From: Loxodes magnus
Taxonomy: Eukaryota; Ciliophora; Karyorelictea; Loxodida; Loxodidae
DNA: 64,000 nt
Direction of reading: 5' to 3'
NCBI GenBank assembly: GCA_946699065.1
Contig: CAMPDV010001089.1
Span: forward strand, 1 to 64,000
Within the stretch, counting starts at the first letter, position 1; each line of letters opens with the position of its first letter. This document shows positions 1-64,000 of the stretch, piece after piece. A program made the position numbers and the translations under genes. Under the pieces are notes generated by a model. It was not told the DNA's origin, did not search any database, and worked only from the letters and a program-made list of their open reading frames with translations.

Positions 1-2
1 TC

Positions 3-1433
3 TTAATTAAGTTTAAATATTAATATAAAAAATTAGAAATAAAATAATATTCAAGTAATAAAGAATACGTTTAAAATAAAATAAACTGAACTCTCAAATA
101 AATTTTATAATCTGATACTAAAATTCTGTATATTGATACTTAGAAATGATAATAAGAAAATTAAGCAAAAGAAATCTTTCAATAAATAAAAAAATGTTTA
201 GAACTAAAATTAAATTTATTTCAAAAAGGATTTAAATTAGTATAAGAAATTCATTTACTTGAACTAAATAGTTTACATAAAACCTTTCAAGAATATATAT
301 CAAAATGCTCAAATCTAAAAAAATTAGTTTTAAGTATTTTCAATCTTTAAGAAGAAAATTTAAATTTTTTGTAAAACTTGACTCATTTATAATCCTTAGA
401 AGTCTAAGACATAAATAAAAAATAGATAACAGGAAAGTTTTTACTAGACTACTGTTTAGGGCTAAATTTAAAGGAACTAATTATATTTAGTGAAGAAATT
501 AATCAAGAAATTTTAGTATAGTACTTGAAATAAAAAGGAAGCTTATTAGAAGAAATAAACATTAACTTTTATGAGAATATTGACAAGTATATTGATTTTT
601 GTCCTAATTTAAATAAAATTGACTCTTATCAATTAGAAAGCCCTTACGACTAATTCATATTGAAGTTAAAAAACTTTAACCTTAGCTATTTAGCAATTTA
701 TCGAAACTTATAAATGTAAACAATATAAGAATTATTTTCTAAGTAGCATAATAAATTATAACATATTGAGATTTTTGATTGCTATAATTTTAATGATAAT
801 CAACTGATATCTTTATTGTAAAACTGTCCTAGTTTAGAATCTATTATATTGACTTCATTATAAGAACTTACTAATACATCTTTGAAGAAAATAGGAGATT
901 ATGGATAAAATTATAAAGAAATATCCTTTAATTCTGTTAGATAACTTTCTAATAAAAATCTATGTTATATTTTTGAGAATTGTAGAAAACCAACTAAATT
1001 ATCTCTTCGGGGTATGAAAAAAATGAAAAATAAGACTTTATAATCTTTGAGTTAAAACTGTAAGGAGTTAGAAATCTTAGACTTGGCATTATGTAAAATG
1101 TTAGATGAGAATTGAATAGATGAAATAGTTAAAATTAACAAATTAAAATAATTAGATTTTTATTACATTGAACTAAGTAACAAAGATTTAGTATAAATAG
1201 TAACTAACTGTAAACAATTAAAAATTTTAAATATTTGCGATTCAAAAGATGTTACATAGGAAGGTTTTCCACTTTGTGATTAAGAGGGATAAGAATATCC
1301 TTTTTGAAGAAATCTTAAATATTTAAATATTAGAGGAACGTCAATAAGTGAATAATGGGCTAATAAAGTTAAATAGAAGTTTGTAAGGATGACAATTTAC
1401 TATAATATTGAGGAAGATAGCATTCAAACTTGA
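3..1433 (+). CDS. F-box/LRR protein, copy 1 (type A), 5' end outside window
   Basis: Read with TAA/TAG as Gln, one frame runs from base 3 to a TGA at 1431-1433. The F-box half is missing to the left; by comparison with the other copies the ATG would lie about 400 bases before the window. The visible part is a leucine-rich-repeat domain of the Cys-containing F-box type: repeats such as CSNLKKLVLS, NCPSLESIIL, NCRKPTKLSL, NCKELEILDL and NCKQLKILNI recur every 22-28 residues. In-frame TGAs lie at 87, 147, 1113 and 1305. The first two fall inside a possible GT-AG intron (55-165). The third sits in the LRR motif LDEN-TGA-I, conserved in all copies. The fourth replaces a Tyr codon found in other copies. 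Known of the family: LRRs of F-box proteins bind the target to be ubiquitinated. Function here is inferred; whether this copy is translated is uncertain. Confidence 0.7.
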
Positions 1434-4400
1434 AAGAAAGTAAAGAACAATAAATATTTAATTTTATATTTTAATAAATAAAATTACTTAAAATAGCTTA
1501 TTAAGATACTTTTTATATTGCATTATAAAATATAATCTTTACATAACTTTGCTCGTAATAAGCAGAATAAAGTTATAATAAATAATGCTTCAGTTGTTAT
1601 ATATAAATAAATAACTATTGAAATATGAATTGTAAAGCATAATAATAAATAAAATATTTAGCTTTTGATATTAAAGCATTATTTTATATATTATTTAGTT
1701 GATAATCTTTAAATTATTGAACTTAAGCTTGAAAAAGATAAAAAGGAAAACAGCTAGAGTATATAATAATGAAGTTCAATAGAGAATTGATAAGAAAAGA
1801 ATAGTTTTAGAAACAATAAATGACAAGTTTAGGTGCATAAATAATTTAAAAGGATGTTATAATTATGCTAAAATATTAAGTTTAAATTAAAATATCTCTT
1901 ATTATAATATAAAACTAAGCTATTATTTTAATTTGGTCTAAAATTCTTATGTAGTTATCATATAAGCTATACTTAAATAAGAAATATCTTAAATAAATTA
2001 AAGTTTCACTTTTTACAAAAATAAAGAACTTCATTGATACTTTGATCGGTAACATATAATTAGTTTAAATTAGCTATTTTCTAGTTTGTATTCTAATAGA
2101 TTTATTAAATACTATAATAATAATTAAATTTTAAGAATTATAAAAATTATAAAGACCAACCTTATCAATAATCTTATAAAATCACTTTAACCATTTTTAT
2201 CTTATACATTTCTATTAAATTATTTAGCCTAATGTTTTTATTATAACCATCTCTTAAAAAATAAACTCTTAATTTTATTATATAAAATGAATTCCAAAGT
2301 TTCTCTTTCAATTATAGAATATAAAATTATTTTTGATGATAATGGTGAATAAAAATAAAATAAATTCTTATCAAATTAAGATTGTATAATAGTAACTAAT
2401 ATATATTTGTATAACTTGTTTATTTATAAAATTTATTAATCTTATTTTGCTAATTATTTTAAATAACTTCCTATATGATAGAAGTAACTTATAGCATAAT
2501 ACATTTTAGATTTTATAATAAAAGTAATTAATTAACATTTTTTATATGCTATTTTTAATCTATTAGTCTCTATATGTTTATACTAATATTAAACGATCAT
2601 ATTACTATTGATTAAATACATTCATCCTAAATGTTTTTATCTTTATTGTTGATTTATTTAAAAATTAATTTATTGTAAGATGATATACAATTTAATATCT
2701 CAAATAAAGTTTATTCTTAATGGTTTAATATTAAGAAGATAGTAGATTTTATAAAATTCCTTATAAAACAAGAGATAAAGTTAGTATTAGCTTTAATTAA
2801 TATAATATCTTATTTTTAATATATTAATCACTTATTATATATTTAGTATATTTAATAAGACTTAATTTATTTACATTTTAATTAAAATTCTAATAAATCA
2901 AAATAAAACATTTTATATTTTTTATTTTATTAATATGAAAAACAATTTATTGTTCTTGATTGATTTTATTCTCCTTTCCATTAACTTAATTGACTGAAGG
3001 TTAAATAAAAAGCCTAAATATCTTTGTTAATAATTAAAAATTTTATAAATTTCTCTTAATGATTTACTTTTGACCTCTTGATTTGGCCTAGTTATTGAAG
3101 TAAAGCATATTAATTAATGATATTTGAAAATGATTATGGTTTTAAGTTTTTTGTATTTTAGATATGAATTTGGAAAAAGTTAGTGACAGTATATTTGTTG
3201 ATAGGTTGGATTAGTTGTGTTTAGAAATATATTGATAGTTATATGTATAATATGTTTAAATTTAGTAAAATGAAATATTTGAATATTACAATATAAATGA
3301 TTTTCTAATGATTTAAACTTTGATTTTATTTATACTTTAATATTGTTGCATATCTTTTATCCAATTAAAGTAAAGAAAATAGTAGTTTAAGCATAAATTT
3401 AAACTTAAATATCTAGATTTTGGATAGTTTGATTTAAATATATTGATTAGAGGTATTTATCGTTATAAAATCTAAATACTAGCCTTTGAATTGTAATTTG
3501 ATTTAATTGGAATGATATAAAGTTTAATAAAGTCTGATTTAAAATAATAGAATGATTTTAAATGTTTATAATAATTATAAATATACTAAGTTATAATATA
3601 GATTTGTTTAAAACTAATCAAAATATTATAACTAATACCATTAAAATTGCATAATCTGAGTTAATAAATAAATTAATAATTTAATAACTAGTTTATACTT
3701 TTATATGTCATCAAATTAATTAATTATTAACTAAACCATTATTAATATCATCACTTATATTCATCTTTATACTTAATACTATTTACATCATATTTTCATT
3801 TAACATTTAACTAACTTATATTTATACTACCATTGCTTAAAGAGCCAAATATTCAATATTTTTAAATTACTAATCTATTATACTAAGAGCAATCAGCTTT
3901 AATACTAACTATTTTATCAATTAACATCTAAAAATGTAAGAAATGCTAAATATTTAAAGAAGGTATGAAGCATATCTATAAGCTAAAAGAAGTAATTAAA
4001 ATAAATCTAAAAAGAGAAATTACAAAATAATAATAAAACTATTTTATAAAAGTTAAAAGCTGTAAAAATAGCAGAGTAAAGAAACATTATAACTATTTTT
4101 AGCATTTATTACAATATTATATTTTAACTTTCAGAAAATCTAGATTTATTATTTTAAAATTAGGTTGTAAGAATATCAAACTTTTATGCAAAATTATAAA
4201 ATTATATTCAAATTAAAAAACATATACAATTACAACCAATACATTAAAAATTAATAGATTAAAGATCTATTTAAGAAATTATTTTAAAAAATTTAAAAAT
4301 ATTAAAAAAGTAGAATTCTCCAAGAAATTTAAATAATATACATTTAATTCTAAGAAATTTAAAATATATTTAATAGATAGTAATGTCATTAAAGCCTAAT

Positions 4401-5270
4401 CAAAATCTCATAAAATTATTAAATCTTTATTAAAAAAGAAAAATTAAAAAAATGGATATTTTAATTTGAAAATCTAATAAAAATATATTTATTAAAATTA
4501 AAGATAAGTGATAAGCTTGCTTTAATTACATTCAAAGAATAGCACTAATTAATAAATATTTAATTTTTTAAAGTTTTTAGTGATTAATTAATAAGATTTT
4601 TACATATTTAAGAAATTTCTCAAATTTACACCTTTGTTTATCAAAGCAAATAATAAATAAAATTATAAGTTTATAAGATTTTTTAATTATCTTTTTATAA
4701 CTTAAAGTAGTTTAACTATTTAAACATAAAATTTTAAAAGTTTCTTATGCTTTGCTAAAATGTTTTTTTGATTCAATGTCTATATTTTTATTATTTTTAT
4801 TTTTTTTAAATCAAAATTTTTTAATATTTTATTTAGCTATAAATTATATATAATTTGTATATTTATTTATAGTCCTTTTTTAGTGCTTTTTTCTTTTGAA
4901 GGAATTTTGAAGCTAATTAAGATTAAACTTGTTTAATAAATATTTAAAACTAAAATAATTTTAAAATTTATGTTTTACAATATAATTTTATTAGATTAAT
5001 TATATAAAATCATATTTAATGCTTTACTTAGATCTTCATTAGAATAAATAGAATTTATTAAAAATTTAAATTATAAAATACAGTTATAAATTAATAAGTT
5101 TTAGAAGAAAAGAAAATTAGAATAAAAATTAAAACAAGAAATTAATTATAAATTAATTATTATTTTATAAGCTAAAATAACTTAATAAAATAAATAATCA
5201 TATTTTTAACTATTAACTTAGTTATTTTAACTCTATTTATTTTCATATTCACTTATATTTCATTATAATA
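1434..5270. other. AT-rich spacer of unit A
   Basis: About 3.8 kb without a convincing coding frame in either the standard or the ciliate code. The same spacer follows the type A genes at 28933 and 47087 and, more diverged, the type B genes at 9892 and 37409. A GT-rich, strand-asymmetric stretch lies near 3160-3250. I see no RNA gene or mobile element in it. Confidence 0.5.
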
Positions 5271-5640
5271 AATAATAAATAAATAAATTCGATTTCAGAA
5301 CGCGTAGCACTCTCATTGGTGCGCAGCTCTTTAAATTAATTTTATTTTTATTGAGAAAAAATGTTATAGATCTATCTTTCCTTGTTTCCTCTTCCTGCAG
5401 TACGTCCCTGTAATTTTTCCTTGCAAAACATAGGATGCAATATGCGATTACGGGTACTTTTCCCGACCCATTATGAAGAAAGTTTCTTCTGGCATTGAGA
5501 GTTCTCCAACTTGTCACATCTTAGTTCTCTTGTTATTGGTTTCTCTTCTTCCGATTTATCCTCCGTCCGTGCTCATTTTTTGTTGCCTTGCTGGGCCTAC
5601 AAGCAGCATCCAAATGAGAGGGCTTTCCACTCTATTTAAA
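5271..5640 (-). mobile_element. SINE-like retroelement R1 (minus strand)
   Basis: A GC-richer island of about 360 bases in the AT-rich spacer. Read on the minus strand it starts near 5640 and ends with a stem-loop (GAGCTGCGCACC ... GTGCTACGCG) followed by a T/A-rich tail at about 5283. That 3' stem-loop matches the 3' end of the LINE fragment at 15.5-16.5 kb, as expected for an element mobilised by LINE machinery. Unit B, otherwise homologous, has no insert at the matching site (about 14400 and 41915). The sequence TATAATA(A) flanks both sides, a probable target-site duplication. An 84-codon standard-code frame (5263-5517, minus) lies inside but is not conserved as a gene; a small CxxC segment in it could be a decayed LINE C-terminus, so a short LINE derivative is the alternative to a true SINE. 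Confidence 0.65.
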
Positions 5641-7594
5641 TTATGTATATAATATAATAAAAAGGAGTTTAAATACAATTATAATTACATGTATATAACA
5701 TAATTTATAAAAGTTAACTATGCAAAAAGACAAGTAACTAAAATTGAAAAGCAATTAAGCTCTAATCATGAATATAAACTCTTTCTAAACAAATAACAAA
5801 GAATTTACTATAATATAGAGTATTTGCTGAATCACATTTTATTACATAGTATTCATCAATTCATTTTTAATATAATATAGAATTAAATTAAAAGAAAAGA
5901 AAATCATAATTAGGCTATAAAAAGGCTATTTATTTTATAAACATTTTCATAATGTTTTTTAAGAAAGTTCAGATTAAGTTGTATATTTTTTTTTCTAAGC
6001 CTTTAAAATATTTTTTAATTCTATTATATAAAAATAAAAAAATAATCTAAATTGATATTTAAATTTAATTACTTTTGGTATTAGGAGATATCAATATTTT
6101 ATATAACCATTTTAGCTATTTCCAAACATAAACTTTTAATATTTTGACTCATTATTAAAGCATAGTTTTATTAAAAGTAGTATTAAATAGCCAGCTTTTA
6201 AGATACAATAAGAAAAGATTACATTTTAAGAAATTAAGGTTCTTTTGTGTTTATGATTTTAACTGTAAGAAATAAATGTTGAATAATTACTTAAGTTTTA
6301 TTTATAAATATAATGTAAAATAAACAAAGATATTAAAATTATACTACTAAAAATTACTTAAAAGGATTTAGTAAAAAAGTAATTTAAATAGTTGCATCAC
6401 TTAGATTAAATGTAAATAACTTTATCTACTCTCAATATAATATTATAAAAATAGTATTCCTGAATGTTTTATAAGAATCATCTAGCATTAATGTAAATAT
6501 TAAAATTAGCTTAGATTGATATATGTTAATTACTTAAGTTATGGTAAGTAAATTAAATGTACTTTAAGTAAATTATAATTACTTTTTAAATTTAAGTGAT
6601 TTTATTAAAAATGTTAGTAAAGTTTTTATAATAATTAAGTTAGGAATTATTGTTTAATTATTTAATATTTTATTAATAGTTATTGTAGAAAAATAAAGAT
6701 TTTTAAAAAATAATTATAATAAAGTACTTATTTTTAAAGTATTACTTCTATTGATATTTAGCTTATATTATTTTATAATTAGTCAACTTATATTTTGTTC
6801 TTTACAAATTTTAATTATTCATTTTTTAGTGATTCAAAGCTATTTTTATCAATTTTCAAATAGAAAGTCTCTTCATTTTTTATAATAAAGTAACTTATTA
6901 GGCTTCTATAGAGTAAGAGATAAATATTATTAAATACTAAAACTTAAATATTTCTACACTTTATTTTCAATTTAAATAAACATTTAAAAAAGAGATTTTC
7001 CTATTAAGTTTAATCTATTTAAGATACTTTTAAATATTCTTTCCTATTATAAGGATTCTTCCTTTTATTACAATTATTACAATTATATTTTTTATTTTCC
7101 TATATTATCTCAAACTATCATATTTATTTTCACTATTATATTATATTCAAACTTTTCTTCTCTCAGGCCAATATCAAAACGTTCTAATCAATTTAGCTAG
7201 AAGGTTTTAAATATAAACAATAGCATGAAAGAACCATTTTTTAAGCTTCTAATTCCTAACTTCAGTCGAAATCCACTGATAGAGCAAAAACTTGCTTCAT
7301 CTATTTGGAGCAAGAAATTAAAATAGTGCAATATGAAAATTTGAAAATACATTTTAGGGCAACCTGATTTGAATAGTTGTAGACATAAAAAAATAATAAT
7401 TAAAGTATAATTAGAAATGTTTAAATAAATAAATTAATCATTTAAAGAAGTAGAAAATCTAAATAGAGACTCAAAAAAAAGAAATTGAAGATAAGAAGTT
7501 TTACTTTCTTATTATATAAAGAACAAAATTTGGATAAGCAATCAAAGCTGAATCAATATAATAAACTATTATTATTATATATATTAATTTTAAA
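5641..7594. other. AT-rich spacer, 3' part of unit A
   Basis: About 2 kb, no supported gene. Homologous to 14400-17060 of unit B, 33169-35112, 41930-43030 and (with deletions) 50859-51931. The part from about 7140 to 7594 precedes the SINE-like element in every unit and may include its diverged 5' portion. Confidence 0.45.
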
Positions 7595-7900
7595 TAGGGA
7601 GAAACAATCCTCCAACTGAGATTTACTTTAATTACTGTACCAAGAAATACTATGGGAGAACAGAACAAGAATCTCATAGAAACCAAGAGAAGAAAAAACT
7701 GAAGAAGCATCAAGTAAAGTTAAAGATGAAAGATGCCAGATATATTAACGGCTCTTAGGGAGAATTCAAATCACGGTCCTATAGAAGACAAGATTCACAA
7801 AGGAATGTTTGCGCTTTGGAAGACTTCAGCAAAGAGATATTTAAACATTAAAAATCTTTATTAAAGAACTGCACGCCATTGGGGTGCTACGTGCTCTATA
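7595..7900 (+). mobile_element. SINE-like retroelement R2, copy in unit A
   Basis: About 300 bases of higher GC that start at TAGGGAGAAAC and end with a small stem-loop, GAACTGCACGCC-ATTG-GGGTGCTACGTGCTC, then an AT-rich tail. It lies just upstream of the next F-box/LRR gene. Related copies occupy the same relative place at 17861, 35113, 44793 and 51932, so most were duplicated together with the unit rather than inserted separately. Non-coding; a 70-codon minus-strand frame (7501-7713) is a shadow. The 5' boundary is estimated from where similarity to the R3 variant (17066) begins. Confidence 0.6.
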
Positions 7901-7990
7901 ATTTATTTATTAATTTATATAATTTAAACAATTTATTATACTTATTTAAATCTATTTAAAATATGATTATGATTATATAAATTTATAAAT

Positions 7991-8007
7991 ATAGCCGTTA
8001 TTCATAA
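7991..8007 (+). promoter_or_regulatory. Conserved upstream element of copy 2
   Basis: ATAGCCGTTATTCATAA starts 59 bases before the ATG. The same block stands 57-59 bases before the ATG of all seven complete copies, including copy 8 whose sequence further upstream is unrelated. Its GC-containing core stands out in the AT-rich leader. A promoter or 5' UTR role is inferred. Confidence 0.5.
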
Positions 8008-8049
8008 TTTAAGTATAAATAGTCTGATAAAATAAAAAATTATAATAAA

Positions 8050-9891
8050 ATGCAAAGCAGGACTGATTAATCAACTAGTAGCTAAAACTATACACCAAAT
8101 AGTTCAAATTGTTAATCCTCTTCTGATCGATAATAAGAAGAATCTAATAAGAATCTCAAAGAAACTTAAGTAATAGCCCAAATTTAAAAGGATTTAACTT
8201 AAGACTAAAAATAAAAAATTAGTTAAATAAATTAAAAAGAATCAATAGAAGATTAAAAAGACTAAGAAATAACGCTTCAAATGAAGAGAATTCATGAACA
8301 CTTAAACTAAGAACAATAACTGTCTTAAGAATAATAACATATTAAGCAGTTTAAAAGTAATAAATAAACTTTATTTTCTAATTCTTATATTCTTCAAAAT
8401 ATTTGTTAGTTCCTTAAAAATATAGACATTTGTAGATTACAATTAGTTAATAAATTTCTAAATAAGTTTAAGTATTAATATAAAAAGTTAGAAATAAAAC
8501 AATATTCAAGTAATAAAGACTATGTTTAAAATAAAATAAACTGAACTCTCAAACAAATATTATAATCTGATACTAAAATTTTATATATTGATATTTAGAA
8601 ATGATAAGAAGAAAATTAAGCAGAAGAAATCTTTCAAGAAATAAAAAAATGCTTAGAACTAAAATTAAATTTATTTCAAAAAGGATTTAAATTAGTATAA
8701 GAAATTCATTTACTTGAACTAATTAATTTAGATAAAACCTTTTAAGAATATATCACAAAATGCTCAAATATAAGAAAACTAGTTTTAATTGTTTTTAATC
8801 TTTAAGAAGAAAATTTAAACTTTTTGTAAAGCTTGACTCATTTATAATCCTTAGAAATAGAAAACAGAAATTAGGAATCAATAACAGGAAAGTTTTTACT
8901 AGACTATTGTTAAGGATTGAATTTAAAGGAACTAATTATATTTAGTGAAGGAATTAATCAAGAAATGTTATTATAATATTTGAAATAAAAAGGAAACTTG
9001 CTAGAAGAAATAAATATTAACCATAATAGAGATATGGACAAGTATATTGATTTTTGTCCTAATTTAAACAAAATTAACTAATGTTATATAAAAATTTCTT
9101 ACGACTAATTCATATTAAAGTTAAAAAACTTTAAACTTAGTAGTTTTAAAAATTTTTTAAAGCTTATAAGCAGAAACAATATAAGAATTATTTTCTAAGT
9201 AGTAAAATAATTTATAGCATATTGAGATTTATGCCTGCAATAATTTTAATGATAATTACCTGATATCTTTATTGTAAAACTGTCCCTAATTTAAAAATCT
9301 ATTAAATTAAATTAATTATATAAACTTACTAATACATCTTTGAAGAAAATAGGAGATTATGGATAGAATTATAAAGAAATATCCTTTAATTCTGTTTAAT
9401 AACTAACTAATGAAACTCTATGTTATATTTTTGAGAATTGTAGGAAACTTACTAAATTATCTCTTAGTGATATGAAAAAACTAAAAAATAAGACTTTACA
9501 TTCTATGAGTTAAAACTGTAAGGAGTTAGAAATCTTAGACTTGCTATTATGTAAAATGTTAGATGAGAATTGAATAGATGAAATAGTTAAAATTAACAAA
9601 TTAAAATAATTAACTTTTTTTGACACTTAACTAAATAATAAAGATATAGTATAAATGGTAACAAACTGTAAGCATTTAAAATCTTTATATCTTTATAATT
9701 CAAAGGATGTTACATAAGAAGGCTTTCCAATTTGTGATTAAGAGGGATAAGAATACCTTTTTTATAGAAATCTTAAATATTTAAATATTAAAGGAACGTA
9801 AATAAGAAAATAATGGGCTAATTAACTTAAATAGAAGTTCGTAAGTATGACAATAATCCATAATGTTGAGAAAGGTAGCATTCAAACTTGA
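8050..9891 (+). CDS. F-box/LRR protein, copy 2 (type B), locally frame-shifted
   Basis: The frame opens with ATG CAA AGC AGG and ends at TGA 9889-9891, 613 codons (TAA/TAG = Gln). Residues 1-105 are a Gln/Ser/Glu-rich tail. Residues 107-146 form an F-box (SNSYILQNICQFLKNIDI then CRLQLVNKFLNK), which in this family binds Skp1 of an SCF ubiquitin ligase. Residues from about 190 on are Cys-type LRRs. Three single-base insertions relative to copy 5 (near 9143, 9281 and 9293) put about 150 bases out of frame, then restore it exactly. TGAs at 8542 and 8602 lie in a possible 111-base intron (8510-8620); TGA 9571 is the conserved LDEN-TGA-I site. Either a decaying copy or an assembly error in homopolymers; copy 5 is the intact relative. 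Confidence 0.65.
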
Positions 9892-12360
9892 AAGAAAGTA
9901 AACAAATATTCAATTTTATATTTTAATAAATAATTTATTAAATAAATAAAATTACTTAAAATAGCTTATTAAGATACTTTTTATATATAATAAAATATAA
10001 ATTTTACATAACTTATTCATAAAATAAGCAGAATAAAGAGATAATAAATAATGCTTAAATAGTTATATATAAATAAATGGATTTTTAAATATGAATTGTA
10101 AAGCATAATAATAAATAATCTATTTAACTTTTGATATTAAAGCATTATTTTATATAATTATTTAGTTGAAAATCTTTAAATTATTGCACTTAAACTTGAA
10201 AATGATAAAAAGGAAAGTAGATAGAGTATATAATAAAGAAATTTAGTAGATAATCGATGAGAAATGAATAGTTTGGAAATAATAAATGACAAGTTTAGGT
10301 GTAATAAATAATATAAAAGGATGTTATAATTATGCTAAAATATTAAGTTTAAATGAAAATATATCTTATTATAATATGAAACTAAGTTATTTTAATTTAG
10401 TCTAAAATTCTTATGTAGTTATCATATAAGCTATACTTAAATAAGAAATATCTTAAATAAATTAAAGTTTCACTTTTTACAAAAATAAAGAACTTCATTG
10501 ATACTTTGATCGGTAACATATAATTAGTTTAAATTAGCTATTTTCTAGTTTGTATTCTAATAGATTTATTAAATACTATAATAATAATTAAATTTTAAGA
10601 ACTATTAAAAATAATATAGACCAACCTTATCAATAATCTTATCAAATCACTTTAACCATTTCTATCTTATACATTTCTATTTAATTATTAAATTATTTAA
10701 ACCAAACCATAAATATAACCATCCCTTAAAAAATCTACTCTTACTTTATTATATAAAATTAAGCCCAAAGCTTCTCTTTAAGTATAGAAAATAAAAATAT
10801 TTTTGTTAATAATGAAAAATAAATTATTATTTTATAAAGATTGTATAATAGTAACTAATATATATTTGTATAACTTACTTATTTATAAAATGTTAAACTT
10901 ATTTAGTTAATTAATAAATTAAATAACTTTCTATATGATAGAAGTAACTTATACCCTTTATAGTAGCATAATAACCTTAAGATTTTATAAAAAAGTAATT
11001 AATTAAGATTTTTATAATGTATTAATCTCTATATGGTTATACTAATATTAAAGGATCATAATACTATTGGTTAAATAGATTGATTCTAAATGTTATATCT
11101 TAGTGTTGATTATTTAAAAATGAATTAATTTTAAGATATTATAAAATTGAATATCTCAAATAAAGTTTATTCTTAATGGTTTAATATTAAAAAGATAGTA
11201 GATTTTATTAAATTCGCTAAGAATTTAAATTAAATGTTAGGTTTGATTAATATAATATGTTAAATTGAATATATTAATCCTTTATTATATATTTTAATAT
11301 ATTTAATAAGACTTAATTTTATTAGAATATTAATGAAAATTAGAATAAATAAAATATTTTATCTTTTTTATTTTTAGTTTATATGAATAAAGATATTTAG
11401 TGTTATTGATTTATTTTATTCTCTTTTTCATTAACTTTGTTGACTGAAAGTTAAATAAAAGATTAAATATTTTAGTTATCTATTAAAAAATATTTTCCAG
11501 TTCTCTTGATGATTTACTTTTGAGGTGTTTATTTCTGCTTAGTTATTGAAGTAAAGCTTTTATTAATGAATGGTTTTTTAAAATGAATATCTTTTAAGTT
11601 TTTTATTTTTCAGTTTAGATATTAATTTAACAAAATAGTTTTAATCTCTTTTGAATAAATAATTCAATGAATTACAATAATAGCAAGAATTGTTTTATTT
11701 TTTACTTATAAATTGAATATCTTCTATTATCATTCAATCTTTAACTCTTTCTTTAATTAAGTAGAAAAATGATTTTAACTGCCTAATCCTCTTGTTTATT
11801 GAAATATTTGATTTTAGTGATAGGCTTAATTTGAGGTGAGTTTTGTGGGTTGATGGTTAAGAATTGATCTGTTTGTTGAGATAAATGTTGATGGTATTTG
11901 TGGATTTGTTAATTGACTATAATGTTGATATATTGCATAGTTATATTAAATATATTGATAGTTATAATATGTTGAATTATAAGTTAAGTATTTGAATAAA
12001 AAGATTACAATATAAGTGTATTTATTTTGTAATAATTTAAAGTTTGATTTGATTTATACTTTATGTTGTATATCTAATTAAAGTAAAGAAAATTGTAGAT
12101 TAAACATAAATTTAAAATTATAAATATCTAAATTTATTATTCTTTTATTTAGATATTTAATTATAGACAAATATTTATCGTTATAAATTTAAAAAATTAG
12201 AATTTTATCTCTAATTTTATTTTAATTTAAATTAAGAAAAAAGTAGATTGGAATTATATAAAGTTTAATAAAATCTGATTTAAAATGATAGAATTATTTT
12301 AAATGTTTACCTTAATAATAAACTATAATATAGATTTTTTAAAAGTAATCAAAATATTAT
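9892..12360. other. AT-rich spacer of unit B
   Basis: No supported gene. Recognisably homologous to the type A spacer from 1434 on, and nearly identical to 37409-39875. A GT-rich asymmetric stretch, 11830-12000, is shared with the duplicate. Confidence 0.45.
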
Positions 12361-12745
12361 CAATCTCTTAAGAAACTAAATTTATAATTTGTTCATGTTT
12401 ATTTTTATTTTTTACATTGAGGAAGTAGAAATAAATTAAATTTAATATCTTAAAATAAATCTTTTTACAGTAGAGTTATTTTAGTATCTCTCTAAAATAG
12501 ATAGTAAATAATATATTTTATAGATACAAATTGTTAAATAAAATTTCATCTATATAAAAATAATATTTACTATCTATTATAGAGATATAAAATAATTAAG
12601 TCTTAAGTATAATTTGAGATAGCCTTTCTATAGTAAAATATGTATATAAAATATATTATTTTTATGGCTTTTAATATTTAAAAATATAGATAGTTTTTAA
12701 ATAAATTTATCTTATTTTCATTTATTTTTATCTATAGAAAACTAA
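12361..12745. mobile_element. Hairpin-bearing insert (MITE-like) in unit B
   Basis: Unit A reads straight through this place (near 3630), whereas unit B carries about 385 extra bases. Inside is a large imperfect inverted repeat: the left arm about 12463-12520 (core AATAGATAGTAAATA) and the right arm about 12553-12596 with an outer part at 12625-12640 (core TATTTACTATCTATT). The single strand could fold into a stem of some 60 bases. No coding frame. Clear terminal inverted repeats and a target duplication were not established, so MITE is only the nearest label; a germline-eliminated segment is another possibility. The twin copy is 39876-40272. Confidence 0.45.
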
Positions 12746-15490
12746 TAAAAAATTAATAATAAAAATTGTATAATCTGAGTTAAATAAAATACTTAGCTAA
12801 ATTAATAATTTAATAACTAATTCCTACCTTTAAGTGTGATAAAACTAATTAATTATTAACATTTTGAAGCATAATTACTATGATAAGTTATTTTAATCTT
12901 TATATTTAATAAAATTTACATTTTATATATATTTTAATTTTAACTAAGAGTAGATATTAATTGCAATCTGCTATAACTTATATTTATCACATTTCAAGAT
13001 TGCTTAAATAGACAAATATATCAACATTTTTAAACTAAACTAATCTATTATACTAAGAGCAGCTAGCTTTAATACAAACTATTAAATTAACATTTTAAAA
13101 ATTAAACTAACCTAAAATATTTAATGAAGGTATGAAGCATACCTATAAAAGTAAAACATGTAATTCAAATTAATTTAAAAGAGAAATTATCAAATAATAA
13201 TAAAATAATTTGATAAAAGTTAAAAGCTGAAGTAAAGAATTATTATACTATTTTACAATATTATATTTTAACTTTTACAAAATACAGATTTATTATGAAC
13301 AAAATTACCTTGCAACAGTAAAAACTCTTATGCAAAATTACAAATATACAAATATAACCAATAAATAAACACATTAAACATAAAGAGAGAAAATTATATT
13401 TACAAAATATTTAAAACTATCTAAAAATATTAAAAAGTACAATCCTCCATAAAATAAACATAAACTTCATAAAAAATTTAAATTTATTTCATTCTAATTA
13501 TTCAAAATATCTTAAATAAAAATATCATTAAACCCTAATTAAATTAAAAATATTTCATAAAATAACTTTAATTTTATTTTTAAAGCAGATTAAAAAAATT
13601 GATATATTATTTGAAAATCTAAATAAAAATATATTTATTAAAAAACAGATAACTGATTAGCTTGCTTTAATTACATTAAAAGAATAACAATCATTAATAA
13701 ATATTTAATTTTTTTTAAGTTTTTAGTGATTAATTAATAAGATAATTAAATGTTTAAGAAATTTCTCTTTATTTATACTTAGTTTAATAAAGTAAATAAT
13801 AAATAAAATTAGAAATTTATAAGATTTTTTAATTAATCTTTTATGACTTAAATTAGTCTGATTATATAACATAATATTTTCTTGTTTCTTTTGAATTACT
13901 AAAATATCTTTTATATATGTTTACTTTTTCTTTAATTCATTTTTTAATAATTTATTTTCATTTGATTTAGCTGTGAGTCATATATAATTTGTAAATTTAT
14001 GTATAATCATTTTTTTACTTTTTCTTTTGAAAGAATTTTGAAGCTAATTAAGATTAAACTTATTTAATAGATATTTAAAACTAAAATAATTTAAAAATTT
14101 ATGTTTATAATATACATTTTATTAGATTAATTATATAAAATCATATTTAATGCTATACTTAAATCTTCATTAGAATAAATAGAATTTAATAAAAAATAAT
14201 TTAAATTTAAATTAAAAAATACAGTTATAAGTTAATAAGTTTTAGAATAAAAGAAAATTAGAATAAAAATTAAAATAAGAAATTAATTATAAATTAATTA
14301 TTATTTTCTAAGCTAAAATAACTTAATAAAAATAAATAATCATATTTTTAACTACTAACTTAGTTATTTAACTCTATTTATTTTCATATTATCTGATATT
14401 TTATTATACAATTATAATTACTATGCATATAATTTAAAAAGTTAACTATGCAAAAAAATAAGTAACTAAAATTGAAAAGTAATTAAGTTGTTATAATAAA
14501 TAAAGACTCTTTGTAAATAAATAAAAAAGCATTTACTTTAATAAAGAGTATTTGCTGAATCACATTACATAGCATTCATCAATTCATTTTTAGTATAATA
14601 TTAAATTAAAAGAAAATTATAATTTGGCTATAAAAAGACTATTTATTTTATAAACATTTTAAAAATGCTTTTTAAGAAATTTCAAATAAAGTTGTATATT
14701 TTTTTCTAAGCCTTTAAAATATTTTTTAATTCTATTATATAAAATTATAAAAAGTAATCTAAAATTGATATTTAAATTTATTATTTTTGGTTTTAAAAGA
14801 TATTTTTAAATATTTTATTAATTGATAAATAGCTATTTCGAAAGATAAAGTTTAATTTTAACATTTTTACTCATTATTGATTAAAGCATATTTTAGTTTT
14901 ATTTTACAAAAATAGTATTAAATAAAAATTAAATACCCAGCTTTTTATTAAGATAGAAAAACTATAAGAAAATATTTATTAAATGTTCTTAAATTAACCT
15001 TTTATTTCTTTTGTGTCTATAATTTTAATTGTAAAAATTCCTTTTTAATAATTGCTTAAGTTTTAACTATGGATTTTGATATAAAATATACGAAATAATA
15101 TTAAGTAAAATAAACAAAGATATTAAAATCATACTACTGTTGAAAAAATCTGCTTAAAAAGATTTAGAAAGTAAAAAAGTAAATTAAATAGTAAATCATT
15201 TAGATTTAAATGTAAATAACTTTATCTACTCTCAATATAATATTATAAAGATTATATTCCTGAATGTTTTATAATAATTATTTAACATAAATGTAAATAT
15301 TAAAATTAACTTAAAATGTAAAATATATGTTAATTACTTAAGTTATGGTAAGTAAAATTTAATCTACTTATAGTAAATTATTATTGCTTTTTAAATTTAA
15401 GTTATTTTATTAAAAATAAAAGTTTACTAAACTTTTTATAATAATTAAGTTAGGAATTATTCTTTAATTATTTATTTTTAATATTTTATT
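12746..15490. other. AT-rich spacer of unit B, second part
   Basis: No supported gene. Homologous to 3640-6660 of unit A except that the R1 element is absent at about 14400 (the empty site). Confidence 0.45.
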
Positions 15491-16520
15491 AAGATTAAGA
15501 GGCAAATTAATAGGAAACAAAGGAAAAACCATAGACGGATTATTGTTCGACCTAGGTAAAGAAGAGAATTTTATATTTGAATAATGCTGCACAGCAATAA
15601 AAGTAGAATTAAAAATTGAAGACAAAGAAATATTTATAGATGATGGTAATTACAATTAAAAAGGAAAGAAAAACATTAATCCTGTAATATGAGAATATAG
15701 AGTATACGTAGAAGATAGAAAGGATGGAGTAAATGATAACAACATTACAATATAGAAAAACATGATTTGATGAATATGTAGTAGGACCACCAAATTACCT
15801 GAGAAATAATAAAAATAGAAAAGAAGAAATATGTTACCTATTTAGAATAAGAACGAGATGTAATGGGAGTTAGGATTGCTTAAAAGAAAGACAGCTAGTT
15901 ATGACAAGTCAGTGCCTTTTCTGTAACAATGCAAGAGAAATCGAAAAGCATATCATAGAAAACTGTTCAGAATACAAGAAGGAAGATAATAATGTATCTG
16001 AAATCTTAGAGCATCAGGAGTAGAGAGATAAGGAATGGAACTATTTGATATAATATGAGGAACGGCCAAATTCGAGAAATTCATTAGAATCTAAGAAAAG
16101 TAAAAGAGATAAAGCTGACTTGATAATAAAAGATTATATCAAAAATATATTAGAAAAAAGGAAAAGAGGATATATAGAAAAGAAAATTGAATGCAAAAGA
16201 GAAATAAGAAAAGACTATAGAGCAGGAAAAGGATAATTTTTATGAGTGTATAAAAGCTTGATCAAAAAGAAAATAATTAGAAATGAAAATTAGTAAGATA
16301 TATAAGAAAAAATAAATAAAGTTTGCAATAAAGATCTAAAAAAGCGTAGATAGATAGAAGACAGAAGAACAAGAGTTAACATTGAGGAAAGTGAGGAAGA
16401 TATGTAACTAATAAGAGAAGAATTTTTATTACCTGAAGGCTTACTTGAAGAAACGGACGTATATTGAGATATGTAAAGAGCTGCGCACCAACGAGGTGCT
16501 ACGCGCTCTATAATCAAATT
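15491..16520 (+). mobile_element. 5'-truncated non-LTR retrotransposon (REP-like), 3' end
   Basis: A 1-kb, less AT-rich insert absent from unit A. The frame from ATG 15724 to TGA 16465-16467 reads (TAA/TAG = Gln) as a LINE C-terminal domain. It holds a finger Cys-x2-Cys-x8-His-x4-Cys (CLFCNNAREIEKHIIENC, 15913-15966), followed by a Lys/Arg/Glu-rich tail. A preceding stretch, 15537-15700, is open in another frame (GLLFDLGKEENF), so at least one indel is present. In-frame TGAs at 15763 (KT-TGA-FDEY) and 16243 suggest decay or Trp codons. It ends in the stem-loop GAGCTGCGCACC ... GTGCTACGCG and an ATTT-rich tail. Endonuclease and catalytic reverse-transcriptase domains are missing, so it cannot move by itself. 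Known: REP elements of Tetrahymena are germline-limited non-LTR retrotransposons; assignment to that family is inference. Confidence 0.7.
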
Positions 16521-17065
16521 TATTTATTTATTATTTAATAGTTATTGTAGAAAAATAAAGATTTTTAAAAATAATTATAATAAAGTACTTATTTTTAAAG
16601 TATTACTTCTATTGATATTTAGCTTATATTATTTTATAATTAGTCAACTTATATTTTGTTCTTTACAAATTTTAATTATTCATTTTTTAGTGATTCAAAG
16701 CTACCTTTATCAATTTTAAAATAGAAAGTCTCTTCATTTTTTATAATAAAGTAACTTATTAGGCTTCTATAGAGTAAGAGATAAATATTATTAAATACTA
16801 AAACTTAAATATTTCTACACTTTATTTTCAATTTTTAAGTTTAAATAAACATTTTATTTAAAAAAGAGATTTTCCTATTAAATTTAATCTATTTCAATAA
16901 GATAGTTTTGAATATTCTTTCCTATTATAAGGATTCTTCCTTTTATTCAAATTATTTTAATTTATTATATCTTTTATTTTCAATCTATATTATCATAATC
17001 AAACTATCTCTTATATTTATTTTTTATTTGTTAAGTATTATATTATAATATATAATTGAATTTAA
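16521..17065. other. AT-rich spacer between LINE fragment and SINE R3
   Basis: No gene seen. The sequence from 16540 resumes the spacer found in unit A at about 6670, confirming that the LINE fragment is an insertion. Most of this stretch is missing from the duplicate unit at 43850. Confidence 0.4.
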
Positions 17066-17370
17066 ATAGAGAGAAGAAATCCTTCCACTATTATTAATAG
17101 AAACTCTAGTACCAGAAAGTAGCCCATGTGAAGACTGAAACAGAATCTTGGCAGGAGCCAAGGATGTCAAGACCGAGGCATCAAGTAACGATATGTTGAA
17201 CGATGCCTGAGGTTAAGGTCTTTTTAGGGAAGCATTCCGACACTGGCCCTATAAGAAACAAGAATTTCAAAGGGATAATAGTGTAGTGAAGAATGTAATG
17301 TAATACGTTTTTAAGCTTTAAAAACTTTAATAAAAGAGCTGCGCCTTCGTAGTACTAAGCGCTTTATAAT
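17066..17370 (+). mobile_element. SINE-like retroelement R3
   Basis: About 300 bases, GC-richer than the flanks, starting at GAGAGAAGAAATCC and ending with the stem-loop GAGCTGCGCC-TTCG-...-AAGCGC before an AT-rich tail. Its body resembles R2 (17861) in layout and short motifs (catcaagta, agatgcc, agaagac-like blocks) but differs in sequence, so R2 and R3 look like subfamilies. Unit A has no copy at the matching place. The twin is 44006-44300. Confidence 0.6.
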
Positions 17371-17860
17371 CTTAGTTATTTTTTTATTCAAATTTTGTTC
17401 CCTCATGCGAAAACCTAGTCCTTTGACAAAATATTCAAATAAATTTGGGTAGAAGGTTCTAAACATAAGCAATAGGTTGAAAGAAGTATATTTTTAGATT
17501 TTTAATCTTCAAATTTCTAACTTCAGTCGAAATCCACTGATAAAGAAAAGCTTGAGAAAGCTCATCTACTTGGAACAAGAAATTAAAATAATGTAAAATG
17601 AAAATTTAAAAATAAATTTTAGGGCAACTTGATTTGAACAGTTGTAGATATCGAAAAAGAAAAATTAAAGTATAATTAGAAATGTTTAAAAATAAATAAA
17701 ATTATGATTTCATGAAGTAGAAAATCTAAACAGAGACTCAAAAAAAATAAATTGAAGATAAGAAGTTTTACTTTCTTATTATATAAAGAGCAAAATATTG
17801 ATAAACAATTAAAGTTGAATTATTATTATAAACTATTATTATTATATATATTAATTTTGA
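17371..17860. other. Spacer between R3 and R2
   Basis: No gene seen. Moderately conserved with 7140-7594, 34680-35112, 44301-44792 and 51490-51931; always directly before an R2 element. Confidence 0.4.
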
Positions 17861-18169
17861 TAGGGAGGAGCAATCCTACAACTGAGATTTAATTTAATTA
17901 TGTAGCCAGGAAATACCATGGACGAAAAACCGAACAAGAATCTCATAGAAGACAAAAGAAGATAAGACTGAAGAAATATCAAGTAAAGTTAATGATTAAA
18001 GATGCCAGATATTAAGGTCTCTTAGGGAGGATTCTGATCACGGCTCTATAGAAGACAAGACATACAAAGGAATGTTAGCACTTTGGAAGACTTCAGTAAA
18101 GATATATTCAAACCTTAAAAATCTTTATTAAAGAACTGCACGCCATTGGGGTGTTACTTGCTCTATAAT
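17861..18169 (+). mobile_element. SINE-like retroelement R2, copy in unit B
   Basis: Same element as at 7595, with TAGGGAGGAGC at its start and the stem-loop GAACTGCACGCC-ATTG-GGGTG near its end. Lies about 150 bases before gene copy 3. Confidence 0.6.
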
Positions 18170-18258
18170 ATTATTTATTAATTTATATAATATAAAAAGT
18201 TTATTATACTTATTTAAATCTATTTAAAATATGATTATGATTGTATAAATTTATAAAT

Positions 18259-18275
18259 ATAGCCGTTATTCATAA
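18259..18275 (+). promoter_or_regulatory. Conserved upstream element of copy 3
   Basis: The ATAGCCGTTATTCATAA block, 59 bases before the ATG at 18318, as in the sister copies. Confidence 0.5.
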
Positions 18276-18317
18276 ATTAAGTATAAATAGTCTGATAAAA
18301 TTAAAAATTATAATAAA

Positions 18318-20156
18318 ATGTAAAGTGGCACTGATTAATCAACTAGTAACTAAAACTATACACTAGATAATCCAAACTAATAATCCTCTTCTGATCAATA
18401 ATAAGAAGAATCTAATAAGAATCTCCAAGAAACTTAAGCAACAGTCCAAATATAAAGTCATTTAGCTTAAGACTAAAAATAAAAAATTAGTTAAATAAAT
18501 TAAAAAGAATCAATAGAAGATTAAAAAGACTAAGAAATAACGCTTCCAATGAAGAGAATTCATGAACACTTAAACTAAGAACAATAACTTACTTAAGAAT
18601 AATAAGGTACTAAGCAGCTTAAAAGTAGTAAATAAACTTTATTTTCTAATTCTTATATTCTTCAAAATATTTGTTAGTTCCTTAAAAATATCGATATAAG
18701 TAGACTACAGTAAGTTAATAAATTTCTAAATAAGTTTAAATATTAATTTGAAAAGTTAGAAATAAAACAATATTCAAGTAATAAAGACTATGTTTAAAAT
18801 AAAAAAAACTGAACTCTCAAACAAATTTTATAATCTGATACTAAAATTTTATATATTAATACTTATGATTGATAAAAGCAAAATTAAGCAGAAGAAATCT
18901 TTCAATAAATAAAAAAATGCTTAGAACTAAAATTAAATTTACATCAAAAAGGATTTAAATTAGTATAAGAAATTCATTTACTTGAACTAAATAATTTAGA
19001 TAAAACCTTTCAAGAATATATTTCTAAATGCTCAAATCTAAAAAAAATAGTTTTAAGTGCTTTCAATCTTTAAGAAGAAAATATAAGTTTTTTATAAAAC
19101 TTGACTCATTTATAATCCTTAGAAATCTAAGACATAAGTTATAAATAGATAACAGGAAAGTTTTTACTAGACTACTGTTTAGATTTAAATTTAAAGGTAC
19201 TAAATTTATTTAGTAAAGGATTTAATCAAGATATTTTATTGCAATATTTGTAGAAAAAAGGAAATTCATTAGAGGAAGTAAATATAAACTAAAATGAAAA
19301 TATGGATAGTTATATTGATTTATGTCCTAATTTAAGCAAAATTGACTCTTATAAAGTATAAAATTAATTAGAATAATTCATACTGAAGATAAGAAACTTG
19401 AACCTTAGTAGTTTAAAAATTTATCGAAACTTATAAATGTAAACAATATAAGAATTATTTTCTAAGTAGCATAATAAATTATAACATATAGAGATTTATT
19501 ATTGCTATAATTTTAATGATAATCACCTTATATCTTTAATGTAAAACTGTCCTAATTTAAAATCTATTATATTAGATTCATTATATAAACTTACTAATAC
19601 ATCTTTGAAGAAAATAGGAGATTACGGATAGAATTATAAAAAAATATCTTTTAGTTATGATATATAACTTTCTAATAAAACTCTATGTTATATTTTTGAG
19701 AATTGTAGAAAACTAAAAAAATTATCTTTTGGGGATATGGAAAAACTAAATAATAAGGCTTTATAATCTTTGAGTTAGAACTGTAAGGAGTTAGAAAGTT
19801 TAGACTTGATATTTTGCAAAATGTTAGATGAGAATTGAATAGATGAAATAGTTAAAATAAACAAATTAAAATAATTAAATTTTTATTACATTGAACTAAA
19901 TAATAAAGATATAGTAAAAATAGTAACTAACTGTAAGCAATTAAAGTATTTAAAACTTGCGAATTCAAAGGATATTACATAGGAAGGTTTTCCACTTTGT
20001 GATTAAGAGGGATAAGAATATCCTTTTTATAGAAATCTTAAATATTTAGATATTAGATGAACGTCAATAAAAGAATAATTGGTGTATGAACTCAAATAGA
20101 AGTTCGTAAGGATGACAATATTCCATAATGTTGAGAAAGATAGCATTCAAACTTGA
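18318..20156 (+). CDS. F-box/LRR protein, copy 3 (type C)
   Basis: 612 codons from ATG TAA AGT GGC to TGA 20154-20156, no frame shift. Order of parts: Gln/Ser/Glu-rich tail 1-105; F-box about 107-146 (ending RLQQVNKFLNK); then LRRs with CSNLKKIVLS, NCPNLKSIIL, NCRKLKKLSF, NCKELESLDL and NCKQLKYLKL. Family role: substrate receptor of an SCF (Skp1-cullin-F-box) ubiquitin ligase. In-frame TGAs: 18810 and 18870 (inside the possible GT-AG intron 18778-18888), 19836 (LDEN-TGA-I), and 20058, where a Gly codon of other copies (GGA) has become TGA. This last change looks like decay of the C-terminus unless TGA is read through. A GC-rich insert begins 35 bases after the stop. Confidence 0.72.
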
Positions 20157-20189
20157 AAGAAAGTAAATAAATATTTAATTTTATATTTA

Positions 20190-20495
20190 ATTTAATTTTA
20201 AACTAAAAGAGTTTTGGACTGCAACTTCTTGCAGTTTAACGACCCCAGCACTCCCTTCATGGGATAACGGGGATATCCTGTTACTTTCGAAAAGCAGCTG
20301 CCAGGGAGCTCCATCGCTATGGGCAGCTAGGCTTCAAGCCCCTACCAGGAGTGGATAATCAAAATGAAGGCGTTCCCTTGCAAAGGTTGACTTTGACCAG
20401 GGACTTTCTCAGCGACAGGAAAGGAACTTGTTCCTAGCCATAAAACCAGAAAGTATGATTTAGAAGGTCAATCTCAGCTTCCACCATCTTTTTAA
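20190..20495. mobile_element. GC-rich structured insert with target-site duplication
   Basis: About 300 bases near 50% GC, placed in the 3' flank of copy 3 and absent from the other seven copies. The flanks repeat ATTTAATTTTATATTT on both sides (about 20172-20187 and 20497-20512), the mark of a retroposed or transposed insert. Inside are strong hairpins: CTGCAA-cttc-TTGCAG, AGCTGCC ... GGGCAGCT, and GGCTT-caa-GCC. The + strand ends in TCTTTTTA, a possible RNA polymerase III terminator. No coding frame. I do not recognise the parent RNA; clear tRNA boxes were not found. A SINE made from a structured small RNA is the best guess. Confidence 0.55.
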
Positions 20496-20559
20496 TTATT
20501 TAATTTTATATTTTAATAAATAATTTAAATTAAATAAATAAAATTACTTAAAATAGCTT

Positions 20560-20935
20560 ATTAAGATACTTTTTATATTTTATAATAAAAAATAAATTTT
20601 AGATAAGTAGAATAAGAGTGGAGTATGTTAGTTAGAAATGGGAAATATGAATAGTAATATAGTATAAGATATGTAGTATAAGATATATAGAAATAATAGT
20701 ATTAAATATAAATAAAAGGAAATTTGATGTGTTTATAGATTCTAACAACTATAAAACTTAACTTATTTTAGTATTTACACTAAATAATACTATTTTAAAT
20801 AGATTTAAATCTCCTAATTAAAGTAATAAAACTTTACTATAGTCTAAACATAAAAGTATATGAAGCTTAGAAAAAGATTAAATTAAAAAGCTTTTTAAAT
20901 TTTCTATTAAGAGTTAAATCTTAAATTCTAGCTCA
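20560..20935. repeat. Gene 3' flank shared by units C and E
   Basis: AT-rich sequence beginning near the rich-in-AGTATA block (agtataagatat). It matches about 61405-61760 after copy 8 and differs from the 3' flanks of types A, B and D. It marks C and E as a sister lineage of units. No gene seen. Confidence 0.55.
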
Positions 20936-21021
20936 TTTTAATTCCTCAAGATTGAATATTTATATGATTATCTATATCATAATTTTATATTTAAATCTTA
21001 TGTAAAGTTTAATATAAAATA

Positions 21022-22248
21022 ATGGATGATGTGCTATAAAGCAAAGCATGAAATGTTGATTAGTAACAATAGATATAGAAAAATAGTAGTTTAAGTAAAT
21101 AAAATGTATTAAGAGTAAATAATAATCTGTTTAATTAGTTTTAAATAATTTATATTAGCTAATCTAATACTTATATTATCTCATACTTGTTACAAAGATA
21201 TATATTATGTTTAGATTACTCTTTTCTATTAATTCAGAAATAATAATACAATATATTAAAAATATGCTTTCTTTCTTAAATATTTATAATTTTCTTAGTA
21301 GCAAACTATTTATTTTAAAAAAGAGAGTTCTAATAGTAGTAACTAGATTCTTTTAAAATAAGTATAGAAATAGCAAAAGAAGTAACTGTATTAAGTATTA
21401 AATAAAATCATAAATCTATTAATAATTTAAATGATAACTCAAAAAATAGCATCAATAGTCAATATAACTAATATTACTTTGCTATAAAAATTGAGAAAGT
21501 GATCTTATAAGATGTATTAGTTATTAATTATAACCTATTTAATATTCTTAAAAATTTGAAATTAAGAGTATTTATCAAAAAGCTAAAAAGATAAAATATG
21601 ATATTTTAATTCTAAATAAGATTTTATTAATTTAATTATACACAGATGTTTAGCTTTCAAAATCTGAGTCAGGATAATTTGTTGTTTAGATGTATTATTC
21701 TCCTAGAAAGCCAGTTGTTTATTTTTTTAAAGCTCATTTAAAAAGCTTAAATTCAAAAAACTAAGCTTACATTACCAGGCTTAGAGTGATCAGGAGTTGT
21801 TATAAGTGAAGGAAGAAGACTTAAAAACGTTCAAATTTATGATTTTTATCTTCGGAAGATAATTATTATGAATTATGATGAAATTTACAGTTGTAAATGC
21901 AAAAGCTGTATTATTGTAGTGATTTAAGTTTAGATTAAACTGCTTGCGGATTTTTTAATCCATTTTGCGTTCTCTATATACAAAATGTGTTTCTTAAAGT
22001 TAAATTTCGATATTTATCCTAAATTAATGCAGTTTCTTAATTAAGTCATATTTTTATTAGATTTGTTAAGCAATATAATGATAAAACTATAAATAGAGTT
22101 CAGATCTTCTAATATTTAGGAGTAGTTTTCTATACAGGAAGAAGCAAATTATGTATTTATTCTTTCTAACTCTGATTTTGAAATTGTTCTATACAATAAT
22201 ATGTTAAAGAAAGGAAGCAAACATATCCTTTAATTTTTATTCTTTTGA
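21022..22248 (+). other. Long open frame of unknown nature (ciliate code)
   Basis: From ATG 21022 a frame of 408 codons runs to TGA 22246-22248 if TAA/TAG are Gln, crossed by TGAs at 21046 and 21787. GC rises after 21640 (for example CTTGCGGATTTT), which is unlike spacer. Residues include several hydrophobic stretches and a CKCKSC cluster; no known domain is recognised. The minus strand of 21640-22250 is also largely open, and a +1 frame near 22110 reads QIFQYLGVVFYTGR, reminiscent of the YLG motif of a reverse-transcriptase thumb. So this may be a decayed retroelement rather than a host gene. Real status uncertain. Confidence 0.25.
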
Positions 22249-22364
22249 AAGTATTGATTTTCACCAATTTTTCGATGTAATTGTAGGTTCTATAACTAAA
22301 ATTTAAATATATAAAAATATTATTATAGAGGACATAGTTCTTCAATAGGACACATCTTTTTAAA

Positions 22365-22600
22365 AAGTTAATTTTTAAGTCTTTTTAATTCCCATAGCAT
22401 TTTCTCTTCTAATTTCGGGCAAGGTTACGGTTCCAATTCTTCAAAGCACAGGACACCAGCAGGTGATTACAGGTAGATTTCCAACCCATGATGAGAAGAT
22501 TAATCTGGTCCAATATTTAGAAGGCTTGCTTCTCCGTCTGTTCATCTTTGGGAAAATCTTCTCATAACCTTTAGAGGCAAGGTCTACCGTATTTAAATTA
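22365..22600 (-). mobile_element. Diverged R1-like SINE remnant
   Basis: GC-richer island. On the minus strand it shares with R1 the order of blocks (attgaccatg-like head, then CATAATGGGT/CATGGGTTGG followed by CCTGTAATC/CCGTAATC), but lacks the terminal stem-loop. The overall match is weak but collinear. It lies just downstream of the minus-strand reverse-transcriptase remnant and could instead be that element's 3' region. Confidence 0.4.
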
Positions 22601-22859
22601 AATTATGTAATAATTATTAAGTTTAATTCTTAAATTTACGTTTATGGAGTTATATATTTAAAATCTTGTCAAATTTATGAAGCATAATTTATTAAACGTT
22701 GAATTGGACATTGGAATGTATATCTTGATACTTTTCTTTAATTATTATTGTGTCTTTTTTTATTTTTCCAATGTCCATTAGAATCTTTTATGAATAACTT
22801 CTAAGCCATACTCACACTTACAAACATTAATGTTCAATTTTACTCATTCAAACACTTTA

Positions 22860-23900
22860 CATGTTGCTTTAATCAATAAATTCTTATAATCTTTATTAGA
22901 AATCAATTACAAATAATCTGGTCAAGCTTTAGTAGCAAATACATGTCCATAGATTTTAAAGCCAAATAGTTTTAATTAATTTTCTAAATACCTGATAACA
23001 ATATCATTAAAGATATTAACTAGAGCTGTACTATGTGAACTTCTTTACAATACTCCAATACTATATTAGAAGTTTCTTGAAAGCATGCCATCTAAAATGA
23101 ATCTAATATCTAGATTATGATAAAAAATAATTCTAAGTAGTTTATTAGTGCAACAATAGTTTTATTCTACGTAATGATGAAACAATAATCTACTGTTAAT
23201 AGTTTCAAACGTCTTTTCTACATCTATAAGGATTGTAAGTAGGCGCTTTGATTTCCCTTACCTTCTAAATTAATCATTAATTGATGTAAAGTTCAAACAT
23301 GATGCATTGTTTATCTACTCTTTACTTACTAATGGAATGTATATTTTTAAGCTAATAAATATATTGTAGAGTCTTTAAGTTAGTATTTTATAATATTCTT
23401 TTAAAATTACATTTATGAGTGCTTTTGTCTTCTATTCTTCCAATCATTCTTAGATCCTTTCTTGCAAATTGGAAAAATTCTTACTTATTTGAGATAATCA
23501 GAGATTTTTTAATTTGTCAACAAATTATTAACTAAATTTCATATTACAAGATGAAAATCCTTATTAGCGTCTTTAATAAACTTTTCTTTTATGCCATCTA
23601 TTCCAGATTATTTATATTAGTTAGTCCTTTAATGATTTCCTAAATTTCTTTAAAACTAATAAGATCTAACCCTTACAAATAAGACACCTATTATTCTTTT
23701 ACAAAGGTATAGCTTTTGGAAATGTTATAAATTCTTCAATTGCTGCTTTTTAGTTCTTCTTCATTAATAATCTTATGCTTGTCGAAAACATTATTTTCCA
23801 ATCTATTAATAAATTAAGCAAATCCTTCTTGATCCATACGCATATAGTTTCTTTTACTCGGATTTAAAAATACCTTGATTATTTAAACATTTTAAAGGAG
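22860..23900 (-). pseudogene. Degenerate non-LTR reverse transcriptase
   Basis: Minus-strand translation with TAA/TAG = Gln shows collinear RT blocks in several frames. GIDGIKEKFIK lies at about 23570-23605. YLKQVRIFPICKKG follows. LLTILIDVEKTFETIN (the DxxxxFD-type block A) is at about 23190-23235. GVLQRSSHSTALVNIFNDI (block B, QGSxLSPxLFN in active enzymes) is at about 22995-23055. The catalytic YADD is replaced by A-TGA-PDYLQLI, so one or both Asp residues are lost. Frame breaks and the lost catalytic motif mean a dead copy. It may belong with the ORF1 at 26180-27004 (same strand, upstream), with later insertions between them. Confidence 0.65.
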
Positions 23901-24315
23901 GATCAATTCATTAATTCTCTGTTTTTTAGCCTATTTAAACTCTTAAGAAAAGAACAAGAACACGAAGAAAAAGCATGCATAGCAGATTTCTAGCACTTAA
24001 GAATGAGAAAATATAAAAAAGGTTTTGAATAAATATGAGAGTCGAGCACTTAGATTAAAAAAAATATAATCTAATTCTCATAGTTGACGGAAAATATTTA
24101 TTTATATATGCAATCCTAATTATGTAGAACCTAAAGAGCAGTCTAAAAATTTTCTTTATGTAAGAAAAAAATAATGATAATATTGCAGAAGAATTGCTAA
24201 TGCTGTAAGATACTACAGATATTTAAACGAAAATAATAGCAAAAATATTTAAAGTTATGACAATTGTTTTGTAATTTATATTGCACTAAAAAGGGTATAT
24301 TATATATTATTAAAA
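23901..24315. other. Unassigned stretch before SINE R4
   Basis: A plus-strand frame (ciliate code) at about 24110-24310 reads NPNYVEPKEQSKNFLYVRKK and then YCRRIANAVRYYRYL, crossed by one TGA. I do not recognise it. It could be a fragment of another decayed element. Confidence 0.25.
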
Positions 24316-24710
24316 TGGATGTCGGCTGTGGTAAGGAGAACTAGTAGGTAGTTTGATGTATTAAATACTGTATTGAGAGTCTAGATGCCATCACGGGGAA
24401 GGATAGACAAGCTCGGAAGAGACAAGTTTAACTTGCCCGAAACTTCTCACTAGCAGTATGAACGTTTGATTGACGGGCCTACAAATGACCTGATTACTAA
24501 TTTTTATATGGATTTTATTCAAGAGGACTGAAGCATTTGATTCAAGATTCGAAGATAATCTTTAGCTAACAGATTCCCAATTTGGAAAAGTTGAAGTGAC
24601 TCATTGGATGGTAAGAATGACGATAAGAAGTATGAGAACATCTTTTTTAATACTAAATAGTGATATTGAAGGGGCTGCACGCCAACGAGGTTCTACACAC
24701 TCTATAATAA
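24316..24710 (+). mobile_element. tRNA-headed SINE R4, full copy
   Basis: About 390 bases of higher GC. The head (GTCGGCTGTGG ... GAGAACTAGTAGGTAGT) resembles a tRNA A box; the B box is best seen in the copy at 63664 (ATCTCGAATGG). The body holds GAACGTTTGATTGACGGG. The 3' end is the LINE-type stem-loop GGGGCTGCACGCC-AACGA-GGTTCTAC. The ten bases TATATATTAT flank both sides (24301-24310 and 24715-24724), a target-site duplication. Sharing a tail with the REP-like LINE fits the usual SINE/LINE partnership. Confidence 0.65.
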
Positions 24711-24724
24711 TATTTATATATTAT

Positions 24725-25400
24725 ACAGAAAGAAAATTTATAAAAGGAATGAAATTTTACAAGACATAACATTTACACAATAAAGAAGGAACGAATAAAT
24801 GCTAAACAGTGAACTTAACGGAAACAAAATCTCAGTATAAAAGGGTTAAATTAGCACTATTAGATATGCCTTAAAGGAAAGAAATCAAGACGAAGACTGA
24901 AATTTAAAGATTTGAAGAAAACATTAAACTTATATACAGTAATGAATCTATTAAAGGAAGCACTATAGTTAATGAATACAATTATAAGTAAATAATATAA
25001 ATCTTAAGGTAATTAATATAAAAATATAAATAAAATAAATAATACTATACAATAATTGTTAGCTTCTCTAGACATTTCACATTTCATAATCTAATAAATT
25101 TATTAAAAATAAATAATAGAAATAATTTTATTAAAGAATATCAAAATAGTTATTAATAGATAAAATATCCTTAAAAACTATACCTTAGAAATAATACTCT
25201 TTTGACTTTTTCATTAAAAAGCAAGAATAAAAAATTAATCTAATCGAAAAAATACCTTAGTAAGTTTAAGAAAAATAATCTCAAAAAATACATATTCAGT
25301 ACAGCAACGATAATCTAACATAAAACATGAATTAAAAAGCAAAGATCAAGGATAGAAAAACTATAAAATATGTTGGGGAAGTTGATTAATAGCTAAACTA
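24725..25400. other. AT-rich stretch upstream of ORF1 remnant
   Basis: No confident gene. Lys/Gln/Asn-rich plus-strand frames without TGA occur in pieces and may be the decayed N-terminal part of the ORF1 remnant that follows. Confidence 0.3.
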
Positions 25401-25549
25401 TAATTTCCATCCATAGAAGAAACATTTAATAAGATTTAATCGTAAAAAGTAAGTAAATTGGAGAAGATTGATAAAAAATTTAATGTAGAACTTCAAATTA
25501 ATTAATTTCAAATTTCTTAATTTCAATATTAAATAAAAGAACTTTAAGT

Positions 25550-25945
25550 TAAGCAAACACTACAAAAAGAAATTATTAAAACAAAAAGAACCGACTAAAG
25601 GGAAGTGTTCCCATGGAAGTTAAGCAAAGTGACATGCATAAGTTACTCCTCAAAGAAAAAAAGAGATGTTATATGTGCTAGAAGTATCATCACTATAAAA
25701 ATGTTTATAAAATTTAATAAAAAATAAAAATACTATTTTCAAGAAATTATTTCAGATAGGCCAAATCGTACAGGAAATTGAAATAAAAAAGTCTTTCAAT
25801 AACAAAATCAGCGATTTATTCTAATTTTTTCAATCATAAACTCAATTTTAAAGGTCTAATTAAAGACAAAGAGGGTGGACTAATGAAGTTCTAAGTCACC
25901 TTTAGTTCAAGAGAACATTAACTAAAGTTTAAGAGGATTTAATGA
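25550..25945 (+). pseudogene. ORF1 (gag-like) remnant of a non-LTR retrotransposon
   Basis: A plus-strand frame (TAA/TAG = Gln) ending at TGA 25943-25945 contains a zinc-knuckle-like motif RCYMCQKYHHYKNVY at about 25664-25710. It fits Cys-x2-Cys-x4-His-x4-Cys except that the last Cys is replaced by Tyr. It is followed by a basic tail (IKILFSRNYFR ... GGLMKFQVTFSSREHQ). The layout matches the minus-strand ORF1 at 26180-27004, which points the other way, so two separate elements lie nearly end to end. Loss of the last Cys and absence of a partner RT on this strand argue for a dead copy. Confidence 0.5.
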
Positions 25946-26179
25946 TCAACTCTTTAAATTAAACACTTAATTTAGCTTTATTTAATTAAAATAACATGAA
26001 TATTTAGTTAAATTTAAAGAATAAGTATGGTAACTTTTAATAAGTACTTTTATTTTTAATTAGCTAAATTTTAGTAAATCATTTAAAAAGTTTATTATAC
26101 TCATTTAAGTCTATTTAAAATATGATTATGATTATAATAATAATAGATAAAATTGCTTAGAGGTCTTCTTGGATTTTCA

Positions 26180-27004
26180 TCAATTCTCCTCTTTCCAACC
26201 AGAATAGTCTGGTGAATAAAAAGAAAAGTTTATTGTTTCATTTCTATTTTTTCTTGTCTTAAATCTTATATTTCTCTTCTCTCTCCATCTTTCATCCATC
26301 TACCTTGCTACTATTCTTTTGGCGCTTGTCTCTTTAATTTGATAAATAGATCCTCTCTCAGTAATATGAATTCTTTCTGTCAGTCTCTTAACTCTCTAAT
26401 TAAATTCATTCTTGAATACATAAAAATTTCTGCACTATTTTTATTAGTGTCCTTTTTCTTGCAGTAATAGCACTTTCTACTCTTCATTGTATTCTGATAA
26501 ATTTTTGATCTTTTTTCAATTTCCATTTGACAATCTTGCTAGTTGTTTTAAAATTATTCTTAAATTTGATTTTGCCCCAATATTGCAATTGGTTCTGGTT
26601 ATTATGCACGTTCTGTTTATTTAATTAATTATGATTATGATCTAATTTCATTTACTATATTTACTAAGAGCAGTCAGTTTGAATATTTCAATAGGCATCC
26701 ATTTCTCTTTCTTATTTAATTAATCTATCTTTTACGTTTTCAATATTCTCTATCAATATTTAATTTTACTCCTTAAGCTTTTTAACCTCATTAAGCAAAA
26801 TTTTTACTAATTCTGAAGTTATTCAATGCTATTTCGATCCTTACTAAGATTAATTTCTTAAAGATCTTAGTCAACTGGAGTTTCTTATTGCTTTGGAGGT
26901 GTGGACATTATCTTCCTAGGTTTTGATTGTTTCTACTTTTTCTCTTCATATTCTTATTAATTTTTACCTTTCTAATTTTATTTGGTAAAAAAGCCAGGCT
27001 TCAT
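26180..27004 (-). pseudogene. ORF1 (nucleic-acid-binding protein) of a non-LTR retrotransposon, frame-shifted
   Basis: Minus strand, ATG at 27004-27002, TGA at 26182-26180. In order: a basic, Pro/Gln-rich start (MKPGFFTKQNQKGKNQQEYE, then STPPKQQETPVDQ); a coiled-coil-like segment (ELVKILLNEVKKLKEQNQIL, ENIENVKDRLIKQ); a zinc knuckle CYYCKKK-GHQQKQC (26435-26475, Cys-x2-Cys-x4-His-x4-Cys); and a basic C-terminus ending SGWKEEN. This is the classic ORF1 layout of non-LTR elements, whose product coats the RNA. The knuckle is split by a one-base loss in an A-run, and one or two more shifts lie near the coiled coil, so the copy is not translatable as one protein. Here TGA acts as the natural stop. 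Confidence 0.65.
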
Positions 27005-27045
27005 TTTTTTAATATTTTATGATTATGATTATATAAATTTAATTT

Positions 27046-27062
27046 ATAGCCGTTATTCATAA
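27046..27062 (+). promoter_or_regulatory. Conserved upstream element of copy 4
   Basis: ATAGCCGTTATTCATAA, 57 bases before the ATG at 27103. The retroelement ORF1 ends only about 40 bases upstream, so the type A gene here keeps little more than this element as its 5' flank. Confidence 0.5.
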
Positions 27063-27102
27063 ATTAAGTATAAATAGTCTGATAAAATAAAATTATAATA
27101 AA

Positions 27103-28932
27103 ATGTAAAGTGGGAGTAAATCAACTAATAACTAAAACTAAACATTAGATAACCCAAATTAATAGTCCTCTTATAATCGATAATAATAAACATCTATTAT
27201 CAAAGAAACTTAAGTAGCAGCCCAAATCCAAAACTATTTATCATAAGATTAAAACCAAAAACACAATTTGATAAATTAAACAATATCAATATAAAAGTAG
27301 TAAGAATAAGAAATAACGCTTCCAATTAAGAGATTTCATGAACACTTAAACTAAGAAGAAGAACTGTCTTAAGAATAATAAAGTGCCAAGCAGTTTAAAA
27401 GTAGTAAATAAACTTTATTTTCTAATTCTTATATTCTTCAAAATATTTGTTAGTTCCTTAAAAATAGAGACATAAGTAGACTATTATAGGTTAATTAATT
27501 TCTAAATAAGTTTAAATATTAATATAAAAAATTAGAAATAAAATAATATTCAAGTAATAAAGAATACGTTTAAAATAAAATAAACTGAACTCTCAAATAA
27601 ATTTTATAATCTGATACTAAAGTTCTGTATATTGATACTTAGAAATGATAATAAGAAAATTAAGCAAAAGAAATCTTTCAATAAATAAAAAAATGTTTAG
27701 AACTAAAATTAAATTTATTTCAAAAAGGATTTAAATTAGTATAAGAAATTAATTTACTTGAACTAAATAATTTAGATAAAACCTTTTAAGAATATATCAC
27801 AAAATGCTCAAATCTAAAAAAATTAGTTTTAAGTATTTTCAATCTTTAAGAAGAAAATTTAAATTTTTTGTAAAACTTGACTCATTTATAATCCTTAGAA
27901 GTCTAAGACATAAATAAAAAATAGATAACAGGAAAGTTTTTACTAGACTACTGTTTAGGGCTAAATTTAAAGGAACTAATTATATTTAGTGAAGAAATTA
28001 ATCAAGAAATTTTAGTATAGTACTTGAAATAAAAAGGAAGCTTATTAGAAGAAATAAACATTAACTTTTATGAGAATATTGACAAGTATATTGATTTTTG
28101 TCCTAATTTAAACAAAATTGACTCTTATCAATTAGAAAGCCCTTACGACTAATTCATATTGAAGTTAAAAAACTTTAACCTTAGCTATTTAGCAATTTAT
28201 CGAAACTTATAAATGTAAACAATATAAGAATTATTTTCTAAGTAGCATAATAAATTATAACATATTGAGATTTTTGATTGCTATAATTTTAATGATAATC
28301 AACTGATATCTTTATTGTAAAACTGTCCTAGTTTAGAATCTATTATATTGACTTCATTATAAGAACTTACTAATACATCTTTGAAGAAAATAGGAGATTA
28401 TGGATAAAATTATAAAGAAATATCTTTTAGATATGCTAGATAACTTTCTAATAAAACTCTATGTTATATTTTTGAGAATTGTAGAAAACCAATTAAATTA
28501 TCTCTTCGGGGTATGAAAAAAATGAAAAATAAGACTTTATAATCTTTGAGTTAAAACTGTAAGGAGTTAGAAATCTTAGACTTGGCATTATGTAAAATGT
28601 TAGATGAGAATTGAATAGATGAAATAGTTAAAATAAACAAATTAAAATAATTAGATTTTTATTACATTGAACTAAATAACAAAGATTTAGTATAAATAGT
28701 AACTAACTGTAAACAATTAAAAATTTTAAATATTTGCGATTCAAAGGATGTTACATAGGAAGGTTTTCCACTTTGTGATTAAGAGGGATAAGAATATCCT
28801 TTTTGAAGAAATCTTAAATATTTAAATATTAGAGGAACGTCAATAAGTGAATAATGGGCTAATAAAGTTAAATAGAAGTTTGTAAGGATGACAATTTACT
28901 ATAATGTTGAGGAAGATAGCATTCAAACTTGA
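27103..28932 (+). CDS. F-box/LRR protein, copy 4 (type A)
   Basis: 609 codons from ATG TAA AGT GGG to TGA 28930-28932, frame kept throughout. The N-terminal Gln/Ser-rich tail (about 105 residues) differs most between copies. The F-box (SNSYILQNICQFLKNRDI, then RLLQVNQFLNK) follows, then LRRs almost identical to copy 1. In-frame TGAs: 27586 and 27646 (within the possible intron 27554-27664), 28612 (LDEN-TGA-I) and 28804 (PF-TGA-RNLKYL, Tyr in types B, C and D). Expected role by family: SCF ubiquitin-ligase substrate receptor. This is the full-length reference for copy 1, whose start is off the window. Confidence 0.73.
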
Positions 28933-31900
28933 AAGAAAGTAAAGAACAATAAATATTTAATTTTATATTTTAATAAATAAAATTACTTAAAATAGCTTAT
29001 TAAGATACTTTTTATATTGCATTATAAAAAATAAGTTTTAGATAACTTTGTTCGTAATATAAGTAGAATAAAGAGATAATAATTAATGTTTTAGTTGTTA
29101 TATATAAATAAATAACTATTGAAATATTAATTGTATAGCATAATAATAAATAAAATATTTAGCTTTTGATATTAAAACATTATTTTATATATTATTTAGT
29201 TGATAATCTTTAAATTATTGAACTTAAGCTTGAAAAAGATAAAAAGGAAAACAGCTAGAGTATATAATAATGAAGTTTAATAGAGAATTGATAAGAAAAG
29301 AATAGTTTAGAAACAATAAATGACAAGTTTAGGTGCATAAATAATTTAAAAGGATGTTATAATTATGCTAAAATATTAAGTTTAAATTAAAATATCTCTT
29401 ATTATAATATAAAACTAAGCTATTATTTTAATTTGGTCTAAAATTCTTATGTAGTTATTATATAAGCTATTCTTAACTAAAAAATTAATATCTTAAATAA
29501 ATTAAAGTTTCACTTTTTACAAAAAAATAAAGAACTTAATTGATACTATTTAGAGATCGATAACATATAATTGTTTAAATTAGCAATTTTCTAGTTTGTA
29601 TTCTAATAGATTTATTAAATACGCTAATAATAATTAAATTTTAAGAATTATAAAAAATTATAAAGACCAACCTTATCAATAATCTTATAAAATCACTTTA
29701 ACCATTTTTATCTTATACATTTCTATTAAATTATTTAGCCCAATGTTTTTATTATAACCATCTCTTAAAAAATAAACTCTTAATTTTATTATATAAATTG
29801 AATTCCAAAGTTTCTCTTTCAATTATAGAATATAAAATTATTTTTGATGATAATGGTGAATAAAAATAAAATAAATTCTTATCAAATTAAGATTGTTTAA
29901 TAGTAACTAATATATATTTGTATAACTTGTTTATTTATAAAATTTATTAATCTTATTTTGCTAATTATTTTAAATAACTTCCTATATGATAGAAGTAACT
30001 TATAGCATAATACACTTAAGATTTTATAAAAAAGTAATTAATTAATATTTTTATATGCTATTTTTAATCTATTAGTCTCCATATGTTTATACTAATATTA
30101 AACGATCATATTACTATTGATTAAATACATTCATTCTAAATGTTTTTATCTTTATTGTTGATTTATTTAAAAATTAATTTATTGTAAGATGATTTACAAT
30201 TTCATATCTCAAATAAAATTTATTCTTAATGGTTTAATATTAAGAAGATAGTAGATTTTATAAAATTCCTTATAAAACAAGAGATAAAGTTAGTATTAGC
30301 TTTAATTAATATAATATCTTATTTTTAATATATTAATCACTTATTATATATTTAGTATATTTAATAAGACTTAAATTATTTACATTTTAATTAAAATTCT
30401 AATAAATCAAAATAAAACATTTATATTTTTTATTTTATTAATATTAAAAATAATTTATTATTCTTGATTGATTTTATTCTCCTTTCCATTAACTTAATTG
30501 ACTGAAGGTTAAATAAAAAGCCTAAATATCTTTGTTAATAATTAAAAATTTTATAAATTTCTCTTAATGATTTACTTTTGACCTCTTGATTTGGCCTAGT
30601 TATTGAAGTAAAGCATATTAATTAATGATATTTGAAAATGATTATGGTTTTAAGTTTTTTGTATTTTAGATATGAATTTGGAAAAAGTTAGTGACAGTAT
30701 ATTTGTTGATAGGTTGGATTAGTTGTGTTTAGAAATATATTGATAGTTATATGTATAATATGTTTAAATTTAGTAAAATGAAATATTTGAATATTACAAT
30801 ATAAATGATTTTCTAATGATTTAAACTTTGATTTTATTTATACTTTAATATTGTTGCATATCTTTTATCCAATTAAAGTAAAGAAAATAGTAGTTTAAGC
30901 ATAAATTTAAACTTAAATATCTAGATTTTGGATAGTTTGATTTAAATATATTGATTAGAGGTATTTATCGTTATAAAATCTAAATACTAGCCTTTGAATT
31001 GTAATTTTGATTTAATTGGAATGATATAAAGTTTAATAAAGTCTGATTTAAAATAATAGAATGATTTTAAATGTTTATAATAATTATAAATATACTAAGT
31101 TATAATATAGATTTGTTTAAAACTAATCAAAATATTATAACTAATACCATTAAAATTGCATAATCTGAGTTAATAAATAAATTAATAATTTAATAACTAG
31201 TTTATACTTTTATATGTCATCAAATTAATTAATTATTAACTAAACCATTATTAATATCATCACTTATATTCATCTTTATACTTAATACTATTTACATCAT
31301 ATTTTCATTTAACATTTAACTAACTTATATTTATACTACCATTGCTTAAAGAGCCAAATATTCAATATTTTTAAATTACTAATCTATTATACTAAGAGCA
31401 ATCAGCTTTAATACTAACTATTTTATCAATTAACATCTAAAAATGTAAGAAATGCTAAATATTTAAAGAAGGTATGAAGCATATCTATAAGCTAAAAGAA
31501 GTAATTAAAATAAATCTAAAAAGAGAAATTACAAAATAATAATAAAACTATTTTATAAAAGTTAAAAGCTGTAAAAATAGCAGAGTAAAGAAACATTATA
31601 ACTATTTTTAGCATTTATTACAATATTATATTTTAACTTTCAGAAAATCTAGATTTATTATTTTAAAATTAGGTTGTAAGAATATCAAACTTTTATGCAA
31701 AATTATAAAATTATATTCAAATTAAAAAACATATACAATTACAACCAATACATTAAAAATTAATAGATTAAAGATCTATTTAAGAAATTATTTTAAAAAA
31801 TTTAAAAATATTAAAAAAGTAGAATTCTCCAAGAAATTTAAATAATATACATTTAATTCTAAGAAATTTAAAATATATTTAATAGATAGTAATGTCATTA

Positions 31901-32794
31901 AAGCCTAATCAAAATCTCATAAAACTATTAAATCTTTATTAAAAAAGAAAAAAAATTAAAAAAATGGATATTTTAATTTGAAAATCTAATAAAAATATAT
32001 TTATTAAAATTAAAGATAAATGATAAGCTTGCTTTAATTACATTCAAAGAATAACACTCATTAATAAATATTTAATTTTTTAAAGTTTTTAGTGATTAAT
32101 TAATAAAATTTTTACATATTTAAGAAATTTCTCAAATTTACTCCTTTGTTTATCAAAGCAAATAATAAATAAAATTATAAGTTTATAAGATTTTTTAATT
32201 ATTTTTTTACAACTTAAAGTAGTTTAACTATTTAAAATAAAATTTTAAAAGTTTCTTATGCTTTGCTAAAATGTTTTTTTGATTCAATGTCTATATTTTT
32301 TATTATTTTTATTTTTTTTTAATCTAAATTTTTTAATATTTTATTTAGATATAAATTATATATAATTTGTATATTTATTTATAATCCTTTTTTAGTGCTT
32401 TTTCTTTTGAAGGAATTTTGAAGCTAATTAAGATTAAACTTGTTTAATAAATATTTAAAACTAAAATAATTTTAAAATTTATGCTTTAAAATATACATTT
32501 TATTAGATTAATTATATAAAATCATATTTAATGCTTTATTTAGATCTTCATTAGAATAAATAGAATTTAATAAAAAATAATCAAAAAAATTTAAATTAAA
32601 AAATACAGTTATAAGTTAATAAGTTTTAGAAGAAAAGAAAATTAGAATAAAAATTAAAACAAGAAATTAATTCTAAATTAATTATTATTTTATAAGCTAA
32701 AAGAACTTAATAAAAATAAATAATCATATTTTTAACTACTAATTTAGTTATTTTAACTCTATTTATTTTCATATTAATTTATATTTTATTATAA
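28933..32794. other. AT-rich spacer of second unit A
   Basis: Nearly identical to 1434-5270; no gene seen. Confidence 0.5.
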
Positions 32795-33168
32795 TAAATA
32801 ATAAATAAATAAATTCGATTTCAGAACGCGTAGCACTCTCGTTGGTGCACAGCTCTTTAAATTAATTTTATTTAATGTCGAAAAAATTTTATAAATCTAT
32901 CTTTCCTTATTTTCTCTTCCTACGGTATGTCCCTGTAATTTTTCCTTCCAAAGCATAGGATGCAATAAGCAATTACGGGTACATTTCCCCGACCTATGAT
33001 GAAGAAAGTTTCCTTCTGGCATTCAGAGTTCTCCAACTTGTCACATCTTCCTTCTCTTGTATTGGTTTCTCTTTTTCCGATTTAACCTCCGTCCGCGCTC
33101 ATTTTTTTGTTGCCTTGCTGGGTCTCCAAGCAGCATCTGAAGGAGAGGCTTTCAACCCTATTTAAATT
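32795..33168 (-). mobile_element. SINE-like retroelement R1 (second copy)
   Basis: Same element and same site as 5271-5640, so it was carried by duplication of the unit. On the minus strand it ends with the GAGCTG(T)GCACC ... GCTACGCG stem-loop. Small differences include a T-for-C change in the loop region. Confidence 0.65.
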
Positions 33169-35112
33169 ATGTATATAATATAATAATAAGGAGTTTAAAT
33201 ACAATTATAATTGCTATGTATATAACATAATTTAAAAAAGTTAACTATGCAAAAAGACAAGTAACTAAAATTGAAAAGTAATTAAGTTCTTATCATGAAT
33301 AAAGACTCTTTCTAAACAAATAACAAAACATTTACTATAATATAGAGTATTTTATGAATCACATTTTATTATATAGTATTCATAAATTTATTTTTAATAT
33401 AATATTAAATTAAAAGAAAAGAAAATCATAATTAGGCTATAAAAAGGCTATTTATTTTATAAACATTTTCAAAATGTTTTTTAAGAAAGTTCAGATAAAG
33501 TTGTATATTTTCTTTCTAAGCATAAAAATATTTTTTAATTCTATTATATAAAAATAAAAAAATAATCTAAATAGATATTTAAATTTAATTATTTTTGGTA
33601 TTAGGAGATATCAATATTTTATATAACCATTTTAGCTATTTCCAAACATAAACTTTTAATATTTTGACTCATTATTAAAGCATAGTTTTATTAAAAGTAG
33701 TATTAAATAGCCAGCTTTTAAGATACAATAAGAAAAGATGACATTTTAAGAAATTAAGGTTCTTTTGTGTTTATGATTTTAACTGTAAGAAATAAATTTT
33801 GAATAATTACTTAAGTTTTATTTATAAATATAATGTAAAATAAACAAAGATATTAAAATTATACTACTAAAAATTACTTAAAAGGATTTAGTAAAAAAGT
33901 AATTTAAATAGTTGCATCACTTAGATTAAATGTAAATAACTTTATCTACTCTCAATATAATATTATAAAAATTGTATTCCTGAATGTTTTATAAGAATCA
34001 TCTAGCATTAATGTAAATATTAAAATTAGCTTAGATTGATATATGTTAATTACTTAAGTTATGGTAAGTAAATTAAATGTACTTTAAGTAAATTATAATT
34101 ACTTTTTAAATTTAAGTGATTTTATTAAAAATGTTAGTAAAGTTTTTATAATAATTAAGTTAGGAATTATTGTTTAATTATTTAATATTTTATTAATAGT
34201 TATTGTAGAAAAATAAAGATTTTTAAAAATAATTATAATAAAGTACTTATTTTTAAAGTATTACTTCTATTGATATTTAGCTTATATTATTTTATAATTA
34301 GTCAACTTATATTTTGTTCTTTACAAATTTTAATTATTCATTTTTTAGTGATTCAAAGCTATTTTTATCAATTTTAAAATAGAAAGTCTCTTCATTTTTT
34401 ATAATAAAGTAACTTATTAGGCTTCTATAGAGTAAGAGATAAATATTATTAAATACTAAAACTTAAATATTTCTACACTTTATTTTCAATTTAAATAAAC
34501 ATTTAAAAAAGAGATTTTCCTATTAAGTTTAATCTATTTAAGATAGTTTTAAATATTCTTTCCTATTATAAGGATTCTTCCTTTTATTACAATTATTACA
34601 ATTATATCTTTTATTTTCCTATATTATCTCAAACTATCATATTTATTTTCACTATTATATTATATTCAAACTTTTCTTCTCTCAGGCCAATATCAAAACG
34701 TTCTAATCAATTTAGCTAGAAGGTTTTAAATATAAACAATAGCATGAAAGAACCATTTTTTAAGCTTCTAATTCCTAACTTCAGTCGAAATCAACTGATA
34801 GAGCAAAAACTTGCTTCATCTATTTGGAACAAGAAATTCAAACAGTACAAGATGAAAATTTGAAAATACAATTAGGGTAACCTGATTTGAACAGTTGTAG
34901 ATATCGAAAAATAAAAATTAAAGTATAATTAGAAATGTTTAAATTAAATTAATTAATGATTTCATGAAGTAGAAAATCTAAATAGAGACTCAAAAAAAGA
35001 AATTGAAGATAAGAAGTTTTACTTTCTTATTATATAAAGAGCTAAATATTGATAAGCAATCAAAGCTGAATCATTATAATAAACTATTATTATTATATAT
35101 ATTAATTTTAAA
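33169..35112. other. AT-rich spacer, 3' part of second unit A
   Basis: Nearly identical to 5641-7594; no gene seen. Confidence 0.45.
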
Positions 35113-35421
35113 TAGAGATGAGCAATCCTCCAACTGAGATTTACTTTAAATACTGTACCAAGAAATACCATGAGCGAAGAACCGAAAAAGAATCTCATAG
35201 AAGCCAAGAGAAGATAAAACTGAAGAAGCATTAAGTAAAATTTAAGATGAAAGATGCCAGATATATTAACATCTCTTCAGGAGAATTCAAATCATGGCCT
35301 AAAGAAGACAAGTCATACAAAGGAATGTTTGCGCTTTGGAAGACTTCAGCAAAGAGATATTTAAATATTAAAAATCTTTATTAAAGAACTGCATGCCATT
35401 GGGGTGTTACGTGCTCTATAA
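35113..35421 (+). mobile_element. SINE-like retroelement R2 (third copy)
   Basis: Same element as 7595-7900, with the stem-loop GAACTGCATGCC-ATTG-GGGTG before its AT tail. A 70-codon minus-strand frame overlapping its start is a shadow. Confidence 0.6.
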
Positions 35422-35510
35422 TCTTATTTATTAATTTATATAATTTAAACAGTTTATTATACTAATTTAAATCTATTTAAAATATGATTATGATTATATA
35501 AATTATAAAT

Positions 35511-35527
35511 ATAGCCGTTATTCATAA
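35511..35527 (+). promoter_or_regulatory. Conserved upstream element of copy 5
   Basis: ATAGCCGTTATTCATAA, 59 bases before the ATG at 35570. Confidence 0.5.
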
Positions 35528-35569
35528 TTTAAGTATAAATAGTCTGATAAAATAAAAAATTATAATAAA

Positions 35570-37408
35570 ATGCAAAGCAGGACTGATTAATCAACTAGTA
35601 GCTAAAACTATACACCAAATAGTTCAAATTGCTAATCCTCTTCTGATCGATAATAAGAAGAATCTAATAAGAATCTCAAAGAAACTTAAGTAATAGCCCA
35701 AATTTAAAAGGATTTAACTTAAGACTAAAAATAAAAAATTAGTTAAATAAATTAAAAAGAATCAATAGAAGATTAAAAAGACTAAGAAATAACGCTTCAA
35801 ATGAAGAGAATTCATGAACACTTAAACTAAGAACAATAACTGTCTTAAGAATAATAACATATTAAGCAGTTTAAAAGTAATAAATAAACTTTATTTTCTA
35901 ATTCTTATATTCTTCAAAATATTTGTTAGTTCCTTAAAAATATAGACATTTGTAGATTACAATTAGTTAATAAATTTCTAAATAAGTTTAAGTATTAATA
36001 TAAAAAGTTAGAAATAAAACAATATTCAAGTAATAAAGACTATGTTTAAAATAAAATAAACTGAACTCTCAAACAAATATTATAATCTGATACTAAAATT
36101 TTATATATTGATATTTAGAAATGATAAGAAGAAAATTAAGCAGAAGAAATCTTTCAAGAAATAAAAAAATGCTTAGAACTAAAATTAAATTTATTTCAAA
36201 AAGGATTTAAATTAGTATAAGAAATTCATTTACTTGAACTAATTAATTTAGATAAAACCTTTTAAGAATATATCACAAAATGCTCAAATATAAGAAAACT
36301 AGTTTTAATTGTTTTTAATCTTTAAGAAGAAAATTTAAACTTTTTGTAAAGCTTGACTCATTTATAATCCTTAGAAATAGAAAACAGAAATTAGGAATCA
36401 ATAACAGGAAAGTTTTTACTAGACTATTGTTAAGGATTGAATTTAAAGGAACTAATTATATTTAGTGAAGGAATTAATCAAGAAATGTTATTATAATATT
36501 TGAAATAAAAAGGAAACTTGCTAGAAGAAATAAATATTAACCATAATAGAGATATGGACAAGTATATTGATTTTTGTCCTAATTTAAACAAAATTAACTA
36601 ATGTTATATAAAAATTTCTTACGACTAATTCATATTAAAGTTAAAAAACTTTAAACTTAGTAGTTTAAAAATTTTTTAAAGCTTATAAGCAGAAACAATA
36701 TAAGAATTATTTTCTAAGTAGCATAATAATTTATAGCATATTGAGATTTATACCTGCAATAATTTTAATGATAATTACCTGATATCTTTATTGTAAAACT
36801 GTCCTAATTTAAAATCTATTAAATTAAATTAATTATATAAACTTACTAATACATCTTTGAAGAAAATAGGAGATTATGGATAAAATTATAAAGAAATATC
36901 CTTTAATTCTGTTAGATAACTTTCTAATGAAACTCTATGTTATATTTTTGAGAATTGTAGAAAACTAACTAAATTATCTCTTTGGGACATGGAAGAACTA
37001 AAAAATATGACTTTACATTCTATGAGTTAAAACTGTAAGGAGTTAGAAAGTTTAGACTTGCTATTTTGCAAAATGTTAGATGAGAATTGAATAGATGAAA
37101 TAGTTAAAATAAACAAATTAAAATAATTATACTTTTTCAAAACTTAACTAAATACTAAAGATATAGTATAAATAGTAACTAACTGTAAACATTTACAATT
37201 TTTAAATATTTCGGATTCATAGGATGTTACATAGGAAGGCTTTCCAATTTTTGACTAAGATGGATAAGAATATCCTTTTTATAGAAATCTTAAATATTTA
37301 GATATTGAAGGAACGTCAATAAGCGAATAATGGGCTAATTAACTTAAATAGAAGTTCGTAAGGATGACAGTTATTCATAATGTTGAGGAATATAGCAAAC
37401 AAACTTGA
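35570..37408 (+). CDS. F-box/LRR protein, copy 5 (type B, intact frame)
   Basis: 612 codons from ATG CAA AGC AGG to TGA 37406-37408. It matches copy 2 but lacks the three single-base insertions, so it is the best reference for type B. Gln/Ser/Glu-rich tail 1-105; F-box about 107-146 (SYILQNICQFLKNIDICRLQ, then VNKFLNK); LRRs from about residue 190, e.g. CSNIRKLVLI, NCPNLKSIKL, NCRKLTKLSLWDM, NCKELESLDL and NCKHLQFLNI. In-frame TGAs at 36062 and 36122 lie within the possible intron 36030-36140; 37088 is LDEN-TGA-I at codon 507. If that TGA is the true stop, the protein after splicing would be about 469 residues and lack the last LRRs. Role inferred from family: SCF substrate receptor. Confidence 0.75.
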
Positions 37409-39875
37409 AAGAAAGTAAAAATAATATTCAATTTATATTTTAATAAATAATTTCTAAATAAATAAATAAATTACTTAAAATAGCTTATTAGATACTTTTT
37501 ATATATAATAAAATATAAATTTTACATAACTTATTCATAAAATAAGCAGAATAAAGAGATAATAAATAATGCTTAAATAGTTATATATAAATAAATGGAT
37601 ATTGAAATATGAATTGTAAAGCATAATAATAAATAATTTATTTAACTTTTGATATTAAAGCATTATTTTATATAATTATTTAGTTGAAAATCTTTAAATT
37701 ATTGAACTTAAGCTTGAAAAAGATAAAAAGGAAAACAGCTAGAGTATATAATAAAGAAGTTTAGTAGAGAATTGACGAGTAAAGAATAATTTGGAAACAT
37801 TAAATGACAAGTTTAGGTGTAATAAATAATTTAAAAGAATGTTATAATTATGTTAAAATATTAAGTTTAAATAAAAATATCTCTTTTTATAATATGAAAC
37901 TAAGTTATTTTAATTTGGTCTAAAATTCTTATGTAGTTATCATATAAGCTATACTTAAATAAGAAATATCTTAAATAAATTAAAGTTTCACTTTTTACAA
38001 AAAATAAAGAACTTCATTGATACTATGATCGGTAACATATAATTAGTTTAAATTAGCTATTTTCTAGTTTGTATTCTAATAGATTTATTAAATACTATAA
38101 TAATAATTAAATTTTAAGAACTATTAAAAATAATATAGACCAATCTTATCAATAATCTTATCAAATCACTTTAACCATTTCTATCTTATTCATTTCTATT
38201 AAATTATTTAAACCAAAACTATAATTATAACCATCCCTTAAAAAATCTACTCTTACTTTATTATATAAAATTAAGCCCAAAGCTTCTCTTTAAGTATAGA
38301 AAATAAAAATATTTTTGTTAATAATGAAAAATAAATTATTATTTTATAAAGATTGTATAATAGTAACTAATATATATTTGTATAACTTACTTATTTATAA
38401 AATGTTAAACTTATTTAGTTAATTAATAAATTAAATAACTTTCTATATGATAGAAGTAACTTATACCCTTTATAGTAGCATAATAACCTTAAGATTTTAT
38501 AAAAAAGTAATTAATTAAGATTTTTATAATGTATTAATCTCTATATGGTTATACTAATATTAAAGGATCATAATACTATTGGTTAAATAGATTGATTCTA
38601 AATGTTATATCTTAGTGTTGATTATTTAAAAATTAATTAATTTTAAGATATTATAAAATTGAATATCTCAAATAAAGTTTATTCTTAATGGTTTAATATT
38701 AAAAAGATAGTAGAAGGATTTTATTAAATTCGCTAAGAATTTAAATTAAATGTTAGGTTTGATTAATATAATATGTTAAATTGAATATATTAATCCTTTA
38801 TTATATATTTTAATATATTTAATAAGACTTAATTTTATTAGAATATTAATGAAAATTAGAATAAATAAAATATTTTATCTTTTTTATTTTTAGTTTATAT
38901 GAATAAAGATATTTAGTGTTATTGATTTATTTTATTCTCTTTTTCATTAACTTTGTTGACTGAAAGTTAAATAAAAGATTAAATATTTTAGTTATCTATT
39001 AAAAAATATTTTCCAGTTCTCTTGATGATTTACTTTTGAGCTGTTTATTTCTGCTTAGTTATTGAAGTAAAGCTTTTATTAATGAATGGTTTTTTAAAAT
39101 GAATATCTTTTAAGTTTTTTATTTTTCAGTTTAGATATTAATTTAACAAAATAGTTTTAATCTCTTTTGAATAAATAATTCAATGAATTACAATAATAGC
39201 AAGAATTGTTTTATTTTTTACTTATAAATTGAATATCTTCTATTATCATTCAATCTTTAACTCTTTCTTTAATTAAGTAGAAAAATGATTTTAACTGCCT
39301 AATCCTCTTGTTTATTGAAATATTTGATTTTAGTGATAGGCTTAATTTGAGGTGAGTTTTGTGGGTTGATGGTTAAGAATTGATCTGTTTGTTGAGATAA
39401 ATGTTGATGGTATTTGTGGATTTGTTAATTGACTATAATGTTGATATATTGCATAGTTATATTAAATATATTGATAGTTATAATATGTTGAATTATAAGT
39501 TAAGTATTTGAATAAAAAGATTACAATATAAGTGTATTTATTTTGTAATAATTTAAAGTTTGATTTGATTTATACTTTATGTTGTATATCTAATTAAAGT
39601 AAAGAAAATTGTAGATTAAACATAAATTTAAAATTATAAATATCTAAATTTATTATTCTTTTATTTAGATATTTAATTATAGACAAATATTTATCGTTAT
39701 AAATTTAAAAAATTAGAATTTTATCTCTAATTTTATTTTAATTTAAATTAAGAAAAAAGTAGATTGGAATTATATAAAGTTTAATAAAATCTGATTTAAA
39801 ATGATAGAATTATTTTAAATGTTTACCTTAATAATAAACTATAATATAGATTTTTTAAAAGTAATCAAAATATTA
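37409..39875. other. AT-rich spacer of second unit B
   Basis: Nearly identical to 9892-12360; no gene seen. Confidence 0.45.
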
Positions 39876-40272
39876 TCAATCTCTTAAGAAACTAAATTTA
39901 TAATTTGTTCATGTTTATTTTTATTTTTTACATTGAGGAAGTAGAAATAAATTAAATTTAATATCTTAAAATAAATCTTTTTACAGTAGAGTTATTTTAG
40001 TATCTCTCTAAAATAGATAGTAAATAATATATTTTATAGATACAAATTGTTAAATAAAATTTCATCTATATAAAAATAATATTTACTATCTATTATAGAG
40101 ATATAAAATAATTAAGTCTTAAGTATAATTTGAGATAGCCTTTCTATAGTAAAATATGTATATAAAATATATTATTTTTATGGCTTTTAATATTTAAAAA
40201 TATAGATAGTTTTTAAATAAATTTATCTTATTTTCATTTATTTTTATCTATAGAAAACTAATAAAAAATTAA
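39876..40272. mobile_element. Hairpin-bearing insert (MITE-like), second copy
   Basis: Twin of 12361-12745, with the same inverted-repeat arms (AATAGATAGTAAATA and TATTTACTATCTATT). Carried by the unit duplication, so it gives no independent evidence of mobility. Confidence 0.45.
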
Positions 40273-43030
40273 TAATAAAAATTGTATAATCTGAGTTAAA
40301 TAAAATACTTAGCTAAATTAATAATTTAATAACTAATTCCTACCTTTAAGTGTGATAAAACTAATTAATTATTAACATTTTGAAGCATAATTACTATGAT
40401 AAGTTATTTTAATCTTTATATTTAATAAAATTTACATTTTATATATATTTTAATTTTAACTAAGAGTAGATATTAATTGCAATCTGCTATAACTTATATT
40501 TATCACATTTCAAGATTGCTTAAATAGACAAATATATCAACATTTTTAAACTAAACTAATCTATTATACTAAGAGCAGCTAGCTTTAATACAAACTATTA
40601 AATTAACATTTTAAAAATTAAACTAACCTAAAATATTTAATGAAGGTATGAAGCATACCTATAAAAGTAAAACATGTAATTCAAATTAATTTAAAAGAGA
40701 AATTATCAAATAATAATAAAATAATTTGATAAAAGTTAAAAGCTGAAGTAAAGAATTATTATACTATTTTACAATATTATATTTTAACTTTTACAAAATA
40801 CAGATTTATTATGAACAAAATTACCTTGCAACAGTAAAAACTCTTATGCAAAATTACAAATATACAAATATAACCAATAAATAAACACATTAAACATAAA
40901 GAGAGAAAATTCTATTTACAAAATATTTAAAACTATCTAAAAATATTAAAAAGTACAATCCTCCATAAAATAAACATAAACTTCATAAAAAATTTAAATT
41001 TATTTCATTCTAATTATTCAAAATATCTTAAATAAAAATATCATTAAACCCTAATTAAATTAAAAATATTTCATAAAATAACTTAAATTTTATTTTTAAA
41101 AAAGATTAAAAAAATTGATATATTATTTGAAAATCTAAATAAAAATATATTTATTAAAAAACAGATAACTGCTAAGCTTGCTTTAATTACATTAAATGAA
41201 TAACAATCATTAATAAATATTTAATTTTTTTAAGTTTCTAGTGATTAATTAATAAGATAATTAATGTTTAAGAAATTTCTCTTTATTTATACTTAGTTTA
41301 ATAAAGCAAATAATAAATAAAATTAGAAATTTATAAGATTTTTTAATTAATCTTTAATAACTTACATTAGTCTGATTATATAACATAATATTTTTCTTGT
41401 TTCTTTTGAATTACTAAAATATCTTTTATATATGTTTACTTTTTCTTGAATTCATTTTTTTAATATTTTATTTTATTTAGCTATGAGTCATATATAATTT
41501 GTAAATTTATTATAATAGTTTTTTAGTGGTTTTCTTTTGAAAGAATTTTGAAGCTAATTAAGATTAAACTTATTTAATAGATATTTAAAACTAAAATAAT
41601 TAAAAAATTTATGTTTACAATATACATTTTATTAGATTAATTATATAAAATCATATTTAATGCTATACTTAAATCTTCATTAGAATAAATAGAATTTAAT
41701 AAAAAATAATTTAAATTTAAATTAAAAAATACAATTATAAGTTAATAAGTTTTAGAAGCAAAGAAAATGAGAATAAAAATTAAAACAAGAAATTAATTAT
41801 AAATTAATTATTATTTTATAAGCTAAAATAACTTAATAAAAATAAATAATCATATTTTTAACTACTAACTTAGTTATTTAACTCTATTTATTTTCATATT
41901 ATCTGATATTTTATTATAATAGTAAAAAATTTAAATACAATTATAATTACTATGCATATAATTTAAAAAGTTAACTATGCAAAAAATAAGTAACTAAAAT
42001 GAAAAGTAATTAAGTTGTTATAATGAATAAAGACTCTTTGTAAATAAATAACAAAACATTTACTTTAATAAAGAGTATTTGCTGAATCACATTGTATTAC
42101 ATAGTATTCATCAATTCATTATAATAAATATAGGGTTAAATTAAAAGAAAATCATAATTTGGCTATAAAAAGGCTATTTATTTTATAAACATTTTCATAA
42201 TGTTTTTTAAGAAAGTTCAGATAAAGTTCTATATTTTCTTTTTCTAAGCCTTTAAAATATTTTTTAATTCTATTATATAAAATTATAAAAAGTAATCCAA
42301 AATTGATATTTAAATTTAATTATTTTTGACTTTAACAGATATTTTTAAATATTTTATTAATTGATAAATAGCTATTTCGAAAGATAAATTTTAATTAAAA
42401 TATTTTTACTCATTATTGATTAAAGCATATTTTAGTTTTATTTTACAAAAATAGTATTAAATAAAAATTAAATACCCAGCTTTTTATTAAGATAGAAAAA
42501 CTATAAGAAAATATTTATTAAATGTTCTTAAATTAACCTTTTATTTCTTTTGTTTATAATTTTAATTGTAAGAAATTAATTTTGAATAATGACATAAGTT
42601 TTACCTATGAATTTTGATATAAAGCATACGAAATAATATTAAGTAAAATAAAGTAAGATATTAAAATCATACTACTGTTGAAAAAATCTGCTTAAAAAGA
42701 TTTAGAAAGTAAAAAAGTAAATTAAATAATCCATCATTTAGATTTAAATGTAAATAACTTTATCTACTCTCAATATAATATTATTATAAAAATTGTATTC
42801 CTGAATGTTTTATAATAATTATTTAACATAAATCTAAATATTAAAATTAGCTTAAAATGTAAAATATATGTTAATTACTTAGGTTATGGTAAGTAAAATT
42901 TAATCTACTTATAGTAAATTATTATTGCTTTTTAAATTTAAGTTATTTTATTAAAAATAAAAAGTTTACTAAACTTTTTATAATAATTAAGTTAGGAATT
43001 ATTCTTTAATTATTTATTTTTAATATTTTA
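40273..43030. other. AT-rich spacer of second unit B, second part
   Basis: Nearly identical to 12746-15490; no gene seen. The R1 target site near 41915 is empty and reads uninterrupted. Confidence 0.45.
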
Positions 43031-43850
43031 TTAAGATTAAGAGAAATTAATAGGAAACAAAGGAAAAACCGTAGACGGATTATTGTTCGACCTAGGTAAA
43101 GAAGAGAATTTTATATTTGAATAATGCTGCACAGCAATAAAAGTAGAATTAAAAATTGAAGACAAAGAAATATTTATAGATGATGGTAATAACAATTAAA
43201 AAGGAAAGAAAAACATTAATCGTGCAATATGAGAATATAGAGTATATGTAGAAGATAGAAAGGATGGAGTAAATGATAACAACATTACAATATAGAAAAA
43301 CATGATTTGATGAATATGTAGTAGGCCCACCTAACTACCTGAGATATAATAAAAATAGAAAAGAAGAAATATGTTACCTATTTAGAATAAGAGCGAGATG
43401 TAATGGGAGTTAGGATTGTTTAAAAGAAAGACACCTAGTTATGACAAGTCAGTGCCCTTTCTGTAGCAATGCAAGAGAAAACGAAAGACATATCATAGAA
43501 AACTGTTCAGAATACAAAGAAGGAAGATAATAATTTATCTGAAATCTTAGAGCATCAGGAGTAGAGAGATAAAGAATGGAACTATTTGATATAATATGAA
43601 GAACGGCCAAATTCGAGAAATTCATTAGAATCTAAGAAAAGTAAAAAGAGTTAAAGCTGACTTGATAATATAAAAGATTATATCAAAAATATATTAGAAA
43701 AAAGGAAAAGAGGATATATAGAAAAGAAAATTGAATGCAAAAGAGAAATAGGAAAAGACTATAGAGCAGGAAAAGGATAATTTTTATGAATGTATAAAAG
43801 CTTGATCAAGAAGAAAAGAATTAGAAATGAAAATTAATAAGATAGTTTTA
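43031..43850 (+). mobile_element. REP-like LINE fragment with deleted 3' end
   Basis: Twin of 15491-16520 up to about 43835, including the finger CPFCSNARENERHIIENC. Just after ATGAAAATTAATAAGATA the sequence jumps to spacer that lies about 600 bases further on in unit B, so the LINE tail and its stem-loop are lost. The junction has microhomology (ATAAGATA). An extra base after the finger shifts the frame. The 60-codon standard-code frame at 43827-44009 is a product of this junction, not a gene. Confidence 0.65.
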
Positions 43851-44005
43851 AATATTCTTTCCTATTATAAGGATTCTTCCTTTTATTTAAATTATTTAAA
43901 TTTATTATATCTTTTATTTTCAATCTATATTATCATAATCAAACTATCTCTTATATTATTTTTTTATTTGTTAAGTATTATATTATATTATATAATTGAA
44001 TTTAA

Positions 44006-44300
44006 ATAGAGAGGAGAAATCCTTCCACTGTGATTAATAGAAACTCTAGTACCAGAAAGTAGCCCATGTGAAGACTGAAACAGAATCTTGGCAGAAGCCA
44101 AGGATGTCAAGACCGAGGCATCAAGTAACGATATGTTGAACGATGCCTGAGGTTAAGGTCTTTTTAGGGAAGCATTCCGACACTGGCCCTATAAGAAACA
44201 AGAATTTCAAAGGGATGATAGCGAAGTGAAGAATGTAATGTAATACATTTTTAAACTTTAATAAAAGAGCTGCGCCTTCGTAGTACTAAGCGCTTTATAA
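44006..44300 (+). mobile_element. SINE-like retroelement R3 (second copy)
   Basis: Twin of 17066-17370, ending with GAGCTGCGCC-TTCG and AAGCGC. Inherited with the duplicated unit. Confidence 0.6.
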
Positions 44301-44792
44301 TCTTAGTTTTTTTTAATTCAAATTTTGTTCCCTCATGCGAAAACCTAGTCCTTTGACAAAACATTCAAATAAATTTGGGTAGAAGGTTCTAAACATAAGC
44401 AATAGGTTGAAAGAAGTATATTTTTAGATTTTTAAGCTTCAAATTTCTAACTTCAGTCGAAATTTACTGATAAAGAATAGCTTGAGAAAACTCATCTACT
44501 TGGAACAAGAAATTAAAATAATGCAAAATGAAAATTTAAAAATAAATTTTAGGGCAACTTGATTTGAACAGTTGTAGATATCGAAAAAGAAAAATTAAAG
44601 TATAATTAGAAATGTTTAAAAATAAATAAAATTATGATTTCATGAAGTAGAAAATCTAAACAGAGACTCAAAAAAAAATAAATAGAAGATAAGAAGTTTT
44701 ACTTTCTTATTATATAAAGAACAAAATTTGGATAAGCAATCAAAGCTGAATCAATATAATAAAATATTATTATTATATATATTAATTTTAAA
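44301..44792. other. Spacer between R3 and R2, second copy
   Basis: Matches 17371-17860; no gene seen. Confidence 0.4.
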
Positions 44793-45100
44793 TAGGGAGA
44801 AACAATTCTCTAACTGAGATTTAATTTAATTATGTAGCCAGGAAATACCATGGACGAAAAACCGAACAAGAATCTCATAGAAGACAAGAGAAGATAAGAC
44901 TGAAGAAGCATCAAGTAAAGTTAATGATTAAAGATGCCAGATATTAAGGTCTCTTAGGGAGGATTCTGATCACGGCTCTATAGAAGACAAGACATACAAA
45001 GGAATGTTAGCACTTTGGAAGACTTCAGTAAAGAGATATTTAAACCTTAAAAATCTTTACTAAAGAACTGCATGTTATTGAGGTGCTACGTGGTCTATAA
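44793..45100 (+). mobile_element. SINE-like retroelement R2 (fourth copy)
   Basis: Matches 17861-18169. The stem-loop is mutated (GAACTGCATG-TTATTG-AGGTGC). Confidence 0.6.
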
Positions 45101-45191
45101 TCTTATTTATTAATTTATATAATATAAAAAGGTTTACTTTACTAATTTAAATCTATTTAAAATATGATTATGATTGTATAAATTTAAAAAG

Positions 45192-45208
45192 ATAGCCGTT
45201 ATTCACAA
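45192..45208 (+). promoter_or_regulatory. Conserved upstream element of copy 6
   Basis: ATAGCCGTTATTCACAA (one change, T to C) 59 bases before the ATG at 45251. Confidence 0.5.
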
Positions 45209-45250
45209 ATTAAGTATAAATAGTCTAATAAAATAAAAAATTATAATAAA

Positions 45251-47086
45251 ATGTAAAGTGGGACTGATTAATCAACTAGTAACTAAAACTATACGCTAGA
45301 TAATCCAAACTAATAGTCCTCTTCTAATCAATAATAAGAAGAATCTAATAGACACCAAGAAACTTAAGTACCAGTCCAAATATAAAGTCATTTAACTTAA
45401 GATTAAAATTAAAAAAATAATTTGATAAATTAAAAAGAATAAAAAAAAGACTATTAAGATTAAGAAATAACGCTTCCAATGAAGAGATTTCGTGAACACT
45501 TAAACTAAGAAGAAGAACTTTCTTAAGAATAATAAAGCACTAAGTAGTTTTAAAATAGTAAACAAACTTTATTTTCTAATTCTTATATTCTTCAAAATAT
45601 TTGTTAGTTCCTTAAAAATATCGATATAAGTAGACTACAGTAAGTTAATAAATTTCTAAATAAGTTTAAATATTAATATAAAAAATTAGAAATAAAATAA
45701 TATTCAAGTAATAAAGAATACGTTTAAAATAAAAAAAACTGAACTCTCAAAGAAATTTTATAATCTGATACTAAAATTCTGTATATTGATACTTAGAAAT
45801 GATAATAAGAAAATTAAGCAAAAGAAATCTTTCAATAAATAAAAAAATGTTTAGAACTAAAATTAAATTTACATCAAAAAGGATTTAAATTAGTATAAGA
45901 AATTCATTTACTTGAACTAAATAATTTACATAAAACCTTTCAAGAATATATATCAAAATGCTCAAATCTAAAAAAATTAGTTTTAAGTATTTTCAATCTT
46001 TAAGAAGAAAATTTAAATTTTTTGTAAAACTTGACTCATTTATAATCCTTAGAAGTCTAAGACATAAATAAAAAATAGATAACAGGAAAGTTTTTACTAG
46101 ACTACTGTTTAGATTTAAATTTAAAGGAACTAATTATATTTAGTGAAGAAATTAATCAAGAAATTTTAGTATAGTACTTGAAATAAAAAGGAAGCTTATT
46201 AGAAGAAATAAACAATAACTTTTATGAGAATATTGACAAGTATATTGATTTTTGTCCTAATTTAAATAAAATTGACTCTTATCAATTAGAAAGCCCTTAC
46301 GACTAATTCATATTGAAGTTAAAAAACTTTAACCTTAGCTATTTAGCAATTTATCGAAACTTATAAATGTAAACAATATAAGAATTATTTTCTAAGTAGC
46401 ATAATAAATTATAACATATTGAGATTTTTGATTGCTATAATTTTAATGATAATCAACTGATATCTTTATTGTAAAACTGTCCTAGTTTAGAATCTATTAT
46501 ATTGACTTCATTATAAGAACTTACTAATACATCTTTGAAGAAAATAGGAGATTATGGATAAAACTATAAAGAAATATCCTTTATTTCTATTAGCCAACTT
46601 TCTAATAAAACTCTACGTTATATTTTTGAGAATTGTAGAAAACTAACTAAATTATCTCTTAATTAAATGAAAAAAATGAAAAATAAGACTTTATAATCTT
46701 TGAGTTAAAACTGTAAGGAGTTAGAAATCTTAGACTTGGCATTATGTAAAATGTTAGATGAGAATTGAATAGATGAAATAGTTAAAATTAACAAATTAAA
46801 ATAATTAGATTTTTATTACATTGAACTAAGTAACAAAGATTTAGTATAAATAGTAACTAACTGTAAACAATTAAAAATTTTAAATATTTGCGATTCAAAG
46901 GATGTTACATAGGAAGGTTTTCCACTTTGTGATTAAGAGGGATAAGAATACTCTTTTTGAAGAAATCTTAAATATTTAAATATTAGAGGAACGTCAATAA
47001 GTGAATAATGGGCTAATAAACTTAAATAGAAGTTTGTAAGGATGACAATTTACTATAATGTTGAGGAAGATAGCATTCAAACTTGA
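45251..47086 (+). CDS. F-box/LRR protein, copy 6 (type A)
   Basis: 611 codons from ATG TAA AGT GGG to TGA 47084-47086, no frame shift. The LRR half is nearly identical to copies 1 and 4; the N-terminal tail resembles copy 3, so the gene looks like a mosaic. F-box at about 106-145, then Cys-type LRRs (NCPSLESIIL, NCRKLTKLSL, NCKELEILDL, NCKQLKILNI). In-frame TGAs: 45740 and 45800 (possible intron 45708-45818), 46766 (LDEN-TGA-I) and 46958 (PF-TGA-RNL). The short stretch YKEISFISISQLSNKTLRYI at about 46570 matches copy 7 better than copies 1 and 4, a sign of gene conversion. Role by family: SCF substrate receptor. Confidence 0.73.
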
Positions 47087-50000
47087 AAGAAAGTAAAGAA
47101 CAATAAATATTTAATTTTATATTTTAATAAATAAAATTACTTAAAATAGCTTATTAAGATACTTTTTATATTGCATTATAAAATATAATCTTTACATAAC
47201 TTTGTTCGTAATAAGCAGAATAAAGTTATAATAAATAATGCTTCAGTTGTTATATATAAATAAATAACTATTGAAATATGAATTGTAAAGCATAATAATA
47301 AATAAAATATTTAGCTTTTGATATTAAAACATTATTTTATATAATTATTTAATTGATAATCTTTAAGATATTGAACTTAAGCTTGAAAAAGATAAAAAGG
47401 AAAATAGCTAGAGTATATAATAATGAAGTTTAATAGAGAATTGATAAGAAAAGAATAGTTTAGAAACAGTAAATGACAAGTTTAGGTGTATTAAATAATT
47501 TAAAAGAATGTTATAATTATGCTAAGATATTAAGTTTAAATTAAATATCTCTTATTATAATACGAAACTAACTATTTAATTTGGTCTAAAATTCTTATGT
47601 AGTTATTATATAAGTTATTCTTAAATAAAAAATTAATATCTTAATAAATTAAAGTTTCGCTTTTTACAAAAAATAATTTCATTGATACTATTTAGAGATC
47701 GATAACATATAATTGTTTAAATTAGCAATTTTCTAGTTTGTATTCTAATAGATTTATTAAATACGCTAATAATAATTAAATTTTAAGAATTATTAAAAAT
47801 TATATAGATCAACCTTATCAATAATCTTATAAAATCACTTTAACCATTTTTATCTTTAGTGTTGATTTATTTAAAAATTAATTTATTGTAAGATGATATA
47901 CAATTTAATATCTCAAATAAAGTTTATTTCTAAAGGCTTAATATTAAGAAGATGGTAGATTTTATAAAATTTCTTATAAAACAAGAATTAAAGTTAGTAT
48001 TAGCTTTAATTAATATAATATCTTATTTTTAATATGATAATCACTTATTATATATTTAGTATATTTAATAAGACTTAAATTATTTACATTTTAATTAAAA
48101 TTCTAATAAATCAAAATAAAACATTTTATATTTTTTATTTTATTAATATGAAAAACAATTTATTGTTCTTGATTGATTTTATTCTCCTTTCCATTAACTT
48201 AATTGACTGAAGGTTAAATAAAAAGCCTAAATATCTTTGTTAATAATTAAAAATTTTATAAATTTCTCTTAATGATTTACTTTTGACCTCTTGATTTGGC
48301 CTAGTTATTGAAGTAAAGCATATTAATGAATGATATTTGAAAATGATTATGGTTTTAAGTTTTTTGTATTTTAGATATGAATTTGGAAAAAGTTAGTGAC
48401 AGTATATTTGTTGATAGGTTGGATTAGTTGTGTTTAGAAATATATTGATAGTTATATGTATAATATGTTTAAATTTAGTAAAATGAAATATTTGAATATT
48501 ACAATATAAATGATTTTCTAATGATTTAAACTTTGATTTTATTTATACTTTAATATTGTTGCATATCTTTTATCCAATTAAAGTAAAGAAAATAGTAGTT
48601 TAAGCATAAATTTAAACTTAAATATCTAGATTTTGGATAGTTTGATTTAAATATATTGATTAGAGGTATTTATCGTTATAAAATCTAAATACTAGCCTTT
48701 GAATTGTAATTTTGATTTAATTGGAATGATATAAAGTTTAATAAAGTCTGATTTAAAATAATAGAATGATTTTAAATGTTTATAATAATTATAAATATAC
48801 TAAGTTATAATATAGATTTGTTTAAAACTAATCAAAATATTATAACTAATACCATTAAAATTGCATAATCTGAGTTAATAAATAAATTAATAATTTAATA
48901 ACTAGTTTATACTTTTATATGTCATCAAATTAATTAATTATTAACTAAACCATTATTAATATCATCACTTATATTCATCTTTATACTTAATACTATTTAC
49001 ATCATATTTTCATTTAACATTTAACTAACTTATATTTATACTACCATTGCTTAAAGAGCCAAATATTCAATATTTTTAAATTACTAATCTATTATACTAA
49101 GAGCAATCAGCTTTAATACTAACTATTTTATCAATTAACATCTAAAAATGTAAGAAATGCTAAATATTTAAAGAAGGTATGAAGCATATCTATAAGCTAA
49201 AAGAAGTAATTAAAATAAATCTAAAAAGAGAAATTACAAAATAATAATAAAACTATTTTATAAAAGTTAAAAGCTGTAAAAATAGCAGAGTAAAGAAACA
49301 TTATAACTATTTTTAGCATTTATTACAATATTATATTTTAACTTTCAGAAAATCTAGATTTATTATTTTAAAATTAGGTTGTAAGAATATCAAACTTTTA
49401 TGCAAAATTATAAAATTATATTCAAATTAAAAAACATATACAATTACAACCAATACATTAAAAATTAATAGATTAAAGATCTATTTAAGAAATTATTTTA
49501 AAAAATTTAAAAATATTAAAAAAGTAGAATTCTCCAAGAAATTTAAATAATATCAATTTAATTCTAAGAAATTTAAAATATATTTAATAGATAGTAATGT
49601 CATTAAAGCCTAATCAAAATCTCATAAAATTATTAAATCTTTATTAAAAAAGAAAAAAATTAAAAAATGGATATTTTAATTTGAAAATCTAATAAAAATA
49701 TATTTATTAAAATTAAAGATAAGTGATAAGCTTGCTTTAATTACATTCAAAGAATAGCACTAATTAATAAATATTTAATTTTTTAAAGTTTTTAGTGATT
49801 AATTAATAAAATTTTTACATATTTAAGAAATTTCTCAAATTTACACCTTTGTTTATCAAAGCAAATAATAAATAAAATTATAAGTTTATAAGATTTTTTA
49901 ATTATCTTTTTATAACTTAAAGTAGTTTAACTATTTAAAATAAAATTTTAAAAGTTTCTTATGCTTTGCTAAAATGTTTTTTTTATTCAATGTCTATATT

Positions 50001-50477
50001 TTTATTATTTTTATTTTTTTTTAATCTAAATTTTTTAATATTTTATTTAGATATAAATTATATATAATTTGTATATTTATTTATAATCCTTCTTTAGTGC
50101 TTTTTCTTTTGAAGGAATTTTGAAGCTAATTAAGATTAAACTTGTTTAATAAATATTTAAAACTAAAATAATTTTAAAATTTATGCTTTACAATATAATT
50201 TTATTAGATTAATTATATAAAATCATATTTAATGCTTTACTTAGATCTTCATTAGAATAAATAGAATTTATTAAAAAATTTAAATTATAAAATACAGTTA
50301 TAAGTTAATAAGTTTTAGAAGAAAAGAAAATGAGAATAAAAATTAAAACAAGAAATTAATTCTAAATTTATTATTATTTTATAAGCTAAAAGAACTTAAT
50401 AAAAATAAATAATCATATTTTTAGCTATTAACTTAGTTATTTTAACTCTATTTATTTTCATATTCACTTATATTTTA
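47087..50477. other. AT-rich spacer of third unit A, with internal deletion
   Basis: Matches 1434-5270 but lacks about 440 bases after 47850. The join shares TTTTTATCTT with both sides in unit A (near 2190 and 2635). No gene seen. Confidence 0.45.
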
Positions 50478-50858
50478 TTATAAGAAATAATAAATAAATA
50501 AATTCGATTTCAGAACGCGTAGCACTTTCGTTCGTGCGCAGCTCTTTAAATTAATTTTATTTAATGTCGAAAAAATGTTTTATTGGTCTCTCTATCTTGC
50601 TTCCTCTTCCTGCGGTACGTCCATGTAATTTTTCCTTCCAAAGCATAGGATGCAGTATGCGATTACTGGTACATTTCCCCGACCTATAATGAAGAAAGTT
50701 TACTTCTTGCATTCAGAGTAACCCAGCTTGTCACATCTTCCTTCTCTTGTATTGATTTCTCTTCTTCCGATTTAACCTCCGTCCGCGCTCATTTTTTTGT
50801 TGCCTTGCTGGGCCTCAAAGCAGCATCCGAAGGAGAGGGCTTTCAACCCTATTTAAAT
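50478..50858 (-). mobile_element. SINE-like retroelement R1 (third copy)
   Basis: Same site and orientation as 5271 and 32795. Stem-loop loop altered (GCGCACGAACGAAAG in place of GCACCAACGAG-type). Confidence 0.65.
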
Positions 50859-51931
50859 TATATATATAATATAATAATAAGGAGTTTAAATACAATTATA
50901 ATTACTATGTATATAACATAATTTAAAAAGTTAACTATGCAAAAAGATAAGTAACTAAAATTGAAAAGCAATTAAGTTCTTATCATGAATAAAGACTCTT
51001 TCTAAGCAAATAACAAAACATTTACTATAATATAGAGTATTTGCTGAATCACATTTTATTACATAGTATTCATCAATTCATTTTTAATAAATATAGAATT
51101 AAATTAAAAGAAAATCATAATTTTGCTATAAAAAGGCTATTTATTTTATAAACATTTTCATAATGTTTTTTAAGAAAGTTCAGATTAAGTTGTATATTTT
51201 TTTTCTAAGCCTTTAAAATATTTTTTAATTCTATTATTAGGCTTCTATAGAGTAAGAGATAAATATTATTAAATACTAAAACTTAAATATTTCTACACTT
51301 TATTTTCAATTTAAATAAACATTTAAAAAAGAGATTTTCCTATTAAGTTTAATCTATTTAAGATAGTTTTAAATATTCTTTCCTATTATAAGGATTCTTC
51401 CTTTTATTACAATTATTACAATTATATCTTTTATTTTCCTATATTATCTCAAACTATCATATTTATTTTCACTATTATATTATATTCAAACTTTTCTTCT
51501 CTCAGGCCAATATCAAAACGTTCAAATCAATTTAGGTAGAAGGTTTTAAATATAAACAATAGCATGAAAGAACCATTTTTAAGCTTCTAATTCCTAACTT
51601 CAGTCGAAATCCACTGATAGAGCAAAAACTTGCTTCATCTATTTGGAACAAGAAATTCAAATAGTACAATATGAAAATTTGAAAATATATTTTAGGGCAA
51701 CTTGATTTGAATAGTTGTAGACATCGAAAAAGAATAATTAAAGTATAATTAGAAATGTTTAAATAAAATAAATTAATTATTTCAAGAAGTAAAAAATCTA
51801 AATAGAGACTCAAAAAAAGAAATTGAAGATAAGAAATTTTACTTTCTTATGATATAAAGAGCTAAATATTGATAAGAAATCAAAGCTGAATCATTATTAT
51901 AAACTATTATTATTATATATATTAATTTTGA
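50859..51931. other. Shortened spacer, third unit A
   Basis: Corresponds to 5641-7594 but lacks about 870 bases at 51236, where CTATTAT joins TATTAGGCTTC (unit A 6017 to 6893). The 93-codon minus-strand frame at 51532-51813 is not conserved in sister units and is left out as a gene. Confidence 0.45.
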
Positions 51932-52240
51932 TAGGGAGAAACACGCCTACAACTGAGAATTACTTTAATTACTGTAACCAGGAAATACCATGGACGAAAA
52001 ACCGAACAAGAATCTCATAGAAGACAAGAGAAGATAAGACTGAAGAAGCATCAAGTAAAGTTAATGATTAAAGATGCCAGATATATTAACGTCTCTTAGG
52101 GAACATTATGATCACGGCCCAAATAAGACAAGTCATACAAAGGAATGTTAACACTTGGAAGACTTCAGCAAAGAGATATTTAAACATTAAAAATCTTTAT
52201 TAAAGAACTGCATGCCATTGGGTTACTACTTGCTCTATAA
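51932..52240 (+). mobile_element. SINE-like retroelement R2 (fifth copy)
   Basis: As at 7595. Start TAGGGAGAAAC, stem-loop GAACTGCATGCC-ATTG-GGTTAC. Confidence 0.6.
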
Positions 52241-52329
52241 TCTTATTTATTAATTTATATAATTTAAACAGTTTATTATACTAATTTAAATCTATTTAAA
52301 ATATGATTATGATTGTATAAATTATAAAT

Positions 52330-52346
52330 ATAGCCGTTATTCATAA
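52330..52346 (+). promoter_or_regulatory. Conserved upstream element of copy 7
   Basis: ATAGCCGTTATTCATAA, 59 bases before the ATG at 52389. Confidence 0.5.
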
Positions 52347-52388
52347 ATTAAGTATAAATAGCCTGATAAAATATAAAATTATAATAAA

Positions 52389-54227
52389 ATGTAAAGCAGG
52401 ACTGATTAATCAACTAGTAGCTAAAACTATACACCAAATAGTTCAAATCGTTAATCCTCTTCTGATCGATAATAAGAAGAATCTAATAGACACCTCCAAG
52501 AAACTTAAGTAGAAGCACAAATATAAAACATTTTAGCATAAGATTAAAATTAAAAAAATAATTTGATAAATTAAAAAATATCAATAAAAGAGTATTAAGA
52601 TTAAGAAATAACGCTTCCAATGAAGAGAATTAATGAACACTTAAACTAAGAAGAAGAGTTTTCTTAAAAATAATAAAGCACTAAGCAGTTTAAAAGTAGT
52701 AAATAAACTTTATTTTCTAATTCTTATATTCTTCAAAATATTAGTTAGTTCCTTAAAAATATAGACATATGTAGATTACAATTAGTTAATAAATTTCTAA
52801 ATAAGTTTAAGTATTAATTTGAAAAGTTAGAAATTAAAGAATATTCAAGTAATAAAGACTATGTTTAAAATAAAATAAATTGAACTCTCAAATAAATATT
52901 ATAATCTGATACTAAAATTCTGTATATTGATAGTTAGAAATGATAATAAGAAAATTAAGCAAAAGAAATCTTTCAATAAATAAAAAAATGCTTAGAACTA
53001 AAATTAAATTTATATCAAAAAGGATATAAACTAATATAAGAAATTAATTTAATTGGACTAAATAATTTAGATCAAACTTTTCAAGAATATATTACAAAAT
53101 GCTCAAATATAAGAAAACTAGTTTTAAGTGTTTACAATTTTTAAGAAGAAAATTTAAGTTTTTTGTAAAATTTGACTCATTTATATTCCTTAGAAGTCTA
53201 AGACATAAATAAAAAATAGATAACAGGAAAGTTTCTAATAGAATACTGTTTAGGGTTAAATTTAAAGGAACTAAAATTATTTATTAAGGGAATTAATCAA
53301 GAAATGTTATTATAATATTTGTAATAAAAAGGAAGCACATTAGGAGAAATAAACATTAACCATAATAAGAATATGGACAAGTATATTGATTTTTGTCCTA
53401 ATTTAAACAAAATTGACATATTTTATATAAATAGTTCTTACCCCTAATTCATATTGAAGTTAAAAAACTTTAACCTTAGTTATTTAAAAATTTAATGAGA
53501 TTTATAAGAAGAAACAATATAAGAATTATTTTCTAAGTAGCATAATAATTTATAGCATATAGAGATTGAAGATTGCTATAAATTTAATGATAATCATCTT
53601 ATATCTTTAATGTAAAACTGTCCTAATTTAAAATCTATTATATTAGATTCATTATTTGAACTTACTAATACATCTTTGAAGAAAATAGGAGATTATGGAT
53701 AAAACTATAAAGAAATATCCTTTATTTCTATTAGCCAACTTTCTAATAAAACTCTACGTTATATTTTTGAGAATTGTAGAAAACTAACTAAATTATCTCT
53801 TTGGGACATGGAAGAACTAAATAATATGACTTTACATTCTATGAGTTAAAACTGTAAGGAGTTAGAAAGTTTAGACTTGATATTTTGCAAAATGTTAGAT
53901 GAGAATTGAATAAATGAAATAGTTAAAATAAACAAATTAAAATAATTAAATTTTTAATGAACTTAACTAAATAATAAAGATATAGTATAAATGGTAACTA
54001 ATTGCAAGCATTTAAATCTTTTAAAACTTGAGTGCTCACATGGAGTTACATAGGAAGGTTTTCCAATTTGTGATTAAGAGGGATAAGAATATCCTTTTTA
54101 TAGAAATCTTAAACATTTAAATATTAGAGGAACGTAAATAAGAGAATAGTGGGCTAGAAAACTTAAATAAAAGTTTGTAAGGATGACAGTTGTCCATAAT
54201 GTTGAGGAAGATAGTAATTGAACTTGA
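52389..54227 (+). CDS. F-box/LRR protein, copy 7 (type D)
   Basis: 612 codons from ATG TAA AGC AGG to TGA 54225-54227 (another TGA two codons earlier, at 54219). It is diverged from types A-C but keeps the frame. Gln/Ser-rich tail; F-box about 107-146; LRRs CSNIRKLVLS, NCPNLKSIIL, NCRKLTKLSLWDM, NCKELESLDL and NCKHLNLLKL. In-frame TGAs: 52881 and 52941 (possible intron 52849-52959), 53496 (an Arg/Ser position elsewhere), 53907 (LDEN-TGA-I) and 53958 (a Tyr position in type A). The higher TGA count suggests either relaxed constraint or TGA decoding. Expected role: SCF substrate receptor. Confidence 0.68.
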
Positions 54228-55936
54228 AAGAAAGTAAAGAACAATAAATATTTAATTTTATATTTTAATAAATAATTTATGTTAAAATATAAATTACTTA
54301 AAATAACTTATTAAGATACTTTTTATATATAATAAAATATAAATTTTACTTAACTTGTTCATAAAATAAGTAGAATAAAGAAATAATAAGTAATGCTTCA
54401 ATTGTTTTATATAAATAAATAACTATTTAAATATGAATTGTAAAGCATAATAATAAATAATCTATTTAGCTTTTGATATTAAAGCATTATTTTATATAAT
54501 TATTTAGTTGATAATCTTTAAATTATTGTACTTAAACTTGAAAGAGATAAAAAGAAAGCAGATAGAGTATATAATAAAGAAGTTTAGTAGAGATTTGATA
54601 AGAAAAGAATAGTTTAGAAACAATAAATGACAAGTTTAGGTGTATTAAATAATTTAAAAAGATGTTATAATTATGCTAAAATATTAAGATTAAATGAAAA
54701 TATCTCTTATTATAATATGAAACTAAGCTATTATTTTAATTTTGTTATAAAATTCTTATGTAGTTATCATATAAGATATTCTTAAATAAGAAGCTAATAT
54801 CTTAAATAAGAAATTAATATCTTAAATAAATTAAAGTAACACTATTTACAAAATATAAATTCATTGATATTTTTCAGAGATTGGTAACTCATATCTTTTT
54901 TAAATGAGCATTTATCTAGTTTGTATTCTAATAGGTTTGTTTAATACCATAATAATTAATTAAATTTTAAGAACTATTAAAATTATATAGATCAACCTAA
55001 TCAATAATCTTATCAAATAACTTTAACCATTTTTATCTTATTCATTTCTATTAAATTATTTAAACCAAAACTATAATTATTACCATCTTTTAAAAAATCT
55101 ACTCTTACTTTATTATATCAAATTAAGTCCAAAACTTCTGTTTTAATTCTGACACACAAAACATAATAAGAATAATCTAAATAAATAGGTAAAAATCTAG
55201 TATAATAACCTACTTTAATTAAACTAAAAGTTTGAATTATAATAAACTTTCAAAAATATGATATTTATAATTTAGTAGTAGTGAGGAATTGAGGGTTAGT
55301 AATATTGGAAACTTTTCTTATATAATTATATTTAAAAGATTTGTCATAAGTTTCTTACTATATAATCTAGTAATGAATTATATAATTACTATATCATTAT
55401 ATGATCATATTTTTATGTCTAAGATTATTTTTAAAATATAAGGATTTCAATAATTTATGCAATAATTGCTTTTGTATTATCATTTATATTTCATTAAATT
55501 TAAAATTTAGCTAGAAATAAAATTTAAGGAATTATAAAAAACATTTAAATAAAAGTAATTAAATATAGGTATTTAGCACCTTATTAAGAATATCTATAAG
55601 ATAAATATTAAAATTTACCTATTTATACTTAATTTTACTTTTTTGCTTATTTACAAATCTTTATTTTCACTTAAAATATGAAACTGTTCTCTCTTTATTT
55701 ACTGTTAAGCTATTTCCTACAAATATTTCCATTTATTAAGCTTTTTATTATTACAATTATTATTTATAGAAATGTATCTAAAACTATTAGACTTAATAAA
55801 CTTGTTATTACTAGATTTTTATAGATACTTCAAATATTGTTACTCTATAGGTTATGCAAAGATTTGCTAAGGAAATTCATAGTTTATTTAATTTTACCAT
55901 TTCTATCCTTGTTTTTAATTATATTATATATATAAA
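54228..55936. other. AT-rich 3' flank of copy 7, turning into unrelated sequence
   Basis: Homologous to the other 3' flanks up to about 55140, then unrelated AT-rich DNA. No gene seen. Confidence 0.4.
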
Positions 55937-56325
55937 ATGGATTTCGTCAGGAGAACTAGTAGATAGTCTGGTACATTGTATACTGCATTGCGAGTAATCT
56001 CGCACTAGATGTCACCACGAAAATAGTGGATAAGCTCGGAAGACACAAGTCTAAAATGACCAAGGGTTCTCACTTGTAGTATGAACGTTTGATTGACGGG
56101 TCTACAAATGATTTAATTACTGATTCTTATTTGGATCTTATTCAAGATGATTGGAACATTTTATTCTAGAATAATTTATAATGAGCAGATTCCCCATTTG
56201 GGAAACTGACATAACTCATTAGACGACTAGAATGATAGCAATAATTATGAGAGCATTTTTTTAATTTCAAATATTAATATTGAAAGACCAACGAGATACT
56301 ACACTCTACATATAATAATAATAAA
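55937..56325 (+). mobile_element. tRNA-headed SINE R4, diverged copy
   Basis: Same family as 24316: GAGAACTAGTAGATAGTCTGG near the start, then GAACGTTTGATTGACGGGTC, and the tail CCAACGAG-ATACTAC-ACTCTA, a worn form of the LINE-type stem-loop. The target-site duplication is not clear. Confidence 0.6.
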
Positions 56326-57719
56326 TTTTCTTACATTTACTATTTTTTATTTCCTTTTATTGCAGCTATAGAATTTAAATTTTATGAGATTGTTTTTTTA
56401 CTTTGGCAAGAATTCTTACTGTCTTTAACGTAAGCTACTTGACTTAATTTTAGGTAATTCTAAATCTAAAGTAGGAGGATTAGTTTTGAAGGAATCGTTT
56501 TTATAGTTTGTAATAAAAATAAGTTACTGTTGTGGTTACTTTTTGAATAATATTGAATGAAAATGTATGTTTGGTTAAGCTTAATATCTAGGTACTAGTT
56601 TGATGTTAGTTAGTTATTTGTTTAAGGTAGTATTTGATATAGGAAATATTAATAGTGATTGATATTTAAAGTTGGATATAAACTTAGTTAGAATTAAAGC
56701 AATTTATAAGTTTGTAACTAGTTAAAGTAGCTAAATAGATAATAAATAGTCTATTAACTATCTCAATTTAGTAATTGAATTGGTTTTGATATACAATTAT
56801 ATTAGAACTTCTTATTATAATTTGCTTCTTTGTAAAGATCCTTATGAGTTATAATATTGTTTATAAAGATAGATACTGCTAATATTAAATAAAAACTCTA
56901 GTTATATATATTAAATAATTAAGAAAATAAGCCAAATTAATGGTTTAAAACTAACTACAACATACATTTAGGCCATTTCAATCTTCTAAATACTAAACAT
57001 TATATCTATATTCTTCCTTTTAGTAGCAGTCATAACATCCATACTATTATACTATTAATTAATCATATTTATACTACTATATCTCTTATTATTCTTATTA
57101 TTAATTGTTTCATATCAACTAATATAATAAGCAATATCAATTAATAAAAGCTATGCTAAGAAGAAATTAGATAATCAAGTATTAATATATCTCAACAATA
57201 ATAATTTATAATTAAATCATTAGAATTTTATTATTAGTTGTGATAACAATATTAAGCTATTTTACTATACACATATATGTGCAAATTGTTATCAAATATA
57301 ATGCATCTTACATTTGTGCTAGTTATTAAAAAAGAGTAATTAATAAACAAATATTCAACTTAATATAAACAAATGTATATTACTAATATTTTGCTAAGTC
57401 TTTTTCTTCTAAAACTAATATCAACTAATTATCTTTTAAATCATATTAATATGCTCTTAATTAAGACAATATATCAATATATTATTATCAAAACTCTTAT
57501 AAAAACACTTTTTACCACATTTTTAACCTAAACCTAAGTATCATTAAATACATCTTTTACTCATATCTTAGTATCAAACATAATTCATATATAAATACAT
57601 CCTAGTTACATAACATTATTACATTCATCTTAAAAAAACCTTAAATCTTATTTCATTAACTAATTACTTCAATACATTTTCAAATCATATATTTACTTTA
57701 TCTAATAGAATCATCATGG
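56326..57719. other. AT-rich stretch in unit D
   Basis: No supported gene. A short palindromic segment, TACACATATATGTG, lies near 57270. No homology to the other spacers was noticed. Confidence 0.4.
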
Positions 57720-58085
57720 TTTTCAGAAGTCTATGTTTATTGTTCTTTATGAAATTTCTCTTACTGCTTCTGAAATTGTTTAAGTTTTTCTTTCTATTCT
57801 TTCTCTTTAGTTCAGTTCTTCTCTTGCTCTTTAAGGATTCTACATCATTTAAATAATTTTATCACTTTACTTAATTTATTATTGTTTTTTCAGTTATTGA
57901 TTCATGTATTTTCTTACCTTAATATAATTTTTTCATATAAATTTTACATTCTCTCGAGAAATATATTTAACTCCCTTTGGTTAATTATTTTTTCTTTTAT
58001 AATTTACTTTTATTAAATATCAAAACTGTAGGTGTCCTTTTTTCTTGCATAATTAGCATCTTAATATATTTCTCTGCTTATAGAT
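57720..58085 (-). pseudogene. ORF1 zinc-knuckle remnant (minus strand)
   Basis: Minus-strand reading with TAA/TAG = Gln gives CQLCKKKGHLQF (about 58027-58060), the first three ligands of a Cys-x2-Cys-x4-His knuckle with the last Cys lost. It is followed by a basic and then Glu/Arg-rich segment (REELNQRERIERKTQTISEA) resembling the tail of the ORF1 at 26180-27004. TGAs interrupt the frame. A dead non-LTR ORF1 is the best reading. The 66-codon plus-strand frame 57977-58177 is its shadow. Confidence 0.45.
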
Positions 58086-58211
58086 ATAAGCAGACTTTTA
58101 CTCATTATAAATATTTAGGTATCTCATTTAATTTATTATTTAAGATTATAGATTTCAAATATAGGTTAATTTATTAAAGCTCTCTTCTATTTGTTTGCAA
58201 ACTTAACTCTT

Positions 58212-58841
58212 TCATTTCAGAATTACTTCTAATTTTTCAAATTAGTTATTCTCATGTTGAATCTTCACCACTTCTATAACAAAGTCCTTATTTTTTAATC
58301 TGATTCTATGACTTAAACTTTTAAATCTCATTTTCTGAGAATTAATTTTGTAATTCCTTTTAGAGTTTATGCTTACGTTATTAATTTCTTCCAATAGAAA
58401 GACATAATTTCCTATTTTACTTTTATGAAAAGTATAATTAAATATCTGATTTCTTAGTAGTTTCAACATCCCTTCATAGTAAAAGTGAATTTTCCCTAGT
58501 GATAATAAAGGGGCGTATAAATAAAATTGACTCTTCACTTAATTATTATCTTAGTAGTTTTGTTTTTACTGCTATATCTTTGTTAAAATTGAATCTTAGA
58601 GTTAATCTTAGTTTTATTCTAGTAGTTCTGCCTTGTTTAAATGACGTAAAAATGATATTTTCTTAATTTTAGTTTCCTTGTTGTAAATAATAGACAAATA
58701 TTTAAGTATAACGAAATATGGTTATCTTTGAAGGAGCAAGGTTCTTTTTATTAATCTGTTTTATTAAACTAACAATTAGAAATTTTAATTATTAATAATT
58801 AAAATAAGTTTATGTAATACTTCAATTATCAAATAACTCAT
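58212..58841 (-). CDS. Hypothetical protein, 209 residues (ciliate code)
   Basis: Minus strand, ATG at 58841-58839, stop TGA at 58214-58212, with no internal TGA over 209 codons when TAA/TAG are Gln. Under the standard code only the last 98 codons are visible. The N-terminal half has a Gln-rich linker. The C-terminal half (YLYAPLLSLGKIHFYYEGML, FNYTFHKSKIGNYVFLLEEI, then a Lys/Arg-rich end) looks like a folded basic domain. No family is recognised. It lies just upstream, on the same strand, of the zinc-knuckle remnant, so it may be the front half of the same retroelement ORF1. Chance openness cannot be excluded. Confidence 0.4.
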
Positions 58842-59427
58842 TAACTTTAATATCATTTCATATCTTTTCTCTTTATTTTCACCAACTAATATCCAAATAT
58901 ACTAATATACTAATATACAATTCTTTATCAATCTTACTAATCAGCCACTATATTAAGTAACCTAACATATTTATATTTCTACATCTTAATCAACAATTCA
59001 AATTCAGACTGTATTTCTTCATTTATCTCATTTTTTCAGAAAGATTTCTAAGTTATCTCAGATCTATATTTTATATAGAAGACTATTAAGTATACAATTA
59101 TACAGGTATAAATGAACTAAATATATATGGAATTATAAATAAAGATATGCAAGGATATCTAATTTCTCTAAGCATTTATATTCATAAAATTTAAATTAAG
59201 CTTTACTTAAAATTTTATTTTCCTAAAGGAATATCCATTAAAATAGTTCACTAATTAAAACTAAGAAAGTATTTATATTTAGCTTATTATAAAGAATAGC
59301 TATAAGATAAATAAACCATTTACACTTTTCATTTAAATTAGCTCTTTTATTTAATTGAAAAAGTAAATTTAATTAAGTTACATAAATATGATAATGCTTA
59401 TTTAAACCTTAAGTTTTATTTATAAAT
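58842..59427. other. AT-rich stretch before copy 8
   Basis: No gene seen. Unlike the other units there is no R2 element before the gene; homology to the other 5' flanks begins only about 65 bases before the ATG. Confidence 0.4.
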
Positions 59428-59444
59428 ATAGCCGTTATTCATAA
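59428..59444 (+). promoter_or_regulatory. Conserved upstream element of copy 8
   Basis: ATAGCCGTTATTCATAA, 59 bases before the ATG at 59487. It is kept although the sequence beyond it is unrelated to the other copies. Confidence 0.5.
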
Positions 59445-59486
59445 TCTAAGTATAAATAGTCTAATAAAATAAAAAATTATAATAAA

Positions 59487-61321
59487 ATGTAAAGCAGGAC
59501 TGATTAATCAACTAGTAGCTAAAACTATACACTAGATAATCCAAACTAATAGTCCTTTTCTAATCAATAATAAGAAGAATCTAATAAACGCCTCCAAGAA
59601 ACTTAAGTAGCAGTCCAAATATAAAGTCATTTAACTTAAGATTAAAAATAAAAAATTAGTTAAATAAATTAAGAAATATCTACAGAAGATTAAAAAGACT
59701 AAGAAATAACACTTCCAATGAAGAGAATTAATGAGCACTTAAACTAAGAAGAGTTTTCTTAAAAATAATAAAGCACTAAATAGTTTAAAAGTAATAAATA
59801 AACTTTATTTTCTAATTCTTATATTCTTCAAATTATTTGTTAGTTCCTTAAAAATAGAGACATTTGTAGACTACAATAAGTTAGTTAATTTTTTAATAAG
59901 TTTAAGTATTAATATAAAAAGCTAGAAATAAAATAATATTCAAGTAATAATGACTATGTTTAAAGTAAAATAAATTGAACTCTCAAATAAATTTTATAAT
60001 CTGATACTAAAATTTTATATTTTGATACTTAAGATTGAAAAGAATAAAAATATTAAGAATAAATGTTCCAAGAAATAAAGAAATGCTTAGAATTAAAATT
60101 AAATTTATATCAGAAAGGATTTAAATTAGTATAAGAAATTCATTTAATTGGACTAAATAATTTAGATAAAACCTTTCAAGAATATATTTCAAAATGCTCA
60201 AATCTAAGAAAACTAGTTTTAAGTGTTTTCAATTTTTAAGAAGAAAACTTAAATTTTTTGTAAAATTTGACTCAGTTATAATCCTTAGAAGTCTAAGACA
60301 TAAATTAGTAATAGATAACAGCAAAGTTTTTACTAGACTATTGTTAAGGATTAAATTTAAGGGAACTATAAATATTTAGTGAAGGAATTAATCAAGAAAT
60401 TTTGGTATAGTATTTGAAATAAAAAGGAAGCTTATTAGAAGAAATAAACATCAACTCTAATGAGAATATGGATAAGTATATTGATTTTTGTCCTAATTTA
60501 AATAAAATTGACTAATATTATATAGAAAATTCTTAAGATTAATTCATATTGAAGTTAAAAAATTTTGGCCTTAGTTATTTAAAAATTGAATGAAAATTAT
60601 AAGTAGAAACAATATAAGAACTATTTTCTAAGTAGCATAATAATTTATAATATATAGAAATTTGTAATTGCAATAATTTTAATGATAATCACCTGATATC
60701 TTTAATGTAAAACTGTCCTAGTTTAATTTCTCTTAAATTGAAGATATTAAGTTAACTTACTAAATCATCTTTGAGAAAATAGGAGATTATGGATAAAATT
60801 ATAAAGAAATTACCTTTAATTATTTAAAATATCTTTCTAATAAAACTCTATGCTATATATTTTAAAATTGTAAAAAACTAACTAAATTATCTCTTAATTA
60901 CATGGAAAAACTAAACAATAAGACTTTGCATTCTATGAGTTAAAACTGCTAGGAGTTAGAAAGCTTAGACTTGGCATTTTATTAAACGTTAGATGAGAAT
61001 TGAATAAAAGAAATAGTTAAAATAAGCAAATTAAAATAATTATAGTTTTAAGGAATTTAACTAAGCAATAAAGATGTATTGAAAATAGTAACTAACTGTA
61101 AACAATTAAAAATTTTAAATCTTTATAATTCAAAAGATGTTACATAGGAAGGTTTACCACTTTGTGATTAAGAGGGATAAGAATATCCTTTTTGAAGAAA
61201 TCTTAAATATTTAGATATTAGATGAACATAAATAAAAGAATAGTGGGCTAATTAACTTAAATAAAAATTCGTAAGCATGACAGTTCACCATAATGTTGAG
61301 AAAGATAGCAATAAAACTTGA
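59487..61321 (+). pseudogene. F-box/LRR protein, copy 8 (type E), frame-shifted
   Basis: Opens with ATG TAA AGC AGG and has the same plan: Gln-rich tail, F-box (SNSYILQIICQFLKNRDICR, then VSQFFNK) and LRRs (CSNLRKLVLS, NCPSLISLKL). A one-base deletion near 60774 (TTGAGAAAATAGG where all others have TTGAAGAAAATAGG) is not compensated, so everything beyond about codon 429 is out of frame. The family's terminal TGA would be at 61319-61321. In-frame TGAs before the shift: 59976 and 60036 (possible intron 59944-60057, here 114 bases) and 60591. Downstream, in the shifted frame, NCKQLKILNL and LDEN-TGA-I are still visible. Probably inactive. A 61-codon standard-code frame at 60194-60379 is a shadow. 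Confidence 0.65.
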
Positions 61322-63663
61322 AAGAAAGGTCCGTAAACAACAATAAATTTTTAATTTTCTATTTTAATAAATAAATTATGATAAAAAAATAAAATTACTT
61401 AATGCAGCTTATTAAGATACTTTTTATATTTTATAATAAAAATAAGTTTTAGATAAGTATAATAAAGAGTGGAGTAAGTTAGTTAGAAAAGGGAAATATG
61501 AATAGTAATATAGTATAAGATATATAGTATAAGATATATAGGAATAATAGTATTAAATATAAATAAAAGTAAATTTGATGTGTTTATAGATTCTAACAAC
61601 TATAAAGCTTAATTTATTTTAGTATTTACACTAAAGAATACTATTTTAAATAGATTTAAAACTCCTAATTAAAGTAATAAAACTTTACTATAGTCTAAAC
61701 ATAAAAGTATAATGAAGCTTAAAAAAAGATTAAATTAAAAAGCTTTTTTAGTTTTCCATTAAGAGTTAAATCTTAAATAAAGAAGATTCTATATAAATAG
61801 AAGTTTAGATAAACTAACATAAGTAAGTTCTTATTAATATATTTAGTTATAATTAACAATTATAAATTAACATAATATCAAATATTTAGACTACATCATT
61901 TTCATCACTTTCAACTACTTTAAATAAACATTAAGCCTTATAATATCCTAAATCATCATATTATTATATATATCTCACAATCCTAATATCATATACATTG
62001 AGTCTAACTAAAATTATTATACCATGCAGTCTATATATTATCAAAACTAATAAACTATCATTATTTTATAATTCACTAACTTTATATTAAAATAACTGAA
62101 GACTGAATTTAGTTTTGAAGCTTTCACATCTATTTTTTTAAGAACAGAAGATAAAATATAAGAAATTAGAAATCTTAATTAAATAAATCATATTATTAAA
62201 GCTATACCCAGGCTAATGGAGATTGAACAATCAACTTAAATAATAATCAAAAAATTTGATAATTAAATGGATAATAAAAAGAAGTTATTTACGAATTGAT
62301 TTTGCGGAAGCTATGGAACAAAAAAAATGTTGGAGATACCAAAAATTTTAAAGTTGTGAAAACAAAAGGTTCTGAATAAATCTAACAAAATATTCAATTT
62401 TTTTTAAATTTCTCTAGTTGACTAAGAAAGTGTAAAGAAACGTAAAGGTTGAATAAAAGAAATATTTTTTATTATTATTAATTAATTTCCCTTTAATCTT
62501 GATTGTATTGACTTTATAAATGTAAAAAGGTTATATTTTAATATCTTGATGCTTATTTATTTTAATTTTTGCTTTCATATTATTTTTATTATTCTTAAGT
62601 CTAATTTTTTATTTAATTGAGCAATTATGAAAAATTTTTATAATTTTATATAATAAATAAAAAAAGATATCATTTGCAAACATTTCAAAGTTAATTAAAA
62701 TTATACTTTATTTAATTTATTATTAAGTATATTTTTAAATAACATTATAATTACTGAATATATAAAATCATTTTTTATAAATATAAAAATTAAATAATTT
62801 TATAATTTTATTATAGAATTATAATTATTTTTAGAAAAACTTTCAAACTTCTATTTTATAAAATTAAGATAAATTCCCATATTTTATTTTATTTTGTTCA
62901 ACATTTAAAATAATCTTTTTAATAAAAATATATAAATTATAAATATAAATCTAAAACGCTTTTCACTTTAAATTTAAATATTTTTGATATTTAATAAATA
63001 TTTTTTAATTATTTAAATAATAAGCAGCTTTTTTAAAATTTATTTTAAGATCCAATATCTTTATTTGCATATATTTGAAACATGTTTTAGATTGATTCTA
63101 GAAATTCAAAAAATTAAAAACTATAAAGTAAAAATATTTAACTATTTTTACTCAAAATTAATATTTTAATTTATTTTGCCTTTATGCTGTTTATTTGTAA
63201 ATCCTTTTTGAATGATAGCCAATGTGATATTAAATAGAAATGGATATTTAATATTCTAAATAAGGATTAAGTTAAAATGATTTTAGAGATATTAAAATTA
63301 TATTACTTTTATAAAAATCTAACTTCAAATAATTTCGAAATTTATAAAAACAAGCTATGTATTTGCTATCACTTAAATTGAAATATTAATGACTAAACCC
63401 ACTCTTATAATAATCTTCTTATGAAATGAATTGTATTTCTTTAATATTTGATAAGAATTATTCAGAATTATTTTAGATATTAAAATTAACTTATATGTGA
63501 TAAATTGTTTATTCAAATAATTATTAAGTAAAATTTATCTATTTGGTATAAATTATTATTGTAGAACTGTTTAAATTAATATTTTTATTAATATCATCAA
63601 TTTTCATTTATTTTACTAAAAATTAAATTAAATTTTTATTTTTTATTTTTGTTAATAAAAATG
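61322..63663. other. AT-rich 3' flank of copy 8 and unassigned sequence
   Basis: 61405-61760 matches the flank of copy 3 (20560-20935). Beyond this the sequence is unrelated. A plus-strand, TGA-free frame of about 80 codons (ciliate code) near 62040-62300 reads FTSIFLRTEDKIQEIRNLNQ and ends at TGA in LFTN-TGA. It could be an exon but has no recognisable domain. Nothing else is seen. Confidence 0.35.
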
Positions 63664-64000
63664 TGAATGACGGCTACGGTCAGGAGAGCTAGTAGGTAAT
63701 CTGACGAAGTATGCTGCATTGTGAGTAATCTCGAATGGAGGCCACCACGGGGAAGGGTGAACAAACTCGGAAGAGAAATATCTAATTTGCCCAAGGTTTT
63801 CTTTAGCAATAAATACGTTTACTACCAAGACATCTATATCCTTAATTATAAATGATTATTAAATCTTATTCAAAAAGATTGGAAGGTTTGGTTCAAAGAT
63901 ATAGATTAATCTTTAATATGCAAATTCCCTATTTGGAAAAGCTGACGTGACTCATTGGACTACTTAATGAAAGCAAGAAATATGAGAGCATTCTTTTTTA
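63664..64000 (+). mobile_element. tRNA-headed SINE R4, cut by window end
   Basis: Starts GTGAATGACGGCTACGGTC. An A-box-like GAGCTAGTAGGTAATC is followed about 45 bases later by a B-box-like ATCTCGAATGG, as in tRNA-derived SINEs transcribed by RNA polymerase III. The body aligns with the copies at 24316 and 55937 (GCTGACGTGACTCATTGGAC near the end). The LINE-type tail would lie beyond the window. Confidence 0.6.

Follow-up and report, generated by a model that had tools for sequence, protein, structure and literature searches.

The window, by which we mean the whole 64,000-nucleotide stretch of Loxodes magnus DNA analyzed here, carries eight copies of a leucine-rich repeat (LRR) gene with an in-frame TGA at the same place in each, and the question raised by this locus is how that triplet is read. 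A sequence-only reading of the window offered three options without a firm choice: TGA read as tryptophan (or read through), a true stop followed by a fossil tail, or a short intron. The first of these is the one we retain, with support from TGA use across the genome and from the form of the tRNA; the fossil tail and the intron are both set aside. We regard it as close to certain that the TGA of the LDEN-TGA-I motif serves as a normal Trp codon of an F-box/LRR gene in L. magnus nuclear DNA, translated with NCBI code 27. With that code, TAA and TAG would specify glutamine, TGA would specify tryptophan inside a coding sequence and act as a stop near the end of the mRNA, and the TGA that the copies share 106 codons downstream would be the real stop.

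Decoding and termination in the cell are inferred here from the literature. PMC11441545 reports that karyorelicts use NCBI table 27, in which UGA is the sole stop and means Trp at a sufficient distance from the poly-A tail, and that coding UGAs are depleted over about 20 codons before the gene end. TGA as Trp at this locus is an instance of this already published genetic code. What looks like a striking in-frame stop becomes a normal Trp codon once the code of the organism is known, and other 'stop' findings in the window need to be read with code 27 as well.

The TGA is present in all eight copies in which the sequence-only reading had placed it, preceded in each by LDEN and followed by I:

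1113-1115, forward strand: copy 1, LDEN-W-I with TGA as Trp
9571-9573, forward strand: copy 2, TGA as Trp
19836-19838, forward strand: copy 3, TGA as Trp at residue 507 of P0003
28612-28614, forward strand: copy 4, TGA as Trp
37088-37090, forward strand: copy 5, TGA as Trp
46766-46768, forward strand: copy 6, TGA as Trp
53907-53909, forward strand: copy 7, TGA as Trp
61001-61003, forward strand: copy 8, TGA as Trp; the 5' part of this copy is out of frame

The frame and the LRR pattern, said to go on for more than 100 codons past the TGA, do so for 105 codons without a gap in all eight copies, up to a terminal TGA at +318 nt (106 codons past LDEN-TGA-I) that is common to all eight. Conservation of the codon in every copy was also confirmed (TGA in 8/8 window copies, never TGG), but the invariance of this one codon is unremarkable because 40 of the 105 downstream codons are identical across all eight copies too; before the TGA, 34 of the 85 gap-free codons are identical.

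The gene copies that contain these sites are as follows:

3-1433, forward strand: copy 1, F-box/LRR gene truncated at the 5' end by the edge of the window; terminal TGA 1431-1433
8050-9891, forward strand: copy 2, terminal TGA 9889-9891; a stretch lying upstream of its LRR end is out of frame
18318-20156, forward strand: copy 3, full-length F-box/LRR gene, ATG at 18318; internal TGAs at residues 165, 185, 507 and 581; terminal TGA 20154-20156
27103-28932, forward strand: copy 4, full-length, ATG at 27103; terminal TGA 28930-28932
35570-37408, forward strand: copy 5, full-length, ATG at 35570; terminal TGA 37406-37408
45251-47086, forward strand: copy 6, full-length, ATG at 45251; terminal TGA 47084-47086
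52389-54227, forward strand: copy 7, full-length, ATG at 52389, with an extra TGA two codons before the terminal TGA at 54225-54227
59487-61321, forward strand: copy 8, ATG at 59487, with its 5' and 3' parts in different frames; terminal TGA 61319-61321

Read with the bacterial code, the window has no stop-to-stop frame as long as 200 codons. With TAA and TAG read as Gln, the F-box/LRR gene is open apart from its TGAs (copy 3 has 57 in-frame TAA or TAG codons over 612 codons), and with TGA read as Trp, copies 3-7 span 609-612 codons from the ATG to the shared terminal TGA. The five full-length window copies contain 3-6 TGA and 0-2 TGG codons each. At codon columns -342 and -322, numbered relative to the LDEN-TGA-I site, TGA is found in all six copies compared (1 and 3-7). 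Column +64 is TGA in four copies and TAT (Tyr) in four, column +74 is TGA in two and GGA in six, column +81 is TGG in seven and TTG in one, and columns -137, +17 and +104 are TGA in copy 7 alone. The sequence-only reading was silent on the abundant in-frame TAA and TAG codons, on the two other shared TGAs and on the further variable ones. Copies 2 and 8 each have an out-of-frame stretch amid otherwise alignable sequence (roughly 9150-9300 and 59500-60700), and are possibly pseudogenes or assembly errors.

Four copies were tested against Pfam, and all four scored above the cut-off for PF24758 (F-box protein LRRs). The Pfam F-box itself was matched in two of the four proteins with E values of 0.0064 and 0.079, below the gathering score, and was absent from the other two. 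The best solved relatives found by phmmer are FBXL2 (E 4.6e-18) and FBXL17, and the alignment to both runs through the TGA codon. In an AlphaFold model (mean pLDDT 63.9, 5 family sequences, N-terminal 175 residues unreliable) the LRR solenoid is continuous through residue 507, with a block mean pLDDT of 80 and then 93. Fold matches to TIR1, COI1 and FBXL17 have TM-scores of 0.34-0.48 over the query, the best of them, TIR1 and COI1, being moderate at 0.43-0.48. The PF24758 score, the FBXL2 and FBXL17 matches and the modeled fold point to a predicted LRR solenoid of the F-box/LRR type. The window proteins are like FBXL2, FBXL17 and TIR1 in LRR type and differ in an F-box that stays below the Pfam gathering score; by the usual inference they would have a putative substrate-recognition role in ubiquitin ligation. 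Ten other long code-6 frames of the window gave no Pfam match at E 0.01. A literature search on LRR-containing F-box proteins in Loxodes found no paper, and we draw no claim of novelty from it.

The sequence-only reading had suggested a survey of TGA use in other genes, and its outcome is clear. We searched the genome as DNA for the kinase motif D[VIM]xS[LF]GC with the middle codon left open, a position that we take to be normally Trp, and used the reversed motif as a control. The motif gave 658 genome matches and the control none. The 99 matches listed have TGA as the open codon 57 times, TGG 33 times and some other codon 9 times, with no Cys codon; the 77 distinct 21-mers among the matches listed divide into 37 TGA, 31 TGG and 9 other. 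Of the 136 kinase domains scored, out of 5,592 candidates, 91 had at least one in-frame TGA. Histone folds are expected to be Trp-poor, and 3 of 31 histone-fold matches contained a TGA, all three among the weaker matches; the low number next to the kinases favors the Trp reading, and the presence of any TGA there counts against it.

Chaperonin (CCT) matches contained TGA in 7 of 29 cases, and in 2 of the 22 full-length ones, each of which has in-frame TAA or TAG. The Trp-type codons of 20 CCT loci (L039-L058; 20 fetched of the 29 matches) comprise 44 TGG and 2 TGA, a near-exclusive use of TGG that counts against the Trp reading of TGA; this Trp-poor family is a poor test of TGA use. Locus L047 has TGA in a column where L043 and L046 carry TGG, and L054 has TGA in a column without Trp. 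In two pairs of CCT loci, L052/L053 and L057/L058, the C-termini match as far as a TGA, after which the sequences diverge. The preference of the CCT loci for TGG is opposite to that of the kinase motif, and highly expressed genes may avoid TGA.

The F-box/LRR family itself is large and partly tandem. Its nearly full-length copies number at least 72, with listed identities of 67-90%; the query's own entry stands at 90%, presumably since stop codons score as mismatches. All 72 listed paralogues (of 3,072 candidates) cover nearly the whole protein and have 2-7 internal TGAs each in an open frame of 603-621 codons. Members of the family lie in the window at 8050, 18318, 27103, 35570, 45251 and 52389, and on contigs C250, C1089 (which carries the window), C385, C1545, C1087, C2305, C855 and C567. 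The gene exists in dozens of copies, many in tandem; this family and the tRNA-Trp arrays described below are useful side facts for karyorelict genome work.

These observations agree with NCBI table 27, as used by Loxodes and Parduczia, in three respects. TAA and TAG are sense codons (57 in copy 3, and found in all 22 full-length CCT matches); TGA occupies Trp positions inside coding sequences (57 TGA and 33 TGG of the 99 listed kinase motifs; L047 compared with L043 and L046); and the predicted stop at gene ends is TGA (at +106 codons in 8/8 copies, with the alignment breaking after it, and in the CCT pairs). In seven of the eight copies the last internal TGA precedes the terminal one by 32 codons or more, which fits the depletion over about 20 codons described in PMC11441545. 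Copy 7 is different, with a TGA two codons before the terminal TGA (54219-54227), inside the reported UGA-depleted zone; it may simply end two codons early.

A search for the tRNA-Trp arm with up to two mismatches gave 1,019 genome matches, compared with 31 for the reversed control, and the anticodon is CCA in all 100 listed of these matches. ARAGORN called tRNA-Trp(CCA) at all three loci given to it. The same arm with a UCA anticodon and no mismatches allowed had no match in the genome, a search that a UCA tRNA of different sequence would escape. In all 37 distinct tRNA-Trp(CCA) copies read, which all belong to the C67 array, the anticodon stem has an A.C mismatch as its top pair, leaving four pairs below a CCA anticodon in a 7-nt loop, and ARAGORN draws the same form. 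The genes form tandem arrays at C67:482309-491370 (L059-L088) and C148:155450-168712. Each array has 49 listed copies, spaced at about 187 bp in the first and 241 bp in the second. tRNA-Lys and tRNA-Ala are multi-copy too, and array abundance may not be special to Trp. Within the window, ARAGORN found no tRNA genes and there was no Rfam match at the gathering score.

According to PMC13092985, tRNA-Trp(CCA) with a 4-bp anticodon stem from Blastocrithidia and Condylostoma increases readthrough of UGA in reporter assays; the article also names Loxodes as having this form, for which it cites another paper. The tRNA-Trp(CCA) seen here resembles this known form in its unpaired top anticodon-stem pair (37/37 read, one array) and differs in its occurrence in tandem arrays of dozens of genes, the stem having been read in the C67 array. 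In Condylostoma magnum, PMC4967479 describes Trp at UGA by mass spectrometry and no UCA tRNA-Trp, a likeness to the present case, where the UCA search covered one pattern; the same paper has all three stop codons of C. magnum also terminating, a difference from the gene ends looked at here, which use TGA. Decoding of the LDEN-TGA-I codon would thus likely proceed through a 4-bp-stem tRNA-Trp(CCA), an already-known mechanism. The tRNA set had been proposed as a check on the codon: its UCA form found no match to the one pattern used, and the CCA tRNA with a 4-bp anticodon stem fits the known mechanism instead.

A variant of the Trp reading is that the three shared UGA codons are kept (never UGG; 8/8 at the LDEN site and 6/6 at the other two) for partial termination. 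If so, the amount of full-length F-box/LRR protein would be set by the balance of 4-bp-stem tRNA-Trp against eRF1. We think this very improbable.

Mean pairwise nucleotide identity is 0.884 over the 270 nt before the TGA, 0.877 between it and the terminal TGA, and 0.747 over the 300 nt beyond. None of the eight copies has an indel in the 321 nt that begin at the TGA and run to the terminal TGA, and the next 300 nt contain 6-9 gap runs per copy, of which the last may be end padding. Variable sites at codon positions 1/2/3 number 26/20/34 before the TGA (85 gap-free of 90 codons) and 32/24/41 after it (105 codons); past the terminal TGA, where 30 of 60 codon columns are gap-free, they number 20/22/25. 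The pattern after the TGA resembles that before it and is coding-like as far as the terminal TGA.

The dN/dS comparison recommended by the sequence-only reading did come out lower before the TGA than after it, and alone decides nothing. By the Nei-Gojobori method, with bootstrap ranges over pairs that are not independent, dN/dS is 0.54 (0.44-0.68) before the TGA, 0.70 (0.45-1.10) after it in all eight copies, 0.73 (0.45-1.22) after it in copies 3-7 alone and 0.83 (0.57-1.18) beyond the terminal TGA. The range after the TGA includes 1, and dN/dS alone is therefore not decisive on purifying selection there. This rise is what speaks for the TGA as a true stop with the 3' part as the fossil tail of a truncated gene family. 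That account has to contend with a TGA common to 6/6 copies compared that would truncate the protein already at residue 165, with the freedom from indels and the coding-like codon positions as far as the terminal TGA, with the 72 listed paralogues (of 3,072 candidates) that keep a nearly full frame, and with the kinases that carry TGA at the motif Trp genome-wide. We rejected it on the indel pattern, the codon-position variability, the earlier shared TGAs and the genome-wide TGA use, and give it a chance even slimmer than that of partial termination.

An equally slim chance goes to UGA specifying another amino acid (e.g. Cys or Sec), or to a regulated, programmed readthrough special to the F-box/LRR family. 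The LRR position does not itself demand Trp, the FBXL2 residue aligned to the TGA codon being Gly; this counts against the Trp reading, and the presence of TGA in 8/8 copies, never TGG, is in keeping with a special role. At the kinase motif, however, TGG is the main alternative to TGA and Cys codons number 0 among the 99 listed; column +64 has a Tyr codon in place of TGA in half of the copies; and TGA is common in other genes, so that nothing sets the F-box/LRR family apart.

Least probable of all is removal of the TGA by a Paramecium-like 27-nt GTA...TAG intron, which is found in copies 1, 2, 4 and 6 and is absent not only from copies 7 and 8, as the sequence-only reading had recognized, but also from copies 3 and 5, and whose excision would take out part of an LRR. 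We examined every in-frame GT...AG of 15-45 nt that starts up to 40 nt upstream of each of the three shared TGAs, and rejected an intron since none is common to all copies compared at any of them; copy 7 has no such GT...AG at all across LDEN-TGA-I. L. magnus introns, as described in PMC11441545, have a mean length of 19.3 bp and a mode of 17 bp, with multiples of three depleted.

The array also contains a 16.3-kb direct duplication, in which window positions 4-16300 recur some 27.5 kb away at 27503-43844 with 96.7% identity. When copy 3 is aligned to the other copies, most of the alignments end near 20196-20207, and different DNA therefore follows copy 3; the interval 19801-20400, which covers the end of copy 3 and beyond, has a GC content of 31%.
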